IMG/VR virus record: IMGVR_UViG_3300032132_000754
Location: 72,117 to 136,116 of that record
Reading direction: 5' to 3' (one strand)
Origin: a virus
DNA length: 64,000 nt
Below, piece by piece: positions 1 to 64,000 of the stretch (position 1 is its first letter; each line of letters starts with the position of its first letter). The notes below the pieces were generated by a model that had not been told where the DNA came from, ran no database searches, and saw only the letters and a list, made by a program, of their open reading frames with translations. A program made the position numbers and the translations under genes.

Positions 1-345
1 GACCGAATATGGACTTCAGGGCAAGCCAAAATTGAAATCATCGGAAGAAATGCCGCTGAAAGTGGACAAGAATTAGATTTTATGATATGGGGAAATCCAA
101 CAACGCCATATCGGGTCAGATTTTTCTATGATATCGGAGATGAAGTAGCTACTATACCAGCTACGTTACGAGCAGCGTCGTTAATAGGTGGCGGAGCAAT
201 CTTCGGCGCGGATAGTGAAAGCGATTATGTTGATATAATCGGCGCTGATGGATTGATGTTATATAGCATAATCTGGGAAACAGTGCTCGATAGCGTCCCC
301 AAAAATCAAATTGCTACATTAATGCCGTCTATAAAGGAAATATAA
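1..345 (+). CDS. virion protein, C-terminal fragment (5' end outside window)
   Basis: The reading frame is open from base 1, so this is the last 114 codons of a longer gene. Seen: it aligns by eye along its whole length with the C-terminus of the next gene (shared RIW.SGQ start, A.LRA/A.IRP..I.GG..FG.DS..DY core, LMP near the end), so the two are tandem paralogues. The stop codon overlaps the next ATG as TAATG. Inferred: a structural, probably tail or fibre-associated protein, judged from the paralogue and the repeat-rich neighbour. No catalytic motif is visible. Confidence 0.8.
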   Translation, partial: DRIWTSGQAKIEIIGRNAAESGQELDFMIWGNPTTPYRVRFFYDIGDEVATIPATLRAASLIGGGAIFGADSESDYVDIIGADGLMLYSIIWETVLDSVPKNQIATLMPSIKEI

Positions 346-1877
346 TGTCACAAGTTCCAACATTATTAGTAATGAAAACTAGAGGTGTTGCTGGAAACCC
401 ACAAGTATTCCGTTTACACGGCGGAACAACTCTTATTCCGGTCGGTCCACCACTACCTACTGTAGTAGAAACACCAAGTACCTTCCAATCATCATCTACT
501 AATCGGGTAATCCAATTTGGAAGATATATTTATGCTACAGTCAGAACTGGTATTTATAGGCTTGACGAAGGTAATCCAACAGAAGGTGATGAAGTATGGA
601 ATTTAGTCCATACAATAAATGTTAATTCAGGTACTGGATATTCTCAACAATCCGGAATTCACATAGTTAACGTCGGAAAAACTCCGACGTTAGTTGTTGC
701 TTATCAATCGACTACTGACGATAAAGTACATATGTCAACATCGGCAGACGGTTTGGCGTGGACAAATAGTGGTCCTATGAACACTGGTGGAATTACTAAT
801 ACTACAGGTTGGTATAAAACAATAGTTTTTAGAAACAAATTATATATCACAACCAACAATTCTAACGTAGTTTACGACGTAATTGAAATTGATGTAATCA
901 ATAAAATCGCAACTTATCATAATGCCACATGGATGGCGGCGGCATCTACAGCTGGTGACTTTTGCGCATTCGATAATAGGTTATGGTTTATCAATTGGAC
1001 TACTAGCAGCGCTAATTCAAGTGTTGCAATCGGTGAATTTACTGATGGAACAATAGTAAATCGAGGGACTGTAGTAGGCGGAGGTGGACTTCCAGATAAT
1101 TCAGGGCAACATCAAAACGCTGGTAGTATGCTACTGTTTACAGACGGAACCGACATGTTCGCCATCATCCCAGGTGACAATGGTAGCGACATTGGCGGAA
1201 GCTATGCCTTTAGGTTTACTTTATCAGCTGGGCCTGGCAGTACATTGTCTATAAACGAAATTACAAGTACAACAATACCAGTATCATTACGCGCTATCCC
1301 GTTCCCCAGCAGCTTTTCTGATTATGAAGTACACTGGTTTTCATTTTTAGACAATTCTAATCCAAGTAACCCATATATACATTTATGGCATATGACAACA
1401 CAAAATTTATCATATGGCAAAACCACTCATTATTTATGGAATGGTCCAAGCACTTTAATTGGGAACCCACCAGGAACTGGGCGTATTGCTTTTTCGGCAG
1501 GCATTGCATTAGTACACACCAAAAACGGCGGCGGAGAACGAATTTGGTCACCAGGCCAAGTAAATGCTGAAATCTTAAGCAGAGCAGCAGCCGATAACGG
1601 CCAAGCATTCAATTTCAAAGTTAACAGCGGTGCTGGATCATTAGATAAAAAAATTCGTTTTTGGTTTGATACAGATGAAGAAGCTGCAACAACACCAGCC
1701 AGTATTAGACCGGGGTCTATTTCAGGGGGCAATGCCACTTTTGGAACAGACAGCATTGGTGATTATATCAATGTCGAAGCAGACGATACAACCGTGTATT
1801 GTTTTATTTGGGATACAGAATTAGATAATGTCGCAGCGGCAGATTCAACCTTATTAATGCCAACGTTAGAAGAGTAA
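345..1877 (+). CDS. virion protein with beta-propeller-like composition
   Basis: A 510-residue protein with no signal peptide or membrane segment. Seen: many short beta-prone stretches rich in G, T, S, N and aromatic residues, including an S-x-D-G-x-x-W motif (SADGLAWTN, about residue 132) that resembles BNR/Asp-box turns of sialidase-type propellers. The last ~110 residues repeat the domain of the gene cut at the window start. The start has a good ribosome site (AAGGAAATATA-ATG) and overlaps the upstream stop by one base. Inferred: a receptor-binding or tail-surface protein; an enzymatic role is possible but no active site is recognisable. Confidence 0.7.
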   Translation: MSQVPTLLVMKTRGVAGNPQVFRLHGGTTLIPVGPPLPTVVETPSTFQSSSTNRVIQFGRYIYATVRTGIYRLDEGNPTEGDEVWNLVHTINVNSGTGYSQQSGIHIVNVGKTPTLVVAYQSTTDDKVHMSTSADGLAWTNSGPMNTGGITNTTGWYKTIVFRNKLYITTNNSNVVYDVIEIDVINKIATYHNATWMAAASTAGDFCAFDNRLWFINWTTSSANSSVAIGEFTDGTIVNRGTVVGGGGLPDNSGQHQNAGSMLLFTDGTDMFAIIPGDNGSDIGGSYAFRFTLSAGPGSTLSINEITSTTIPVSLRAIPFPSSFSDYEVHWFSFLDNSNPSNPYIHLWHMTTQNLSYGKTTHYLWNGPSTLIGNPPGTGRIAFSAGIALVHTKNGGGERIWSPGQVNAEILSRAAADNGQAFNFKVNSGAGSLDKKIRFWFDTDEEAATTPASIRPGSISGGNATFGTDSIGDYINVEADDTTVYCFIWDTELDNVAAADSTLLMPTLEE

Positions 1878-1878
1878 T

Positions 1879-2802
1879 ATGGGCTCTAATTTCACTCACG
1901 TAGTATTAACTTTAGATGAAAGAAAATCCGGAAACGGACCAAACTACCCACATTCTATAGACGTAGATTTTGAAAAAACAGGGTCAGGATCTAATTGGGT
2001 ACATATCATAGATATACTAGACGAGCGAAAAATTGGTCCAGGACCAAATTATCCACATATTATCGATACTTTAGAACTGAGAAAAATTGGTCCAGGACCA
2101 AATTATCCACATACTATCGATACGGGATTCGACAAAATAGGTGCCGGTGCTAATTTCGTCCACTTGGTTGACACTATTTCTGGTGCGGTTGCAGTAATAG
2201 AATTCGATACAACTGCAGAGTTAATGATAGATATCAACAGGACGTTCGATGCCAACGTCGAATTTGATGTAGAATCTACAGTAATAAAACAAATTCATGC
2301 AACAGCTGAGAACACCATTGAATTCGATTCAGAAGTCGAAAAATTGCAAGGATATGCAGTTGAAGCGGAAAACACCATCGAATTCGACAGCGAAGCGGAA
2401 CGAGCATCTGCAAGTTTTGTAAAAATTGTCGAAAATACCGTAGAATTCGGAGCATCATCAGAAAGTGTAAGAGTTTTCTGCAAAATAGCAGAAAACGTTA
2501 TTGAATTCGACTCCGAAGCTAGTACAGGACAGAAATTCCTAGTAGAAGCAATAAATTCAATTGCTTTTGATAGTGAAGGATTTAAAGCTAGAAGTCAAGC
2601 GGAGTTAATACGCACTAGACAGACTAGGCTTGTAAACATCAAAAATCTGAGCAGTTCAATCGTAACTCTAATTCTTGTAAAAAGTCGCGGTCAGCTGAAA
2701 ATAATTCCTGGTGAATCTGAGATTGTACCGCTAGATGAATTAGATTTTGGACAGGTTGCTCGTCTAAGAGGGAAATATATCATTTCCGTGGACAAAATTT
2801 AA
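1879..2802 (+). CDS. repeat-built virion protein
   Basis: A 307-residue protein made of two kinds of short repeats. Residues ~10-100 carry four or five copies of an 18-residue unit around GPGPNYPHxID(T/V). Residues ~115-240 carry repeats centred on AENTIEFDSEAE. The C-terminal ~60 residues are non-repetitive and beta-rich (ending near YIISVDKI). The start ATG directly follows the upstream stop and the stop overlaps the end of the convergent zinc-ribbon gene by 4 bases. Inferred: an elongated fibre or decoration protein. No named family was recognised. Confidence 0.65.
   Translation: MGSNFTHVVLTLDERKSGNGPNYPHSIDVDFEKTGSGSNWVHIIDILDERKIGPGPNYPHIIDTLELRKIGPGPNYPHTIDTGFDKIGAGANFVHLVDTISGAVAVIEFDTTAELMIDINRTFDANVEFDVESTVIKQIHATAENTIEFDSEVEKLQGYAVEAENTIEFDSEAERASASFVKIVENTVEFGASSESVRVFCKIAENVIEFDSEASTGQKFLVEAINSIAFDSEGFKARSQAELIRTRQTRLVNIKNLSSSIVTLILVKSRGQLKIIPGESEIVPLDELDFGQVARLRGKYIISVDKI
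2027..2113 (+). repeat. 33-nt exact tandem direct repeat, 54-nt period
   Basis: Two identical 33-base copies (2027-2059 and 2081-2113), each beginning GAAAAATTGG, lie in frame within the repeat protein and encode KIGPGPNYPH. Near-identity at synonymous positions suggests a recent duplication of the unit. Confidence 0.9.
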
Positions 2803-2993
2803 CCAGACCATTCTGCGTCATCTAACGTATGCTTAGACCCACAAGCGCCACATTCGACATTTGTATAATTTGGAGCGGCAGCAGCCCATGCATCCCTGAA
2901 TGTGTCTTCATCAACGCCAGCAGTATTCTTAGCTTCGAACAGAACGTTGTTCGGAGGAGGGCAAGTCTTGCAACAAACAGTAAATTTAATCAT
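2799..2993 (-). CDS. small zinc-ribbon-like protein
   Basis: A 64-residue protein with two cysteine pairs, CKTC (residues 8-11) and CGAC (49-52), separated by ~37 residues: the layout of a treble-clef or zinc-ribbon site. It lies 2 bases downstream of the glycine-rich virion gene on the same strand and is probably co-transcribed with it. The AGGCATAATT-ATG upstream region gives a plausible ribosome site. Function unknown; several similar Cys-pair mini-proteins occur in this window. Confidence 0.65.
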   Translation of the reverse strand: MIKFTVCCKTCPPPNNVLFEAKNTAGVDEDTFRDAWAAAAPNYTNVECGACGSKHTLDDAEWSG

Positions 2994-2995
2994 AA

Positions 2996-4081
2996 TTATG
3001 CCTGAACTACAGAAGCAATACCAATTTCGCTAGCGCCGCCACCACCGCCAGTTCCGCCAGCCGACGCTCCACCCGCCGCTCCACCGCCTGCTCCCCCAAG
3101 GCCACTAGAGCCAGCATTAGCAGAAATAGTGCCATTATTTGTTAGTGTTCCACGATGTTGAACATAAATTCTGCCACCAGCGCCTGCTGTACCACCAGCA
3201 CCACCGCCCGCAGCGCCTTGTAAAGAAGCAGCACCCGCGCCGCCATTGCCACCGTTAGCAGAGATTCTAGCACCACCACCAACCAAGATATTTCCGCCAA
3301 CGAAAATGTCCATAGCGCCGCCACCAGCGCCGCCACCGCCGCCACCAGGACTACCAAATGCAGGATCTGGAACATGTGTTCCTGGAGATCCGTGACCTAC
3401 AGCAGCACCAGTTTGTGCTCCAGCAGCACCGCCTACACCAGCTATACCTCCTGGAGGACCAGAACCGCCACCGCCACCGCCAGGGCCACCAGCACCATAT
3501 GTATAAATAAGAGGTTCAACACCACCACCAAGAACTAACCTTCTTGGTGTGAAAAAAGTGGATGTACGCAATGCTGGATCTAATGGAGAAGCCGATGATC
3601 CAGCTCCACCCATGCCGCCGCCATCCAGAGCAGTTCCTCGATTTAAACCGCTCTGTCCAGCACCACCGGCATTTCCTGGCGGTGATCCGCCACCGCCGCC
3701 GACGCCACTTCCTCCGGAAGCAGTAACTCCAAAAGCAGAATCGCTCTGCCCAATAAATCCTGGAAAACCAACGCCGGAAACATTGCCATTTCCACCAGCG
3801 CCAGCAGCACCACCGCGACCATCAGCATGTAATGCACCATTTACGGTTAGGTCAACAATACAACGCACAATCAACAAATCTGTGGCAGTCGGCGCTAATA
3901 CGCCACCAACATCAATTATGAGACTATTATAATTCTGATCACCAGAAGTTTCAACAATAGAAGGGCTTGGGATCGTAACATCGCCTAGAACACCAGTGCC
4001 ATAGTCCGGGTTGGTAGAAGCAGAAGCATTGGCACTAATAGCGTCAACAATGCTTTGTCCTTTAACAATCGCTCTTGACAT
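2996..4081 (-). CDS. glycine-rich virion/tail protein
   Basis: A 361-residue protein. I start it at ATG 4081, preceded by AGAGGA; an upstream in-frame GTG would fall inside the tRNA gene. The N-terminal ~95 residues look beta-structured; from ~100 onward it is dominated by runs of G with A, S and P (GGGG, GGAGGA), ending in a GGGGGASEIG segment. A second protein of the same style is at 45194-46150. Known: glycine-rich domains of this kind occur in phage tail fibres and surface proteins. Both tRNA-Gly genes lie just upstream on the same strand. Confidence 0.75.
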   Translation of the reverse strand: MSRAIVKGQSIVDAISANASASTNPDYGTGVLGDVTIPSPSIVETSGDQNYNSLIIDVGGVLAPTATDLLIVRCIVDLTVNGALHADGRGGAAGAGGNGNVSGVGFPGFIGQSDSAFGVTASGGSGVGGGGGSPPGNAGGAGQSGLNRGTALDGGGMGGAGSSASPLDPALRTSTFFTPRRLVLGGGVEPLIYTYGAGGPGGGGGGSGPPGGIAGVGGAAGAQTGAAVGHGSPGTHVPDPAFGSPGGGGGGAGGGAMDIFVGGNILVGGGARISANGGNGGAGAASLQGAAGGGAGGTAGAGGRIYVQHRGTLTNNGTISANAGSSGLGGAGGGAAGGASAGGTGGGGGASEIGIASVVQA

Positions 4082-4102
4082 GAGTCCTCTATGAGAATAT
4101 GA

Positions 4103-4175
4103 AGCGGACACCGGGAGTCGAACCCGGACCGTCAGATTGGAAATCTGTCATGCTGCCGTTAAACACCATGTCCGC
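4103..4175 (-). tRNA. tRNA-Gly (anticodon UCC)
   Basis: The minus strand folds as a 73-nt cloverleaf: acceptor GCGGACA/TGTCCGC, T-arm CCGGG-TTCGACT-CCCGG, anticodon loop TTTCCAA giving UCC (reads GGA/GGG). The outermost anticodon-stem pair is an A-A mismatch and the D-stem uses wobble pairs. The CCA end is not encoded. Confidence 0.9.
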
Positions 4176-4187
4176 AGGTTGGGGAAA

Positions 4188-4340
4188 TTATTCCCCAGTT
4201 TCAGTAGTAACCGGAGCTACTTCCTGTGTCTTAACAGTATCTTTTACTAACGTAACAACGTCAGCACCAAAAAAATAAGTCAGAGCGCTCAAAGCGAGAG
4301 CAACACCGACACCAACTAAAGTCTTCTTATCAAGTTTCAT
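4188..4340 (-). CDS. small single-pass membrane protein
   Basis: A 50-residue ORF between the two tRNA genes. It starts MKLDKKT, has one hydrophobic helix (about residues 8-25, VGVGVALALSALTYFFG) and ends in a polar acidic/Thr tail. A GGAGAG ribosome site stands ~11 bases before the ATG. Inferred: an inner-membrane peptide with cytoplasmic N-terminus; it could be holin-like or a superinfection factor, but nothing in the sequence decides this. Confidence 0.6.
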   Translation of the reverse strand: MKLDKKTLVGVGVALALSALTYFFGADVVTLVKDTVKTQEVAPVTTETGE

Positions 4341-4357
4341 AATAACTTAACTCTCCA

Positions 4358-4429
4358 AGCGGCACATGGGATTCGAACCCATAACCTTCACGTTGGCAAC
4401 GTGACGTTCTGCCATTGAACTAGTGCCGC
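4358..4429 (-). tRNA. tRNA-Gly (anticodon GCC)
   Basis: A fully paired 72-nt cloverleaf on the minus strand: acceptor GCGGCAC/GTGCCGC, D-stem GTTC/GAAC, anticodon stem TCACG/CGTGA with loop TTGCCAA (GCC, reads GGC/GGU), T-arm ATGGG-TTCGAAT-CCCAT. No encoded CCA. With the UCC tRNA nearby, all four glycine codons are covered. Confidence 0.95.
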
Positions 4430-4514
4430 GCAAGTGTTTAAAGTCTCTCCAGACCTTTGGGGGCCGACAAATGCCGACGCCATCCACCAGTGTAAGTTTG
4501 AAACCATTCCAGGG

Positions 4515-4742
4515 TTATAGCATCCTTCTATTTTTCATCTTAGGAATCTTACCATGCATAAGCTCGGCATAACAATCCCTACAATGTTGCGCAAATTTCG
4601 GCTTCCCCGAATGATGTACGACTTTAGCAGGATCACCACATGAAATACACTTTGGGCGACCCGAACACTCATCTGGATCAAGATAGGCGTACTGGTCGGA
4701 TTCTTCATTTTTTGAAGTTTCCGGTTGAACAGGAGACGTCAT
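4515..4742 (-). CDS. small cysteine/histidine-rich zinc-finger-like protein
   Basis: A 75-residue protein; I choose ATG 4742 because AAGGA stands 5 bases before it (an in-frame ATG at 4748 abuts the same AAGGA). Seen: a CxxC pair in the segment CISCGDPAKVVHHSGK, then a second pair CRDC, with clustered histidines between, consistent with one zinc site. The C-terminus is basic (KMKNRR). It is divergent from the helicase gene. Function unknown; likely nucleic-acid or protein binding. Confidence 0.6.
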   Translation of the reverse strand: MTSPVQPETSKNEESDQYAYLDPDECSGRPKCISCGDPAKVVHHSGKPKFAQHCRDCYAELMHGKIPKMKNRRML

Positions 4743-4754
4743 AAACATCCTTCA

Positions 4755-4762
4755 GTATTTGA
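4755..4762 (+). promoter_or_regulatory. GTATTTGA promoter element of the helicase gene
   Basis: A one-base variant of the recurrent GTATNTAA element. Five bases later begins AGAGGACACCATATG, so a start at 4768 would give a 12-nt leader whose AGAGGA is the ribosome site. Inferred from the fixed spacing seen at other genes. Confidence 0.5.
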
Positions 4763-4779
4763 GAATTAGAGGACACCAT

Positions 4780-6441
4780 ATGTACGATCTGAACTTGCTT
4801 TCTGAACATTTTCCCTTCGAGGAATTCCGTCCTGGCCAACGAGAATGTATAGAGTCCATTCTTGAAGCCTTCGACAAAGGGAAAAGATTCGTGTTATTAG
4901 AAGCTCCTACCGGATCAGGAAAATCAGCAATCGGACTGACCGTTGCTAAGTACTTCGAAGACGCATATTATCTAACTATCCAAAAAATTCTGCAAGACCA
5001 ACTTGCCAACGAATTTGAAAACGATAAAATTAAATGCCTCAAAGGCAGAAACGCCTACCGTTGCAATTACTGGGAGACATATATGGAAAAATATATGTCT
5101 GATCCGGCTAAAATGAAACAAATGGAGGTCGACGCCAAAGATCCCGAAATCCACAAAACGATGGCCAACCCCCATTTGCCAGCCAGTGCTGGCGTATGCA
5201 TGGTAAAAGAACGTCGTAGCAAATCGGATCTCTGTTTTCCAAAAGGCAGTAGCGACTTAAAATCCAGCTTGTGCGACTATTGGAAAGCCGTTGGTCATTC
5301 AATGTCGTCGCACACCTGCATCATGAATTTCCACTCGTTCCTATATCAAACATCGGTGACTGATAGGTTCAAACCACGGAAAATGCTGATCATAGACGAA
5401 GCTCATAACTCAGAGCCTCAACTAATGGACTTCGTATCATTGACTCTAACAGACAGAGCCTTGCGAAAAGAAGGGGTTAAAATCCCAGAATTCGACACAG
5501 CAGAAGAATATGCCAAGTACTTTACTGATATTCGCCTGCCAGAAAAAATCGAAGACATGGTCCGATTGGCTCACGTCACAAGAGATTTTAAGAAAGCAGA
5601 AGAATGGAAGAAAGTTCTATTGCAATACAAAATTTTCCTCAATAACTTCGAATCCGGAGATTGGATCCCAAACTGGGAAGATAGAGGGTATTACCGGCGA
5701 GTGACTCTAAAGCCAATTTATGTAAACAAGCACGCTCAGTCCTATTTGTTCGGCTTCGGAGAAAAAGTTCTTATGATGAGCGCAACAGTGCTACAACCGA
5801 AAATTATCTATGATTCATTGGGAATCGACCCTAAAGAAGCTTTTGCTTATAGAATGAAAAACAGATTCCCAGCTGAAAACCGTCCGATCTATTTCCAACC
5901 AGCGGGTAGCATGGCATATCGGAATAAACGAGAGACGATGCCAAAACTTCTCGACTCGATCGAGTCGATCTGTGCTAACTATTCTGATAAAAAAGGAATT
6001 ATTCATACGCACAACTTCGAAATTTCGAAGTACATCATTCAAAACGGCAGTAAAGCACTAAAAAAGAGAATCTTCTTCCAAGAAAATTATTTCTCCAAGG
6101 AAGAAATGCTTAAAAAACACGCTAAATCAGAAGATGGTATCATTGTCGCACCAGCTATGCACGAAGGGCTTGATTTAAAAGATGATCTTTCCAGATTTCA
6201 GATCATCTGCAAAGTCCCATATCCATCGTTCCAAGACAACGAACAATTAAAAATTAGAATGCAGTTATCGCAAGATTATTATAATTGGTTGACTGCCCTA
6301 AAGATTGTACAATCATATGGCCGAAGCATTAGAAGTACAGAAGACTGGGCAGATACTTATATCTTAGACGAAGATTTTAGTCGTTTTAAGAGAAACTGCA
6401 TGAAACTTCTGCCAAAATGGTTCTTAGAAGTTATCCAGTAA
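4780..6441 (+). CDS. superfamily 2 DNA helicase, XPD/DinG-like with probable Fe-S cluster
   Basis: A 553-residue helicase started at ATG 4780 (AGAGGA upstream). Motifs: Q-like FRPGQ (16-20), Walker A APTGSGKS (42-49), DEAH (206-209), and QSYGRSIRS near the C-terminus as motif VI. Between Walker A and DEAH are C86, C95 (in CLKGRNAYRC, close to the GRxNYxC of XPD/DinG), C140, C152 and C165, as expected for a 4Fe-4S domain. Known: this family unwinds DNA 5'-3' or resolves DNA structures. Inferred: a phage repair or recombination helicase. The IscA homologue at 14375-14707 could supply the cluster. Confidence 0.85.
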   Translation: MYDLNLLSEHFPFEEFRPGQRECIESILEAFDKGKRFVLLEAPTGSGKSAIGLTVAKYFEDAYYLTIQKILQDQLANEFENDKIKCLKGRNAYRCNYWETYMEKYMSDPAKMKQMEVDAKDPEIHKTMANPHLPASAGVCMVKERRSKSDLCFPKGSSDLKSSLCDYWKAVGHSMSSHTCIMNFHSFLYQTSVTDRFKPRKMLIIDEAHNSEPQLMDFVSLTLTDRALRKEGVKIPEFDTAEEYAKYFTDIRLPEKIEDMVRLAHVTRDFKKAEEWKKVLLQYKIFLNNFESGDWIPNWEDRGYYRRVTLKPIYVNKHAQSYLFGFGEKVLMMSATVLQPKIIYDSLGIDPKEAFAYRMKNRFPAENRPIYFQPAGSMAYRNKRETMPKLLDSIESICANYSDKKGIIHTHNFEISKYIIQNGSKALKKRIFFQENYFSKEEMLKKHAKSEDGIIVAPAMHEGLDLKDDLSRFQIICKVPYPSFQDNEQLKIRMQLSQDYYNWLTALKIVQSYGRSIRSTEDWADTYILDEDFSRFKRNCMKLLPKWFLEVIQ

Positions 6442-6442
6442 T

Positions 6443-9400
6443 TTAATATGCAACACCCAGCGGTGCAGTGATATCAAATCCGTTGCCGAATTCCATAGTA
6501 AACGTACAAGTTCCAGTACCCACAACGCAGTTTGTAATGTCGACAGTGTGTGCTCCAGGGCCGATTGGTGTACCATCGCCCTGTCTTGTAATCATTAAGC
6601 CAACTGGAATGTTGAATCTAAGTCCAACCTCAGTACCATCAGAAGCCGTCCATGTAATGCCAGTTTCAGAAGCTAATGAGAATGCCGATCCATCGCCACC
6701 ACCAAATTCGAAGTTCATAACTGCATCATCTGGAATAGTGAAATCTGTGGTAAATGTGAACCGGAAAGATCCAACTGCTGGAGTATCTCCGGCAACTGCC
6801 GATACGGTGAATGTACCCTGAACGAAAGTAACTGATGCGTTGGCGGTTGGGGAAAACGTTCCGTTAGTAAAACCGTTGACAGTCTTAACGCCAGGAGTCT
6901 GCGAAACCATACCCAAAACAACTTGGCCTGAAGCGTTGGTGTTTTGAATACCAGACGGTGTGAACGTATTGTTTAGACCAGTCGAGAATGTATCGACCAG
7001 CATGTCCGGAGTTGGGTTGCCATTCGCATCGACCAAAGTAATAGTGACGGTCTTAGAATCGGTTTCATCTGTAATGACAGTCCCAGCGGGCGCGGCGACT
7101 GAAGAACCAGCATCGACAGGGGCACCAGCATGGAAATCGGCCATTGATACGTCTGTAACAGCACCAAACCCGCTAGTTACATTGGCCGAAAAAGTTCTTG
7201 TGACGGCGGCTCCACCTGGGGCAGAACCGGTCTGAGTTGTTGAGATAGTGAACGTTGCTTCCCCGGCAGCATTTGTTACTGCTGGTGCAGAAACAGTATC
7301 TGCGCCTACTGAAGAAGATAATGATACCGTTTCGCCAGCTACCGGATTACCATGAGTATCTCCGACAACAACAGTAACACTATGAGTCTGGACACCATCG
7401 GCTACAACGGCGACCATAACTCCGGAAGAAATATCTGGTTTAGCACCTGCACCACCAGCTTCCCAAGTAGCCATATCAGTAGAATCAACAGCAATCAACA
7501 TCTCGGGCAATCCAGCGCCATCAGGCGTGCCAAGATCAGAAATGATACCAGATGCTGTCGCTACCTTAGTACCATGACCACAACCTCCCGGAAGCGGATC
7601 TAGAACATTAGTACCATCTAAAAGATCTGTAGTACCATGCCAGTGATCAAAAGCACAAGCGTCTGGAGGAGAAATGCTCATAAATGGATTTCTACCTAAA
7701 TCAAATTCGCCATAATTGAATGGGGCGTAATTCCCGCCAATCTGAATAACCGGAACCAAAATGATACTTCCACCCGTGCTTGGAATTGCGGAGGTCACAG
7801 AAGTACCGCCATCAACAGCTACATCCGGCAACGAAGTCGGGCTAAAGGTATCGGATGTTGCACCACCAGAGACACTAGCCTCAATAGTAGGTTGGTTACT
7901 AACCAGATTGTCTAAAGTTAAGTTATTGGTAGCAATACTGGATCCGTTAGTAACGGAAGTTGCACTATCCAAAACAGCCACGCCGCCAGTTACAGCCCAA
8001 TCTACTGTTTCTCCAGAACCCACAGGGTTACCAAACTGGTCTGTAACAAAAACACCCATGGCTGATCCAAGAGCACCACCAACAACTGCTGATTGGCCAG
8101 TTCCACTACTAGTCGCGACATTATCCGGAACATCCGGTAGGGGAACTAGCGAGGTAAATTCGTAAGTACTAACGCCACCACTTACACTAGCCTCGACATC
8201 CGGCGCGTTACTAACCAAGTTATCTAAAGTTAAGTTATTTTCCGCGATTCCAAAAATGTCTGTGACCGATGTAGCACCGTCTAGAACAGCCGCACCATTC
8301 GTGACAGCCCAATCAACAGTATGCCCAGATCCAACAGCATTCATAAATTGGTCTCGAATAAACACTCTCATATCAGAGAAGAGAGCACCACCAACGGTAC
8401 CACCATTGCTATCTCCAGTTAGCAGCGCGACATTGACTGGAACATCTGGCGTTCCAGTAGCTGGGAAACCGACTGAGCCAGCAACTGGGAAGCCGCTAAC
8501 GGTAGCCTGTAAGAAGTTAGACCCTGTCACTGTACCCAATTGCCAATCAGCAATCGAGGCAATACCAAAACCATTAGTGAGGGAAGAAGCTGTTACACTA
8601 CCACCGCCCATGGTAACATTCCAAAGAACTGTAGCGCCAACAACGGGCAATAGCCCAGCATCAACAACAAGAACTTCTAACGCGATACCAGGAATTTGGT
8701 TAACCACCTGCATCTGACCACTGCCAGCAACAAGGCTGATATTATCAGGCGTTCCAGTCATGGGAGTTGCGGTCGCCGTAAAGCCAACATCTGGTAGCGC
8801 CCCGAAAGACGCTTCAGCAGTTCCAGGACCAACACCAGCACCCATAGTCCAAGTAGCAGAAGCTTCGCCCATCGAGTTTGTCAATGACGATGGCGTAATA
8901 CTACCAGCCCCACCACTTACTGCCCAATTAACAGATTCTCCAACATTATAGTTCCCAAAAGTATCCATCAATCGAACTACTAACGGGGATCCGAGGGCAA
9001 CAGAAACCTGTGCGGACTGCCCATCACCGCTGACCAAAACCATAGAAGTCGGAACGTCCGGATCTCCAGTGGCTGTGAAACCAACGGATCCAGATAGAGG
9101 GAAACCACTTACAGTAGCTTCCAAAGTGTTAGAACCAGAAGCAGTACCTAACTGCCAATCTGCAATCGAAGCGATTCCAAAACCATTGGTTAGGGAAGAA
9201 GCTGTAACGCTACCGCCACCGCCAGTTACGCCCCAAAGGACCGTAGCACCAACGACAGGGTTCAACGCACCATCGACTACAAGAACTTCTAACGCAGTGC
9301 CAGGAATCTGATTAACGGTCTGAGACTGCCCATCACCGCTAATGAGACTAATATCATCGGGAACACCGATCGCCGGGGTAGCAGTCGATGTGGCTTGAAT

Positions 9401-12400
9401 AGTAGGCACTCCAGAAACCACGATAGCTAATTGTTGAACCCCAACTGCCAAACCAGTAGTCCAAATTGTTTGAGCAAACCCGGAAGAGTTCGTGACGGCC
9501 ATAACAGGCGCTGCAGAACCAAAGTCTGGGATGAAGGTAACGTATTCTCCTTCTACTGGGTTGCCATATTGATCTGTGACCAAAACGACGATCGGAGATG
9601 GCAGCGGGTTCCCAGCGACACCAGATTGGCCGTTACCACCGGCAACACCACTTGTAGATGCAGGACCAGCCTCTGAGGTCGCCCCCGTTGAAATAGATGG
9701 ATTAGATCCGCCTACAACTTGGGCGTCGATTGACTGCCCACCGATGCCAGTTGGCAAAGTCCAGATGACAGAAATTTGTCCATTAACATCTGTGATGCCC
9801 ATGACTGGCGTTACTGTGCCTGATGACGGCACAAAAGTGACGGAAACTCCAGAAGCCGGAACTCCTTGACCATCTGTGACAAAATAAATGATAGCGTCAA
9901 GATCTTCACCAGCAACACCAGTTTGTCCACCACCACTAATGATAGAGATAAATTCTGGGAGACCGGCAAAACTTGGTGGATCCACGAGCTGAATTGGTGT
10001 ACATTCGTCAACAAATTCGCTGCCCATATAAATCATGGTCATGCAACCATAGCCAGCAGCGATGCCGCCTTCAGCAATAACCTGATTTACATCTTCTCCA
10101 AATTTCAATTCAGTAAGAAGAACTCCACCAGCAACACCACCACCTATCATGTTTTCAGCGAAAACACTATTGGCATTTTCACCAAAAGCACTAGCATTAA
10201 GTTCAGAAATGATATTGACAGGAAACAATTGACTTGGGACTGGATCGCCTAAGAACAAGTTTGTAGAATCTTGGTCGTCAATAATCACTAATCCAGGAGT
10301 TTCTGGGTCAGCAATGGAAGTTCCTGGACCGCCGACTACAGTTGTACCCGGATCTTCCGGGTCCAAGCGATTACTACGAGCAGAAACAGTTAATCTATAT
10401 CCACGGCAGTAATCAACACCAGTCATATTGACCATTGAAGTGATCTTAAACGTTGGAGTAGTTGTAATGCTAGGCGGAACTTCAGTAGGAGGAGTCATGC
10501 CTGGGATGTCTTCTGGGACTATCTCGATAGGAACTTCTTCAATTGGCGGAACGATCGACGGCGGCATCTCCTCTTCAGGAGGCACAGAAGAAATAGGAAT
10601 TCCTACATGAATAGTTGTACTAGACCATTCATCATCACGAACTTTAATTTTAGGAACCTGGCTACTAAAGCCTGTTGTAATATCATCGGCGAACGCATAA
10701 GTTCCTGGACCAAACGGACCATCTTCTTGCTCACCAGCAACCATAGTGTTGAACAACAATTGATTATTGCCAATTTCAACGCTTGTATTATTTTGTAGAG
10801 GATCGTGCACCAACGGAGCTTGAACATTTGTTGGAGATTTTAACAGAGATCCCGGCGCGGCATCGCCAAAACTGATAATAACTCGGCCATCGCCAACTGC
10901 ACTCAAAGTAACATTATCTAAGTTATACTTAATAGCATAACTTCCCTTACCCAAAGCACCATCACTAGTGATAGGATTGCCACCGACTACATCGACCATG
11001 GGAGCGAAAGACGGAGCTGGAGGAGGAAGAACAGCACATGGCGGATCTACCACATCTGGAATAGGCGGTTGAATAGGAACTACGACCTGTACAAAGTCAC
11101 TATCTCCTTCACCCCCACCGCCTTCGCCAACCGTTTCACCTGGTTGTGGAGCCGGTGGCTCACTCTCCAAAATAGTCAATTGAGAACCGACCTGAAAAGT
11201 GACAGATGTCGGAATTTCAGTAGTTTCAACAATATCAATGCTAGAGATCGTACCAGTACCATCCGGGTTTTCGATCATAAACGTCGCGCGGACCGCTTCA
11301 GCATCGACGAAAGCACATCCTTCACGCTCGAATATCGCACCACCACAAATATCAGGGTCGAAATCTAACGAAACCGTAATCTCACCATCGCCAGCTAATT
11401 TAACTTCTGCACAGAATTTGTTTTCACTCCCATCAACAACTGATTCTACAGTAGAAAGAGCCTCAGATTGAACTTCAGCATCGGGAATTCCACTTGACTC
11501 TTCTTGTGGCAGAGGTGGAACAAATTCACCTTCAGGGACATTATCATTAACTTCGATTCCCTCGCCAGCATCTACTTCGCCAGAATCATCAAACTGAGGG
11601 CCGATAGAAATGGCCGGATCAGAAAGATCAACTGCATTTTCAGGATCTGTTAAATCGATTGGAGGCATAAGGAAAATGCCATCTTTAACACCACTGAAGA
11701 TTAGATTGTCACATTCACATATACACGGAACGGGAAATGGGATTGGAGCCTTTGGAGACCCCGTAATGCCACATGGCTGATCGCCAACATTTGGGCAGAA
11801 AAAGAAATCTTCCTGGCAACACTGCTCAGGAGGTTTAGGAGTTGTAATGATAGAAAATAAATAATTCGGATCAGTCTGAGTGAACCAATTGAAACGGTAC
11901 TGAGACCATCTACGAGCCTGAACGCAATCCCCAGTAGGCGTCCATAACGGAATCTCTAATGGAGGAACGACATATTCTTTAGGTGCGAATTTGAAAAAAC
12001 CAATGTCTCTAGCATCAGAAATAGAAAATTTAGCGCCAACAAACTCATTAGTAATGATATTGTCGACAGTATCGCCATTAATAGCTGCTAAATTAGCGAC
12101 AGGAACTTCCTCAAATAAGGCATTCTCAAAGATTACAATGTCGTCATTAGCTGCTGCTTTTCGTAGTGATACCACAGCTTGAGTACTTCGGACAGATGGG
12201 TCCTCTAAAATCTGTTCAATTACTTCAACAAACCCTGAACCAGCAGAACCTTGATCACCCTTGGCCCCACGCTGACGTGCTTTATACCGCCAACCGGCCA
12301 GATCAGATCCTTCAATAGTTATAGAACCGAAGAAACGCTTGCTAGTAGACTCATAGTCAGATTCGAAAGTAGTGACTTCAACGTTCAAACTAGCGTCATT

Positions 12401-13285
12401 AATAATAATGGAAGGAGCAGACCCATCAATTGGATGCAGTATTTCTATTAGAATTGCGTCATCATCGTCTGGGCCAAAAAGTCTTAAGGAAATTGGCGTC
12501 TCGATTGGAGTCTCTACCGTAGCATCCCAAGAAAACGCACCGTCTGTAGTTCCAACAGGAAGTTGGAAAACTTCCGCCGCGCCTGGCATCCCCGAAGTAC
12601 CGGTATCACCGACTTCTCCAACAACACCTTTAGGGCCAACGCAGCAGTTACGAATTAACTTCTGGTAAAGACGACCCCTATCAATTTCAATTCGTAAACG
12701 AGTTTGGATTTTCTCCGGTTTGATGATCTTGCCGCGATCACCACCAAAAATGTTGATATTTTCTGATTTTACAATAAATGTTAATTGTGTATTAGAAACG
12801 ATCTCATAATTTCCATGAATCGTTTCTAGAAACAGCCCAGCCCATTCATCGATCTGAATCGGAACATTGATAGACATCGTGATTTTAGCAGTACCGTCAC
12901 CAAGATCAGCAATACGAGCAACAATAATAGATGCCCTGACTTCTTTAGGCTCAGAAGTCCGTTCCGGCGCGAATTTAATAAGATCGTCGCCGGAATGAAA
13001 CAAGTAATAATATGGGTCTTCTACGTCAGTAGCCAACTTGAACTTACTGAAATCGAAACCTTGTTCAATTAGCTCTTGTAGGAGAGCTAGCTTACGATAT
13101 AATTCTGGCGAAACCAAACCGTCTGTAGTAGGATCGACGATTTCTGGAACAGGTACAACACCAATGTTTACCCATTCTCTCTTTTCAGCGTTATATTCAT
13201 ATATGATACCACTGCTGGTGATAACTTGATCACCATCTTTGTTGCCAAATGAAGGCAGTTTTGGTTTGAATGTAGGGTCGGCCAT
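6443..13285 (-). CDS. giant Ig-like (Big_1) repeat virion/adhesin protein
   Basis: A 2280-residue protein started at ATG 13285, preceded by TAAGG. Order: N-terminal virion-like region (1-210), two short collagen-like runs (GPKGVVGEVGDTGTSGMPG near 212-230, GAKGDQGSAG near 350), a cysteine-containing region (~470-560), beta-rich repeats, then at least seven ~100-residue units around residues 1090-1800 of the form SGDGQS...VxVxDxxGNPV..G..V.W.V..G.G.....S.TN..G.A, matching bacterial Ig-like Big_1 domains of invasin/intimin; two divergent copies follow. Known: Ig-like domains decorate phage tails and bind carbohydrate. Inferred: a long tail fibre or host adhesin. Confidence 0.8.
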   Translation of the reverse strand: MADPTFKPKLPSFGNKDGDQVITSSGIIYEYNAEKREWVNIGVVPVPEIVDPTTDGLVSPELYRKLALLQELIEQGFDFSKFKLATDVEDPYYYLFHSGDDLIKFAPERTSEPKEVRASIIVARIADLGDGTAKITMSINVPIQIDEWAGLFLETIHGNYEIVSNTQLTFIVKSENINIFGGDRGKIIKPEKIQTRLRIEIDRGRLYQKLIRNCCVGPKGVVGEVGDTGTSGMPGAAEVFQLPVGTTDGAFSWDATVETPIETPISLRLFGPDDDDAILIEILHPIDGSAPSIIINDASLNVEVTTFESDYESTSKRFFGSITIEGSDLAGWRYKARQRGAKGDQGSAGSGFVEVIEQILEDPSVRSTQAVVSLRKAAANDDIVIFENALFEEVPVANLAAINGDTVDNIITNEFVGAKFSISDARDIGFFKFAPKEYVVPPLEIPLWTPTGDCVQARRWSQYRFNWFTQTDPNYLFSIITTPKPPEQCCQEDFFFCPNVGDQPCGITGSPKAPIPFPVPCICECDNLIFSGVKDGIFLMPPIDLTDPENAVDLSDPAISIGPQFDDSGEVDAGEGIEVNDNVPEGEFVPPLPQEESSGIPDAEVQSEALSTVESVVDGSENKFCAEVKLAGDGEITVSLDFDPDICGGAIFEREGCAFVDAEAVRATFMIENPDGTGTISSIDIVETTEIPTSVTFQVGSQLTILESEPPAPQPGETVGEGGGGEGDSDFVQVVVPIQPPIPDVVDPPCAVLPPPAPSFAPMVDVVGGNPITSDGALGKGSYAIKYNLDNVTLSAVGDGRVIISFGDAAPGSLLKSPTNVQAPLVHDPLQNNTSVEIGNNQLLFNTMVAGEQEDGPFGPGTYAFADDITTGFSSQVPKIKVRDDEWSSTTIHVGIPISSVPPEEEMPPSIVPPIEEVPIEIVPEDIPGMTPPTEVPPSITTTPTFKITSMVNMTGVDYCRGYRLTVSARSNRLDPEDPGTTVVGGPGTSIADPETPGLVIIDDQDSTNLFLGDPVPSQLFPVNIISELNASAFGENANSVFAENMIGGGVAGGVLLTELKFGEDVNQVIAEGGIAAGYGCMTMIYMGSEFVDECTPIQLVDPPSFAGLPEFISIISGGGQTGVAGEDLDAIIYFVTDGQGVPASGVSVTFVPSSGTVTPVMGITDVNGQISVIWTLPTGIGGQSIDAQVVGGSNPSISTGATSEAGPASTSGVAGGNGQSGVAGNPLPSPIVVLVTDQYGNPVEGEYVTFIPDFGSAAPVMAVTNSSGFAQTIWTTGLAVGVQQLAIVVSGVPTIQATSTATPAIGVPDDISLISGDGQSQTVNQIPGTALEVLVVDGALNPVVGATVLWGVTGGGGSVTASSLTNGFGIASIADWQLGTASGSNTLEATVSGFPLSGSVGFTATGDPDVPTSMVLVSGDGQSAQVSVALGSPLVVRLMDTFGNYNVGESVNWAVSGGAGSITPSSLTNSMGEASATWTMGAGVGPGTAEASFGALPDVGFTATATPMTGTPDNISLVAGSGQMQVVNQIPGIALEVLVVDAGLLPVVGATVLWNVTMGGGSVTASSLTNGFGIASIADWQLGTVTGSNFLQATVSGFPVAGSVGFPATGTPDVPVNVALLTGDSNGGTVGGALFSDMRVFIRDQFMNAVGSGHTVDWAVTNGAAVLDGATSVTDIFGIAENNLTLDNLVSNAPDVEASVSGGVSTYEFTSLVPLPDVPDNVATSSGTGQSAVVGGALGSAMGVFVTDQFGNPVGSGETVDWAVTGGVAVLDSATSVTNGSSIATNNLTLDNLVSNQPTIEASVSGGATSDTFSPTSLPDVAVDGGTSVTSAIPSTGGSIILVPVIQIGGNYAPFNYGEFDLGRNPFMSISPPDACAFDHWHGTTDLLDGTNVLDPLPGGCGHGTKVATASGIISDLGTPDGAGLPEMLIAVDSTDMATWEAGGAGAKPDISSGVMVAVVADGVQTHSVTVVVGDTHGNPVAGETVSLSSSVGADTVSAPAVTNAAGEATFTISTTQTGSAPGGAAVTRTFSANVTSGFGAVTDVSMADFHAGAPVDAGSSVAAPAGTVITDETDSKTVTITLVDANGNPTPDMLVDTFSTGLNNTFTPSGIQNTNASGQVVLGMVSQTPGVKTVNGFTNGTFSPTANASVTFVQGTFTVSAVAGDTPAVGSFRFTFTTDFTIPDDAVMNFEFGGGDGSAFSLASETGITWTASDGTEVGLRFNIPVGLMITRQGDGTPIGPGAHTVDITNCVVGTGTCTFTMEFGNGFDITAPLGVAY
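8541..9219 (-). repeat. near-identical Big_1 segments, 612-bp offset
   Basis: The segments 8541-8607 and 9153-9219 are nearly identical and encode the same peptide (…SLTNGFGIASIADWQLG). The 612-bp offset equals two Ig-like units, so a two-domain block was duplicated inside the giant gene. Confidence 0.8.
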
Positions 13286-13288
13286 CAA

Positions 13289-13300
13289 CCTTATATTTAC
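13289..13300 (-). promoter_or_regulatory. TAAATA-type late promoter candidate before the giant gene
   Basis: Reads GTAAATATAAGG on the minus strand, directly before the start of the 2280-residue gene. Similar TAAATA-containing AT boxes precede other virion genes here and resemble the T4 late box TATAAATA. Inference only; its AAGG end also serves as the ribosome site. Confidence 0.3.
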
Positions 13301-14358
13301 TTAAGGATATGTGCTGTGCCTTCACGTTGAGCAGAAGGGGTACGGCGTTCAACCCGCAACACATTATCCATACGCTTATTATGCAGATCTTCAATACTAC
13401 GAACTCCCATATCTTGAAAGGAGTATTGAAGAGCGCACTTAAGATAAAGCATTAAATCACCAACGTTGCCCGTAGGCTCTACAGTTGTGCTAACGCCCTG
13501 GGCCACTACTTGAGTTCCATATCGGCCATTGCCGCCGCTCGTTAGAACTTCTTTACTAGCCATTCCGCGATAAACTTTTCGATGATTTTCCCAACCAGGA
13601 GCCTCATTACAACCAGCCACCATACTGCCCATCATGACAGTACTAGCGCCAAGAAGTAAAGCTTTAGCGATATGACCAGAATTTTTAATGCCGCCATCAG
13701 CAATAACAGGGACCCCAGCCTCTCTGGCCACCCTAGCACAATGATGTACTGCAGTAGCTTGAGCACGACCAACGGCCATCATTTCCTGGGTAGTACAAAT
13801 GCTACCCGGACCCATTCCGACTCGAATTGCGTCAGCTCCGGCAGCGATTAAACCGCGTGTCTGATAACTAGTAACCACGTTACCAGCGATAACGTCAACG
13901 CCAGGGAAATTATCTTTGATATACTTAATGGTATTAAGCTGGAAGAGAGACCAACCATGAGCAGCATCGATAAGAACAACACGAGCCCCCGCATCAACCA
14001 CAAGCCCAATCCTATCACGATCATCCTCCCTAGTGCTAACAGCCGCTCCGACTAACAAACCACGACTTTTAGCCACAATAGAAACTTCTATAGCTTGCTC
14101 TTCAGCAGTCAAATTACTATGGATAATGCCAACACCACCAACTTCGCCCATACCAATACCCATACTAGCGTCGGTTACCGTATCCATAGGACTGCTAATG
14201 AAGGGAAGCTCGATCTCGATGTTTTTAGTTAGTTTGGTTTTGAAATGAACTTCTTCTCTAGGAAAATCGACAAAACCTGGAAGAACGATGAAATCGTCAT
14301 AGGTAAAACCAGGTGCTCCATTCTTAAAAAGTTCACTTATTGAGTTACCATCTTGCAT
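13297..14358 (-). CDS. guaB: IMP dehydrogenase-like protein lacking CBS domains
   Basis: A 353-residue (beta/alpha)8 barrel protein, started at ATG 14358 after a strong GGGAGGGCG. Seen: N-terminal TYDDFIVLPGFVDFP, PFISSPMDTVT, catalytic loop GMGPGSICTTQ with C188, ADGGIKNSGHIAKAL, MMGSMVAG, RGMASKE, and a C-terminal ERRTPSAQREGTAH like the IMPDH carboxy end. The ~120-residue CBS pair that normally follows the IIHSNL segment is missing, so the length is ~350 instead of ~490. Known: IMPDH makes XMP from IMP with NAD+; the related GMP reductase shares the barrel. I favour IMPDH from the SICTTQ loop and C-terminus. Confidence 0.8.
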   Translation of the reverse strand: MQDGNSISELFKNGAPGFTYDDFIVLPGFVDFPREEVHFKTKLTKNIEIELPFISSPMDTVTDASMGIGMGEVGGVGIIHSNLTAEEQAIEVSIVAKSRGLLVGAAVSTREDDRDRIGLVVDAGARVVLIDAAHGWSLFQLNTIKYIKDNFPGVDVIAGNVVTSYQTRGLIAAGADAIRVGMGPGSICTTQEMMAVGRAQATAVHHCARVAREAGVPVIADGGIKNSGHIAKALLLGASTVMMGSMVAGCNEAPGWENHRKVYRGMASKEVLTSGGNGRYGTQVVAQGVSTTVEPTGNVGDLMLYLKCALQYSFQDMGVRSIEDLHNKRMDNVLRVERRTPSAQREGTAHILK

Positions 14359-14374
14359 ATCGCCCTCCCGCGCC

Positions 14375-14707
14375 CTAAATAGAAAAGCTAGTACCGCAAC
14401 CGCAAGTACCAGAACTGTTCGGGTTGTTAAATACCAAACGATGACCAAGATTCTCTTCTACTAAATCGACAGACATACCGTCTAAAAACATGAGAGATTT
14501 TTTATCAACAACTATTCTCACGCCTTCCGACAAGAAGACCTTATCATCCTTTTTAGGCAGTTCGAAAACGCGAGACGCATGTTCCATCTCTACCCCATAT
14601 TCGAACCCGGAACAACCACCACCAGTTACATTAAATCTCACCCCGCCGAGGGGGGAAAGTAGCTTGGCTTTAATGAAATTCGCTGCTGCTTCTGTAAGTG
14701 TTACCAT
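14375..14707 (-). CDS. A-type Fe-S carrier protein (IscA/HesB/ErpA family)
   Basis: A 110-residue protein of normal family length with the three conserved cysteines C32 (GGGCSG), C102 and C104 (TCGCG near the C-terminus). Known: these proteins receive and pass on Fe-S clusters as dimers in the cytoplasm. It lies 16 bases upstream of the IMPDH-like gene and both are probably co-transcribed. It lacks a Shine-Dalgarno sequence but has GTATCTAA exactly 5 bases before its ATG. A likely client within the window is the XPD/DinG-like helicase. Confidence 0.9.
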   Translation of the reverse strand: MVTLTEAAANFIKAKLLSPLGGVRFNVTGGGCSGFEYGVEMEHASRVFELPKKDDKVFLSEGVRIVVDKKSLMFLDGMSVDLVEENLGHRLVFNNPNSSGTCGCGTSFSI

Positions 14708-14712
14708 TTATG

Positions 14713-14720
14713 TTAGATAC
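14713..14720 (-). promoter_or_regulatory. GTATCTAA promoter element of the iscA-like gene
   Basis: On the minus strand GTATCTAA is followed by CATAA and then the ATG at 14707, the same 5-base spacing as at six plus-strand genes. It forms one arm of a perfect 9-bp inverted repeat (14712-14720 with 14737-14745). Confidence 0.6.
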
Positions 14721-14736
14721 GGGGTGGGGAAAAGTC

Positions 14737-14744
14737 GTATCTAA
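14737..14744 (+). promoter_or_regulatory. GTATCTAA promoter element facing the ncRNA region
   Basis: The opposite arm of the inverted repeat carries GTATCTAA on the plus strand, pointing away from iscA toward the gene-free 0.8 kb. With the spacing seen elsewhere, transcription would begin at about 14750. Because no protein gene follows, this argues for a promoter, not a translation signal. Confidence 0.5.
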
Positions 14745-14749
14745 CGTAT

Positions 14750-15440
14750 GTTGCGAGTGTCCAATATGCTCAGTGACATGAGAAATCCAAGTGGGATAGA
14801 GGCACCAGGTTCATTTTAAGGTTTTGGCCTGGCCAGTATACTGGTTTACCCAGTCATACCCAACCTCCATAGTGGAGGAAACTAAAGCAAAGAGCAATAG
14901 TTCATTTCTCGGTTTTATTACAACAAATCAACGGCTACGGCTGTTGGTGATCCCGACGTACTATGACAATTTTAAACTACAACAATAACATGAGCCAAAA
15001 AGCAATTAAAGCTAAAAATCAGCAAAAAGCAAAAGGTCCATATATCTATCAAAGTATCTGCGAATGTTATAAAAAGTCAAGAGTTAGCGCAAGCGTCAAT
15101 ATAAAATTGTTGGGATGTGTGATGAGAACAGAGATGGTGGGGGTCCAACACGGCAACGTGCTCTGGATAAGAACGTTACGAGCGTTCACGTCATTCTGCC
15201 TCCACTTGGTAGGACTGCCACATATAAAGGCAAGCCTAATGTGCGATAGTGATCAAGAATTCATAAACAGAAAAACGCTAGATGCTGTACGGTCTGAAAA
15301 GCCACTCGTCACTGCCCAAAAGGTAGTGGTGTCTAGTAGACCTGTGGATGGGATTCTTAACTCCATTAATTATAGAGGGAAGTCAGCTCGTGGTTTGGAC
15401 GCCATGGGGTTATTAACAGGTTCAGTACTTCGTTAATTCT
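14750..15440 (+). ncRNA. candidate large structured non-coding RNA (~0.7 kb)
   Basis: This is the only stretch of the window over 300 bases without a credible gene (14708-15592). It holds a series of plus-strand hairpins: CCAG-TATA-CTGG (14833-14844), CCTCCA-TAG-TGGAGG (14864-14878), a 7-bp stem closed by the UNCG tetraloop TACG (14929-14946), CACG-GCAA-CGTG with a GNRA tetraloop (15149-15160) and an outer TCCA/TGGA pair, GAACG/CGTTC (15171-15187), AGG..TGCC/GGCA..CCT (15211-15237), and CACTGCC/GGTAGTG (15310-15328). UNCG and GNRA loops are strand-specific and fix the plus strand. Known: phages carry large ornate RNAs such as GOLLD and ROOL, often near tRNAs; I cannot assign a class. Ends are inferred from the promoter and T-rich tail. 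Confidence 0.6.
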
Positions 15441-15464
15441 GATTCTTCTTTTCTCTCTTATTTA
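15412..15464 (+). terminator. weak stem plus T-rich tract ending the ncRNA
   Basis: An AT-rich stem ATTAAC/GTTAAT (15412-15417 with 15432-15437) is followed by a pyrimidine tract rich in T (15438-15464). It is a plausible 3' end for the RNA, but the stem is weak. Confidence 0.3.
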
Positions 15465-15530
15465 TTGGGGCGTCACTGGGGAAACCTTTGTATCCAAACA
15501 ATAAACACAATTAATTATAATAACTTTCTC

Positions 15531-15546
15531 AATAAATACATAAATA
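15531..15546 (+). promoter_or_regulatory. late-type promoter candidate (AATAAATACATAAATA)
   Basis: Two overlapping ATAAATA boxes lie ~47 bases before the collagen-like fibre gene. They resemble the T4 late promoter box TATAAATA. Inference from similarity and from the late nature of the gene. Confidence 0.4.
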
Positions 15547-15592
15547 ACACTGAAAGGCATTTAGCCATTTCAAACGTATTACAGAGGTTGTT

Positions 15593-16972
15593 ATGGCAAG
15601 CGGATTATTCAACATCGTCAATGTTATTAATAATGGGGGATTGCCCTCAGCTTATACCCTAACGACATCATCCATAGCTGGGATCGCATTAAACGACCAC
15701 ATCGGAGCGCAGCTAGCAGGCGGAAGAGGATCAGTTTACAAGGTTAGTAGCATTATCGGGCCTACAACCATCATCGTAGAAGATCTCTTAACAGAAGGCA
15801 ACGACGGCAGCGCCGAGTTTGGCCCCCCAGCGCTCGGTCCCGCATCTTTTGAGACTCCGGAGCCTAACAAAGGTTTATCACAAATTCCGTTTGGGTCCCC
15901 AGGTTGGGACGCTGTAATTCGCAGAAATTACGCCGTGTTAGATGTCACTATTGGCACTACCGGCCCAGAAGGTCCGGCGGGCCCTGTAGGAGTTGGTAAC
16001 ACTGGCGGAACTGGAGTCGTTGGCCCTACTGGCAACTCTGGGACCACTGGACCTACTGGTGGCGGAATTACTGGTGGTACGGGCGGCACCGGAGGGACTG
16101 GAGGCACCGGAGGGACTGGAGCTGCTGGTACAAATGGGACGGATGGGACTACCGGACCAACGGGCGCTGGCGGAGATACTGGGCCGACAGGCGCTGGGCC
16201 TACAGGAGCTACTGGTCCCGCTGGCGCACCAACTGGCACGACAGGCCCAACTGGTGCAGATGGGACTACTGGACCAACAGGCGCAGATGGCATCACTGGC
16301 CCTACCGGAACTGTAGGTATCACCGGCCCGACAGGTGCAGATTCAACTGTCGTTGGTCCCACGGGCGCTGATGGCATCACTGGCCCTACCGGAGCAGATT
16401 CGACCGTTGTTGGTCCAACCGGAGCTACTGGAGCTGGTACTACAGGTCCTACTGGAGCAGATTCGACCGTTGTTGGCCCAACTGGACCAACTGGCGCACA
16501 AGGGACACAAGGCATCCAGGGAATTCAAGGCATCCAGGGAATCGTTGGTCCCACAGGATCAGGCGCTACATCTCTTAGCATCAGAATCATTACTGGCGAT
16601 ACTACATTGTTGTCTAGTGACGATGTCATTATTAATCATACTACGGCTGGTTTTAGTACAACTGTTACGCTTCCTAGGGCTAATACCATGCCGGTTAAGC
16701 AGTATTATTTTAAAAACGCGAATAACCAAATCAATCCTGCAACCACAACTCTATTGGGTCTGGTTGTTACAGCCGGTGATAGAATTGATACAACTAACCC
16801 ATTGTTGACAGCTTGTAGCTTAAGAACTGGAAGTGGTGGGGCTAATAACGGTACAGCAGGCGTCATTCTAATACCAGATGCTGCCAATAATAGATGGTTA
16901 ATCTTCGGCAATTACGATCCTAGGACCAACATCGGTACCGCTGGCGCACATGCTGGCGCTAACCTAAATTAA
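15593..16972 (+). CDS. collagen-like tail fibre protein
   Basis: A 459-residue protein. Residues 1-123 form a globular N-terminal region, probably the virion attachment domain. Residues ~124-322 are almost unbroken Gly-X-Y triplets ([35 protein letters not shown]), i.e. a collagen-like triple helix, with many Pro in the X position and Thr in Y. Residues ~325-459 form a beta-rich C-terminal domain, the likely trimerisation or receptor-binding head. The start has AGAGG upstream. Known: collagen-like stalks trimerise in phage fibres. Confidence 0.85.
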
Positions 16973-17008
16973 AACCGTACGTAGATATTACAAATCGAGG
17001 GTTTTAAC

Positions 17009-17383
17009 ATGAAAGTTACCACACGTCAAATTCTTAGCTCGGTCGAGCCCTTAAACAAGCTTATTAACGAAAAGCTTCCGGCTCGGGTTGCGTTTCGCGT
17101 AGCTCAAGTATCTCGTCAACTTGATAACCACCTTCAGGATTATAACAAGACGTTAGTTAAGTTGCAACAGGAGCATTGTTCTAAGGACCACGAAGGAAAT
17201 ATGGTCAAGGATGAACAAGGCATCATTAAATTTGATGATCGAGAAGCTTTCCAAAAGGAACACGAGGAGCTTCTCGAATGCAACGTAGAAGTTAATGGAA
17301 AGCCATTGAAGCTAGATCAGTTATCTTCTGTTAAGTTAGAACCTGTTATTTTCTATCATCTTGACTGGTTTGTACAGGAATAA
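17009..17383 (+). CDS. conserved-looking phage protein of unknown function
   Basis: A 124-residue, mostly helical, charged protein with a GAGGG ribosome site. Helical N-terminal half (PLNKLINEKLPARVAFRVAQVSRQLDNHLQDYNKTL) and a polar middle. In style it recalls small Gram-positive phage proteins such as DUF1617, but I cannot confirm that by eye. Its stop overlaps a possible downstream ATG as TAATG. It opens the plus-strand run that leads into Pol III alpha. Confidence 0.6.
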   Translation: MKVTTRQILSSVEPLNKLINEKLPARVAFRVAQVSRQLDNHLQDYNKTLVKLQQEHCSKDHEGNMVKDEQGIIKFDDREAFQKEHEELLECNVEVNGKPLKLDQLSSVKLEPVIFYHLDWFVQE

Positions 17384-17433
17384 TGCGTTTCTCAAGTGCT
17401 CGGTATCTAAAAAATAAAGGAGCGGAGCACTTG

Positions 17434-17781
17434 ATGTCCAAAAAACGAGCGACTCACCTGAAAATCGATACTAATGATGCCCAGGTTGTAGCTAAGTGGT
17501 TCGAATTTCAAGAAAAAAATCATCCAGAAGACAAATCAACATCTATTAAAGACCAAGATATTGAGTTGTTAACTTCTATAAATAGATGCATTGACAGAAT
17601 CCAATCTGAGCCAGACAAATGGTCGGCCATTAAATTAACTCCGAAATATTGTCAGATCGCCTTGGATTGGTTCCAAAACATACCAGAGTGTGTAGCAGAC
17701 AAGCTTGATGCTGATATTCATGCTCAATTGGGGTTATTTTTAGATGAGTATTACTCTGGCCCAGACCAAATTGATCTCTAA
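17434..17781 (+). CDS. hypothetical protein
   Basis: A 115-residue protein read from ATG 17434, which has GGAG 6 bases upstream; an in-frame ATG at 17383 overlapping the previous stop would add 17 residues but lacks its own ribosome site. The sequence is hydrophilic and helical with one W-rich segment (VVAKWFEFQEKN). No family recognised. Its end overlaps the next gene by 38 bases. Confidence 0.55.
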   Translation: MSKKRATHLKIDTNDAQVVAKWFEFQEKNHPEDKSTSIKDQDIELLTSINRCIDRIQSEPDKWSAIKLTPKYCQIALDWFQNIPECVADKLDADIHAQLGLFLDEYYSGPDQIDL

Positions 17782-18034
17782 CGATGAAGCTGCAGAACTT
17801 TTAACTGAAGCTTTGGAGCAATTTAAAGACGATAATGGCAAAATTGATGTTGCCGTAGCAGCAGCTACGATATATGAAAATCCACTTATCCTCGAAAATC
17901 CCGGAACGTGGCGTTGGCAACTAAAAGTCATTGAAAACGCTATTTCATGCCCAACTGCGTGCCATCATCATTATCGTCTCTGGGAATGGCTCGGGTTTAA
18001 GAAAGTTTTGGCATTCGAGCAAATTGCTGATTAG
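17744..18034 (+). CDS. hypothetical protein
   Basis: A 96-residue protein with a helical acidic N-terminal half and a C-terminal CPTACHHHYRLWEWLGF segment whose C, C, H, H, H could bind metal. It overlaps the upstream gene by 38 bases and ends 12 bases before the Pol III alpha N-terminal gene. Function unknown. Confidence 0.5.
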   Translation: MSITLAQTKLISNDEAAELLTEALEQFKDDNGKIDVAVAAATIYENPLILENPGTWRWQLKVIENAISCPTACHHHYRLWEWLGFKKVLAFEQIAD

Positions 18035-18041
18035 TATCTAA
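18034..18041 (+). promoter_or_regulatory. GTATCTAA promoter element before polymerase N-part
   Basis: GTATCTAA, then ACGAT, then the ATG at 18047. No Shine-Dalgarno sequence is present, so translation probably relies on a leaderless start. Confidence 0.6.
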
Positions 18042-18046
18042 ACGAT

Positions 18047-19597
18047 ATGTCTGAATCAGTAATTGAAACCGCAGTCAACATCACTGAGCGCGAACGGAAG
18101 GAAGCTAATGTATCCTTCCCCGGAGCTACAGAGTTTGTTCATCTACATAACCATACGCTTTTCAGCCCATTAGATGGGATTGCAACGCCGGACGAATATT
18201 TCAGTGCTTGCGCTCACCTTGGCAATCCAGCATTTAGTATTACAGACCACGGTAGCTTGGCTAACATTCCAGATGCTTATTGGGCTGGGAAAAAGCATGG
18301 AGTAAAATTCATTCCTGGATGTGAGATTTACTTCTCCCCAGCGTATCCAGAGCTTAAAAGATTGCAACAAGACCCAGCGTTCAAATTGGGCGCTCTAAGA
18401 CCGGATTATACAAAAACCGCTTTTACTGTTGAAGACCTCGATAGTGAGGAGAAGTACTCCGATTTCCGCCGCCAACGACACTTGTCCGTTTTAGCCATGA
18501 ACATGGTTGGTTATCGGAATCTGATCCAAATGACTACTGAAGCGTGGGCTGACGGATTCTATTATAAACCGAGAATTTGGTTTGAAAAAATCGAAAAGTA
18601 TCACGAAGGTCTAATTATTCTCTCCGGATGTCTAAATGGTCCGATTTCTCATGCTCTACGGCGGGCGGAGTTTTGGAAAAAAGTAGAAAACAAAGAAACT
18701 ACACAAATCACTCGGCATTTTAGAAAACAAAAGATGACGATCGATCTAAACATCACACCAGGTGAAGCCGCTATTAGGCGAAAGAAAAGCCAAAAAGAAG
18801 CTATAGACTGGGTTATTAAATTTCGTAATTTGATGGGTGACCGTTATTATTTAGAACTACAAATGCCTGGAGACGAGATTCCGTTCGGTAAGGAAGCCTT
18901 TAGACAGACAGCGCTAATTTCTAAAAAACTTAAAGTCCCGGCTGTAGTAACAAACGATTGCCACTACTTAGAAAGACCAGATTTTAAAGTCCAAAAATGC
19001 ATGATGGCAATTGACCAAGGTTTGTCGATTAATGACCCAAACTTATTTCATGTAAACTCGGACGAACAATTCTTCAAGAGCAGGGCTCAACTTAGAAAAA
19101 CTTATTTCGACGGTGGTTATAACAATTTTCAAGAACCACACTTATTTGAAGAAGCTTGTGATAACACTGTAGCTCTTGCGGAGCGTTGCTCTGGATTCAA
19201 GCCAGATCTCAACCCCAAATTGCCATCAGTCCCAGACGCCAATAACAAAATCCGCAAATTGGTTTATGACTCCCTTAAGAAGAGAGGGTTGTGGGACAAT
19301 CAAGATAAATTCGTTGTCGACGGTAAGTCAGTAACATATAAACAACAGGCTGATATTGAATTAGAACGTTATACCGAAAAAGGGTTCGCTTCTTATTTCT
19401 TAATCATTAGGGATTTGATTGCTCATTCTAAAAGTCAGGGATGGGATATTGGGCCTGGTCGAGGAAGCGCTGGAGGGTCTCTGGTGTGTTTCTTGCTTGA
19501 TATTCACTCGATCGACCCATTAGCGTGGGGTTTAAGTTCGGTAAGATTTATGGGCGACAGTCGCGGTGGACGATTACTAAATATCAAAATGGAGTAA
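18047..19597 (+). CDS. DNA polymerase III alpha subunit, N-terminal part (PHP and first palm segment)
   Basis: A 516-residue protein. PHP domain: HLHNH with H33 and H35, ITDHG (D67, H68), GCEIYF and TNDCHY are present, so its metal site looks intact. The palm begins after ~420 and reaches the nucleotide-binding loop GPGRGSAGGS (GRGS at 471-474) and SIDPLAWGL, then stops ~30 residues later, before the catalytic PDIDID motif, which is in the gene at 20507. Known: in DnaE and PolC these parts form one polypeptide. Inferred: two subunits assemble the polymerase. The remaining tail is too short to hold an N-intein. Confidence 0.9.
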   Translation: MSESVIETAVNITERERKEANVSFPGATEFVHLHNHTLFSPLDGIATPDEYFSACAHLGNPAFSITDHGSLANIPDAYWAGKKHGVKFIPGCEIYFSPAYPELKRLQQDPAFKLGALRPDYTKTAFTVEDLDSEEKYSDFRRQRHLSVLAMNMVGYRNLIQMTTEAWADGFYYKPRIWFEKIEKYHEGLIILSGCLNGPISHALRRAEFWKKVENKETTQITRHFRKQKMTIDLNITPGEAAIRRKKSQKEAIDWVIKFRNLMGDRYYLELQMPGDEIPFGKEAFRQTALISKKLKVPAVVTNDCHYLERPDFKVQKCMMAIDQGLSINDPNLFHVNSDEQFFKSRAQLRKTYFDGGYNNFQEPHLFEEACDNTVALAERCSGFKPDLNPKLPSVPDANNKIRKLVYDSLKKRGLWDNQDKFVVDGKSVTYKQQADIELERYTEKGFASYFLIIRDLIAHSKSQGWDIGPGRGSAGGSLVCFLLDIHSIDPLAWGLSSVRFMGDSRGGRLLNIKME

Positions 19598-19599
19598 TG

Positions 19600-20127
19600 A
19601 TGAGTATTGAATGTAGATTCTGTGGTAATAAGGTTCATGATAGTAACTGCCCAAAGGCGTTTAGTGCCAAAGACATAAAAGTTGTCACTACTGCAGAAAA
19701 AGTAACTGCTTTATTGGATCTGGTTAAAGAAGCTTTTCATTCTTATCAGATGTATTTGCAGCTTTCCGGCGTACTGTCTACGCCAGGCGCTAAATTAGCG
19801 TTATTAAAATGGCCAGATATTGCTCAGACAGCAGTGTTTTGTATTTCTAGTCCGACCATAGACAAACTGGCTATTTTAGAACAAGATTTATGTATTGCGA
19901 TCATTGCTCCTATTGAAAACATGTATGATTCAATGGTCGAACGTTTAGAGCAGTTGACTGGCAAGAAACCCGCTGGCGTCGAAGATTTTGGCAAACTAAT
20001 CGTAAATAAGGCGTTTAAAGATCCATGTGGTCTAAAAGGGGAAATGATTTCAGAGCTTAACAAGATGTTTGTTACTTTACAAACAATCACTGGAATCGAA
20101 TATCCCGAGATTAAAGGAAGAATATAA
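19600..20127 (+). CDS. hypothetical protein between polymerase halves, N-terminal zinc motif
   Basis: A 175-residue protein started at the ATG with GGAG 6 bases upstream (a second ATG 3 bases earlier overlaps the polymerase stop). Residues ~5-14 read CRFCGNKVHDSNC, a C-x2-C-x7-C pattern suitable for zinc. The rest is helical and hydrophobic, without transmembrane runs. Not a recognisable homing endonuclease: no HNH, GIY-YIG or LAGLIDADG motif. It could be a small polymerase accessory protein. Confidence 0.55.
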   Translation: MSIECRFCGNKVHDSNCPKAFSAKDIKVVTTAEKVTALLDLVKEAFHSYQMYLQLSGVLSTPGAKLALLKWPDIAQTAVFCISSPTIDKLAILEQDLCIAIIAPIENMYDSMVERLEQLTGKKPAGVEDFGKLIVNKAFKDPCGLKGEMISELNKMFVTLQTITGIEYPEIKGRI

Positions 20128-20501
20128 TGGACGCTACAATTGTTGGATACGCACCTGTTGGTAAAACCGCTGCTTTCGCCGTCGACATCGATGGAAAACA
20201 CCAGAGGGTTGTTCCCCTAAACACTAAATCTAAACATCAGGCCGAATTAGCTGGCATTAAATATGTCTTCCAAGCCATTGTTGATAAGAATGTCGATCTT
20301 AACTTAAAGGTTACTGTCGCCCATATTCCAGGAATGTTTAAAAAAGATGAGGCTGGCCTCTTCTCTAAGAGGAAGAAGCCCAATAAGCTTGTGGATGAGG
20401 TGCGCGGTTTAAGCACTCAGTTTGCTTCTTTCTCGATCGAGAAAGCTTCTGCTGAGTCGATTGGTGTGCTTAAAGAAAAAGCTAAATCTGCCTGTATTTA
20501 A
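20127..20501 (+). CDS. small protein with RNase H-like fold features
   Basis: A 124-residue protein. Seen: a beta-hairpin-like N-terminus followed by a segment containing HQAELAGIKYVFQAI, which resembles the first helix of RNase HI (E at the second catalytic position). The usual first catalytic Asp motif (DGS/DGA) is not clear, so it may be inactive or a scaffold. It overlaps the upstream stop by one base (TAATG) and its own last codons contain the GTATTTAA element that precedes the polymerase C-part. Confidence 0.4.
   Translation: MDATIVGYAPVGKTAAFAVDIDGKHQRVVPLNTKSKHQAELAGIKYVFQAIVDKNVDLNLKVTVAHIPGMFKKDEAGLFSKRKKPNKLVDEVRGLSTQFASFSIEKASAESIGVLKEKAKSACI
20494..20501 (+). promoter_or_regulatory. 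GTATTTAA promoter element before polymerase C-part
   Basis: GTATTTAA overlaps the last codons of the upstream gene; GTGGT separates it from ATG 20507. This would let the catalytic polymerase subunit be transcribed apart from the N-part. Confidence 0.6.
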
Positions 20502-20506
20502 GTGGT

Positions 20507-22975
20507 ATGGCTGTTAAAACATGGGCTGACCTCGCCAGAAAAGCGATTATTAGCTGTGCACAGAAAAAACTGGGCACAGAATATAAAGATCGACTAAAGC
20601 GAGAAATAAAAGAAATCACCAAACAAGGTGCTAACAATTATTGGGTTAGGCTCTACAACACCGGCCAAAAATTTGAGCACAACAAAAATGGTTTAGTTTT
20701 CCCTTATCTATTAGACATGACACCAGTAGACCCGGTCGAATCGGAAATCGCTCACATTACGCGATTGGATCCAGAATTCCCGGACATCGATATTGACCTA
20801 CTGCCGATCTCTAGAGATCCTATTAAAGCGTTCGCTGAAAAGAAGTACGGCACCGAACACGTTTGTAACGTAGGGTTGTGGCTTACTTATAAGGCTAGAT
20901 TAGCCATCCAAGATTCAGCGACAGTTCTTGGACATAACCGACACGAAGCGATCGCAGCCCTTAAAGATCTCCCGGCAGAATTCGACGACATGTCGTTCAA
21001 TGATGCTTACGATGAGTTCGAATCATTTAAAAAGTATTCAGATGATTATCCAGAGGTAGTCCACTTAGCTTATCGAATGAAAGGGAAAATTAAATCTCAA
21101 GGGAAGCACGCTGGTGGGCTAATTATCTCATCAGTTCCAATTAGAGACTTCGTCCCATTAACATTCATTGGAGCCAAAGGCAACAAGCAATGGACTTCGG
21201 CATGGACCGAAGGGATGGCTGCGTCTCAGTTGTCTAAGTTCGGGCTGGTAAAATTCGACTTACTTGGCCTACTAAACTTGGCCTATATTTATGACGCCAA
21301 AAAACTAATTGAAAAATCTAAAGGGATTAAAATTGATTTCGACGAAATCAATCCCCTGAAAGACTTGGCTGGCTGGATGACTCATTCAGATGGAAAAGTC
21401 GAGAAAATTCTTCTAAACGATCCTAAAGCTCTAAAACGAGCTAACGATGTAAAATTGGAATCAATTTTCCAATTCGATACTGACCTGCAAAAGAGCATTC
21501 TAGAAAAGGGCGGCACAAAGTCGTTCATGGATCTAGTCATTTATAACAGTCTTGGGCGTCCTGGGCCTTTGCCAATGGTCGATGTCTACATTAGCAATCG
21601 AGATAAAGACAATTCTTGGAAAAAACGCTTACACCCTAAGATGTTTGATATCTTGGAAGAGACAAAAGGCGTACTGACGTTCCAAGAACAGCTTCTGCGA
21701 ATTTGGGTCGAAGTGTGTGGATTCACCATGCCTGAGGCCGAAGCCGCCCAGAAAGCTGTCAAGAAAAAGAGAATGGAGATTCTAGACGAAATCGGTCCCC
21801 GAGTCATCGAAGGTGCCACAATTCTATTAGGGAAAGACGTAGCAGAAGAATTGTGGAGTAACATGGTGTCTTTTGGTCGTTACTGTTTCAATAAGAGCCA
21901 CGCCGTCGGATACACCTTAATCGCTTATCGGTGCTTGTGGCTTAAGACCCACTTTCCCGCTGAATGGTGGGCAGCAGTATTATCTAAGTGTCCCAACCAC
22001 AAGACTTTACAGTTCATGGGAGCTGCCAGAGCCGAAGGTATCAAATTTGGCTCTATTAACGTCAACCATCCGACAGCAGAATTCTCGGTAGAGGATGATA
22101 GGGTTATTCCTGGAATTCTTAGTGTTAAAGGAATCGGGAAGAAATTTGGTAAAAAGCTTGTAGACGAAGCTAAAAATGGCAAATTCAACAACTTTGATGA
22201 ATTCGTGGAGCGTGTTGGCAAAGACAAGACTGCAATCGAAAGATTGATCAAATTAGGTGGTTTCGATTCTTTCTATACAAATCGCAAGGCTCTTTGGATG
22301 TGGTATTATTACAAATATTGCAGTGGGTCCGACGTCACTAAGACTAAACGCCTCATCAATTTCTGTTATACTTGGCCTTCGGATATGATCCACGACGAAC
22401 GACGTCGACAGGCTAAAGAATACATGCTGGCATATCCGAAACGCAAGAAGATACCCCAGAAAATTACAAAGTGGGAACCATCGGCGCGTATAGATATTCC
22501 ACGCCCATTTAATTCGGAAATGCAGCTCGCAAAAGAGCAAATAAGATTGGCTAATAGGCTCGATCTAGATATCGACAATGTAATTGCATTATTTCCGAAA
22601 GATTTCACGCTATCCGAAATTCTAGATTTCGAAAAAGAATATTTGGGTTACTATTGGCACTCCCCAGTCGACGTCTTTGAGCATGAAGACGGATGTAAAA
22701 TCGAGGATGCTAAGAAAACTGGTATTCTAGAGTGTGTAATTGAAGACGTACAAAAACGGAAAGGCACAAGAGGGGAGTATTTGATCCTCAGTGTCACCGA
22801 CGGAATTAATTATGCTCGCATCAACGTCTGGACCGACGAGATGAATTTCAATGATGAAGAAGTCTTTGAATCAGGTGTCGGAGCAAGAATGAACGTGCGT
22901 TGGCAAGAACGTTGGAGAAGTTTTAGTCTTAAAAGGCGGTCATTCATTGTGCCGCTAATGCTCAAGGAAGATTAA
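20507..22975 (+). CDS. DNA polymerase III alpha subunit, C-terminal catalytic part
   Basis: An 822-residue protein carrying the catalytic core. PDIDID (D93, D95, D97) and GLVKFDLLG (D251) supply the palm aspartates. RPGPL, FQEQ and FGRYCFNKSHAVGYTLIAY mark the fingers. A helix-hairpin-helix-like segment (SVKGIGKKFGKKL) and a C-terminal OB fold (~740-810, ILECVIEDVQKRKG) follow. The first ~90 residues look like a worn copy of the palm segment at the end of the N-part (RLKREIKEITKQGANNYW; LLDMTPVDPV versus LLDIHSIDPL) without the GRGS loop. It acts with the product of 18047-19597 as the replicative polymerase. Confidence 0.9.
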   Translation: MAVKTWADLARKAIISCAQKKLGTEYKDRLKREIKEITKQGANNYWVRLYNTGQKFEHNKNGLVFPYLLDMTPVDPVESEIAHITRLDPEFPDIDIDLLPISRDPIKAFAEKKYGTEHVCNVGLWLTYKARLAIQDSATVLGHNRHEAIAALKDLPAEFDDMSFNDAYDEFESFKKYSDDYPEVVHLAYRMKGKIKSQGKHAGGLIISSVPIRDFVPLTFIGAKGNKQWTSAWTEGMAASQLSKFGLVKFDLLGLLNLAYIYDAKKLIEKSKGIKIDFDEINPLKDLAGWMTHSDGKVEKILLNDPKALKRANDVKLESIFQFDTDLQKSILEKGGTKSFMDLVIYNSLGRPGPLPMVDVYISNRDKDNSWKKRLHPKMFDILEETKGVLTFQEQLLRIWVEVCGFTMPEAEAAQKAVKKKRMEILDEIGPRVIEGATILLGKDVAEELWSNMVSFGRYCFNKSHAVGYTLIAYRCLWLKTHFPAEWWAAVLSKCPNHKTLQFMGAARAEGIKFGSINVNHPTAEFSVEDDRVIPGILSVKGIGKKFGKKLVDEAKNGKFNNFDEFVERVGKDKTAIERLIKLGGFDSFYTNRKALWMWYYYKYCSGSDVTKTKRLINFCYTWPSDMIHDERRRQAKEYMLAYPKRKKIPQKITKWEPSARIDIPRPFNSEMQLAKEQIRLANRLDLDIDNVIALFPKDFTLSEILDFEKEYLGYYWHSPVDVFEHEDGCKIEDAKKTGILECVIEDVQKRKGTRGEYLILSVTDGINYARINVWTDEMNFNDEEVFESGVGARMNVRWQERWRSFSLKRRSFIVPLMLKED

Positions 22976-23484
22976 TGGATTACAGATCTTGGCGTCTTAA
23001 AGGTGGAGCACCTATCCTCCCGGCTTGGGAGTTGGTGAATCAAGTTCCACAAACCAATTATATTGTTTGTACATCGGGTGGTTATGACCCAATTCATCCG
23101 GGGCATATTTCTTGTATGCTTCAGTCCAAATACTTTAACCCTATCTTAGCTGTTATTGTAAATGGCGATGCTTTCTTAAAATCCAAAAAGGGAAAAGCAT
23201 TCCAAGATTTGAAGACTAGGTGTCAAATTGTTTCTACGATCCGGGGCGTCGATTTTGTTATCCCGTATGAGACTAGCAATGATATGACTGTATGCGGGGC
23301 GCTTGACATTATCCGTCCAGGAGTTTTCACTAAAGGTGGAGATCGCGTCGATATTGACACTATTCCTGAATGGAATGTTTGTAAAAAGAACAAAACCCGT
23401 ATTGTAACGGGAGTTGGTCTTCCAAAGGATTGGAGCAGTTCCGATTTCTTAAAAGATTGGGCAAAACACAGCCGAAGGAGGTAA
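22975..23484 (+). CDS. cytidylyltransferase-like nucleotidyltransferase
   Basis: A 169-residue protein with the GGYDPIHPGH signature (HPGH at 41-44), the VNGD strand and a C-terminal WSSSDFL segment like the SSS/T loop of this superfamily. Known: such enzymes (TagD, RfaE C-domain, PCT/NMNAT type) join CTP or ATP to a phosphorylated substrate with release of PPi. The closest style is the HldE/TagD group, which would fit sugar or glycerol activation; the substrate cannot be read from the sequence. Ribosome site AAGGAAG; start overlaps the polymerase stop. Confidence 0.8.
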   Translation: MDYRSWRLKGGAPILPAWELVNQVPQTNYIVCTSGGYDPIHPGHISCMLQSKYFNPILAVIVNGDAFLKSKKGKAFQDLKTRCQIVSTIRGVDFVIPYETSNDMTVCGALDIIRPGVFTKGGDRVDIDTIPEWNVCKKNKTRIVTGVGLPKDWSSSDFLKDWAKHSRRR

Positions 23485-23499
23485 ATACTCTGAGGCTCT

Positions 23500-23946
23500 A
23501 TGTTGCTACCTGATAAAGATGGAATTGCCTGCGATTTTTGCGGTACATCATACAAAAACGATTTTAATTATTATTCTACAAAGGCCAGCAAATACCAAGT
23601 CGGCAAGCGTAATGGACAAATCGTCAAGTCCCCACCACAATCTGTCAGTTTTAACAACGATATGTGTGATGGATGTTATGATGAGCTTATCGACCAAGTA
23701 AAAGCCAACCTTGGCGACATTAAGAAAGGTTGCATTAAGTGCGACCTTTCTAAAACCTATAAATCTAATAATTTCGAGTATTACCTAGTAATTTTCGATC
23801 GAATAACAGTAGATCCAAAAGCGATCGACCATGTTTCGGTTGACCACGGTGTTATGGACCTAAATATCATCGTAGGTTTTGATAAGTTACTCGATAAACT
23901 GGAAGTAACTAAAAAGAAGATTCAAGATCAAGGTGTATGGACATGA
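23500..23946 (+). CDS. cysteine-pair protein of unknown function
   Basis: A 148-residue protein with three CxxC pairs: CDFC (11-14), CDGC (~56-59) and CIKC (~78-81), suggesting one or two zinc sites in the N-terminal half. The C-terminal half is beta/alpha and charged. GAGG upstream of the ATG. The end overlaps the next zinc-ribbon gene by 10 bases, which suggests translational coupling. No family recognised. Confidence 0.6.
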   Translation: MLLPDKDGIACDFCGTSYKNDFNYYSTKASKYQVGKRNGQIVKSPPQSVSFNNDMCDGCYDELIDQVKANLGDIKKGCIKCDLSKTYKSNNFEYYLVIFDRITVDPKAIDHVSVDHGVMDLNIIVGFDKLLDKLEVTKKKIQDQGVWT

Positions 23947-24404
23947 CCCAATGTTATCAATTAATCGATGTCGTTTGTAAAGGCCAACAACTACAAGCAC
24001 GACCAGTAGAATGGGACCGCGAGGACTACACTGGCTTCGGCAAGGACCGCAAAGGCACTGAGGTTAAAGCTGTGGGTTTCCACACTACTTGCCCTAACTG
24101 CGGCAATTTGATTGCCTTTAAATCTACCGAACTATATGTTGGTAAAAACAAATCAGAAAATAACGTGAAATGTGGACAATGCCACTATGGAACCGACAAA
24201 CAAGACGTCGTAAAAGAAGACAAGTCGGTTGTGCACAAAATCGCTAAATTAAAAGTGGAAGTCGTCGAACCCACCATCGAGCCTGTCGTAGCTGCTTTTA
24301 GAGATCCTATCGCAGACGGCTTATTCGATGAAGATGTAAATTTTGAACTCCTAAAGGAGTTAGACACAGCTCAGGGCCAACGTGACCATGGAATCGTTAG
24401 CTGA
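23937..24404 (+). CDS. zinc-ribbon protein
   Basis: A 155-residue protein with a classic zinc ribbon, CPNC (~52-55) and CGQC (~79-82), followed by an acidic C-terminal tail. AAGG precedes the ATG. Probably a nucleic-acid or polymerase-binding adaptor. Its 3' end overlaps the convergent minus-strand gene by 8 bases. Confidence 0.6.
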   Translation: MDMTQCYQLIDVVCKGQQLQARPVEWDREDYTGFGKDRKGTEVKAVGFHTTCPNCGNLIAFKSTELYVGKNKSENNVKCGQCHYGTDKQDVVKEDKSVVHKIAKLKVEVVEPTIEPVVAAFRDPIADGLFDEDVNFELLKELDTAQGQRDHGIVS

Positions 24405-24804
24405 AACGAGCCAGGCGATAGACTGTTGTTTTGGAACGTCGTTTCTTATCAAGAGTCCATTTATCTTCTGTGCGAAGGAATTTTCTAACTTGCATGGATA
24501 CTTTGTTAACATTTTGGGGCGTAAGTTCAATGCCGATAACTTCTAATAATTCGATACCAGTAACCCACCTGTCTGGGACACCAAACTGTTCTTCTAAAAA
24601 TCTAACGATTTGGGCAGTTCTGATGTCTCTGGCTTCGGCGGCTTGTTTGCGTTTATTAGTTTTCTGTAATTTCATCGCGTTTTCCTGGATTACTTTTTTG
24701 GTGTGTTCTAGCAATTCTGTGTTGATTGAATCGGTACAGTTTTTAATTTCTTCAGCGAGGTCAATGCCAAGCTCGATATCGATGATTTCGACTTTTTTAC
24801 CCAT
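24397..24804 (-). CDS. hypothetical protein, possible winged-helix DNA binder
   Basis: A 135-residue protein started at ATG 24804 (an upstream in-frame TTG at 24816 is less likely). The N-terminal half is a charged, coiled-coil-like helix. The C-terminal ~65 residues (VPDRWVTGIELLEVIGIELTPQNVNKVSMQVRKFL…) resemble a winged helix ending in a basic strand pair (WTLDKKRRSKTTVYRL). It is alone on the minus strand among plus-strand genes, which fits a regulator. Inference only. Confidence 0.5.
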   Translation of the reverse strand: MGKKVEIIDIELGIDLAEEIKNCTDSINTELLEHTKKVIQENAMKLQKTNKRKQAAEARDIRTAQIVRFLEEQFGVPDRWVTGIELLEVIGIELTPQNVNKVSMQVRKFLRTEDKWTLDKKRRSKTTVYRLARFS

Positions 24805-24815
24805 GAGAGTTTCCA

Positions 24816-25676
24816 ATGCGTGATTTGAGCCATAAGTGCATTTTTAATGGCACTACTGAAAATTTAAATACTATCATGACGATCACCTATGAAGGTGAAA
24901 AGTACAAAATCGCTGTATGTGAAGAATGTGAAGATGATGCGTCTCCTGGCGCGATTAAAAAACTCATCCCAGACGCTTTGGCCGAAATCGATGCCGAAGA
25001 AGCAGATAAATTAAAAAAACTAGCACAATTACAAGCTTTAGCTAAAGAGTTAGGCGTTTCTATCGGGCCCGCCACGGCTGGCGGTTTAACAATGGCCACA
25101 TCTCTTGAATCCACTAAAACACCGGAAGTAGCACATCAACCTGCACGGCAATCAGCTCCTCCGGATCCCAATGCTTTGGATGACAAACCGACTGTTAACG
25201 TAGCCGGAAATCAATTCAAAATGCAGAAAAACACCAGACAAGGTGCCCATGGGATTGGATTGTCGGCGGAGGAGACAAAGGCAGCCTTAGAGGCTGCCAA
25301 AAGGCGGTCTGAATATCAAAAAGATGGGCCATCGGCGGGGGCTGAAGGAGCCAGGGTTCCTGCCTACAACCTACCGTCCCAAGCGTCAGACAAACAAGGG
25401 AACGTTTTGGATAGACCTGTCACTTTTGCTAAGCAGATGCAAACAATCAAAGGCCGCCAAGGCGTACCAGTCACTCTTCCACGACGTATTTCAGGATCTC
25501 ATGGAGAAACTATTATAACGATTAACCAAGATGTTGACGACAAAATGCTTAAAGAGCGCGGTCGTTCACTTGGGCAGATGGCTGACCGAGTTGCCGGTTG
25601 CCGTCCATGTCGTGGCGCTGGTGTGGTGAATAGGAAAAATTGCATTCACTGCAACGGTAAAGGAATTACCTTTTAG
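24816..25676 (+). CDS. protein with C-terminal DnaJ-like zinc motif
   Basis: A 286-residue protein. The N-terminus carries C8 and a CEEC pair (~36-39). The middle (~60-240) is polar, rich in A, P, Q and K, and likely disordered. The C-terminus has CRPCRGAG and CIHCNGKG, two CxxCxGxG units as in the DnaJ cysteine-rich domain, but only two instead of four. Inferred: a single zinc site for protein or substrate binding. No J domain (HPD) is present, so it is not a DnaJ co-chaperone. Confidence 0.6.
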   Translation: MRDLSHKCIFNGTTENLNTIMTITYEGEKYKIAVCEECEDDASPGAIKKLIPDALAEIDAEEADKLKKLAQLQALAKELGVSIGPATAGGLTMATSLESTKTPEVAHQPARQSAPPDPNALDDKPTVNVAGNQFKMQKNTRQGAHGIGLSAEETKAALEAAKRRSEYQKDGPSAGAEGARVPAYNLPSQASDKQGNVLDRPVTFAKQMQTIKGRQGVPVTLPRRISGSHGETIITINQDVDDKMLKERGRSLGQMADRVAGCRPCRGAGVVNRKNCIHCNGKGITF

Positions 25677-26149
25677 GGATTTCTACCGCCAGGATACCGA
25701 TTTCCGAAGCTAGTCCAAGTTTGTCTGCCAGGCGTTTCTGATGGGCCCTGCATACGTTGCGGTTTATGCTTTTCATCATTCTTGGAGATTTCTGCGTCAT
25801 CTCCTACAAGTGGTTCGACAAGACCGCGATCGAAAGGTTGGCCAAGATTTTTTAAACCAGTCGGATCTTCCATTTCCTCTGGTTTACCAGCTTTATTCGG
25901 TTCAGCGCGGATTCCTTTGGCCTGCGGTCTGCCTACTTTATCAGCTCTTGTGCCATGTGGGTTATCTGACTGCCCCATGAGTTTGCGGTGCTGCGGATTA
26001 GTTAATGGAGTTTCTAAATTTCCAGAGCGCTGTGGAAATTGCTTAGAGTGGTCGGCTTTAGTCGCACCAGACTTTTTAATCTCGCGCTGATCAGGTTTTG
26101 GAAGAAGGTTTAATTCTAACAGCAACCGTTGTTGAGGAGCTGTCCACAT
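25673..26149 (-). CDS. hydrophilic, probably disordered protein
   Basis: A 158-residue, strongly polar protein rich in P, G, K, D, N and Q with almost no hydrophobic core after the first 15 residues. It follows the 26153-26707 gene by 3 bases on the same strand and overlaps the convergent gene end by 4 bases. Coding status rests on length and tight packing; function unknown. Confidence 0.45.
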   Translation of the reverse strand: MWTAPQQRLLLELNLLPKPDQREIKKSGATKADHSKQFPQRSGNLETPLTNPQHRKLMGQSDNPHGTRADKVGRPQAKGIRAEPNKAGKPEEMEDPTGLKNLGQPFDRGLVEPLVGDDAEISKNDEKHKPQRMQGPSETPGRQTWTSFGNRYPGGRNP

Positions 26150-26152
26150 CGA

Positions 26153-26707
26153 TTAAAATCCTTCTAAGGAACCTTTGTCGTACTTGTCATTTTCTGGATA
26201 CATGCCGCCACCAGAATGAGGCATATCAGCACTGGGTTTGCGATTATCGGCGTTAGACGTAAGATCTACTAACGATTCTAAATCGGAGTTCCATCCAGAG
26301 TCTAGCTCTCCAGGGGATTTCGACAAATCGGCAATTAAAGAATCTACGTGCTGTAAAGCACCATTCAATTCTTCTGTAGGCACAGCGCGTGCATGCAATT
26401 CGCGTTCGAAAGAGAGTTTAAACGTTGGATTGTCTAGGTACTTGTACGTGTGAGTTTGGAAGAAGGCCGAAGTAATTGCATCTTCATGCGCCGAACCTGC
26501 AACTTTAAGTTTAAAGTTGTCGTCAATGCCTTCCCAGCGAAATTGGGATGTATGTGATGATTCATCAACATCATGTTGAACATCATCAAGCATCTTTTGC
26601 AGGGTAGTGCTTTCTTCGGGTATGATGCTTTCCTTCAAAGTGTGGCGGAAAGCTGTTACAATCTTCTTCTCCAGATCTGCTAGCTTATTCTGGGAAGTGT
26701 TTGACAT
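26153..26707 (-). CDS. hypothetical protein
   Basis: A 184-residue acidic protein, mainly helical, with a GGAG ribosome site before ATG 26707. Ends in a Gly/Asp-rich tail. No motif recognised. With 25673-26149 it forms a two-gene minus-strand island inside the replication arm. Confidence 0.55.
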   Translation of the reverse strand: MSNTSQNKLADLEKKIVTAFRHTLKESIIPEESTTLQKMLDDVQHDVDESSHTSQFRWEGIDDNFKLKVAGSAHEDAITSAFFQTHTYKYLDNPTFKLSFERELHARAVPTEELNGALQHVDSLIADLSKSPGELDSGWNSDLESLVDLTSNADNRKPSADMPHSGGGMYPENDKYDKGSLEGF

Positions 26708-26787
26708 TGTTTGACTCCATAAACTTTCAATATAGTTTTGATTGTGGTTCTATTTTCAAAGGGTTAGCTAAGTATTTTAATTTATAT

Positions 26788-27219
26788 ATGCTTAAGCAAT
26801 TTGATATCATCCAAATTATAACTACCAAGCGAATAAGGTATCTTTCCGCTCCGCCAGGGTCGGCATCTAGCCCTCAAGGTGATTGGAATGTAATTGGAAT
26901 GATAGGGCCAGAAGTCGTAGCAGCCAAAGACAGTACTCTAGTTAGAGTCCCACTACAAGATGTTCGAAAAGTTGGTAGTTATAACCTGCCAGAATTTCTA
27001 AAAGAGTTGTATGATGCTGGATATAAAACATCTCAATCATATAGCATGGCGGAGTCTATTTCCCAATTGTTAGAGATAGATATAGCAGAGGCTCGTCGAT
27101 TTCTCGTTGACCATACTCTGAAAACAACAGTCAAAACAACCTCAGAACGAGACCAAATAATTAGAAAGGCACTAGAATTGTGGCAAAAAAACCAGCAAAA
27201 GCAAAAAAACCAGAAGTAG
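26788..27219 (+). CDS. hypothetical protein preceding recA
   Basis: A 143-residue protein read from ATG 26788. GTATTTTA lies 8 bases upstream and there is no Shine-Dalgarno sequence. The N-terminal part is beta-rich ([25 protein letters not shown]), perhaps an SH3-like barrel; the C-terminal half is helical and basic. It overlaps the start of recA by 40 bases, so both genes are probably translated from one message. Confidence 0.55.
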
Positions 27220-28241
27220 AGGGTTTGTCAGTAGACGAGCTAATGAACGTACTAAACCAGAAACACGGAGCAGGATCCGTGCGAATGGGAGAAACCGCCG
27301 AAAAGATTGATGCTATTTCAACTGGGGCGCTTACGTTAGACCTAGCTATCGGAGTTGGTGGCATCCCTCGTGGGCGTATCACAGAAATTTACGGGCCAGA
27401 ATCATCAGGTAAGACCACTCTTACTTTACAAGTAGCGGCCAATGCGCAAAAAGCAGGTGGTAGAGTCGCCTTTATTGATGTAGAACACGCTCTAGATCCA
27501 ACCTACGCCGCACAAATTGGCGTCAATATGGATACAATTCTAATTAGTCAACCGGATTCAGGCGAGCAAGCCTTGGACATTGTAGAAACATTGTGTGAAT
27601 CTGGGCAATTCGCTTTAGTAATCGTAGACTCAGTGGCTGCGTTAGTTCCTAAGGCTGAGCTTGAAGGAAATATGGGAGACCACCACGTTGGTGCTCAAGC
27701 CAGATTACTATCGCAAGGTTGCAGAAAACTCAAAGGAATTGTAAACACATCAAAAACGGCTCTGATTTTTATTAATCAATTGCGTGAAAAAATTGGTGTA
27801 ATGTTTGGTAATCCAGAAACGACAAGTGGTGGACGGGCATTGAAGTTCTATTCATCAGTTAGGATTGATATCCGCAGAGTAGCGACCATTAAAAAAGAAG
27901 AGTCTGGCGGGCTTGGAAACCACGTTCGCACCAAGATTGTTAAAAACAAGGTAGCTCCTCCGTTCCGTCAGGCCGAATTTGATATCATCTTTGGGAAGGG
28001 CATTAGTCGTGCAGGTTGCATCTTGGATAAGGGAGTAGAAGACAAATTGATTGGTAAAAACGGAAGTCACTTTACTTACAATAATATAAAACTTGGAAAC
28101 GGTCGCGTTAATGCGGTTGCTACGTTAGAGGCCAATCCAGAGATGATGGAAGAAATCGAAAACAAGGTGTTGAACAAAGACGTCTTATTCGATAGTAAAG
28201 AAGCAGAACTTGAGGAGGAAAATAAATTTAAGGACGAGTAA
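27180..28241 (+). CDS. recA: RecA recombinase (bacterial type)
   Basis: A 353-residue RecA of normal length with a GTG start (AAAGG upstream). Seen: GPESSGKTT Walker A (72-80), [10 protein letters not shown], Walker [10 protein letters not shown], the L1 region around [29 protein letters not shown] (L2 region), and an acidic C-terminal tail. It is closer to bacterial RecA than to T4 UvsX. It forms ATP-dependent filaments on ssDNA for strand exchange; neighbours (SSB, UvsY-like protein, exonuclease, helicase) form a complete recombination set. Confidence 0.95.
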
Positions 28242-28867
28242 TGCCATCTGCCCCATTATACCGTAGAGGAGACACGGTTTATCTCCTAGAATCAGCTATC
28301 GTCGGAAAGTTAGATGCTTTCAAGATTACTTCGATTAAACAAGTCGTTGATGGTAGGTGGGTATACGAAATCAGCATTGGTAAGAAACCGCCTTCTCAGG
28401 GCCTAATTGGCGATACCTACGACGCAAGAATTTCGGAGTTGGCCATCGCATATTTAGAATCAGAATTGGTCGGAGTGTGCGAAGCTTTAAACATTATCGT
28501 TGTTAGATTGCAACGACAAGTTACTAATATTGAGAGTAAAATAGCTGGTTGTTGTCCAGACGATGATCCCCCTACTGCCCCAGGAGCATCCAGATGGGGC
28601 ATCGGTAGCTTAGTATACTTCGACGCATCGGCCAGGCTAGGTTTCTTCCAATGCGCCAGAGTCACTCAGATTCGGGAAATTGGGGTGCAGCCTGGATCTA
28701 GACAAACTAGATATGTGTATTCTACAGATCTTCGCAATGCGTGGGATAATCTTGTTTTCCGCGAGGATGAGTTGATTTCATTTTGTGAGTCTGCTACTAA
28801 AGTTCTTTCTAGTGTACAAAGAGACTTAACCAACGCGCAAGCGAAACAGGGCGACCTTTGTTCTTAG
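28241..28867 (+). CDS. internally duplicated protein of unknown function
   Basis: A 208-residue protein built from two copies of one ~100-residue module: YRRGDTVYLLE…YEISIGK…coil with C, and WGIGSLVYFD…YVYSTDL…coil with C. Each module looks like a small beta barrel followed by a helix. ATG overlaps the recA stop (TAATG). No known family; an accessory DNA-metabolism role is suggested only by its place between recA and dnaB. Confidence 0.6.
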   Translation: MPSAPLYRRGDTVYLLESAIVGKLDAFKITSIKQVVDGRWVYEISIGKKPPSQGLIGDTYDARISELAIAYLESELVGVCEALNIIVVRLQRQVTNIESKIAGCCPDDDPPTAPGASRWGIGSLVYFDASARLGFFQCARVTQIREIGVQPGSRQTRYVYSTDLRNAWDNLVFREDELISFCESATKVLSSVQRDLTNAQAKQGDLCS

Positions 28868-28874
28868 TATTTTA
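28867..28874 (+). promoter_or_regulatory. GTATTTTA promoter element before the helicase gene
   Basis: GTATTTTA, CCTTT, then ATG 28880. There is no Shine-Dalgarno sequence. Overlaps the stop of the previous gene. Confidence 0.5.
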
Positions 28875-28879
28875 CCTTT

Positions 28880-30220
28880 ATGGTACAAGTTGCTGAAGTA
28901 GAACAAGTTGGGGAAACCACACCTTTTGGACCCAACACAGAAAAATCGATCATTGCGTTAGCGTTTGATAATCCAGAGTTTTTCTCTATCGTCGGGCGTT
29001 ATTTAACGCACAAATACTTTCGTCTTAGCGAAACCCAGTATGTCTATGCTATTATTGAAAAGTTGTTCGAAGATACAGAACACATTCCAACTAGAGATAT
29101 AGTAAGAGATGAAGCTCTTAAAAATCTAACCGTGGACGACGATTACGAACCAATTCTTGAAGTCATTGAGCGCGAAGCAGATCGTCGAGAGATTCCATTC
29201 ATTAAAAAAGAACTGCAGAGGTGGGCTCAAGAAGCCGCTTACGGACAACTTTATAGTGAAGAAGGAATCACCGCTTATGAACGAAACGACTATGAAGAAA
29301 TTGAAAGATTGTTTGAAGAAGCTAGGAAAATTACAGACGTAACAACAAACGGTTTAACATTTTTCGAAGACGTAGGGTTAATCTTTGAAAGAGATAGTCG
29401 AAGCACTCTGACTAGCGGATTTCCCAAGCTAGACCAATGCATTGAAGGTGGCGGGCCAGCTAAAGGGGAATGCTTCTGTTGGATGGCCCCTACAGGCGTT
29501 GGGAAGTCTATCCTCCTGCCTCACTCGGGCATCGCGTGTCTCAAAAGAGGTGCTAACGTCCTCCACGTCACTTTAGAGCTTTCGAAGGTCAAGACAGCCT
29601 TGCGCTACGCTGGAGCAATATCTAACGTAGAAATTCACAAAAGATTTGAACCTCAATACCGGCAGAAGATGGTAACGGCGCTAGACAAGGCTAGAAACAC
29701 TTATAGCGGCGACCTCAAAATCTTCGAATTTCCACCAGATGAAATTTCAGTCAACGAAATTTATCACTTAATCACACAATTGAGAAAACAGAAAAATTGG
29801 CATCCGGACGTTTTGGTAGTTGATTATCTAGAACTCATGATTTCTAGACGAAAAACGGACAACGATAAAGACTATACTAGGCAAAAGCAAGTTGCTACCC
29901 AATTACGTGGTGTTGCTAAAAATGAGGATATGTTGGTTTTTACTGCAACCCAAACCAACAGAGACGATCCAAAAAGCAAAAACCCAGGCCAAGTTTTAGG
30001 CGTTAATAAAGTTGCTGAATCTTATGGCAAGATGATGCCTATGGACTACGTAGTTAGTGCGAACCAAGACGCGGACGAGTATCAGGGAACAACACCGCAG
30101 TTGAGATTGTTCGTTGCTAAAAACCGTAATGGCAAGAAAAACGAAGTAGTTCGAATTAAGGTTAATTATCAGACCATGAGAATGGAAGAAATTAAAGTTA
30201 ATCGGCTGACCAAGAAATAA
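28880..30220 (+). CDS. replicative DNA helicase (DnaB/gp41-like)
   Basis: A 446-residue helicase. Residues 1-150 form the helical N-terminal domain; the RecA-like motor follows with Walker A APTGVGKS (203-210), the GANVLHVTLEL segment, Walker B DVLVVDYLEL and a downstream FTATQTNRDD motif with the sensor residues. Known: hexameric 5'-3' fork helicase that works with the polymerase and a primase. No primase was found in this window. Confidence 0.9.
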   Translation: MVQVAEVEQVGETTPFGPNTEKSIIALAFDNPEFFSIVGRYLTHKYFRLSETQYVYAIIEKLFEDTEHIPTRDIVRDEALKNLTVDDDYEPILEVIEREADRREIPFIKKELQRWAQEAAYGQLYSEEGITAYERNDYEEIERLFEEARKITDVTTNGLTFFEDVGLIFERDSRSTLTSGFPKLDQCIEGGGPAKGECFCWMAPTGVGKSILLPHSGIACLKRGANVLHVTLELSKVKTALRYAGAISNVEIHKRFEPQYRQKMVTALDKARNTYSGDLKIFEFPPDEISVNEIYHLITQLRKQKNWHPDVLVVDYLELMISRRKTDNDKDYTRQKQVATQLRGVAKNEDMLVFTATQTNRDDPKSKNPGQVLGVNKVAESYGKMMPMDYVVSANQDADEYQGTTPQLRLFVAKNRNGKKNEVVRIKVNYQTMRMEEIKVNRLTKK

Positions 30221-30231
30221 GGAGAAATACT

Positions 30232-30678
30232 ATGCGATATTATTATAAATGTGACAAAACGGAGTGCTGCAAAATTTCTGGTTTGCCAGAGGAATTTTTC
30301 GAGACTGAAACATTCGAAAAAGCCGAAGTTGTGCCTATCCACCGCTTGACAAAAATGACAGAAGATGGTCTAATTGATAGTGACAACACTCCACTCGTGT
30401 GGGTTGTTGAGCACGCCATGGGCGACGATCCAGAGATCAAGTGCCCTATTTGCGAAGGTGAAGCTACTACAATCATTAACAAAGCCCCCAATTGGTATTG
30501 GAAAGGGGATTGTTACACCAATAAATCCGATTGTAATAGGCAAATGAACCTCCACAAATTAAGAACCAATGATCCGTATGGATACATGAGGCAACCGGGA
30601 GAAGTCGATGAGATGTCACACAACATCAAAAAGGGAAAAAAGGACAAGCCGAAACACTTCTATCGCAAACCAAAATAA
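30232..30678 (+). CDS. cysteine-rich zinc-binding protein
   Basis: A 148-residue protein with clustered cysteines: C7, C12, C13, then CPIC (~71-74), then GDC…SDC (~93-100), and a strongly basic tail (KKGKKDKPKHFYRKPK). Strong AAGGAG ribosome site. Inferred nucleic-acid binding from its basic tail and its place between helicase and polymerase. Confidence 0.6.
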   Translation: MRYYYKCDKTECCKISGLPEEFFETETFEKAEVVPIHRLTKMTEDGLIDSDNTPLVWVVEHAMGDDPEIKCPICEGEATTIINKAPNWYWKGDCYTNKSDCNRQMNLHKLRTNDPYGYMRQPGEVDEMSHNIKKGKKDKPKHFYRKPK

Positions 30679-31824
30679 GTGACGTACCTTTATTGTTATT
30701 TTGATTACCGAAGGGGGAAGTACTATCCTCAGTATGCTTGTTCTTACAACGATAAGAACAAGAAAGTGGAATTTTACCCACTTTATTACAGAGGTCACAA
30801 ACTTGCTCTGGAGGAAGCATATAAAAACGAACAGAAAATTAAAGCTCTGTTCGATGGCCCTCTTGTGTTGTCAGGATTCAAATCGTTTGTTAAAAGCTTC
30901 AAATTAGATCCGCTCAAAGAATATCAAGTCTACGATATTCCAACGGTTCTTGAGCCAACCCCTGACTTGTCAGACATCAAAAAGAGCCTAATTAAGAAAA
31001 TCTCCTTACTTAAAAAAGAGCCGGAATTATGGCAATCAACGTTAGCTAATGCTCAATTGGTTTACAACACATTAGAAGATAGAGGCTATTATTTAGGGGA
31101 TAGTAAGAAATATCCGATTTATGATTTTGTTTATACTGGGCGATCGAAATGCATCAAAAACAACATTCAAGGTTCTAGAGACATAGACGAAGTCTATCAT
31201 ATCAACCCAGATTTTGACGTGTTTATTCATTTCGACTGGGTTGCCGCCGATTTCAGGGCTGCAAGCTTAATCAGTGGCGACGAAAGCCTTGAAGAATCAT
31301 TCCTCACGTCCGATCCATACACCAGATTGTGCAAAGAATTGGACGATCCTGGAATTACAAGAGATCAATGTAAATTAGAGCTATTTAGAAGCTTTTACTC
31401 CATGAACGCGGATGCTGCCCCGTTGGAGTTTTATCCACAATTCGCAGAGTGGATGAGAGAAAGCTCTGCTAAGATTGAAAAGCAAGGATTTAGTGAGTCA
31501 TTATTAGGACGCAAGTTCGCCATTGGTGGAGAACGGACTGTTTTAAGCGCTTTTAACGCTCAAGTTCAGGGAACGGTAGCACATGCTATGCAGAACGCCA
31601 TCTGGCAAGTACATCAAAGGTATCCGGAAAACATCCTAACCGAAGTTCACGATGCGTTAATCTTGTGCTCGAAGCCAAAAGATGTTAAAGAAATAATTAA
31701 ACGAGTTGGCCAAATAATGCTGCACCCACTCGATGGTATTTCAGAGGAAAACGCTAGGTGGGCAGTAAAGGTCAGCCTAGGATCCAAGTGGAAGAAATGG
31801 AAGTTCTTTAAGGAATTTAGATGA
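30679..31824 (+). CDS. family A DNA polymerase, reduced (palm/fingers only)
   Basis: A 381-residue protein with a GTG start directly after the upstream stop. Motif A is HFDWVAADFR (D186, R193), motif B RDQCKLELFRSFYS (R228, K232, F236, Y240), motif C EVHDAL (H324, D325): all the catalytic positions of Pol I are kept, although the spacing and neighbours are unusual (R at the usual G after F). No 3'-5' or 5'-3' exonuclease domain is visible in residues 1-180. Inferred: repair, gap-filling or translesion polymerase beside the Pol III-type replicase. Confidence 0.8.
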   Translation: MTYLYCYFDYRRGKYYPQYACSYNDKNKKVEFYPLYYRGHKLALEEAYKNEQKIKALFDGPLVLSGFKSFVKSFKLDPLKEYQVYDIPTVLEPTPDLSDIKKSLIKKISLLKKEPELWQSTLANAQLVYNTLEDRGYYLGDSKKYPIYDFVYTGRSKCIKNNIQGSRDIDEVYHINPDFDVFIHFDWVAADFRAASLISGDESLEESFLTSDPYTRLCKELDDPGITRDQCKLELFRSFYSMNADAAPLEFYPQFAEWMRESSAKIEKQGFSESLLGRKFAIGGERTVLSAFNAQVQGTVAHAMQNAIWQVHQRYPENILTEVHDALILCSKPKDVKEIIKRVGQIMLHPLDGISEENARWAVKVSLGSKWKKWKFFKEFR

Positions 31825-32312
31825 GTAAAAAACGCCCGAAGAACATCATTAAAGACCTAGACGAAGACATTCGTAACACTTTATTCAAACTACGAGTGAA
31901 GCTTCCAGGCGGGAAATTGTTAGAGCATGATTTCTCTGGAGACTTCCGCCCAGATTATGAAACGTTAGAAGAACAGTTAGAAGAGACTCCGCAAATGTTG
32001 GCGTTTTTTGGCGCTGTTTTAAGTGAACAGAAGCATGCTTGTAATGTTTTAGAACTAAAAATCGCCCGCCGTAGAGCCGTCGTTTCTCAAAATTCTCGTG
32101 AAGAAGCGCAGAAAAACGATATGAAAATTGCCAAATACGTTTTGGATGAAATCGCTGACGGCGACAATGAGTTATTGAGGCTCCAAACCGAATTGTTGAT
32201 GCATCAACGGACTTTAGGTAAATTGTACCATTTCGTCGATTCGATTCGGTCTAAAGCCGATAACTTACGCTCCCTAGCAGGATTTAAGCGCCAAGAGATG
32301 CGCGATTCTTAA
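31821..32312 (+). CDS. possible UvsY-like recombination mediator
   Basis: A 163-residue, almost wholly helical, charged protein. AAGGA precedes the ATG and it overlaps the polymerase stop (ATGA). Size, helical layout (LAFFGAVLSEQKHACNVLELKIA; ELLRLQTELLMHQRTLGKLYHFVDSIRSKADNLR) and position between recA/pol and ssb recall T4 UvsY, which loads the recombinase on SSB-coated DNA. The match is one of style, not of a fixed motif. Confidence 0.45.
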   Translation: MSKKRPKNIIKDLDEDIRNTLFKLRVKLPGGKLLEHDFSGDFRPDYETLEEQLEETPQMLAFFGAVLSEQKHACNVLELKIARRRAVVSQNSREEAQKNDMKIAKYVLDEIADGDNELLRLQTELLMHQRTLGKLYHFVDSIRSKADNLRSLAGFKRQEMRDS

Positions 32313-32632
32313 GCTAGAGAGGCTAAGGCAATGATGATGCCAAAGATCGTCTGGATAACAATAAATACTGTGGTGGCTTTCGCTCGAAAAGCTTTGTTAG
32401 CCTCGACTTGATCCTTCATCTCTTTTAGTTGACTTGGTGAGCAAACCTCTGAGATTTCTTTATGCCAAGATTTGAGATCTTCAACAGTGGATTGATCTGC
32501 TTTTAATTTAACGATTTCTTTGTGTACTTCAGAAATTTCGTCCCGCAAGCCTTCATAATTTCCATTTAGGCGAACGAGTTCTGTAAGAATGTGTTTGGAC
32601 CATTCATTCCAATTGTCGGCTGGTGCTGGCAT
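32309..32632 (-). CDS. XhlA-like coiled-coil membrane protein
   Basis: A 107-residue protein: a long amphipathic coiled coil (residues ~12-80, NGNYEGLRDEISEVHKEIVKLKADQ) followed by one transmembrane helix (~86-105, TTVFIVIQTIFGIIIALASL). This is the layout of XhlA-type phage lysis-associated proteins. GGAAG ribosome site. Cotranscribed with the PAS-domain gene upstream. No endolysin was recognised nearby, so a lysis role is unproven. Confidence 0.55.
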   Translation of the reverse strand: MPAPADNWNEWSKHILTELVRLNGNYEGLRDEISEVHKEIVKLKADQSTVEDLKSWHKEISEVCSPSQLKEMKDQVEANKAFRAKATTVFIVIQTIFGIIIALASLA

Positions 32633-33115
32633 TTATGCTTCCTCGTCGGTTATATCGATACAGACACCCGTCATACAAACGTTAGATCCGCATTCTTCTA
32701 GTTGTTCGGATGCTTTTTCGACCACTTGGCCCAAAGCTTTAATATGTTTTATTTGTCCTGTTGTTGGGCAGACTACCCTATACTTGCAATTAAAATAAGA
32801 TTGATCGTCAACACACTTTTCAATATATGACTTTACTCGTTCTCTATCATCCTCATGGATACACTCGATAAAAAGATCATATGTCCCGGTCCATTTGTTT
32901 GGATCTATACCATCATTTAACATGTCTGGTCTAAGCATTTCAAACATCCGTTTATCCCACAACAATGAATTACTCGTTAAACACCAATGCCACATACCGG
33001 CTTTTGCTGCTCCTAACGCCAATTTTAAACGGGTGGCGCTCTCTTTTAGTTCATTGTCTCTTTGTTGTAGTTTGTCAGTTAGAATTTGCAGCTGCGCTAA
33101 ACTTTTGGAGACCAT
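32633..33115 (-). CDS. stand-alone PAS-domain protein
   Basis: A 160-residue protein started at ATG 33115 (AAGGGA upstream). Residues 1-30 form a coiled coil (LQILTDKLQQRDNELKESATRL); ~31-155 are a PAS fold of the PAS_3 type: LALGAAKAGMWHWCLTSNSLLWDKRMFEML…FIECIHEDDRERV…YRVVCPTTGQIKHI…GVCIDIT. Known: PAS domains bind ligands or cofactors and sense signals, usually fused to kinases or cyclases. Here no output domain exists. Inferred: a phage-made modulator that may dimerise with a host sensor kinase. Confidence 0.8.
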   Translation of the reverse strand: MVSKSLAQLQILTDKLQQRDNELKESATRLKLALGAAKAGMWHWCLTSNSLLWDKRMFEMLRPDMLNDGIDPNKWTGTYDLFIECIHEDDRERVKSYIEKCVDDQSYFNCKYRVVCPTTGQIKHIKALGQVVEKASEQLEECGSNVCMTGVCIDITDEEA

Positions 33116-33154
33116 CGATAAATCCCTTGGATACGGAGTTTTATAATGATATTT

Positions 33155-33183
33155 TTGAAAAAACACAGAAATGTATTTAATAT
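33155..33183 (+). promoter_or_regulatory. promoter region of the ssb gene
   Basis: A sigma-70-like TTGAAA (33155-33160) and TAATAT (33178-33183) are 17 bases apart. The phage element GTATTTAA (33173-33180) lies inside the same stretch. Either could drive ssb, giving a leader of ~35 bases. Confidence 0.5.
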
Positions 33184-33221
33184 AATAGCTACTAGAGCTA
33201 ACAAAGAAAGCAAAGTGAAAC

Positions 33222-34208
33222 ATGGCAACTAGCAAAGAAAAATTGGAACGACTCAAACGAGTCAGAGAAAAGATGCTCAGCAAGAAGGGCGGATTCCGTC
33301 GCGACCCAGACGAGTGGAAGCCACCGCAGGTAGCTGCAGGCGTACAATGGAAAGCCAAAGGCTATATCCTACCTCCTCTCAACAAAGGCGAAAAAGGAGC
33401 CGCAGGTGTGGCCGTCAAAGGGATGGATGATTTATTCTTCCTCCAAGTTGGCGATCACTGGGTAAACCGCAAGCGTTATCCCTGCCCACGAATCTACGAT
33501 GGTGATAGCTGTGTCTATTGCCAACTAGGATTCAATCTTCTTGGTGAAACTGACGAAAAGAAAGCCCGTCGAGAAATTAGTTCACAATACTTGCCGCGTA
33601 CGCAGTATGTTGTGAACCTATACTTCCCGAACATTTCAACTAACCCAGAAGAACTTCGTGGTAGAGTTGTTTTCTACGCGATGCCGAAGACCATCTTCGA
33701 TAAGCTTGACCAATGTCTAGCCCTCGACGACGGCGGTGACGATCCTGATAACCCACGTGCATGGGGTTTGTTCTACGATGAATCAGAAGCTTATCCTCTC
33801 ATCTTTGATATCACCAAAAAGGGTGATTACAACACTTATGATGAGTGCAAGCTATCCTTCCGAAGTGGACCAATCGCTCCATCAGACGATGAGATTGAAG
33901 CTATCCTAGTGAAGCGACATGATCTTCCGACCAAGTATCCTGATCGTACCCCAGAGAACCTCAAGACTCTTCAAGGTTTTGTTAACACTCTGTTGGATGG
34001 TGTCTCTGATGACGGCGATGGTTTTGATGCTGACGAATCTACTCCAGAGCCTACTCCGGAGCCGACCCCAGCCAAGAAGCCTGCCGCCAAAAAGAAAGCG
34101 CCAGCGAAGAAAAAAGCAGCAGAGCCTGCAGTGGAAGAGTCTGCTTCCACCGTTGAAGTCGACGATCCAGAGCTAGCAGCCCTGCTCGAAGACATTAAAA
34201 ACGACTAA
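33222..34208 (+). CDS. single-stranded DNA-binding protein, T4 gp32-like
   Basis: A 328-residue protein. N-terminal basic segment (KEKLERLKRVREKMLSKKGG), OB-type core with a gp32-like zinc site H79, C88, C97, C100 (C-x8-C-x2-C, close to T4 gp32 H64/C77/C87/C90), then a Pro/Ala/Lys linker (~275-305) and an acidic C-terminal tail ending LLEDIKND. Known: binds ssDNA cooperatively and recruits replication proteins through the acidic tail. The histone-like KKPAAKKKAPAKKKA linker is unusual. Confidence 0.85.
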   Translation: MATSKEKLERLKRVREKMLSKKGGFRRDPDEWKPPQVAAGVQWKAKGYILPPLNKGEKGAAGVAVKGMDDLFFLQVGDHWVNRKRYPCPRIYDGDSCVYCQLGFNLLGETDEKKARREISSQYLPRTQYVVNLYFPNISTNPEELRGRVVFYAMPKTIFDKLDQCLALDDGGDDPDNPRAWGLFYDESEAYPLIFDITKKGDYNTYDECKLSFRSGPIAPSDDEIEAILVKRHDLPTKYPDRTPENLKTLQGFVNTLLDGVSDDGDGFDADESTPEPTPEPTPAKKPAAKKKAPAKKKAAEPAVEESASTVEVDDPELAALLEDIKND

Positions 34209-34232
34209 ATTCAAATCGTCGTCTCCTCTTAC

Positions 34233-34260
34233 AGCAGGCCCGGATTCTTCCGGGCCTGCT
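34233..34260 (+). terminator. strong hairpin after ssb
   Basis: A perfect 12-bp GC-rich stem, AGCAGGCCCGGA / TCCGGGCCTGCT, with loop TTCT. No T-tract follows on the plus strand, so it may act as a processing or mRNA-stabilising hairpin instead of a standard terminator. Confidence 0.65.
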
Positions 34261-34273
34261 GAATATCGGACCA

Positions 34274-35182
34274 ATGAAAACAACTCACTTACTAGTTGAT
34301 GCGAAAAACATGCTTTATCGGGCGATTTATACTGCCCGAGGAGATGATTGGTTTAAAAAATCAGAGCATCACCCCATTACTATTGTAATACATATCCTAA
34401 CCCATTATTATGAAAAATTCGAAGCAGAGCAAGTCCATATGTTCTGGGACAGCCCAAGAACAGCTACATGGCGAAGAAAATTAAGCCCAACATACAAAGA
34501 CAATAGAAGTGGTCACGATGAAAAGATCGTGAACGGTCTGGCAAATCTGACCGAAGTTTGCACCATGTTGTTTAGCAAAATGGGAATTAGGCAATATTAT
34601 CGCCCCATGATGGAAGCTGACGATTTGATTTATGCTTTTTGTAAGATCAATAGGATAGATCCGATCATAATTTGCTCAAGCGATAGTGACCTAAAACAAA
34701 TTTCTTATAATTTCGATAACGTAAACATTCATCATCCGACATCGAGGAAGAAACTGGATGTCGAGCCAATACCAAGTGTTGACCCAGTCACGACTAAATG
34801 TTTAATGGGTGACAAGTCTGACAACATTGTTGGATACCATCGCGTCGGTAAAGTGACCGCAAAAAAATTGACAGATAGTGTCGATATTTTAAACGAATTT
34901 TTCCAAAGTGACAAAGCAGTTGTCATGGAGGGTGGCGTGCCAGCAATAGTTGGCATTAAACGGTTTTTGGAAAACCTAAGGCTAATTGACTTGTCACTTT
35001 GTCCAGAACTTTTGGAAAACATCGAATATGTCTTACAAAAACAATTCAAGCCAGTAAAGTACGATTTGAAAGCTATCGGAAACTTAATCAGCAAATATAA
35101 ACTTAGGGGAGTTACTGCGGACATCCCACGGTACATAACTCCGTTCAAAAAGTTGGTTAGGGAGCAATCATGCCAGTCGTAA
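34274..35182 (+). CDS. 5'-3' exonuclease (FEN/T4 RNase H-like)
   Basis: A 302-residue nuclease with the metal-binding acidic motifs of the family: LLVDAKN (N-terminus), FWDSPRTATWR, MEADDLIYAF, ICSSDSDLKQ, LMGDKSDNIVG, followed by a helix-hairpin-helix-like segment. Known: removes RNA primers and 5' flaps during lagging-strand synthesis. Its separation from the reduced PolA matches phages that keep the polymerase and 5' nuclease as separate proteins. Confidence 0.9.
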   Translation: MKTTHLLVDAKNMLYRAIYTARGDDWFKKSEHHPITIVIHILTHYYEKFEAEQVHMFWDSPRTATWRRKLSPTYKDNRSGHDEKIVNGLANLTEVCTMLFSKMGIRQYYRPMMEADDLIYAFCKINRIDPIIICSSDSDLKQISYNFDNVNIHHPTSRKKLDVEPIPSVDPVTTKCLMGDKSDNIVGYHRVGKVTAKKLTDSVDILNEFFQSDKAVVMEGGVPAIVGIKRFLENLRLIDLSLCPELLENIEYVLQKQFKPVKYDLKAIGNLISKYKLRGVTADIPRYITPFKKLVREQSCQS

Positions 35183-35445
35183 CACGTTTAGCAGTTATTG
35201 GGTTAGTTCACGTTACACCCGTAGGAACCGTCCTAGACGACAATGCTACTCTAGAGGAACGGGCATCATCATCCTCTGAATTCCGAGTTTTAGACAATGT
35301 TGATGGATCAGCTGAAGGTGGGAGCCCAGCCCCTAATAGCGCTGGACATCCGAAATTAGCCGCTTATCTAGAACTTGAAGCCGGAGACGGTTTTGCAGTT
35401 GCAGTTCTAGATCAGACATATATTATTACACATATGATTACGTAA
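35170..35445 (+). CDS. hypothetical small beta-rich protein
   Basis: A 91-residue protein with a GGGAG ribosome site; it overlaps the exonuclease end by 13 bases. N-terminal hydrophobic strand (VVTRLAVIGLVHVTPVGTV), polar Ser/Gly loop, and two further strands. Could be a small decoration-type protein; no family recognised. Confidence 0.5.
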   Translation: MPVVTRLAVIGLVHVTPVGTVLDDNATLEERASSSSEFRVLDNVDGSAEGGSPAPNSAGHPKLAAYLELEAGDGFAVAVLDQTYIITHMIT

Positions 35446-35473
35446 TTTTCTCTGTAAATAGAGAGGGTTACTT

Positions 35474-36049
35474 ATGGCTAAAACTGACTTTTCTAAAGTA
35501 GGAAAACGCTCTAAAAGACGCGGCAATACCTACGAACGTCGATGTTCCAAACTTCTTACCGAATTTACAGGAGTCGGATTCCGGCGAGTTCCGGCTTCTG
35601 GAGCTTTTAATAAACAGAGCAACACACTAATTCGCGAAGAATTGTTTTACGGCGATTGTATTTGTGATCGCCAAGATTTCATGTTCTGCATTGAAGCCAA
35701 AAACCAAAAAGCTTTTAATTTCCAAGCCATTTTGAAAAATCCAAATACGGCGGATTTTAGCTCTTGGTGGTGGCAATGCATTAGGGATGCAAAATCTGCT
35801 AAAAAGCTTCCGATGATGTTCTTTAAACCAGATAATCAAGCTGATTTCATTGCTTTAGAAGAAAGTTGGATTGATCTTGGTTGGTACACTGGGCCATCAT
35901 TTAAAATAGATTGTTATCGCAAACCCGTGACGATTAAATTGAAAAAAGAAGACCCGGTTACAATCGTGCTACCAACTCCATATGTCATTAATTGGAAAGA
36001 TTTTGTTCAAAACATAAAGCCAGGGATTTTATTTAGTAAGGATCTTTAA
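35474..36049 (+). CDS. PD-(D/E)XK-type nuclease
   Basis: A 191-residue protein. Seen: KRGNTYERRCSKLLTEFTG with the family's helix-1 Glu, a GVGFRRVPASG strand, D in the segment FYGDCICDRQDFMFCIEAKNQ (D…E-A-K core), and a following QAILKNP helix. This is the order of PD-(D/E)XK endonucleases such as phage Holliday-junction resolvases or RecB-like nucleases. GAGGG ribosome site. A role in resolving recombination intermediates is likely, given recA nearby. Confidence 0.7.
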   Translation: MAKTDFSKVGKRSKRRGNTYERRCSKLLTEFTGVGFRRVPASGAFNKQSNTLIREELFYGDCICDRQDFMFCIEAKNQKAFNFQAILKNPNTADFSSWWWQCIRDAKSAKKLPMMFFKPDNQADFIALEESWIDLGWYTGPSFKIDCYRKPVTIKLKKEDPVTIVLPTPYVINWKDFVQNIKPGILFSKDL

Positions 36050-36228
36050 TGGCGTGCTGCGGACAAAAAACCAAACCAATGAGGACGAATGGCAAAATTT
36101 GCCCAAAATGTGGGTGGGTAATGCGACGTATACATAAATACGACGCGCAAAAGAAAAAAGTCAATAAATATTGGCAATGTTCTAATAAGACTATTGGCTG
36201 CAGATATACGGAGAATATCCATGATTGA
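36049..36228 (+). CDS. small topoisomerase-type zinc-ribbon protein
   Basis: A 59-residue protein that starts in the upstream stop (TAATG). Four cysteines form a zinc ribbon: CPKCGWVMRR and, ~25 residues later, WQCSNKTIGC with an aromatic/GC end typical of topoisomerase I C-terminal zinc fingers. C3 and C4 are extra. Overlaps the next gene by 8 bases. Confidence 0.65.
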   Translation: MACCGQKTKPMRTNGKICPKCGWVMRRIHKYDAQKKKVNKYWQCSNKTIGCRYTENIHD

Positions 36229-36619
36229 ATTGCTAATTTTAGTATTATTTGTTGAAGCCGTAACTGAAATTTTAGTGTCAAGCGCTATTTTCCAAAAACC
36301 ACGTGAGTTTGTTTACACCAGAAATGGGTTTTTGGGCGAACTCGTAAACTGTGGTTATTGTACATCAGTTTGGGTTGCTGCGGCAGTAGCTTGGTTAGCT
36401 GTCTTACCAATTTGTCCATGGTTTGCAGTTAATTATGTTGTTACTACTTTTGTTATTCATAGATTGTCAAATTTGCTACATGAATTGAACAGCAAATGGT
36501 TAAGCCGCAGGCCGTTTTCCATGGCAGTACATAAAACGGAAACAGTAATTATCCCCGGAGATTACCATGGATCAACAGGACCAGTTCAAGGATCGCTTCA
36601 AGAAGAAGAAGAAGCTTAA
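36221..36619 (+). CDS. membrane protein, DUF1360-like
   Basis: A 132-residue protein started at ATG 36221 (CGGAGA upstream). Hydrophobic helices at ~1-20, ~45-65 and ~68-85, a NCGYCTSVWVAA motif like the CxxC…W of DUF1360 membrane proteins, then HRLSNLLHEL and a polar Glu-rich tail. Function of the family is unknown. Confidence 0.6.
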   Translation: MIELLILVLFVEAVTEILVSSAIFQKPREFVYTRNGFLGELVNCGYCTSVWVAAAVAWLAVLPICPWFAVNYVVTTFVIHRLSNLLHELNSKWLSRRPFSMAVHKTETVIIPGDYHGSTGPVQGSLQEEEEA

Positions 36620-37193
36620 TATCGGAGCAGAAGAAGCTACGCGCCTTTTCCAAACTCCTAAAGATAAGGGGTCTTCTCCTTCTGATAGGAGTTTTTCGAA
36701 GTCTGAGCAACGCCCGAGTGGTATTGCACCACCAGAGCAAGTTCATATTAACAACTTGGCGGATTTGTACGAGCTTGTTAAAAAATTAAAGCCGTCTGAA
36801 AATTCTAGCAACGACGCCAAACCAATTATTTATAATACTAAGGGTACTAACTTCGCCAGCGAAAAATTTGCAGGTCATGTTACTATCCCACAATCTGGCG
36901 GAGATTCTACAGTAAGACAATCGATGATCGAAGGTTTTGAAATGATTCAAAATCATCATAGGTGTTATGAAGCTCAAAACATGGCTCATGATCGACCAGA
37001 TGATTTTGGCGGTTTTTTACCAGCTAAAGTTCCAAACCCTGATGAACAAATCACTTGGTTAGATGGGTTTATTAATCGACGTTTAGGCGGTAGTAGAAAT
37101 GGGTTATTTGTAGTTTGGGATTTGGTTGAAGGCCAGTACCAGATGAACCCGTGGACTTGTGAAATTAGCCCTGTGGCGGAGCCAGATGTTTAA
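36567..37193 (+). CDS. hypothetical protein
   Basis: A 208-residue protein with GGAG before ATG 36567; it overlaps the membrane protein gene by 53 bases in another frame. Residues 1-70 are charged and probably disordered (KKKKK run near the start); residues ~90-200 look folded, with WLDGFINRRLGG and a W-rich C-terminus. No family recognised. Confidence 0.55.
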   Translation: MDQQDQFKDRFKKKKKLNIGAEEATRLFQTPKDKGSSPSDRSFSKSEQRPSGIAPPEQVHINNLADLYELVKKLKPSENSSNDAKPIIYNTKGTNFASEKFAGHVTIPQSGGDSTVRQSMIEGFEMIQNHHRCYEAQNMAHDRPDDFGGFLPAKVPNPDEQITWLDGFINRRLGGSRNGLFVVWDLVEGQYQMNPWTCEISPVAEPDV

Positions 37194-37353
37194 TGCGGTA
37201 ATATATGGTGTTGCTTTAGCGTCATTGTGGTACTGGCTGTATTTAATTGTTAGAAAAGACTTTAGTTCTCAAACTCTCAAAAGGTGGGTTGCAGTTATCG
37301 TGCCACAAGGCGTTGTAGTTGCTATAGCTTTAGTCTTGCTTGGTATACTATGA
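37186..37353 (+). CDS. small two-helix membrane protein
   Basis: A 55-residue protein from ATG 37186 with GGAG upstream. Two hydrophobic helices (about 3-20 and 33-53) flank a basic loop (RKDFSSQTLKR). Size and topology fit a small holin or other phage membrane peptide, but nothing more specific. Linked by overlaps to both neighbours. Confidence 0.55.
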   Translation: MFNAVIYGVALASLWYWLYLIVRKDFSSQTLKRWVAVIVPQGVVVAIALVLLGIL

Positions 37354-37658
37354 ATCAATCACAATCAGTAGATCTAGCACATTATCAACCATTGGTGAAA
37401 TGGAGTCCCCAAGTTGGGGATTGCGTTGTATGGCATGGTTGGTTTACACATTGGTTTGGTGTCGTATCAGCAGTTGTCCCAGAAGAAAACTGCGTTGAAA
37501 TTATTAAACGCGGGATGCCCGTGCTGTTACTAACTATGAGTCAGTCGGAATATAAAAAGAATACTACTAAAGTAGATATAGGCGATATAAAAGGAAGTAC
37601 GGGCGGTCGTTATGCAACAATCAGAGCACAAGGAAACTCCATCATCTGGTACGTCTAA
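37350..37658 (+). CDS. hypothetical protein
   Basis: A 102-residue protein starting at ATG 37350, overlapping the previous stop (ATGA). Beta-rich: VGDCVVWHGWFTHWFGVVSAVV suggests an SH3-like barrel. Overlaps the following gene by 47 bases. Function unknown. Confidence 0.5.
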   Translation: MNQSQSVDLAHYQPLVKWSPQVGDCVVWHGWFTHWFGVVSAVVPEENCVEIIKRGMPVLLLTMSQSEYKKNTTKVDIGDIKGSTGGRYATIRAQGNSIIWYV

Positions 37659-38229
37659 CGTCCCTGGCCTCTTGGCTTATCCTAGAACTTTAAGCTTGAA
37701 AGAGCTTCCCGAAATTAAAGATGAATTTGTATATGTAATCAAAGGTTACATTGAGCAAGGTCTTACGATAATGATTTATCGTGAGGTAGATTCAGGCGAC
37801 GTTTATTTGGGATTCGGAGATTTTGATGCGAATCCCATCAATATGGCTGATGAAAAACACCCGTTGCAGAGGTTAGCTTTGGAGTTCGCGTCAGATGACG
37901 CTCCAAGAGTTATCAGTTTGATGAAGGTTGCTCGAATTCCACAACTCATAATGTATTTGTCCTTAAATGATGGCAAACTGTCTTTAGTAGACTTGCGCAC
38001 ATCATTGAATAAGTTTTATGGTCCTGGAATGATTCGAGATTTATTCAGCAAGGTTTACCCGACGCAAGAGGTGTTGAAGTTGGTCACTTTAGACCAAAAT
38101 ACTATTGAAGCAATAGGACGAGGAAAAGGATCTTATAAAGGGGATTTAATTCTAAAGACGAGTGCGTTCAAGACTGTCAAGCGAGGTAATGATATGTTAC
38201 CAATGTACGCAAGAATAGAACGAAAGTGA
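37612..38229 (+). CDS. hypothetical protein
   Basis: A 205-residue, soluble alpha/beta protein with a polar N-terminal 25 residues. No recognisable catalytic motif; segments such as DVYLGFGDFDANPINMADE and RKGDLIL-type strands are visible. It ends 4 bases before the HNH endonuclease gene. Confidence 0.5.
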   Translation: MQQSEHKETPSSGTSNVPGLLAYPRTLSLKELPEIKDEFVYVIKGYIEQGLTIMIYREVDSGDVYLGFGDFDANPINMADEKHPLQRLALEFASDDAPRVISLMKVARIPQLIMYLSLNDGKLSLVDLRTSLNKFYGPGMIRDLFSKVYPTQEVLKLVTLDQNTIEAIGRGKGSYKGDLILKTSAFKTVKRGNDMLPMYARIERK

Positions 38230-38233
38230 TGAA

Positions 38234-38809
38234 ATGAAGCATACGCTAATTCTTAATAAAAACTGGGTTGCAATCAACGTAACGACCGTAGAACGCGCAT
38301 TTATCCTAATGTGCCGTGACTCGGCCCGCGCGCTATGCCCGGTTTCTTATGAGACATTTTTAATCGACCGTTGGATCGAAAGGTCTATAGAACGTTCTGA
38401 CGAACTAACAGCAGAAGAAGTGATTAGAACTCCAAATATCGCCATTGAAGTGCCCGAGGTAGTAATTTTATCTGAGTACGGTGGCGTTCCATTTACTGAA
38501 GTTAATTGGTCTAGGCGCAATCTATACAAACGTGATTCTTATACTTGTCAGTATTGCAATACTCCTGGATCGCCAGGAGATTTAACTATCGACCACATCA
38601 AGCCAAGGTCTAGAGGCGGTCGAAACGGATGGACAAATTGTGTCACTTCGTGCTTAAGTTGTAATACTTTCAAAGCCGACAAACCTCTAAGAGAAACCGG
38701 CATGAAGTTAATTAAGGAACCTAAGACTCCTAAATGGCAGCCTATTGCTGGAATGATCCCTAAAGAACATCCAGAAAGCTGGAGCAAGTTCCTTAAACAT
38801 AAGATATGA
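38234..38809 (+). CDS. HNH endonuclease
   Basis: A 191-residue HNH nuclease. N-terminal ~90 residues match the common LILNKNWVAINVTTVERAFILM lead domain; the nuclease has RDSYTCQYC (C105, C108), TIDHIKPRSRGG (D120, H121), TNCVTSCLSCNTFKADK (C140, C143, N144, K147). All zinc and catalytic positions are present. It could be a free-standing homing enzyme or a DNA-processing nuclease; no intron is evident beside it. Confidence 0.85.
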   Translation: MKHTLILNKNWVAINVTTVERAFILMCRDSARALCPVSYETFLIDRWIERSIERSDELTAEEVIRTPNIAIEVPEVVILSEYGGVPFTEVNWSRRNLYKRDSYTCQYCNTPGSPGDLTIDHIKPRSRGGRNGWTNCVTSCLSCNTFKADKPLRETGMKLIKEPKTPKWQPIAGMIPKEHPESWSKFLKHKI

Positions 38810-39012
38810 AATTAACGATCGTACAACGTCGTATCTTAGCCGAGGACGGCGTCCTCGATTATAAAGGCCCAGCCGCTACTAAAGCAACCCCCGATGCTGT
38901 TCCAGAAGGCACTTTTCAAGGAACTTCAGAGGGGGAGCAGCCTGTAAGCATGTCTTTAAAAGATAGAATTGAACTATTGCTTAAAAAACGGTTAGCTAAT
39001 AAAAAGCAATAG
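38806..39012 (+). CDS. hypothetical short protein
   Basis: A 68-residue protein overlapping the HNH stop (ATGA). Basic N-terminus and basic helical C-terminus (LKDRIELLLKKRLANKKQ) around a disordered middle. No function suggested. Confidence 0.4.
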   Translation: MKLTIVQRRILAEDGVLDYKGPAATKATPDAVPEGTFQGTSEGEQPVSMSLKDRIELLLKKRLANKKQ

Positions 39013-39019
39013 TTCGATG

Positions 39020-39027
39020 GTATTTAA
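39020..39027 (+). promoter_or_regulatory. GTATTTAA promoter element before the P-loop kinase
   Basis: GTATTTAA, GATAT, then ATG 39033. No Shine-Dalgarno sequence is present upstream. Confidence 0.6.
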
Positions 39028-39032
39028 GATAT

Positions 39033-39569
39033 ATGATCTTATTCACCAGCGGCTTCCCATATGCGGGCAAAACAGAATTAGTAAGTAGACTTTGTGAGCA
39101 ATTAGATCACAAAAATCTCATTCATATCAACCCACGAGATTTATATCCAGAAGATTTCGCAGACCTGCCTAATAGTGAGCAACAAGCTAACGGCATAGTC
39201 GCATGGGAAATGTCTTACGAAAAAGCTCGTGAGTGCATCACTAAATTACCAAATAAAGTGTTGATCGTTTTCGACACTTGTTGTAGAGATGCGCTTCAAG
39301 TAAATCAGCTTTTTGGTGATGCTAAAACGAGAGGACATAAAATCTTATTTGCTTATGTGAATGCATCAACTGACCGTCGCCAGGAATACGCGGAAGATAA
39401 AGATATTAGTAAATTCGAGGAACGCTATTCTTCGAGCTTTCAGCAAAATTTACCAAAATTCAAATCGATGTCAGATCAATTTCTAGTCATAAATAATAAC
39501 AAGAGTTTGTTAGAGTTAGACGAACGAGCTGTCGAGTTGGCTGAAAAAGTTATTGAACTAAGAAGTTAA
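39033..39569 (+). CDS. P-loop kinase (AAA_33 / polynucleotide kinase-like)
   Basis: A 178-residue protein with Walker A GFPYAGKT (7-14) at the N-terminus, a hydrophobic strand ending in D (VLIVFDTCCRD) as Walker B, and a later segment DRRQEY with arginines like the lid of nucleotide or polynucleotide kinases. Known: this family phosphorylates nucleotides, 5'-OH ends or small metabolites. The downstream neighbours are glycosyltransferases, so a sugar or nucleotide substrate is possible. Confidence 0.7.
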   Translation: MILFTSGFPYAGKTELVSRLCEQLDHKNLIHINPRDLYPEDFADLPNSEQQANGIVAWEMSYEKARECITKLPNKVLIVFDTCCRDALQVNQLFGDAKTRGHKILFAYVNASTDRRQEYAEDKDISKFEERYSSSFQQNLPKFKSMSDQFLVINNNKSLLELDERAVELAEKVIELRS

Positions 39570-39571
39570 TT

Positions 39572-41491
39572 ATGTCTAAGATGGTTGAATATATAAACCC
39601 GCAAGGTCATGCTATACAGCTATCATCCCCGGACAAGGGGATTATTAAAGTTGCACCGCATAGCAGAATGGTCTTGTCAGACTGGTACATGAGATATTGT
39701 CCAAAATATCTCAGAGTTGTACGAATCGTAGAAACCACCAACAAATCCATTAAACCAAAAAACGTTAATGAGGTAAAACACGCCCCTGGGGCTCGAAAAG
39801 CCATTATTAAGCCAGGCCAAAAGCACAAAGTAATACAAAACAAAGCTGGTAAAGTTAGGTCAAAAACTCAACCTAAGAGGGCGGGAAAAACTGGTATTAA
39901 CTCGCAATCAGTGCCAAAATCTAAAAACCAACGCCCAGTGGTCGGTAGAGCACTTAGAGAAAACAAAAAACTATTTGTTAACTCTTGCCAGAAAAACGAC
40001 TGGACAGTTTCTAATAACATTGGAATCGGAATTTTAAGCTATAATAGGCTAAGGTCAATCCAGCGCCTCATTTCGTCTATTCGAAGTCATACCGACCTTA
40101 AAAAGACAACTGTTTTTGTTAGCGACGAATCGACAAACGAAGATGTTAAAACCTGGCTTAATAAACAAACCGACATCGTTGTTTTAACAAATCAGAGAAG
40201 GCTAGGCGTTGCCGGAAATAGCAACAGATTATTACGGTGCCTAGAGCGTTTTAGATTTAAATTTTTGTTGAACGATGACGTAGAAATTCTTCAACGTGGT
40301 TGGGAACAGTTTTACATTACTGCGTCCCAAAAATCTAAATTTCAACATTTCTGTTACCATCAGCACGGCGTATACGGTGCTAAACGCAATAATCCAAATT
40401 CAAGGCATGGTGGATTAGGCATCACCACGATTACCGAAAAACCTCATGGCGCTTTGATGTTTTTCACAGACAATGTGTTCCAAAAAGTCGGGTTTTTCGA
40501 CGAAAAATTTGGGACTTATGGTATCGAGCACGTGGATTGGTCAGAACGAGTATCAATGTCTAATATCCAACCAAAAGGATATCACGATGTTCAAGGATCA
40601 GACAGGTTTTTTAAAATTCATAAAGACGCTAGCTCTGTCCCTCAGCGATCACAGTCTCTTAAACAAGCTAGAGAAATCTACAAAAAGATAAAATCCCCTA
40701 ACAGAATTAGGGTTGAAGCAACAGAATATACCAAAGTCCCATCTGTTTCTGTAATCATTCCTATTAAGAACATCGGTCGGCAAGATGCTACGGAAACAAT
40801 AGTCAATTCAATCAGATCACAATTATTTCCAAACATTGAAATTATCATCTCTGAGCAAGATCAGACATCTAGATTTAATACTGAGCCAGTAAAACCATGC
40901 AAGTATCTGTTTGCAAAAAACAGACATAAAGATCAGCCATTTACAAAAGCAATGGCTTTTAATCTCGGCGTTATTAACGCAACCTATCCAAAAATTATCT
41001 TACAAGACGCCGACATCATTTGTCCATCTAACTATGTTAAGAAAATTAGTGAATTGCTCGATACTCATGCGGGAGTTCACATCGGATCCAAAGTCCTCTA
41101 TATGAATCAGAAATCATCAAGAGAGATTACATCCACAAGAGTGATTAACGCTAAAAAGGATTGCGAGCGGGCCGTCGGTTATTTCGAAGGCGGATCTTTA
41201 GCTTGCACCAAGAAAGCATACTTCAAGTGTGGCGGATTCAATGAAGTTTTCGAAGGTTACGGAATTGAAGATTGTGATTTCTTCGAAAGACTGAAATATG
41301 CCGTTAAATTCTATAATGTTAGAACCGAAGATTTTGTTCACCTATGGCATGGTAGAACATCAGGTTGGAATGTACATCACCAGCGCAACAAGAAGATTTA
41401 TTCACAACTGAAGAAGCAATATAACATGGTTTCATATATTGCTTCTCTAATTAAGAAATTAAGAGCCACTTATCCTGGCATTAAGGTGTAA
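39572..41491 (+). CDS. dual-domain GT2-type glycosyltransferase
   Basis: A 639-residue protein. Residues 1-145: beta start then a basic linker (many K, R). Residues ~147-370: GT-A domain, GIGILSYNRLRSIQRLI, FVSDESTNEDV, acidic LNDDVEI motif, HGALMFF, FDEKFGTYGIEHVDW. Residues ~385-625: second GT-A domain, SVIIPIKN, DxD in LQDADIICPSNYV, FEGGSLACTKKAYFKCGGFNE, GYGIEDCDFFERL, HLWHGR, similar to chondroitin-polymerase or GalNAc-transferase domains. It would build a two-step glycan on a phage protein, DNA base or host surface. Confidence 0.8.
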   Translation: MSKMVEYINPQGHAIQLSSPDKGIIKVAPHSRMVLSDWYMRYCPKYLRVVRIVETTNKSIKPKNVNEVKHAPGARKAIIKPGQKHKVIQNKAGKVRSKTQPKRAGKTGINSQSVPKSKNQRPVVGRALRENKKLFVNSCQKNDWTVSNNIGIGILSYNRLRSIQRLISSIRSHTDLKKTTVFVSDESTNEDVKTWLNKQTDIVVLTNQRRLGVAGNSNRLLRCLERFRFKFLLNDDVEILQRGWEQFYITASQKSKFQHFCYHQHGVYGAKRNNPNSRHGGLGITTITEKPHGALMFFTDNVFQKVGFFDEKFGTYGIEHVDWSERVSMSNIQPKGYHDVQGSDRFFKIHKDASSVPQRSQSLKQAREIYKKIKSPNRIRVEATEYTKVPSVSVIIPIKNIGRQDATETIVNSIRSQLFPNIEIIISEQDQTSRFNTEPVKPCKYLFAKNRHKDQPFTKAMAFNLGVINATYPKIILQDADIICPSNYVKKISELLDTHAGVHIGSKVLYMNQKSSREITSTRVINAKKDCERAVGYFEGGSLACTKKAYFKCGGFNEVFEGYGIEDCDFFERLKYAVKFYNVRTEDFVHLWHGRTSGWNVHHQRNKKIYSQLKKQYNMVSYIASLIKKLRATYPGIKV

Positions 41492-41492
41492 C

Positions 41493-41858
41493 ATGACATT
41501 GATTTGTCGCGAATGCGGAAGCAACATTGAAGAAGAAGGTTTTTGCGGAATTTGTGATCATCATGTCAGAACGCCAAGTTTCTCCGTAAACGATAAATTA
41601 AACAATCATCTAGAAGGACTATATCGCCAGCAGAATTGGTCAGCATTAGATGGCATTATGGCTTTTATTTGGTCAGATATCGAAAGATTCGAATCCGATA
41701 TTATATTAGCTGTTCTATATTATGCTAAATTAGCTGAAGAGAATTTAACTCAACTAGTTCCTCTATATGCGGCAGCGCTAAATAGATTTAAGAAGGCTTT
41801 TCCGTTTTCTTATAATCATATGCTATGCGATTTGGAACCAAAATGTCAGATAAATTAA
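41493..41858 (+). CDS. small protein with N-terminal zinc ribbon
   Basis: A 121-residue protein: CRECGSNIEEEGFCGIC forms a compact zinc ribbon (residues 5-21), followed by a helical domain (SALDGIMAFIWSDIERF…). AAGG before the ATG. It sits between two glycosyltransferase genes and overlaps the second by 16 bases. Confidence 0.55.
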   Translation: MTLICRECGSNIEEEGFCGICDHHVRTPSFSVNDKLNNHLEGLYRQQNWSALDGIMAFIWSDIERFESDIILAVLYYAKLAEENLTQLVPLYAAALNRFKKAFPFSYNHMLCDLEPKCQIN

Positions 41859-42865
41859 ACATTTTATGTTGTAAGCCCGACGGCGGTGCTTTTTATTACA
41901 TCACTAAAGGTTGGGAAGACGCTTTCAAAGCGCTAGGCCATAAGTTCGAACGTTGGGATGGCACTCCAGCACATCTAAAAAAGTACAAGCCTAATTTATA
42001 CCTTGGTTGCTCTGGATGGAGACAAGATTTTCCACAATGGGCAAAAGATGCGTTTGGAACTAAAGTCGCTATCCATGTTAATCCGTGGGGATCAACCAAA
42101 CTAACTCCAAAACCGCGTGAGCCTAATATTAACGAACCTACTCATGCTATTAAATGGGTAGAACAGCAAAATCCGGACTTCTTATTTTGTTATGCTATCC
42201 AAGCAGATATCGACGTTATGTGGAATAACTGGGAAAACAAAATTGCCCCAGTCATCCCGATGCCATGTGGTGGGAACTCAATCGCTCATGTCCCTGTAGC
42301 CAAAGACCAACGATATACATGCGATGTCGGATTTGTAGGTGGCAGATGGCCATATAAGGGTATTAACATTGATAAATTATTAATGCCAGTTATTAAATCT
42401 TGTAGCTCTCAAGTCTTTGGATGGGGCGGGTGGCCTAAAGGGCCTAAATTCAAGGGCCCAGCGAACGACGGCATGATTAACAAGCTCTTTTCGTCAGCTA
42501 AAATTTGTCCTTCGATAGTAGAACCACATACTTCACGATATGGAATTGATATTCCGGAAAGAATGTTCAAGGTTCCGCTTGGCGGAGGATTCACAATATG
42601 CGATCCGTGTAAAGGAATCGGTAGGTATGTTGACACTAAAATTTTTCCACTTGCTAAAAACGCTAAGAATTATTTAGACTTAGTCAAGCACTATTTAAAA
42701 CATGACGCTGAACGAGAAAAACTTCGCATACTTCAACGTAAAGCAATTCTAAAAGATCACACGTATTTTAGTCGTATACAAGGTTTCCTGAGGTTTTCTG
42801 GGCATGATCGCGAAGCAGAAGAGGCTCAGAAAAAAGTGGAGCAATTATTAAATGCAGTGGTATGA
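41843..42865 (+). CDS. CgeB-like glycosyltransferase (GT-B type)
   Basis: A 340-residue protein started at ATG 41843 (weak GGAA upstream; ATG 41825 in frame is the alternative). Seen: N-terminal Rossmann-like LNILCCKPDGGAFYYI, central CDVGFVGGRWPYKGINID, VFGWGGWP, INKLFSSAKICPSIVEPHTSRYGIDIPERMFKVPLGGGFTICD, the arrangement of the CgeB/Glyco_trans_1_2 group where the nucleotide-sugar site includes the E-R-x-F-(K/E) segment. Known: transfers sugar from a nucleotide sugar. The target is unknown. Confidence 0.75.
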   Translation: MSDKLNILCCKPDGGAFYYITKGWEDAFKALGHKFERWDGTPAHLKKYKPNLYLGCSGWRQDFPQWAKDAFGTKVAIHVNPWGSTKLTPKPREPNINEPTHAIKWVEQQNPDFLFCYAIQADIDVMWNNWENKIAPVIPMPCGGNSIAHVPVAKDQRYTCDVGFVGGRWPYKGINIDKLLMPVIKSCSSQVFGWGGWPKGPKFKGPANDGMINKLFSSAKICPSIVEPHTSRYGIDIPERMFKVPLGGGFTICDPCKGIGRYVDTKIFPLAKNAKNYLDLVKHYLKHDAEREKLRILQRKAILKDHTYFSRIQGFLRFSGHDREAEEAQKKVEQLLNAVV

Positions 42866-43166
42866 AAACACAGTTAATATAAACGGGACTGAGGTTTATG
42901 TCGAAGGAGTCTATAGGTCAGATGACGCCATGTTATTGATCCTTTATGAATTCGATCTAGACGAAACCGAACGTGGCCACTATTGTGCATGGAGTAAACC
43001 AGTAAATATGTGGTCTCACCAGGAGATCCTTGCAGAAGATGTTCGTTCCAAATACTTAGGGAAAGTTAAGAAGATTGAACAGAATTTGCATGCTCTGTTA
43101 GAAAAAAGGAAAACGGAGCAAAATGTATTTAAATTATCAGACCGAAAGGCTGACAACAAGGAGTAA
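42852..43166 (+). CDS. hypothetical protein
   Basis: A 104-residue protein overlapping the glycosyltransferase end by 14 bases. The N-terminal half is beta-rich and acidic, the C-terminal half a charged helix (LGKVKKIEQNLHALLEKRKTEQ). Its 3' part contains the promoter element of the next gene. Confidence 0.5.
   Translation: MQWYENTVNINGTEVYVEGVYRSDDAMLLILYEFDLDETERGHYCAWSKPVNMWSHQEILAEDVRSKYLGKVKKIEQNLHALLEKRKTEQNVFKLSDRKADNKE
43125..43132 (+). promoter_or_regulatory. GTATTTAA element upstream of the basic-protein gene
   Basis: Lies inside the previous coding region. A start 5 bases later (43138) would give a 33-base leader with a strong AAGGAG site before ATG 43171; a good terminator follows that gene, so it may be a one-gene unit. 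Confidence 0.5.
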
Positions 43167-43170
43167 CAAA

Positions 43171-43860
43171 ATGACAACCTTAGCAGTTGAAGCAACACCG
43201 CAAACTAATACAAAAGAAATCGAATTATCACCCAAGGCAACCGCATGGTGCCGCAAAGTAGCAGGAATCGCCATTAGGCGAGCTTTCCGAGTTAAGTCTT
43301 TAGAAGGACTTCGGAATTCATTGAACGCAGACAGCCTTCGATTCTTACTACTTCCGAAGATCTACCACCGAAAGCGAATCAGCCATACTGATCGCGAGTC
43401 CAAGGTCTTCCTCCACCCCGATTTTTTCGATGAGAAGGGCAACATCCGCCGTAAGCTACCTAAGCCAATGCGAGAAGAATTGAAGGCAGCTATCTATAAA
43501 GAAGTTGTGCATTTCGCTTTTAGTAGGACCAACACTGATTTCTACAAGGCTATGGTCCGCTGTTCATGGCGTGGGCAACGTGTCGATGGTGCTCTAGGAT
43601 CTTCAACCGAGGCCCGCACTGTGCTAGCTGAGAAGAAGCGAAAGAAATTGGCCCGACGACGTAAGGTCGTTGAAGTCCCCACTGGTCTTACCGAAGACGT
43701 CGAGATGTGGGATTTAGTAGAGGGCAAGAACGTTGTCGTCAAGGGCGCTAAGATTTTCCTAGCCGACGGCAAGATCAAGATCGCTCGTGGCGAACACAAT
43801 GGCAAGAAACTCCGTAAGATGCTTCCGGGCGGTGCGGAACTTGCAAAGCAATTAGCTTAA
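43171..43860 (+). CDS. highly basic protein, probably abundant
   Basis: A 229-residue, Lys/Arg-rich protein started at ATG 43171 with AAGGAG. Seen: RRAFRVKSLEGLRNS, LAEKKRKKLARRRK, basic throughout; a C-terminal beta segment (GAKIFLADGKIKIARGEHNGKKLRKML). Its GC-richer codon use (AAG, CGT, GTC) differs from neighbours and, with its own promoter element and terminator, suggests high expression. It could bind DNA or RNA. No family recognised. Confidence 0.65.
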   Translation: MTTLAVEATPQTNTKEIELSPKATAWCRKVAGIAIRRAFRVKSLEGLRNSLNADSLRFLLLPKIYHRKRISHTDRESKVFLHPDFFDEKGNIRRKLPKPMREELKAAIYKEVVHFAFSRTNTDFYKAMVRCSWRGQRVDGALGSSTEARTVLAEKKRKKLARRRKVVEVPTGLTEDVEMWDLVEGKNVVVKGAKIFLADGKIKIARGEHNGKKLRKMLPGGAELAKQLA

Positions 43861-43867
43861 TATACTA

Positions 43868-43898
43868 GGGCGTCGAGGCTTTCTCGGCGCTCTTTTTG
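43868..43898 (+). terminator. Rho-independent terminator
   Basis: Stem GCGTCGAG / CTCGGCGC with loop GCTTT, followed by TCTTTTTG. One G-T pair in 8. It closes the transcript of the basic-protein gene; its T-run is followed at once by the next GTATTTAA element. Confidence 0.85.
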
Positions 43899-43905
43899 TA
43901 TTTAA
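43898..43905 (+). promoter_or_regulatory. GTATTTAA promoter element after the terminator
   Basis: GTATTTAA begins at the last base of the terminator T-run; AAATC separates it from ATG 43911. No Shine-Dalgarno sequence. Terminator and promoter are back to back, so a new transcript must begin here. Confidence 0.65.
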
Positions 43906-43910
43906 AAATC

Positions 43911-44288
43911 ATGGCTAAAATTACGATAAAATGCGTCGACTGTAAGTGCCCAAGAGAAATCCAATTTGCTCACCGAGCTTTGATTAAGCGTTGCAAAGAT
44001 TGTCAAGTAGAATTCAATCGAAATCAAGCCCGAGATAGGTATAGAAAAAAGAACGGCATCCCGTTAGATGCTCCGCTCATTACCCCAAGGCCGAAACGTA
44101 AAAAGAAGAAAAAAGAAGTTGACGACTTTCTAGACGAAGCAGTAGTCACTGACGCCTGGGGCAACATTGTAGAAAAAACTGAAAAAGTTGTAAGAAATGT
44201 GACTCCTGAAGAAGAAGAACGTCGCAATAAAGCCCTACAAAAACTTTTCAATATGATCGATGACGATTCTACAACGGACGATTGGTAG
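43911..44288 (+). CDS. small zinc-finger protein with basic linker
   Basis: A 125-residue protein from ATG 43911. Residues ~8-31 carry CVDCKC and CKDC, a four-cysteine zinc site with the following NRNQARDRYRKKNG helix. A KRKKKKK run (~62-69) and an acidic C-terminus follow. Similar in style to phage transcription or DNA-binding adaptors. Its end is 1 base from the convergent Nudix gene. Confidence 0.6.
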   Translation: MAKITIKCVDCKCPREIQFAHRALIKRCKDCQVEFNRNQARDRYRKKNGIPLDAPLITPRPKRKKKKKEVDDFLDEAVVTDAWGNIVEKTEKVVRNVTPEEEERRNKALQKLFNMIDDDSTTDDW

Positions 44289-44289
44289 C

Positions 44290-44697
44290 CTAAGATAAGC
44301 CAGATGCTGACTTCTTAAGAATCCTAAGGACGTCCGGATAAATGTCTTTAAGACCCCAGGCATCTAACGGTGTAAACCATTCTAATTCAGAAAATTCGCT
44401 ATTAGGATTAGCTTCGCCGCCGATTTTCCGACATACAACATAAGTAATGCCGGAACGCCACTCACAAGGTTGGCTCCATCCATCGGCTTTTACTTTAAAC
44501 CCAGTCTCTTCAAAAGTCTCACGAACAGCAGTAGCTCCAGGACATTCGCCGTCTTCGGCGTGTCCTGCTGGCATACACCATTTACCTTTACGGTCATCCG
44601 TGTTTGTAGCTTTTCCAAGAAGAATGCGGCCTGCGTCGTCGTATACTACCGCGACTGAAGCGATATGTTGTTCTTCAGACAGTAAAGACAATTTCAT
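44290..44697 (-). CDS. Nudix hydrolase
   Basis: A 135-residue protein with a full Nudix box from G45 to F67 (GHAEDGE…VRETFEETGF; G-x5-E-x7-RE-x2-EE-x-G). Known: cleaves nucleoside diphosphate-linked compounds, often housecleaning of dNTPs, ADP-ribose or RNA caps. The start overlaps the upstream stop (ATGA). It is the last gene of the minus-strand virion arm, perhaps picked up separately. Confidence 0.9.
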   Translation of the reverse strand: MKLSLLSEEQHIASVAVVYDDAGRILLGKATNTDDRKGKWCMPAGHAEDGECPGATAVRETFEETGFKVKADGWSQPCEWRSGITYVVCRKIGGEANPNSEFSELEWFTPLDAWGLKDIYPDVLRILKKSASGLS

Positions 44698-45185
44698 CAG
44701 TTATAAGTGAATCCAGCTACTAGCGTGTCAGCAGTAGGTCTTACGTCATTTTGTACAGTGACGTCTAACGTAGTTCCAGAAGTTCCAGAAGGAATAACGA
44801 TTCTAGCTGCTGTTTTTGTTCTAGCTTGGATAATGGCAACTTTGTCACCAATCTTGATAGTTAAATTTCCAACTTCTAAAAAGTCTCCGGCTATAATTGC
44901 GATATCCCCGGCATCTCCGAAGCTTGGATTTAAATCGGATATTGTTGGTTGGCTGACATTTAATGTATCCAAACCACCACCAGAAGAAGCCGGGATTCCA
45001 TCGTCTGCAAAATCATGTAGAGCACCGCACATCATGCATTGCATGTCCGAGTTCTGTCCTGGACCGTTGTCTTTCCACCATTGACGCCATACTTCCTCTG
45101 GGAAAGCTTCGTTATGAATGACTTGTGGGCCGACCGGTTGTGATGGTCCGCAATAAGCGCAATGAAATTTTAATTCTGCTGGCAT
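44697..45185 (-). CDS. IPT/TIG-domain virion protein
   Basis: A 162-residue protein. The N-terminal 60 residues hold CAYC and CMMC pairs, a probable zinc site. Residues ~78-160 form an Ig-like IPT/TIG domain: PTISDLNPSFGDAGDIAIIAGDFL…TVQNDVRPTADTLVAGFTY. Known: such domains are common in phage surface and tail proteins. Located at the end of the virion gene run. Confidence 0.7.
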   Translation of the reverse strand: MPAELKFHCAYCGPSQPVGPQVIHNEAFPEEVWRQWWKDNGPGQNSDMQCMMCGALHDFADDGIPASSGGGLDTLNVSQPTISDLNPSFGDAGDIAIIAGDFLEVGNLTIKIGDKVAIIQARTKTAARIVIPSGTSGTTLDVTVQNDVRPTADTLVAGFTYN

Positions 45186-45193
45186 GTTTTATC

Positions 45194-46150
45194 CTAACCT
45201 GGGACCGGAATTCTTCGGATTAACCCAATTTCGCCTGGGCCGCCGAGCGCACCGTTGCCTGTTCCCGCCGCCCCGCCAGGGGATCCACCGGCCACAGTAA
45301 CTGTGCCAGTGACTATCATTCCAGTAAAAAGAGCCAATAACATGCCGCCGCCTCCGCCGCCTCCGCCGCCTCCGTCGCCGCCTCCTTGATCAATGGCGGG
45401 GGTACCATTTGTGGCGTCTAAACTGATTGTGCCTTCCGCAATGTCTCCATTTACTTCTATAACTACTAATCCGCCGCCCCTACCACCGTTGCCAGCAGTG
45501 GCATTGACTCCGTCATCTCCAGCACCACCACCACCTCCAGGCGCAGCTATAATGCCATGTGGATGAATATCGGTCACCCAGCCTGGACGCCCGAGTGACT
45601 TCTGAGGAGGAAAATCGTTGGTGGTCGTTGATGCTGGATTGCCAATTCGGCCACCTCCAAACATGAAGCCCCTTCTAGTGCCTCGACCGCCAGCGCTATT
45701 GGCTGTAGTTCCTCCGCCATCACCGCCAGAAGATGAAGCGCCGCCATGGTACAAAGCATCTTGTATGCTTTGTGTGCCCTGTGCATTAGTGCCGCCTTGG
45801 ATTCCAGACCCAACGCCATTGATCGTGCCACCATTAACAAAATTGCCATTGCTACATTGAAAATGTACAGCTCGTATCGGAGCGCCCGTCCCTAAATTTA
45901 GAATTACGCCGCCGTTTATTGTGATGGATGTTGCTGGCACAAGATTGTTAATCCCTTGAGTGCTGGAATATACAACTGCCCCGGCAATCCCAGTTCCACC
46001 AGTAATGCGACCGACGCCAGTTAAACCAGAGTGATCGACGTTTCCGTGTTCATTTGGACTCAATACGCCATCTATAGTTTCGTGATCGATAGATGCGTGC
46101 GTCATGGCATCTAACTTATTTTGCACTAGTCTGTCTACATTAATTGTCAT
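45194..46150 (-). CDS. glycine-rich virion protein with HxxxDHxG repeat
   Basis: A 318-residue protein. N-terminus holds two copies of an A/H-x-x-x-DH-x-x-x-x-GV motif (SIDHETIDGV, GNVDHSGLTGV), shared with the protein at 52595-53161. From ~110 onward it is glycine-rich (GGGG runs) with beta segments, ending GEIGLIRRIPVPG. It parallels the protein at 2996-4081. Inferred fibre or tip protein attached to the tail. Confidence 0.7.
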   Translation of the reverse strand: MTINVDRLVQNKLDAMTHASIDHETIDGVLSPNEHGNVDHSGLTGVGRITGGTGIAGAVVYSSTQGINNLVPATSITINGGVILNLGTGAPIRAVHFQCSNGNFVNGGTINGVGSGIQGGTNAQGTQSIQDALYHGGASSSGGDGGGTTANSAGGRGTRRGFMFGGGRIGNPASTTTNDFPPQKSLGRPGWVTDIHPHGIIAAPGGGGGAGDDGVNATAGNGGRGGGLVVIEVNGDIAEGTISLDATNGTPAIDQGGGDGGGGGGGGGGMLLALFTGMIVTGTVTVAGGSPGGAAGTGNGALGGPGEIGLIRRIPVPG

Positions 46151-47715
46151 TAGTCATGCCCCACATATGGTAAGCCAACAAAAACGTCTTCACCGGGGTC
46201 TAAAGTTGCTTCTATAACTACAAAATAGCGTTTTTCAGATCCTGGTTGAGCAGACAAGTTAGCATCTGTTAGGTTGACCACATTTCTTGATGCTGGCGCG
46301 CTGGCTAAGCCACTTTCGAAGACTGGATTAGATGTTGTTGCATCTTCTACATAGATTTTAATGTTGTATTGTCCAGTTCCTTTAATAGGAATGTCAATAG
46401 AACTAATCTGAGTGTCGTCTGGAGAAACTCGCCCTTCATAGGAAACGTGGATTTCTGAAGCGCCAGGGCTAGCGTTAGAAAGTCGATCCCACGATTGGAA
46501 GTCTCCCAGTAAAGTAGGGGCGTCAGTGTCACCACTTGCTAATCCACTTACAATATCGTAAACTCCGGTAGCCAGGTGAGAATATGTAGTAGTTGCTGAT
46601 GCACCAGATCCTGGATTAGTCTGAGTCAAGACCATGGTGACATTGACTAAACGGAAATCTCCTGTATGGTTCCCAGTACCTCCGGTACGCCTCGCGAGCT
46701 TCAAAGCAACTACGTCGCCCGGATGGAGGCTCGCCGCTGGAAGAGTTCGGAAGGACACAGAGCGCTGTGGGCCAGTTGTATTACTCGGAACTAATCCAAA
46801 AGAAGAAACACCAACTATATCGACTGTGTTATCTACAATATTGGCAATTTCACCTTCAGTGTCTAGCTGAATTTCTCCACCAGCTTCAGCTACACTAGTG
46901 AAATAAGTTGCTGTGAAATGAACGTCCGAAGTGCCATCCCATTCTTCTGGGATAGTAAAAATTGTTTTTTGTTCAACATCCGAGCCAGTTGGATAGTCAG
47001 TGACTGGAATCTCACCAACAAAACCGTTGGTTGGTATTGGCTCGTCTGTCATTAGAAAAACGTCGGCAACTACGGATCCTGCAGCCGCCGGGGTTCGACC
47101 AGTGTAACGATAACTCCAACGAAGAACCTCGAAGTCTCCTGTGTGCAAGTCGGTTGTTGGTGAAGACGCGCCCAAGCGAGTAATATTAACTACAATGACG
47201 TTTCCGGCAGCAACATTTGCTGAATCGATGGTCAGCAGAATAGCGCGTTGTACATCAGTTGAATTTGCTGGCATGAAGCTAGCGATTGTTGGGCCGGTGT
47301 TGACGATTGTCATTCCAGTAACGATTTCGACGATAGAAATGTCTACTTGAACGGTTAGGTCAGCAACTTCGGCTGTACTCATTCGATGTGTTACTAAAAG
47401 TTCTACATCGCCACTATCATAATCGTCTGGGATTGAAAATTCTAATTTTTCACCTTGATCTGCCCCATCTTGATAGACAGAAGTGTTGAATTCGCCGAAT
47501 ACGCCAGCTGGTGGAAGTGAAGTGCCGGAGACTTCTTGTGTAAAAACAATGTCTCTAGACAAGGCTGTAGTAGCAGAAACCAACCCGGTCCCGCCGCCAG
47601 GCCCTCCTTGCGCGTCTTCAAAAGATGCGAAAGAGAATCCAGCAGTTAATACTTGGTCTGGATTAGCCCCAATGATAGAAATCTGATCGGCTCTTGGCCC
47701 TATTCTAGCTGGCAT
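46150..47715 (-). CDS. virion protein with tandem beta domains
   Basis: A 521-residue protein from ATG 47715. Two tandem ~150-residue domains share P..G.FGE…Y..G.D..EK..F.IP….DV. The last ~125 residues (APTLLGDFQSWDRL…YEGRVSPDDTQI…YNIKIYVEDA…NPVFESG) repeat the whole core of the upstream gene product. Overlaps that gene by 11 bases and the next by one. No enzyme motif; probably a fibre or baseplate component. Confidence 0.65.
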   Translation of the reverse strand: MPARIGPRADQISIIGANPDQVLTAGFSFASFEDAQGGPGGGTGLVSATTALSRDIVFTQEVSGTSLPPAGVFGEFNTSVYQDGADQGEKLEFSIPDDYDSGDVELLVTHRMSTAEVADLTVQVDISIVEIVTGMTIVNTGPTIASFMPANSTDVQRAILLTIDSANVAAGNVIVVNITRLGASSPTTDLHTGDFEVLRWSYRYTGRTPAAAGSVVADVFLMTDEPIPTNGFVGEIPVTDYPTGSDVEQKTIFTIPEEWDGTSDVHFTATYFTSVAEAGGEIQLDTEGEIANIVDNTVDIVGVSSFGLVPSNTTGPQRSVSFRTLPAASLHPGDVVALKLARRTGGTGNHTGDFRLVNVTMVLTQTNPGSGASATTTYSHLATGVYDIVSGLASGDTDAPTLLGDFQSWDRLSNASPGASEIHVSYEGRVSPDDTQISSIDIPIKGTGQYNIKIYVEDATTSNPVFESGLASAPASRNVVNLTDANLSAQPGSEKRYFVVIEATLDPGEDVFVGLPYVGHD

Positions 47716-48211
47716 TTGATTGTCTCGCAAACGGTCGAGTGCAACGCACGAAATCGTTTAAATCAACGAAAGCACGTAGAACTAGGAAATATTTTCCATC
47801 GCCAGTTGGTTGGTCTAAAAAGTCCACGCCAGAAGTTAGGGTGGTTTCGGACAGTGTTAAAGTTGGGGCTAAAACACCGCTGTCATAGACGGGGTTAGCC
47901 GTAATGGCACCTTCCATATAAAGAAGGAGTTGATATGTTGTACCAGCGGTGCCTTTAATTTGAATCTTGATTTCCTCGACTTTTGTCTCAGTCTCGGCCA
48001 ATCGTCCTTGATAGGCGATGTCTAGAGACTGAGTATTGTCTAAACCTTCAACTTCATCGAGTGATTCAAAGTCTCCGACAAAGTCTGGATATTCAGTATC
48101 GCCACGAACCTTAGCTGGATCGCTGGGATTTCCGAAGACACCTTGGTTAAGGTAAGCTTTCCGGAAGAATCTTAACTGTTTATTTCTTGGTCCAAATGGG
48201 TCGTTAGGCAT
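47705..48211 (-). CDS. virion protein, paralogue of neighbour's C-terminal domain
   Basis: A 168-residue protein. Residues ~40-160 align with the C-terminal domain of the downstream 521-residue protein (YPDFVGDFESLDEV, IAYQGRLAETETKVEEIKIQIKGTAGTTYQLLLYMEGAITANPVYDSG). This marks a domain duplication between adjacent genes. ATATAAAT box in the leader. Confidence 0.65.
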   Translation of the reverse strand: MPNDPFGPRNKQLRFFRKAYLNQGVFGNPSDPAKVRGDTEYPDFVGDFESLDEVEGLDNTQSLDIAYQGRLAETETKVEEIKIQIKGTAGTTYQLLLYMEGAITANPVYDSGVLAPTLTLSETTLTSGVDFLDQPTGDGKYFLVLRAFVDLNDFVRCTRPFARQSNAS

Positions 48212-48220
48212 GATGTATCC

Positions 48221-48230
48221 ATTTATATAT
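48221..48230 (-). promoter_or_regulatory. TATAAAT late-type box
   Basis: Reads ATATATAAAT on the minus strand, 9 bases before ATG 48211. It resembles the T4 late box. It follows the oxygenase gene and may start a separate virion transcript. Inference. Confidence 0.3.
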
Positions 48231-48238
48231 TTGATGTT

Positions 48239-48898
48239 TTAGTTAGACGTTGATGAAAAGTCTGTTTTCGAACAAGTCATTGCTAACTTCGTTCTGGCTT
48301 CTATCGTTGGGTCATTGGTAGGACTAAAAAACATAACCATGAACAATCTGCCAGTATTAGGCCCACGACCGAAATATCTCATGCTACGATGAAACTGATC
48401 ACCTTTATAAATGACCAACCGATTGTATTGATTGCTAATGCAATCTAATAATTCCCATTTAGTTTCATCATATGCGTCTTGTACGCATTCATTATAATCT
48501 TCTTGAGATAAACCGATTGTGCTCTTAGCGCCAGTCGCTTTATGGCGGAATAATCCAGTTCCAGAATTTGACGGTGCATCTGGAGTTAACGGCAAAACAA
48601 CAGCCCATTCATCTAGATCTGCATGGATCCAACTAACGTGATATGACCATGCTAGTTGGAAATAAAATGAAAGTTTAGCTTTGGGATTAGGAGAGCCAGT
48701 AATCTGCCCAAGTGAAGATTTTAATAATTCAGTCCAGGATTCTCGATCTTCTGGTAGCATTTCTGCTCGAACACCTGGGAAAATTCCAAAATTTCCTCCG
48801 CCCTCTTGATATTCTAATCCTAGAGCATATTGTCTAGTTAAATCAGGATTGGAAAGAAAATTATCAACCGTTATTAGCTTCGTTTGGGCCACTGACAT
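48239..48898 (-). CDS. 2OG-Fe(II) oxygenase-like protein (DUF6445 type)
   Basis: A 219-residue protein. Jelly-roll oxygenase residues are visible: H92-x-D94 in WIHADLDEW, distal H170 in YKGDQFHRS, and R173/R184 as possible 2-oxoglutarate ligands; FRHKATG and NRLVIYKG match the DUF6445 pattern. GGAGG overlaps the start region; GTG two codons later (48892) has the better spacing and could be the true start. Overlaps the prolyl hydroxylase-like gene by 35 bases. Inferred: hydroxylates a protein side chain. Confidence 0.7.
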   Translation of the reverse strand: MSVAQTKLITVDNFLSNPDLTRQYALGLEYQEGGGNFGIFPGVRAEMLPEDRESWTELLKSSLGQITGSPNPKAKLSFYFQLAWSYHVSWIHADLDEWAVVLPLTPDAPSNSGTGLFRHKATGAKSTIGLSQEDYNECVQDAYDETKWELLDCISNQYNRLVIYKGDQFHRSMRYFGRGPNTGRLFMVMFFSPTNDPTIEARTKLAMTCSKTDFSSTSN

Positions 48899-49544
48899 CC
48901 TCCGAGTACACCATAAAAGTAGTTACGATTAACTTCGGGTTACTAATAGGCGTTTTGCCTTCGTGCGGATGAGTAAAACCTGCTGGAAACCAAACGACTT
49001 TACCCATTTCTGGTTTCACTTTGGCGTTCTGAATTGGGAAGCAAGTTTCACCACCCTCTTCAACATCATTTAAGTAGATAATTACAGCCAATTCTCTATT
49101 GCTTGAGCCGATGGAATTGCGGTCAACGTGTGGCTTAAAACCATCTTGGCCATTATTTAAGTAATACTGTATCTGAAAACCCGTGTTTTCGAGTCCAGAA
49201 TCTGCGCATACGTAGTAAAGCGGCACAACATGTTGAACATAAAGAGGTCCAGTTTTACCAATAGCTTCTTTAAATGCTGTAGCTATTTTAATCCATCTAG
49301 GATCTTTGGCTACTTCACTACAAACATCCAGGTCTAGCGATGACTTTGAACCTTTGTTTACAGAGCCTGTTGCGTAGTTTGTTCCAGTCATTCCTTCGAA
49401 TTTGTTTGGAGAATCCATAAATAAAGCATATGCTTCTCTACATATTTCTTCAGAAACAACATTGCGGTATTCTTTAATAAAAGTTTCGCCCACAGTTGGC
49501 CAATCCATAGTTGGCTCTGGAATTGTATAATTTACAACGCCCAT
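48864..49544 (-). CDS. 2OG-Fe(II) oxygenase, prolyl 4-hydroxylase-like
   Basis: A 226-residue protein with the complete P4H triad: H139-x-D141 (KPHVDRNS), distal H194 (HEGKTP) and K204 for 2-oxoglutarate. IIYLNDVEEGGETCFP is the usual strand after HxD, and KVVWFPAGFTHPHEG the strand before distal His. Known: P4H enzymes hydroxylate proline in collagen-like or other proteins using O2, Fe(II), 2OG. Encoded just before collagen-like virion genes in the same minus-strand run. Confidence 0.85.
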   Translation of the reverse strand: MGVVNYTIPEPTMDWPTVGETFIKEYRNVVSEEICREAYALFMDSPNKFEGMTGTNYATGSVNKGSKSSLDLDVCSEVAKDPRWIKIATAFKEAIGKTGPLYVQHVVPLYYVCADSGLENTGFQIQYYLNNGQDGFKPHVDRNSIGSSNRELAVIIYLNDVEEGGETCFPIQNAKVKPEMGKVVWFPAGFTHPHEGKTPISNPKLIVTTFMVYSEDVSGPNEANNG

Positions 49545-50110
49545 TAAGTTCCCCTAATACAAACTAACGCTACATGGGCTATAGGGATCATGACGCAAAT
49601 ACGACCTTTTAATCCCATGACTGGAACAGTCAAATTAATTTGCTCGGTTTCTCCAGAAGTGAAAGTCAACGTTCTTGGCGAAGGTGTGTCCAACATCGGA
49701 GCACCATCGTAGTCTTGCAATTCTACTTCTAAACCGTCTGGTGCCTCAGCACAAGTCAATTTATATGTCACTGTTGCGTCAGCAGTTTTATCTAAATCAG
49801 CCATATGTGGAACAGGGGTTCCATCGACAACAGCTGTTAAGACATATTTTAATTGCAATCCTGTTCCTGACCAGAAATAGTCTTCGATATGTAGTACAGC
49901 ACAATCACAAGTATAGTCGTAAGCAAGACAATCACAGTCATATGGAATACATTCCACAAACCCGTCGTCATTTATAAAAGCATCGCGCAATTCTTGCATG
50001 CTTTGATCTGGCACGTCTGGGTCGGACAAATCTTTACCAATCCAAGCACCAGGGTGGTCTAAAGAAGCTCCAAGCCTACCCGTTAGATCATACCAAATGT
50101 AATGTCTCAT
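49544..50110 (-). CDS. hypothetical virion-arm protein
   Basis: A 188-residue protein. Contains CIPYDCDCLAYDYTCDC, a cysteine/aspartate-rich stretch (residues ~54-70), then a beta-rich C-terminal half. GGATAAAT directly before the ATG. Placed between two collagen-like paralogues and the P4H gene; it might be an oxygenase substrate or chaperone, but this is not shown. Confidence 0.5.
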   Translation of the reverse strand: MRHYIWYDLTGRLGASLDHPGAWIGKDLSDPDVPDQSMQELRDAFINDDGFVECIPYDCDCLAYDYTCDCAVLHIEDYFWSGTGLQLKYVLTAVVDGTPVPHMADLDKTADATVTYKLTCAEAPDGLEVELQDYDGAPMLDTPSPRTLTFTSGETEQINLTVPVMGLKGRICVMIPIAHVALVCIRGT

Positions 50111-50112
50111 AT

Positions 50113-50604
50113 TTATCCTGCAGCTTCAAAGCTTACACCAGCTTGGCCATTTACCGCACCGCCCCAGTAAACAACTCTCACAGTCACTGTATTACTACCT
50201 ACGCCCTGCACATTGTTCACACTTGTTCCGGCAGTATCAGGCTGTGTATTACGTTGACTCGATGCTCCAGCGGCCATTCTCCAAACAAAACCTGGACCAA
50301 AATTGAATGAAACAACATTAGGCCCGCCAGTATTAATAGTACCAGTGGCACTGCCAGCATTAAATGAATTAAATCCTGCCCCTTGCGCGCCTGTATTGCC
50401 CTGGTTGCCTTGATTGCCTTGGCCACCTTGTGCTCCCTGTGGACCTTGTGCTCCCTGTGGGCCTACAGCGGAAACTGTAACCTGGCCAGGAGCAGTTTGA
50501 GACACACCGCCAGACGGAAACTCTAAAGATCTTAAATTAGTAGTGTTCTGAGGAACACCACCGATGGTGATTTGTCCAATACTTGGTGGGAATGATCTTG
50601 GCAT
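50113..50604 (-). CDS. short collagen-like virion protein (copy 1)
   Basis: A 163-residue protein: N-terminal MPRSFPPSIGQITIGGVPQN… domain, ~36-residue Gly-X-Y stretch (~49-84, GPQGAQGPQGAQ, GNQGNQGNTG), and a C-terminal beta-sandwich-like domain ending GVSFEAAG. About 85% identical by eye to the next copy. Probably a trimeric virion spike. Confidence 0.75.
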   Translation of the reverse strand: MPRSFPPSIGQITIGGVPQNTTNLRSLEFPSGGVSQTAPGQVTVSAVGPQGAQGPQGAQGGQGNQGNQGNTGAQGAGFNSFNAGSATGTINTGGPNVVSFNFGPGFVWRMAAGASSQRNTQPDTAGTSVNNVQGVGSNTVTVRVVYWGGAVNGQAGVSFEAAG

Positions 50605-50619
50605 AACTTATTTTTGTAC

Positions 50620-51111
50620 TTATCCTGAAGCTTCGAAATTTACACCAGCTTGGCCATTTACAAAACCACCAAGGTAAACAACTCTAACAGTTACTGTGCT
50701 AGTACCAACGCCCTGGACATTTTGCACGCTTGTTCCGGCAGTATCAGGCTGTGTATTGCGCTGGCTGGATGCGCCATGTGCCATCCTCCATATAAAACCT
50801 GTACCGAAGTTGAATGAAACAATATTAGGGCCGCCAGTATTAATTGTGCCAACGCCACTGCCAGCTGTAAATGATGAGTATCCTGCACCGACTAATCCTG
50901 TATTGCCTGCATTTCCTTGGTTGCCTTGGTTGCCTTGTGCTCCCTGTGGTCCCTGTGCCCCTTGAGCACCTGGAACTGAAACAGTAACCTGACCAGGAGC
51001 AGTTTGAGACACACCGCCAGACGGAAACTCTAAAGATCTAATGTTAGTATTGTTCTGTGGAACACCACCGATAGTTATTTGTCCAATACTTGGTGGGAAT
51101 GATCTTGGCAT
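50620..51111 (-). CDS. short collagen-like virion protein (copy 2)
   Basis: A 163-residue tandem paralogue of the 50113 gene, offset 507 bases, including a nearly identical leader (GTACAAAAATAAG before both ATGs). The collagen stretch (GAQGAQGPQGAQGNQ) and terminal domain differ at a few positions, mostly in the loop between the two domains. The tandem copy could provide antigenic or receptor variation. Confidence 0.75.
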   Translation of the reverse strand: MPRSFPPSIGQITIGGVPQNNTNIRSLEFPSGGVSQTAPGQVTVSVPGAQGAQGPQGAQGNQGNQGNAGNTGLVGAGYSSFTAGSGVGTINTGGPNIVSFNFGTGFIWRMAHGASSQRNTQPDTAGTSVQNVQGVGTSTVTVRVVYLGGFVNGQAGVNFEASG

Positions 51112-51141
51112 AGCTTATTTTTGTACTAGTAGATATTCCAA

Positions 51142-51780
51142 ATGAATATTAGAGTCGAACAATCTTTTGTCTTATATGCTCATTGTGAAGTGCACTATGA
51201 AGGTCGTGCTAGGTCTTACTTAAACCCAGGAAATTACTTGATCACTCATAAGAATGACGGAACTCTGAAAATAGATGGTGGGTCGTTGTGTAATCCGTTA
51301 AACTATCAACCGCCTGGAGCAATCCTATATAAGCAAGGCAATCACTTGCTATCGATTAGAAAAGGCGAGAAGATCCTAATAAAGATTTTCGACATTCATT
51401 ATTATCAAGAACTTAAAGAATGGTCTACTAACAAAATCGAGATTACTAAAACCGAAGCACAATTAAGAGACAAATTGATGGAAAATGTCGAAGACGTTCT
51501 TGGCATTAAAGCTAGAGAAATTTTCAAAGAGTTCAAGACACCAGTCGGGCTAGTCGATCTTCTTGTGATCGACGAATACGACACTTATCATGTCATTGAA
51601 GTTAAACGCGGGAAAGCCAACCTAGCAACTTGTAGTCAATTAGAACGTTACGCTTATTACTTCATCTCAATTATGAAAAATGTTAGAGACTACATAGCTA
51701 GTCCAGATATTAGCGATAACGCACTCAGATTTTCTAAAGAAAACTTCCAAAGTTATCTAAAAGTCGAACATGTGTCGTAG
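51142..51780 (+). CDS. nucS: NucS/EndoMS-like endonuclease
   Basis: A 212-residue protein. N-terminal DNA-binding domain: CEVHYEGRARSYLNPGNYLITHKNDGTLKI and PLNYQPPG as in NucS. C-terminal nuclease: VGLVDLLVIDEYDTYHVIEVKRGKANLATCSQLERY with D, E-V-K catalytic core and Q..RY. Known: NucS/EndoMS cuts at mismatches or ssDNA branch points; the family is typical of archaea and Actinobacteria. GTAGATAT lies 5 bases before the ATG, perhaps another form of the promoter element. First gene of a plus-strand three-gene cassette. Confidence 0.8.
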   Translation: MNIRVEQSFVLYAHCEVHYEGRARSYLNPGNYLITHKNDGTLKIDGGSLCNPLNYQPPGAILYKQGNHLLSIRKGEKILIKIFDIHYYQELKEWSTNKIEITKTEAQLRDKLMENVEDVLGIKAREIFKEFKTPVGLVDLLVIDEYDTYHVIEVKRGKANLATCSQLERYAYYFISIMKNVRDYIASPDISDNALRFSKENFQSYLKVEHVS

Positions 51781-51788
51781 GAAACAAA

Positions 51789-52091
51789 ATGAACGAAAAA
51801 ATTAAACAATTACTAACGCAATATGACGATGAACTTTCAAAAATGAGAGTTAAACCAAGAATCGTTAAAGATTATTGCGGCGATATTGGCGTTAAAGGTC
51901 TTCAAGACGACATGAATCAGATGGCGCATCTTCGTTATATGATGTCTCAAATGTTAGATGATGAAGAAACTGAATGGAGCGATACAAAGACTAATCGTTG
52001 GCTCGGATTTGTTCAAGGCGTGCTCTGGTGCAACAAATTAAGAGGAATCTTAGAATTACGCGATGAAAGCCGTAATCTTTACGAAGAATAG
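51789..52091 (+). CDS. hypothetical protein
   Basis: A 100-residue helical protein with AGGA before the ATG. Repeated M residues (QMAHLRYMMSQMLDD) and a W-rich middle (TNRWLGFVQGVLWC). Possibly a small accessory factor for the cassette. Not recognised. Confidence 0.5.
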   Translation: MNEKIKQLLTQYDDELSKMRVKPRIVKDYCGDIGVKGLQDDMNQMAHLRYMMSQMLDDEETEWSDTKTNRWLGFVQGVLWCNKLRGILELRDESRNLYEE

Positions 52092-52098
52092 TATTTAA
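52091..52098 (+). promoter_or_regulatory. GTATTTAA promoter element before the zinc-ribbon gene
   Basis: GTATTTAA, ACGTT, then ATG 52104. Overlaps the stop of the previous gene. No Shine-Dalgarno sequence. Confidence 0.6.
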
Positions 52099-52103
52099 AC
52101 GTT

Positions 52104-52598
52104 ATGAACAAGCCAAAGTACCGTAAATGCCCAAAATGTGGCAAGAAGATGGCCCTACGAAAGTCCCACACTAAAGGGACCAAATTCTGGGGCTGCATGG
52201 CATTCCGAGATGACGGATGCGATGGTACCGCTCCATATCACGGCACAGGAGCCAGAGCAGGGCTGGACTTAGATATTCGAGAGATTGAAAACGGATATAT
52301 CGTAACCCCGTCTCGAAAATATTGCGACAATGTTGAGGATGAAGAATCCCCAGAAAGTTATTGTGGCACCAAAGAAGAACTGCAAGTTTTTCTAGAGACT
52401 TTCCTTAAAGACCAGATCAGTTCGCTTCTTGAACAGATTGAAACTTCTACAGAATTTGTAGATGAAATTGATGAGCAAATCGTCAAAGACGTTAAGGTAA
52501 AAGTGAAACGCCAGGGAACAGCCAAAGGCGATGTCAGCGCATTGTTAGCGAAGATGGCAGCAGCCAAAAAGAAAGCTGAAGCTGGGCAAGAAGCTTAA
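52104..52598 (+). CDS. topoisomerase-type zinc-finger protein
   Basis: A 164-residue protein. Residues 8-40 form a zf-C4_Topoisom motif: RKCPKCGKKMALRKSHTKGTKFWGCMAFRDDGC. A middle domain with two further cysteines and a coiled, acidic-to-basic C-terminus follow. Such zinc fingers bind ssDNA. No topoisomerase domain is present. The end overlaps the convergent virion gene by 4 bases. Confidence 0.65.
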   Translation: MNKPKYRKCPKCGKKMALRKSHTKGTKFWGCMAFRDDGCDGTAPYHGTGARAGLDLDIREIENGYIVTPSRKYCDNVEDEESPESYCGTKEELQVFLETFLKDQISSLLEQIETSTEFVDEIDEQIVKDVKVKVKRQGTAKGDVSALLAKMAAAKKKAEAGQEA

Positions 52599-53161
52599 GC
52601 CAATCGAACCCAAACATCCGCATGACAGATAGGAGATTCACTTCCAGTAGCGCTAATATATCGGAACCCAATCAAATTTCCAGCCGAAAATGCTACTGGT
52701 GGACTTATAGTAAACGGACTGGTAAGAGGGAACCCGGCACTGTCGACCGCTAATGGTGCACCAATAACAGTGCCGTTCACAGTAACTTCATAAGTAGTAA
52801 CACCGATTGCGCCGTCGTTGTTTATAATGACAAATTCAATTTGCCCATCTACTGGAACAGTATATCCCAGTGTTGGGAATGTACCTAGAGGGATAGCTGG
52901 CAAAATATCTATAGGCCCAGGGCCTGAAATACTAGTATCTGAAAAAGTAAGTTTAGTTAAACCGCTGGTTCCTGTGATTCCTAAATGGTCTTCTGAGCTA
53001 TGGGCTGTCGCGTCGAATGCTTCTGCTGCAGGCACCCCTGTAAATCCAGCATGGTCTATTCCAGAGTGAGCCGCCGTCGTAAGATCGCCAACGCCGGGAA
53101 TCCCAGTGTGGCTAACTCCAGAGTGAGCATTAGTATTAAATGGGTTTCGTCCTTGATACAT
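52595..53161 (-). CDS. virion protein with HxxxDHxG repeats
   Basis: A 188-residue protein from ATG 53161 (overlapping the upstream TAA). N-terminal ~65 residues hold three copies of AHSGV/I/S-x-DH/SH-x-G-x-x-GV (AHSGVSHTGIPGV, AHSGIDHAGFTGV, AHSSEDHLGITG), also found in the 45194 gene. The C-terminal 110 residues are a beta sandwich. Inferred to be a fibre assembly or attachment component. Confidence 0.65.
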   Translation of the reverse strand: MYQGRNPFNTNAHSGVSHTGIPGVGDLTTAAHSGIDHAGFTGVPAAEAFDATAHSSEDHLGITGTSGLTKLTFSDTSISGPGPIDILPAIPLGTFPTLGYTVPVDGQIEFVIINNDGAIGVTTYEVTVNGTVIGAPLAVDSAGFPLTSPFTISPPVAFSAGNLIGFRYISATGSESPICHADVWVRLA

Positions 53162-55686
53162 TAGAAGATTCTCCATCCGCCAAACGCGAACATTAACACA
53201 AAAGCTTGTTCATCGATATTTACGACAAATTGACTAGTAATGTCCCCATCAATCGCATTGCCGTTACCATCGACCATAACATTATTTGTCGAAGCGTTCA
53301 TGTCTTCGTCTTTAAACCAAATACGATCCCCTTCAACCGGGGTTGGAGGCAATGTCACAGTAAAGCTTGGGTTAGAAGTTTGTAATCCCACATAACGATC
53401 AGTGGTTTGTGCCAAAGTCGTATTAGAAGAAACTTGTGTTAATAACGGCGAACTACTAATTCCAGTTTGACCAGTAGCTCCATCTGGACCAGTAGCTCCA
53501 TCTGGACCAGTAGGTCCGGTTAAGACTCCGCCGCCTGGGCCGATAGTGCTTGGATTGAACCCAAAAACATAAACGTCAAAATCAGCAACAGATCCAACCA
53601 ATAACTCCTGAGCAACATCTAGAGTTAAATTGTCAGCACAGATACTCTTGTCTTTTAAGGTTAGAGAGAAAACGTCCCCGGTTGTGAAAAATCCAGGCAG
53701 TGTTTTAGTAAAAACAATATTGTCTAATCCAGTATCATCGCTGGTTCCTAGACTAATAGACATTGGTGCGCCGCTGGCATCGCCGTTTGTCATTTTCAAA
53801 ACAACCCTAGCGATTATGTGGTCATTGCCGGAATCTAAGAAAACTTGTGTAGAGCCGGGAGTTAAACCATCAAGGCCAACTGCGCTACTCAACATAGTTT
53901 CGGCACTATTAACTAAAGATATGCCAGTTAAACCAGTTGCTCCGATTGGGCCGGTGGGTCCTGTAGCCCCTGGAGCTACAGATGAACCACTTGTGATTTC
54001 ATCCGGATCAAATCCGAAAATATAAACATCAAAAGTGCCAGGGTCAGTACCGCCGAAAGCTTCGTCGATTTCCAGGATTAAATTATCTGTGACGCAAACG
54101 CTCTTGTCTTGCAAGACTAATTGATAAACGTCGTCTGTGTTTTTAAAACCGGAAAGTACTTGATTTGTTACAACGTTATCGAGCCCGGTATCGCCAAGCA
54201 CGCCGATATTAATTTTTAGAGACGAAGCTCCGATATCAACACTGCCACTAGTCATCTTGAAAAGAAGGCGAGTAACAACTTTAGCCCCACTTGTTCCAAT
54301 GCTTAGGATCGAATTGACCCCACCTATTGTTCCATCAATAGAAATCGGAGGCGTTAGTAAAATATCAGAGTTTGCTAACCCTGTGCCAACGTCGCCGGTT
54401 GGACCAACGTCGCCTGTGGGGCCAGTTGAGCCAATGTCGCCGGTCGGGCCAGTAGAACCAGTAACGCCGTCAGGGCCAGTCGGGCCGGTAGCTCCAATTG
54501 TAGAATCACTATCAATAGCGAATACAGCGATTAATTCGTCGTCGGCCATCAGCGGAGCAGCAGAGCCCGTTCCTGTAGGACCTGTTGGTTGCCAAATGAT
54601 TTGTTGGAAATTCGGCCCGGTTAGTTGATAATCTCGGCCAACACCCTGAACCTGGAACATCTTGTTTTGGAACAATCGGACAGCAGTAGGATTGTTGATT
54701 TGAGCTGTAATTGTATCGCTAAGAATCGTATCACCGTCTGATAGAGTGACTTCTTCAGGAACAAGTTCTTGTTGGATTGGAACGATCGGCAAAATGGCTG
54801 AATCTTCGATATAAACCGCGACAAGCTTGTCTTCTGGATCTAATTCTACGCCATGGTTATCGATCAACCAAACGATTTGATTGTTTTCTGGGCCAGTTAG
54901 CGAATAATCTACACCCTGCTCTAAGAACAATCTGTTCAAGAACAAACGGAAAGCTTGTGGGTTGGCTACTTGGAAGGTAACCGACCCAATATTTGTATTT
55001 CCGTCACTAGGGCCGACTCCACCAGTTGGGATAGCGACTTGCTCTTGATGAGGAATGGTGAAAAGATCGCCAGACGGACCAGTAGGCCCGTCAACGCCCG
55101 TTAGACCAGTGGCCCCAGTGGCCCCAGTCATGCCATTTGGTCCGGTTGGCCCAGTATTTCCTAGAGCACCGAATGTGCCAATGTAACGGTAGACGGTGAT
55201 TTTGAGAGGAGTTAATAGACCTAGATCGGATGGTGTAAAACCTTCATCGAACCTAACAATGCCGTTCTTACTATCAACTTGATAGCGTCCATCTGTTAGG
55301 TTGATTACAGTGTTATCGTTTTCGAACAGCGTAAAGAAGTAACCAGCACCGAAAATCTGTGGAGTAATCCATTCTCGTAGTTGCGGGGTAGTTGGGTTTC
55401 CTGGAGTCTGATAAAGAGTCCAAGCTTGCCCGTTAGATAGCGGAACTTCAGTTAGGACTGACAGGGTTAGTTTGTCTACTACTGGGTCTGTAGCGGCTGC
55501 TGCGGCATCGGCTGCTCCTGGCGTTGCAGCGGCTGGGACTGGCTCGGCATAAATATCAGTTAGACGAACCGTAGGCAGCCACGGTAAGCCTTCCTCGAAG
55601 TAATTCTTGTTTGTATTGGTAGATGCTACACCTAGAGATAGCTTATTTGCAATATCTAGTGTTGCTTCGTCGCCAAGCTTAGCCAT
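53161..55686 (-). CDS. collagen-like multi-domain virion protein
   Basis: An 841-residue protein with several domains separated by collagen-like segments: residues ~175-205 (GPTGPNGMTGATG), ~400-437 (GATGPTGPDGVTGSTG), ~560-580 (GATGPTGPIGATG) and ~700-725 (GPTGPDGATGPDG). Between them are two tandem copies of a ~90-residue module (ALRLFQNKMFQVQGVDYxLTGP) and two copies of a ~115-residue module (DDTGLDN…LPGF…DKS-I/C…FDVYVFGF). Probably a long fibre with proline-rich triple-helical joints, an obvious candidate substrate for the P4H-like enzyme. Confidence 0.75.
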   Translation of the reverse strand: MAKLGDEATLDIANKLSLGVASTNTNKNYFEEGLPWLPTVRLTDIYAEPVPAAATPGAADAAAAATDPVVDKLTLSVLTEVPLSNGQAWTLYQTPGNPTTPQLREWITPQIFGAGYFFTLFENDNTVINLTDGRYQVDSKNGIVRFDEGFTPSDLGLLTPLKITVYRYIGTFGALGNTGPTGPNGMTGATGATGLTGVDGPTGPSGDLFTIPHQEQVAIPTGGVGPSDGNTNIGSVTFQVANPQAFRLFLNRLFLEQGVDYSLTGPENNQIVWLIDNHGVELDPEDKLVAVYIEDSAILPIVPIQQELVPEEVTLSDGDTILSDTITAQINNPTAVRLFQNKMFQVQGVGRDYQLTGPNFQQIIWQPTGPTGTGSAAPLMADDELIAVFAIDSDSTIGATGPTGPDGVTGSTGPTGDIGSTGPTGDVGPTGDVGTGLANSDILLTPPISIDGTIGGVNSILSIGTSGAKVVTRLLFKMTSGSVDIGASSLKINIGVLGDTGLDNVVTNQVLSGFKNTDDVYQLVLQDKSVCVTDNLILEIDEAFGGTDPGTFDVYIFGFDPDEITSGSSVAPGATGPTGPIGATGLTGISLVNSAETMLSSAVGLDGLTPGSTQVFLDSGNDHIIARVVLKMTNGDASGAPMSISLGTSDDTGLDNIVFTKTLPGFFTTGDVFSLTLKDKSICADNLTLDVAQELLVGSVADFDVYVFGFNPSTIGPGGGVLTGPTGPDGATGPDGATGQTGISSSPLLTQVSSNTTLAQTTDRYVGLQTSNPSFTVTLPPTPVEGDRIWFKDEDMNASTNNVMVDGNGNAIDGDITSQFVVNIDEQAFVLMFAFGGWRIF

Positions 55687-55689
55687 ATG

Positions 55690-55959
55690 TTATACACCCA
55701 TCAACTGAATTCGAAGTTCGACTAGTTTTCGTTCATTAACGTAATAAACTTGTGAACAGCGATCAGAGACCTGAAGTTTCAGTTTGAAAGTTCCACCACT
55801 TCTAGATATATGTTCGTTGTCAGACCCATCTAGAGCTGCTTCGACACAGCTAAGCAGATCAGCGCACTCTGAAGCAGATAATTGATGCACAGACTCACCT
55901 CGGCTGTCTCCAGCTTTCAGAAAAATCTCGTTACCTTGTCGTTCTGCTACAAATTTCAT
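55690..55959 (-). CDS. hypothetical small protein
   Basis: An 89-residue protein with three cysteines (C32, C38 and C68), in a beta-alpha layout. It sits 3 bases after the 747-residue virion gene and 3 bases before the collagen-like gene, so it is almost surely part of the same operon. Possibly a fibre chaperone; not shown. Confidence 0.5.
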   Translation of the reverse strand: MKFVAERQGNEIFLKAGDSRGESVHQLSASECADLLSCVEAALDGSDNEHISRSGGTFKLKLQVSDRCSQVYYVNERKLVELRIQLMGV

Positions 55960-55962
55960 ATT

Positions 55963-58206
55963 TTACCAGTTTATTGACAATCCTGACCCTGTGCCTACAA
56001 TTTCCGTAGCCGCCGCATCAGCATACGTAATTTCGACAATGATTTGAAAATCAGATCCCGCATCAGTACCAATAGCGCCGAGACTAAATTCAATAGCACC
56101 ATTAATACTAGGACTATTAACACCAGAATTGATCCGACAACCTTCACCATCAGCGCCACCAATCAGAGGAGCACCTGTAGGGAAAGTGCCAGCACTAAAA
56201 GCAATTAAAGCGTCTAACCACACCGTCTTTCCAGGAACCTTAAGGCGAATAGAAACATCACCCGGACCCAAATCAGCGTCAGCAAGACCAGGCAAAGTAA
56301 TAATTCCATTAGTTTGTGATCCAGTCCCAGATCTGAAAACTCGATAATAAGTCCTGTTACCAGGGCTCAAACCAGAATAATCCGGGTTTGGCTGTGGTTC
56401 AAAAGCAGACGTATAATCTGTTTGAGGATAAGCTAAACGATTAGATGGAACGACTTCGGCGCGATATACCTGAAGACTGCCCCCAGCTGCCGTGCCAGTA
56501 AGGTCATCGGCAGAATTCCAAAGGCTAGGATTTAACGCACCAGGGAGAGCTGTTCCGGCGATCGGAGTGTCGAAATCGGTTGAATCAGGTAGACGATAAC
56601 GTTCGTCCACGAATCTATCTAATGTATCTGTGCTATTTGGGCTTACACTCATAATGGCGAAATTACCGCTTGCAGTTGCTAAAGTATAGTTACCATATGG
56701 ATCTCGTGGAGTAATATCAGCATCTGGTTGGAAAATTTGTACCCCACCGCCTGCCGCAACACTAAACGCAGTTACGGCCATCGTTTCACCACGATCTGGT
56801 GGAGTCGAAACACCAGCGACTGCTGGGTCTGTAATTGCGATTCCAGTTGTTGCATCTCCAAAATCGGAAACATCTAAAACATCAGGTATGTTAGTCTGGT
56901 GATAAACATTGTTAAATGGGCGTAGCAATGAAAAATCTAGATCGAACGTCGATCCGGCGTCGTAGTAGGTAATACCGCTTAATTGTTTTGTTACTGGAGT
57001 GTTTTCGACAATGGTTTGCCCAGAAACTGCAGGGTTTGTTGGAACCGTAGGCAGGTCGGCATCATAAAACCATTCCAACAAGTTACTAGTATTAGTAATA
57101 CCGGTAACGTGACGCAGTTGTGCTGAATTGTATCCGTCTACCATCCCAGCAGTGTTTAGAGTGATCCTAGACATGCCTTGTTGGAAAATATCGATTGAAA
57201 CGACACCTGACGGCGCGACAGTTAGAATTTCCAGGGTACCGCCTACAAAAGTGACGACTCCGGAAACCATAGGATCACCAGCGCCCGTAGTGTTATAATC
57301 AGCGGCTACGTTTTGTCCGGCTACACGGTTTAGTTCTACGAAGTTGGCAGCCAAGTCTAATGTGGCTACGTCAACACCGTTAATAGCTAGGATTAAAACT
57401 CCTAAACTTGCAGAACCAAATTGAGCTGCATTAGTGTTGAAGATATAAGATGTGTTTTGTGTGATGTTGTTATATAGGTCGCCTGCGACGGTAGCTGGTG
57501 GATAAACTGCAGCGTTCTGTGAAAGACGGCCAGCGACGAGGGCTGGGAGGCCAGCGATGAGGCTCAAAGCGGGTGGTGGGGCTCCCGCACCTATATACAC
57601 TACTCCAGGTGCTACTTCGGTAGCTACGTGGTCTTGTCCGACCCCTGAATCAGAAATGAATCTAAGCTCTGTGACTTCCGTAGCGATCTGTTCGTTGCCG
57701 CCACCTGGAGTATCAGACGCGACAGTGATGCTAGTTAATTCTGGGCTCCATTCGCCGCTACGGAAGACAAGTCCTTGCCCGTCCACGGCTCCAGTAGTAT
57801 CGACATCTAATAGATCGCCAAGATTGGCGGCTACTGCGGCAGGACCCCAAATGGTGCCATCGAAAGTAAGAACATCTCCAGCGTCTGGAGTTTGTGTACC
57901 GTCTGTATCGACATCTGTTAATGCGTTGAGGGTTAGGTCTCCAGGTACCCAATCTGGCCCTGAGAATTGTAGAACTTGTCCAATGGATGGAGCTGGAGCT
58001 ACGACATCTCCTAAGTCATTGAGATCATTGTTGGTCTCAATGATTGTTAAACGTTCTTCTACTGACCCGCCTGTGAAGTCGTAATTGCCAATTGCGTCCG
58101 TTAGACACTCAAGTTGGGTTTCCTGCTTGTTGTGGTCCGCTGCAGGGATGACTTCGCCATTTTCGCGAATAGTCTTAGAATATGGGAATTGTAGATTGCT
58201 GGCCAT
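55963..58206 (-). CDS. large virion/fibre protein with LxDV repeats
   Basis: A 747-residue protein. After a short N-terminal region (~1-70) come three copies of a fibre repeat LNDLGDV…GQVLQFSGPDWVPG, LNALTDV…GDVLTFDGTIWGPA, LGDLLDV…GQGLVFRSGEWSP (~75-160), typical of phage tail fibres. The rest is beta-rich, without catalytic motifs. TATAAATG surrounds the start. Inferred long tail fibre. Confidence 0.7.
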   Translation of the reverse strand: MASNLQFPYSKTIRENGEVIPAADHNKQETQLECLTDAIGNYDFTGGSVEERLTIIETNNDLNDLGDVVAPAPSIGQVLQFSGPDWVPGDLTLNALTDVDTDGTQTPDAGDVLTFDGTIWGPAAVAANLGDLLDVDTTGAVDGQGLVFRSGEWSPELTSITVASDTPGGGNEQIATEVTELRFISDSGVGQDHVATEVAPGVVYIGAGAPPPALSLIAGLPALVAGRLSQNAAVYPPATVAGDLYNNITQNTSYIFNTNAAQFGSASLGVLILAINGVDVATLDLAANFVELNRVAGQNVAADYNTTGAGDPMVSGVVTFVGGTLEILTVAPSGVVSIDIFQQGMSRITLNTAGMVDGYNSAQLRHVTGITNTSNLLEWFYDADLPTVPTNPAVSGQTIVENTPVTKQLSGITYYDAGSTFDLDFSLLRPFNNVYHQTNIPDVLDVSDFGDATTGIAITDPAVAGVSTPPDRGETMAVTAFSVAAGGGVQIFQPDADITPRDPYGNYTLATASGNFAIMSVSPNSTDTLDRFVDERYRLPDSTDFDTPIAGTALPGALNPSLWNSADDLTGTAAGGSLQVYRAEVVPSNRLAYPQTDYTSAFEPQPNPDYSGLSPGNRTYYRVFRSGTGSQTNGIITLPGLADADLGPGDVSIRLKVPGKTVWLDALIAFSAGTFPTGAPLIGGADGEGCRINSGVNSPSINGAIEFSLGAIGTDAGSDFQIIVEITYADAAATEIVGTGSGLSINW

Positions 58207-58218
58207 TTATACTACCCG

Positions 58219-58230
58219 TTTTATATTTAA
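58219..58230 (-). promoter_or_regulatory. TAAATATAA late-type box before the fibre gene
   Basis: TTAAATATAAAA on the minus strand, ~13-24 bases before ATG 58206; it shares TAAATATAA with the box before the giant Ig-like gene. Inference. Confidence 0.3.
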
Positions 58231-58370
58231 CCAGCATTCTGTTCAGCTAAAGTTTCCCCTTTATAGAACGAATCAGGACGAAAGGCGAGCGGTACTGACT
58301 CTACAGGCTCATCTATAGCTGTGCCAAATTTAGTTGTTATAAATTTAGGTTGAACGGTTTGGGTGCCCAT
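58227..58370 (-). CDS. short ORF overlapping the end of the preceding gene
   Basis: A 47-residue ORF beginning ATG GGC ACC at 58370, with GAGATGG a few bases upstream, in a different frame from the end of 58337-59128 (34-base overlap). Sequence is Pro/Phe rich (PVESVPLAFRPDSFYKGETL), soluble. It fills the otherwise empty gap before the fibre gene. Likely coding, function unknown. Confidence 0.5.
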   Translation of the reverse strand: MGTQTVQPKFITTKFGTAIDEPVESVPLAFRPDSFYKGETLAEQNAG

Positions 58371-59128
58371 GTGCCATCTCGCATTTCGGTTAATGTTTTA
58401 ATTCGATTGGCACATCCTTCGATCATTATCTCTAGTTGTGCAGAAATAGCTTCATTATCAGTGCTTTCCATAGCATCTAGATAACCTCTTACCGCTTCCT
58501 TTTCAAGTTCGATGCAATCATCGACTTTTTGCGGTAGTTCTTCTGTGTCGTTGGCCTCTGATTCAACACCATTTCGTGTGAATAAGATATCTGGCTCTTT
58601 AAAGCTTAAGTCCATCATCTCTTGAATAGAACTGTCAAGCCTATTTTGGAACGTTCCTTCCTCGAAGGTATCGTTTTCTTTCTTCTTTTTCTTTTTCTTT
58701 TTCTTCTTACCACCCTCGCCGTCACCTTCATAGGTAAAAGCAGTCTTGTTACGTCTAAAAGAACTAGGGTGTTGGGACTGGGATCTGGCCAACTTATTGG
58801 TTGGGCCTTTAAATTGGTCTTCTTGCATTTCTTCCTCTTCTTGGATGGACAAAATAGTAAACTTGAACAAAGGATTATAAGTAGAGACGTTAAAATCATT
58901 CTCTTTTAAATCATTATAATTTACTGAGCTACCGTTATAGCTTAATTCGACTTGTCTATCCTTTACAAAGTTGCTCATATGGCGCAAAGTGTTTACAATG
59001 TCTTTGCTATCTAAAAGTCGATATCCTTGTACGTTGTAATAATCTGCATCGATACTGTAATCAATATTATTGATACGACAATGCTGGTCAAATTCGTCAT
59101 AGACTTCTTTTAACCGATCATGAATCAT
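58337..59128 (-). CDS. hypothetical protein with poly-lysine run
   Basis: A 263-residue protein. The N-terminal ~95 residues look folded (IHDRLKEVYDEFDQHCR, tail-protein like); ~100-150 is polar and contains ten consecutive lysines; the C-terminal ~100 residues are acidic and helical (ELEKEAVRGYLDAMES…). A-rich codons in the Lys run are a possible slippage site. It is embedded in the virion operon; perhaps an assembly factor. Confidence 0.55.
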   Translation of the reverse strand: MIHDRLKEVYDEFDQHCRINNIDYSIDADYYNVQGYRLLDSKDIVNTLRHMSNFVKDRQVELSYNGSSVNYNDLKENDFNVSTYNPLFKFTILSIQEEEEMQEDQFKGPTNKLARSQSQHPSSFRRNKTAFTYEGDGEGGKKKKKKKKKKENDTFEEGTFQNRLDSSIQEMMDLSFKEPDILFTRNGVESEANDTEELPQKVDDCIELEKEAVRGYLDAMESTDNEAISAQLEIMIEGCANRIKTLTEMRDGTWAPKPFNLNL

Positions 59129-59556
59129 CTTAAAGACTTATACCTACTAAAATATTTTACCATAGCGTCAACTAAAGGATCGACTTGATTGCTAAGATTT
59201 AGAGCGTGACCATTATTTCGCATGAAACGGCGTCCGTGTTGGTTGCCGTCGAAGACCCACATAGCTTTTTCTAAATCTGGTTTGCAACTCAAGTTCGTTG
59301 AACGATAACCAGCCGACATTCTACCATCACCAAGATTAACCATTAACTGAGGCAAGCGCTTACGCAGACCTTTAGCTAATTCAATGTTATACTCTTCAGT
59401 TGCATGACGAACATGCATCTCAAGTTCAGTGACTCGATCTTTAGCGTCTTGAAGCTCTTTGGAAAGTTCGATAATTAGATCGTACTTTCCTTTAGCATCG
59501 CCAGGACCATTGAAACTATCAAGTTGCTCGTTTAAAGCATCGCCAAATTCTTTCAT
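59125..59556 (-). CDS. hypothetical virion-arm protein
   Basis: A 143-residue helical protein with a coiled-coil first half (LIIELSKELQDAKDRVTELEMHVRHATEEY) and a basic second half. It overlaps the genes on both sides by a few bases. Possibly a fibre chaperone or connector. Confidence 0.5.
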   Translation of the reverse strand: MKEFGDALNEQLDSFNGPGDAKGKYDLIIELSKELQDAKDRVTELEMHVRHATEEYNIELAKGLRKRLPQLMVNLGDGRMSAGYRSTNLSCKPDLEKAMWVFDGNQHGRRFMRNNGHALNLSNQVDPLVDAMVKYFSRYKSLR

Positions 59557-62423
59557 TATGTTCCTACCGCGTTAAGCTGGAGCTGTCCATAGACGAACTC
59601 ATTGAAGGTTATTAATTGATCGCGGACTTCAACGTCTCTAAGGATCGCCCCAGGCCATAGACGGAATCCAACCTTGCCAACCTCAGTTAGAGGAGCGACA
59701 GGGAAATATGGGGTCGTGATTGTCTGAGGGCTCGGAAGGGCAGCCGAAAGTTGAGCATCAGGTGGTACTAACAACTTGTTCCACCATACCCAAAGTTGAC
59801 CGTCTCGATACATGATCTCAAGTTCGTTCCATTGTTCTGTTTCCCCTTCAAGAGGAACAGGTAGGAAACCACCATCGACAACCTTAAACCCAAGCGGATC
59901 AACAGTCGGTGTTTCATTACCAGCAACGATGAACCCGCTCTGAGTCATGATTCGACTAACGGCCTTAGTACCAGGTAGGAAATCGCGGACGAAATCGTCT
60001 GAGAAATCATTTTCGATGTTTAACCCATACGGAGTTGACATGTCTAGGATGCCAGCTGAAGCCTGAAATTGGATCGCTTCGGCCCCAGTGTTATCATTGA
60101 TTGAGAATTCTAGTCTCAATGCCGGTGCTGAGTAATCTTCGTGGATCACTTGAACAACAGTAGTCTCAGCAGGACTAGTAGTAGCAGCTGCGTTTTCCAG
60201 CTCTGTCAAGTTAGTAGCATCAGGACCAGTAAGATCAGTAGCTCCAGTACCTTGTAGTTCTGGAACGAAATCTTCATTCAATGGGAACGGGTCAGAAAAG
60301 CCAATTAGCATTACTGCACTATCGTCTAAGCGATCGAAAGCTGCTTTATATTGATAGCCCCAAGTTTGGTTTCTCCACTTGCCATTCATGATACGAAGCA
60401 TGCCAGATGGAGGAAGTTGTTTCCATCCAATGCCAGCACCCTTTAGAACAACGAATGAGTTACCTTGGAAGGCTCCAGTCTCAATTGTTCCACGACGCAC
60501 AACCTTCAAATAGATGTCATCAAGACTATCGATCGGAGCACGTAGCAAAATGTCCAATGGAGGGAAACGACTTGCGTCCGGGCGGCCTACGAGAGCTTTA
60601 ATGTAGACGTTACGGTGATTTACTCGGTGCCAGAGGAAGACAGGACGTTCCTGGTCCGACATTGGCGGAGTTTCACTGACGATAAGCCCAGGAATTGATG
60701 GGTCTACATCAGCGACATATTGGTTATTGATTGCGATGCCTGATGGCTCGTCTGTAGTATCCTTAATGAAGACATCGAAAGTATCAGTTACCGCTAAATC
60801 TGCGACTCGCCCATCTGGGTCGAATAGGGTGATTTGGCTAGCGCTATTCTCAACTACTCTGAATTCTACATCGATCAATAAGCCGCTGCGGAATACAAGC
60901 ACTCTATCGACCAGCTCGTTAACTCCAAAAGTGGCTCCGCCAAGAGCGGCTGTTGCTACGATTTTGAAATTCGGAGTGGGGTTGTTGAAATCGGAAGCAG
61001 GGTCGATCGCCTGGACCGAATCAGACAGTATGATTTGTACGTCTGTGCCAGCGGCAACCTCACCATCGTCAGCAAGATATAAACGATCTTCGAATCCAGT
61101 AATACCCCACTGGGTACGCTCAAATAGACGGATATCGCTAACTGAAGACTTGGCTGAAGTCAATTCGGTGGGAACGACCCCAGGAACTTCATCGCGAGCA
61201 TGTAACAAGTCACCAAATCTGATACTGCCAGTAGCGGCCCACAGAGTGCCAGGATTTAACTTAGGCTCTTTGCTAAAGTAACGACGGACTTGGCGAGCAC
61301 CATTAATTGTTCCAATCTGGAATTCCCAAATTTGTACTAATTGCCCGATTGGCAGAAGATTTCTAGTAGCGTCAAGGAGTAGAGTCCTAGGGGCTTGTAG
61401 ATCAGTTGGAAGGTTCTCAGGGTTTTCATAGCTCCACACATTAGTGGCTGTAAATTCGTCACCAATTGGAGCAGCGGTATCAACTGACCAAAATCTGAGA
61501 TTATAACGGTTGTCTGTAAGAACAGTGGATGTTAATCCAGTTACTACAGCCATTTGGCGGGTAAGAGTGTGGCCTTTATAAAGTAGAGAACCAAGTAGGT
61601 TAGGTTCCCTCTCGATATTCATATCAAAACGGATTTGGTTTCCGTCATTGTCCAAGCCCATAAACCAAACATTCTGAGGAATGCCGGTAGCACCAGGAGT
61701 GAAAGCCCAACCAATATTAGTGGTCTTGTTAGAATTACGAGCTAGAATGAGTTCAAATTCTGCTTGTCCTGGAGTGATAGTATCGTCGGCGCGTTTGAAA
61801 ATTAAAGCTGGATAACTACCTTTCTGGTTTAGAGCAGCGGTTGGAGAAGATGGGTTTACGATCGTGCTTTCTGGGAGCTGATAGACTTTAAGTTCTCCAT
61901 AAACGTTGACGTCCGGTATTTTACCGCCGCATGATGGCGGGCGAATTGCGGAAATGTCAGTTTCGTCTTGAATCCAGAAAATTTGGGCGCATTCCTCACA
62001 TCCACAGTTTAAGGGGATGGGGGCGTCTACGGTAAACCGTACTACGTTTCCAATTCTTTCAATGCTTAGAAATTCACTGCCAGAAGCTAGGATGACATCA
62101 CCTTGTAGATAACCGCCATCATCTGGGAATCCAGCCCCAGCGAAACCAAGAATGCCTAGTCTCAATTGAGTTATGGCGTCTAATTTGGCCTTATCATCGG
62201 CGGACATGTGACCTTGAGTGTCCGTGGTGGCGATGGGTACTGGATCTTCTGCGACGTGGGATACGCCGTGAAATGGTGGGATGATGATGTCTGACTCTTT
62301 TGCATACAGTGTACGAGTCTGAGCGTCATATCGATAGCTTATAGTAAGGCCGTCAGGACCAGCGAGGTTTACAAACTGCTGATCTACTAACGTTGTGCTT
62401 GGTGGGATTTTCGAATTTGCCAC
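59556..62423 (-). CDS. large tail-fibre protein
   Basis: A 955-residue protein with a GTG start (GCGGAG upstream). N-terminal region carries TQGHMSADDKAKLDAIT, the G-x-M-S-x-x-D-K-x-K-L-D motif common near the N-terminus of phage tail fibres. A CGCEEC cysteine cluster is near residue 140. The remainder is long, beta-rich, without enzyme motifs. First gene of the virion run at 62.4-44.7 kb. Confidence 0.75.
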   Translation of the reverse strand: MANSKIPPSTTLVDQQFVNLAGPDGLTISYRYDAQTRTLYAKESDIIIPPFHGVSHVAEDPVPIATTDTQGHMSADDKAKLDAITQLRLGILGFAGAGFPDDGGYLQGDVILASGSEFLSIERIGNVVRFTVDAPIPLNCGCEECAQIFWIQDETDISAIRPPSCGGKIPDVNVYGELKVYQLPESTIVNPSSPTAALNQKGSYPALIFKRADDTITPGQAEFELILARNSNKTTNIGWAFTPGATGIPQNVWFMGLDNDGNQIRFDMNIEREPNLLGSLLYKGHTLTRQMAVVTGLTSTVLTDNRYNLRFWSVDTAAPIGDEFTATNVWSYENPENLPTDLQAPRTLLLDATRNLLPIGQLVQIWEFQIGTINGARQVRRYFSKEPKLNPGTLWAATGSIRFGDLLHARDEVPGVVPTELTSAKSSVSDIRLFERTQWGITGFEDRLYLADDGEVAAGTDVQIILSDSVQAIDPASDFNNPTPNFKIVATAALGGATFGVNELVDRVLVFRSGLLIDVEFRVVENSASQITLFDPDGRVADLAVTDTFDVFIKDTTDEPSGIAINNQYVADVDPSIPGLIVSETPPMSDQERPVFLWHRVNHRNVYIKALVGRPDASRFPPLDILLRAPIDSLDDIYLKVVRRGTIETGAFQGNSFVVLKGAGIGWKQLPPSGMLRIMNGKWRNQTWGYQYKAAFDRLDDSAVMLIGFSDPFPLNEDFVPELQGTGATDLTGPDATNLTELENAAATTSPAETTVVQVIHEDYSAPALRLEFSINDNTGAEAIQFQASAGILDMSTPYGLNIENDFSDDFVRDFLPGTKAVSRIMTQSGFIVAGNETPTVDPLGFKVVDGGFLPVPLEGETEQWNELEIMYRDGQLWVWWNKLLVPPDAQLSAALPSPQTITTPYFPVAPLTEVGKVGFRLWPGAILRDVEVRDQLITFNEFVYGQLQLNAVGT

Positions 62424-62444
62424 AATAACTCCGCCGTATGTTTT

Positions 62445-62455
62445 GTCTATTTATC
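62445..62455 (-). promoter_or_regulatory. GATAAATAG late-type box
   Basis: GATAAATAGAC on the minus strand, 22 bases before the GTG of the 955-residue fibre gene, a plausible late promoter for the long minus-strand virion operon. Inference. Confidence 0.35.
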
Positions 62456-62501
62456 TTTGAGCCCTAAACATTATGGCATACCGTAGAAGAAGTAGCATAT
62501 C

Positions 62502-62509
62502 GTATATAA
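62502..62509 (+). promoter_or_regulatory. GTATATAA promoter element of the adenosine deaminase gene
   Basis: A one-base variant of GTATNTAA. With the usual 5-base offset, transcription would start at 62515 and the 18-base leader would hold the CAGGGG ribosome site before ATG 62533. Confidence 0.45.
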
Positions 62510-62532
62510 AACACAACAGCCAGGGGCCACAA

Positions 62533-63519
62533 ATGTCAGACATCAAAAGCATTCCAAAGATTGAATTGCATCAGCATACTGATGGATCAATACCTGTATC
62601 TACCACCTGGCAATTAATGGTAGAAAACAAGCTGGCACCTGTAGACACTATCGAAGAAATGGAAAAACTTCTAGTGGTTCAGCCAGAAGATGAAGGCAAG
62701 GGCCTATTAGAATATCTCAAGAAATTCCATTATCCGTTGTGGATCACACAATTCTATGATAATTTGGAAAAAGTCACCTACGATATCGCCGCAGACGCTT
62801 ATAACAATCATAATGTAAGACTGTTAGAATTGAGATATTCTCCAACGATCCATACGTTCGCGGGCTTGACCCCCAGACAAGCAGTTGGTTCAGTATTATC
62901 GGGATTGAATAATGCCAAAGAAGACTTCCCAGATTTAGAGACAGGCATGATCGTTATCGCGATGCGTCATATGGGTGGCCATATCGCTAAAATCCTAGCA
63001 CGGTTAGCTGTTTCTGAAAGTCAAGATTTGCATAGTCGATCTGGCGTTATCGGATTTGACATTGCTGGGGCCGAAAGGGGTAATCCACCACGTTTGTTTA
63101 AGGAAGCATACCGCATAGCTGCACAAGGCGGATTAGGACTTACAGCGCATGCTGGGGAAGATGATTCTTCTAAAGTGATCTGGGAAGCGATCGACGAATT
63201 AGGTTGTACCAGAATTGGTCATGGGTGTGCAGCGGTAGAAGATAAGGATTTATTGAGGCGACTTGCAAGAGACCAGATTCTAATGGAAATCTGCCAAACT
63301 TCTAACTGGCAAACAGGTGCTTGGCCAAAAGACAAGAAGCACCCATTATACACTTTCTTAGATTATGGCATCCCAATCGCCATTTGTACAGACAATACGA
63401 CAGTTAGTAATACAAACCAAACCGTGGAAAATGACTTACTGGATTTAACGGTGGAAGAAATCGAAAACATTCACTTCCGTGCGCAATCCCATTCATTTAT
63501 TAAAACTGCACATGAATAA
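62533..63519 (+). CDS. adenosine deaminase-family protein
   Basis: A 328-residue (beta/alpha)8 metallo-hydrolase from ATG 62533 (an in-frame ATG at 62473 would add 20 residues but lies before the promoter element). Zinc ligands H13, H15 (ELHQHTDGS), H206 (HAGE), D287; catalytic E209, H230. The usual TDDP at the last motif is TDNT, so the second Asp is Asn288. Known: converts adenosine or deoxyadenosine (or related 6-amino purines) to inosine. The D to N change may shift substrate choice. Confidence 0.85.
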   Translation: MSDIKSIPKIELHQHTDGSIPVSTTWQLMVENKLAPVDTIEEMEKLLVVQPEDEGKGLLEYLKKFHYPLWITQFYDNLEKVTYDIAADAYNNHNVRLLELRYSPTIHTFAGLTPRQAVGSVLSGLNNAKEDFPDLETGMIVIAMRHMGGHIAKILARLAVSESQDLHSRSGVIGFDIAGAERGNPPRLFKEAYRIAAQGGLGLTAHAGEDDSSKVIWEAIDELGCTRIGHGCAAVEDKDLLRRLARDQILMEICQTSNWQTGAWPKDKKHPLYTFLDYGIPIAICTDNTTVSNTNQTVENDLLDLTVEEIENIHFRAQSHSFIKTAHE

Positions 63520-64000
63520 ACCAAGAAAACAAGAAGAAAAACTCAAAATCCAAATTCCTAAAAATGCTTCTAAGGAAGAAATCGAGGAATTTATCAGAGA
63601 GTTGCAAAACGCTAAAACACAAGCTCCTATCGTTGGAAAAACGAAAGAGATCATTATTACTGCAGAACATCAGGACAAAATGAGGGCTGCTTGTGCCTTT
63701 AATGCCGATCTTATGGATTATGTCAGACTTATGATGAATCCTGGTATGGTTTTAGAAGAAATCGATTCTAGAATTGATTATTTCACCAGAGAACACGGGC
63801 ATATCCCAGCTTGCAAAGGTTATTTAGGATATCCTAAATCTTCTTGCATTAGCGTTAACAATGTCATCTGTCATGGAATCCCAGATTCGTATGTCCTTAA
63901 AGAGGGTGATATCGCAAATGTGGATTTGACTACTATCGTAGACGGTTGGCATGGAGATCAGTCTGAGACTTTTATCATTGGTGAAGTACCAGATTATGTT
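63512..64000 (+). CDS. map: methionine aminopeptidase, N-terminal part (runs off window)
   Basis: The first 163 codons of a gene overlapping the ADA stop by 8 bases. After a ~45-residue polar lead, the peptidase core shows MRAACAFNADLMDYVRLMMNPGM, YLGYPKSSCISVNNVICHGIPD and GDIANVDLTTIVDGWHGDQSETF, giving the first metal aspartates (in NVD and HGD). Known: removes initiator Met from new proteins. A phage copy could speed maturation of its own proteins. The remaining ligands lie outside the window. Confidence 0.9.
   Translation, partial: MNKPRKQEEKLKIQIPKNASKEEIEEFIRELQNAKTQAPIVGKTKEIIITAEHQDKMRAACAFNADLMDYVRLMMNPGMVLEEIDSRIDYFTREHGHIPACKGYLGYPKSSCISVNNVICHGIPDSYVLKEGDIANVDLTTIVDGWHGDQSETFIIGEVPDYV

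Follow-up and report, generated by a model that had tools for sequence, protein, structure and literature searches.

To our knowledge, only a handful of phage RNAs reach the size of the one described here, and what they do is still an open question. That two of them, ROOL and GOLLD, form RNA-only cages is reportedly a recent finding. GOLLD RNAs are often over 800 nt long, with a variable linker that sets a 5' region apart from a 3' region, and a cryo-EM study placed the linkers of both ROOL and GOLLD inside the RNA cage (PMC12286853). Staphylococcus phage K has two lncRNAs that were described as similar to GOLLD and ROOL in location and abundance (PMC9241854). OLE RNA, another large class, is mostly cellular (PMC12054373).

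We analyzed a 64,000-nt stretch of DNA (hereafter the window), which covers positions 72,117 to 136,116 of the IMG/VR virus record IMGVR_UViG_3300032132_000754. Positions 14771-15488 of its plus strand would encode a noncoding RNA of ~720 nt with two folded domains, a long-range helix and a poorly structured linker. Based on sequence comparison, this is very probably a conserved structured RNA. The best reading, which draws on analogy, is that it represents a new class of large RNAs in phages, with a layout resembling that of ROOL and GOLLD. We put the probability that the RNA is conserved, structured and also free-standing, rather than a leader, at roughly 0.6.

Gene setting and folding of the locus

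The record is 185 kb long and carries phage-type genes. Based on Pfam and PHROGs, the genes of the window include DnaE in two pieces and genes for RecA-like, DnaB-like helicase, tail-fibre-like, IMP dehydrogenase and IscA-like proteins. The RNA lies in an 885-bp gap (14708-15592), the largest intergenic gap in a hand-made list of gene candidates (the runner-up is 329 bp), consistent with an earlier note on this DNA that had described the place as the only gene-free kilobase. Upstream, the gene for an IscA-like Fe-S protein (14375-14707, minus strand; Pfam Fe-S_biosyn, 1.5e-17) reads away from the RNA, and directly downstream is a collagen-repeat tail-fibre-like gene (15593-16972, plus strand; Pfam Collagen, 1.9e-10; PHROG tail fibre). 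Between the leftward gene and the RNA, just before the IscA-like start codon, is a 14-bp inverted repeat (14709-14722/14735-14748; fold z -2.46, equalled by 3 of 200 shuffles), which may be an operator, a promoter region serving both sides or a stem at the 5' end of the RNA.

Several other features of the window were observed. The IMP dehydrogenase gene (13297-14361, minus strand) adjoins the IscA-like gene, so host-type metabolic genes stand side by side in a phage. A 2281-aa protein (6443-13288, minus strand) has several bacterial Ig-like (Big_1) domains, and further collagen-repeat proteins are encoded at 50113-51111 and 53161-55686. DNA polymerase III alpha is split into two genes (18047-19597 and 20507-22975) with small ORFs between them; the split also occurs in the relatives L002 and L004, and the N-terminal gene of L004 has an intein-like insert. 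A T4-like late promoter motif is present at three sites within the window, which does not exceed the chance level.

Over 14746-15490 the plus strand folds to -216.3 kcal/mol, compared with -191.0 for shuffles (z -3.2; none of 60 shuffles as low), and the minus strand gives a z of +0.3, so the plus strand is the structured one, as had been claimed before. By itself the interval 14750-15440, within which the earlier note had placed the RNA, has a folding z of just -1.66. The RNA is indeed there; the 3' boundary given for it is not supported, and conserved sequence continues to ~15488. The four hairpins picked out in that interval (14929-14946, 15149-15160, 15171-15187 and 15310-15328) are all present as placed and all fold. 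The abundance of hairpins, which had been taken as a signal, is no higher than shuffled sequence gives: there are no strict Watson-Crick stems of at least 7 bp (0.3 expected), and the single UNCG- or GNRA-capped stem (0.14 expected) is matched by 63 of 500 shuffles. A promoter box had also been proposed before the RNA, and our promoter scan was empty upstream of it. The T-rich tract noted after the RNA exists (15440-15467); a role as a terminator is not supported, since no terminator-like site was found by the scan anywhere in 14600-15620. The tract is the predicted 3' strand of a helix with ~15360-15385, which is not significant when taken by itself.

Conservation of the structure in a second phage

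Using the N-terminal part of DnaE from the window (18047-19594) we found three contigs, one of which, L003, is a 370,804-bp contig of a distantly related giant phage whose corresponding gene product is 62% identical to that of the window. A homologue of the RNA is located at ~5650-6635 of L003, in a long gap that precedes a collagen-repeat gene (6696-7532). The upstream gene is a leftward HslV-like gene as opposed to the IscA-like gene of the window; the RNA is thus conserved though the upstream genes differ. The two sequences share the blocks AAAYCCAAGURGGAKAGAG, GGUUUUG..CUGGCCAG, GCCUCYACUUGGUAG and GGGGCGNNACUGGGG, which are barely detected by blastn (best piece, E 0.03). These blocks and the pairings common to both sequences define the extent of the RNA (~14771-15488), so its ends are approximate. 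The palindrome CUGGCCAG is a conserved part of each RNA's 5' domain (14829-14836 in the window, 5831-5838 in L003) and is a candidate site for RNA-RNA self-pairing.

To evaluate the structure we give most weight to a test in which it was fixed beforehand, because several block choices were tried in the alignments. A covariance model (R2) was made solely from positions 15128-15240 of the window, and its fold was the minimum-free-energy structure predicted for the window itself. In 217 kb of loci searched, L003 was the sole non-self match of R2, whereas a sequence-only model (R3) found the window and nothing else at E<=10. Over 12 whole records, R2 matched itself, L003 at 6225-6338 (22.1 bits, E 0.0065) and, weakly, a single site elsewhere (E 2.2); these E-values are rough, as the calibration was shortened. 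In the R2 alignment, which is fitted to the model and thus biased towards the structure, 28 of 31 predicted pairs form in L003, 10 of them changed on both sides, and 95.2% of cells are paired. When the partner was slid by 1-3 columns, only 32-44% of cells were paired, with 0-1 two-sided changes. Compensatory pair changes beyond controls, the general criterion for a structured RNA, are thus present, and the covariation check on a homologue that had been proposed for this locus came out in favor of the RNA.

The covariance model, the pair counts and the structural alignment all support the 3' core (15136-15206). It consists of an outer stem (15136-15144/15198-15206), a hairpin with a GNRA loop (15145-15147/15164-15166 and 15149-15152/15157-15160; CACG-GCAA-CGUG at 15149-15160) and a second hairpin (15171-15177/15181-15187). 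For the structural alignment of 15130-15212, 1 of 300 column shuffles matched the score and none of 300 the consensus energy. Pair counts in L003 also identify the adjacent hairpin (15210-15213/15235-15238 with 15216-15219/15229-15232), in which 7 of 8 pairs are kept, 3 of them through changes on both sides. The 3' end part (15246-15488) includes the hairpin at 15310-15328 and the conserved GGGGCGNNACUGGGG...AAACCU at 15467-15488; its consensus energy was reached by none of 100 shuffles and its alignment score by 11 of 100. The blocks 15246-15372 and 15340-15500 by themselves did not beat shuffles, and structural alignments that took in the entire 5' half or 3' half were no better than shuffles.

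The two domains are joined by a predicted long-range helix, CCAAGUGGG/UCCACUUGG (14787-14795/15201-15209), which closes a loop of ~400 nt. Its counterpart in L003 is CCAAGUAGG (5787-5795)/UCUACUUGG (6299-6307), and the single variable position covaries, from G-C in the window to A-U in L003. Based on column shuffles of the two blocks, the P value is 0.00055, or 0.0001 when the compensatory change is included. In the unconstrained ensemble of the window the first seven pairs have probabilities of 0.96-0.99, and in L003 the helix has probabilities of 0.0-0.66, varying with the chosen ends. The long-range helix and the outer stem of the 3' core compete or alternate, because the 3' strand of the helix overlaps 15198-15206; the two are alternatives over 15201-15206.

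Within the 5' domain, hairpin H2 (14805-14809/14828-14832) pairs CCAGG with CCUGG in the window and CCAGA with UCUGG in L003, with a conserved loop, AUUUWWAGGUUUUG. Hairpin H3 (14840-14854) reads ACUGG-UUUAC-CCAGU and corresponds to GCUGU-UUA-ACAGC in L003, the outermost pair being A-U in the former and G-C in the latter. The UNCG-capped 7-bp hairpin CAACGGC-UACG-GCUGUUG (14929-14946) is present in the window, and no counterpart of it was identified in L003. A candidate terminal helix P1, CAGUGAC/GUCACUG (14771-14777/15472-15478), comes from the unconstrained minimum-free-energy fold of the window; in L003 the pairing tried has a probability of 0, and the registers used for P1 and for some of H6 and H8 are off by at least one base. 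From the sequence we also read a candidate pseudoknot between the H2 loop (14818-14824, AAGGUUU) and 15482-15488 (AAACCUU), which could form in L003 as well; both of its strands are invariant and hence without covariation. For the pair counts of the 5' block by itself, slide controls were favorable and 60 of 500 letter shuffles reached the observed value, a weak result because 15 of 18 pairs never vary.

The domains flank an AT-rich linker (~14961-15110) that has 30% GC and is weakly paired. Its mean pairing probability is 0.45, compared with 0.65-0.66 in the 5' and 3' domains.

At present the class has two known members, the window and L003. Searches of phages by blastn with both sequences as queries returned short chance pieces only, and no relatives were retrieved with the 157-aa frame described below or with the IscA-like protein. 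In scans of viral contigs for patterns made from three conserved blocks, L003 was the only plausible member, and a scan of genome contigs gave no further one. Decoys from the pattern scans were rejected using a model of the 5' part (R1), one set also by reading the sequences. A 17-bit match in G016 was rejected as it does not keep the conserved parts, and two bacterial genome contigs were rejected as chance matches. The whole records of five relatives identified by DnaE (L010-L014, 44-48% identical) have no credible R1 or R2 match (best R2 E 2.2); therefore, the RNA is either confined to a narrower clade or diverged.

Free-standing RNA, leader or gene

Under the favored reading, the free-standing RNA would start at its own promoter, and an own transcript start is most likely because the upstream gene reads away from the RNA in both phages. 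What decides between this reading and a giant leader is whether the 3' end falls near 15490, as we favor, or the transcript runs into the fibre gene. The RNA could be a cis-acting leader of the collagen-repeat tail-fibre mRNA that controls its translation or stability. That it adjoins a tail-fibre gene in both phages counts against a free-standing RNA and makes a leader role possible: the collagen-repeat gene is directly downstream on the same strand in both, the start codon is only 104 nt (window) or ~66 nt (L003) from the conserved 3' block, and we found no terminator between the RNA and the fibre gene. Nevertheless, the downstream proteins have little in common beyond collagen repeats, the spacer before the fibre gene is weakly conserved and the synteny may be plain common descent. 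Two domains, a long-range helix and, in L003, an ORF in the linker also go beyond the usual size and layout of leaders, and we know of no Rfam leader of such size and layout. On balance we consider the leader unlikely.

The gap also contains an open frame of 157 aa (14963-15436, plus strand, ATG start), which crosses the linker and the 3' domain. It is longer than any in 2000 dinucleotide shuffles, and the locus could accordingly be a protein gene, or an mRNA with ends folded for protection. Over the linker (50 codons) the frame has a coding-like codon score of 0.135, compared with a mean of 0.207 (sd 0.05) for genes and -0.08 (sd 0.06) for wrong frames, and an 87-aa ORF (5933-6196, plus strand) begins at the same place in L003. 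That ORF lies within the linker of the RNA, ends just ahead of the 3' domain and has a score of 0.139; another L003 frame also reaches 0.113, because AT-rich composition lifts the score. The score of the 157-aa frame falls to 0.008 over the 3' domain, far under that of genes, and the L003 equivalent of this domain has stops in all frames. The 3' domain is therefore counted as not coding, and the protein-level conservation of an ORF through the region that would have spoken against an RNA was not found. Scans of viral contigs, Pfam and PHROGs gave no relative for the 157-aa frame, and the linker ORFs of the two phages do not align. Coding does not explain base-pair covariation accompanied by single-base indels either, and we regard a protein gene as improbable.

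The ORF within a large structured RNA in L003 recalls the endonuclease genes carried by introns, and raises the prospect of a diverged mobile RNA, whether a ribozyme, an intron or another kind, such as a group I intron or a HEARO-like element. The group I intron model (RF00028) has no match at E<=10 in either record (its control matched in 8 of 14 genomes), and none of the mobile RNA families, introns and HEARO included, appeared in the Rfam scans. The 87-aa ORF belongs to no Pfam family, its one PHROG match is weak and of unknown function (E 0.025), and the flanks of the RNA do not form two halves of one gene. A mobile RNA is thus very improbable. That there is no functional RNA at all, the L003 match being leftover DNA similarity and the fold chance, is hardly credible: only two sequences are compared and the two 3' blocks fail against shuffles by themselves, but the structure model made from the window alone finds L003 where the sequence-only model does not, two-sided changes far outnumber those of slid controls, the long-range helix exchanges a pair and folding is strand-specific.

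Comparison with known large RNAs

The earlier proposal of a large structured noncoding RNA outside the known families agrees with our results: the pairs are kept in L003, and all Rfam families fail, GOLLD and ROOL included. At gathering level Rfam identified only the two tRNA genes of the window, and over the RNA region the window and L003 each gave a single chance match below threshold. The GOLLD model (RF02032) has no match at E<=10 in the window record or the L003 record, nor in cmscan. The same applies to the ROOL model (RF03087) in both records and in cmscan, no positive control having matched that model. By these model tests on sequence, the RNA is not a member of GOLLD or ROOL.

OLE and other large Rfam classes resemble it in being large, ornate RNAs of unclear function, and differ in that no Rfam match links them to it. 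The phage K lncRNAs are likewise large and noncoding, come from a large virulent phage and fall outside the named families; they are located by tRNA genes and were seen by RNA-seq, and phage K gave no match to R1. The likeness to GOLLD is in the large size (~720 nt here), the phage origin and the 5' and 3' regions around a variable linker. In contrast to GOLLD, which is frequently near tRNA genes, the RNA has no tRNA in or beside its linker, and the L003 linker holds an ORF. The nearest tRNAs are 10 kb away in the window, and there are none within the 21.5-kb L003 locus. ROOL is also an RNA of phages and prophages, of similar size, whose secondary structure is complex and whose linker lacks conserved sequence. 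It differs in that its model is unmatched and in that the RNA described here is not near a tRNA island. As regards the pseudoknots and conserved kissing loops of ROOL, the RNA has one candidate pseudoknot, which shows no covariation.

If the RNA is free-standing, its layout would be like that of ROOL and GOLLD, a folded shell with a variable linker, and by analogy it may be an RNA-only multimer holding its linker or a cargo. A bolder version, which we regard as a long shot, is that the class is unrelated to ROOL and GOLLD and forms an RNA-only particle that, in at least one phage, has a small protein gene in the enclosed linker. If true, the cage would enclose or package an mRNA that is part of the RNA itself, with the 87-aa ORF of L003 as a concrete and testable twist. 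An independent class with the layout of two domains plus linker in giant phages would raise the question of whether linker enclosure, as in ROOL and GOLLD, is a recurring phage strategy.
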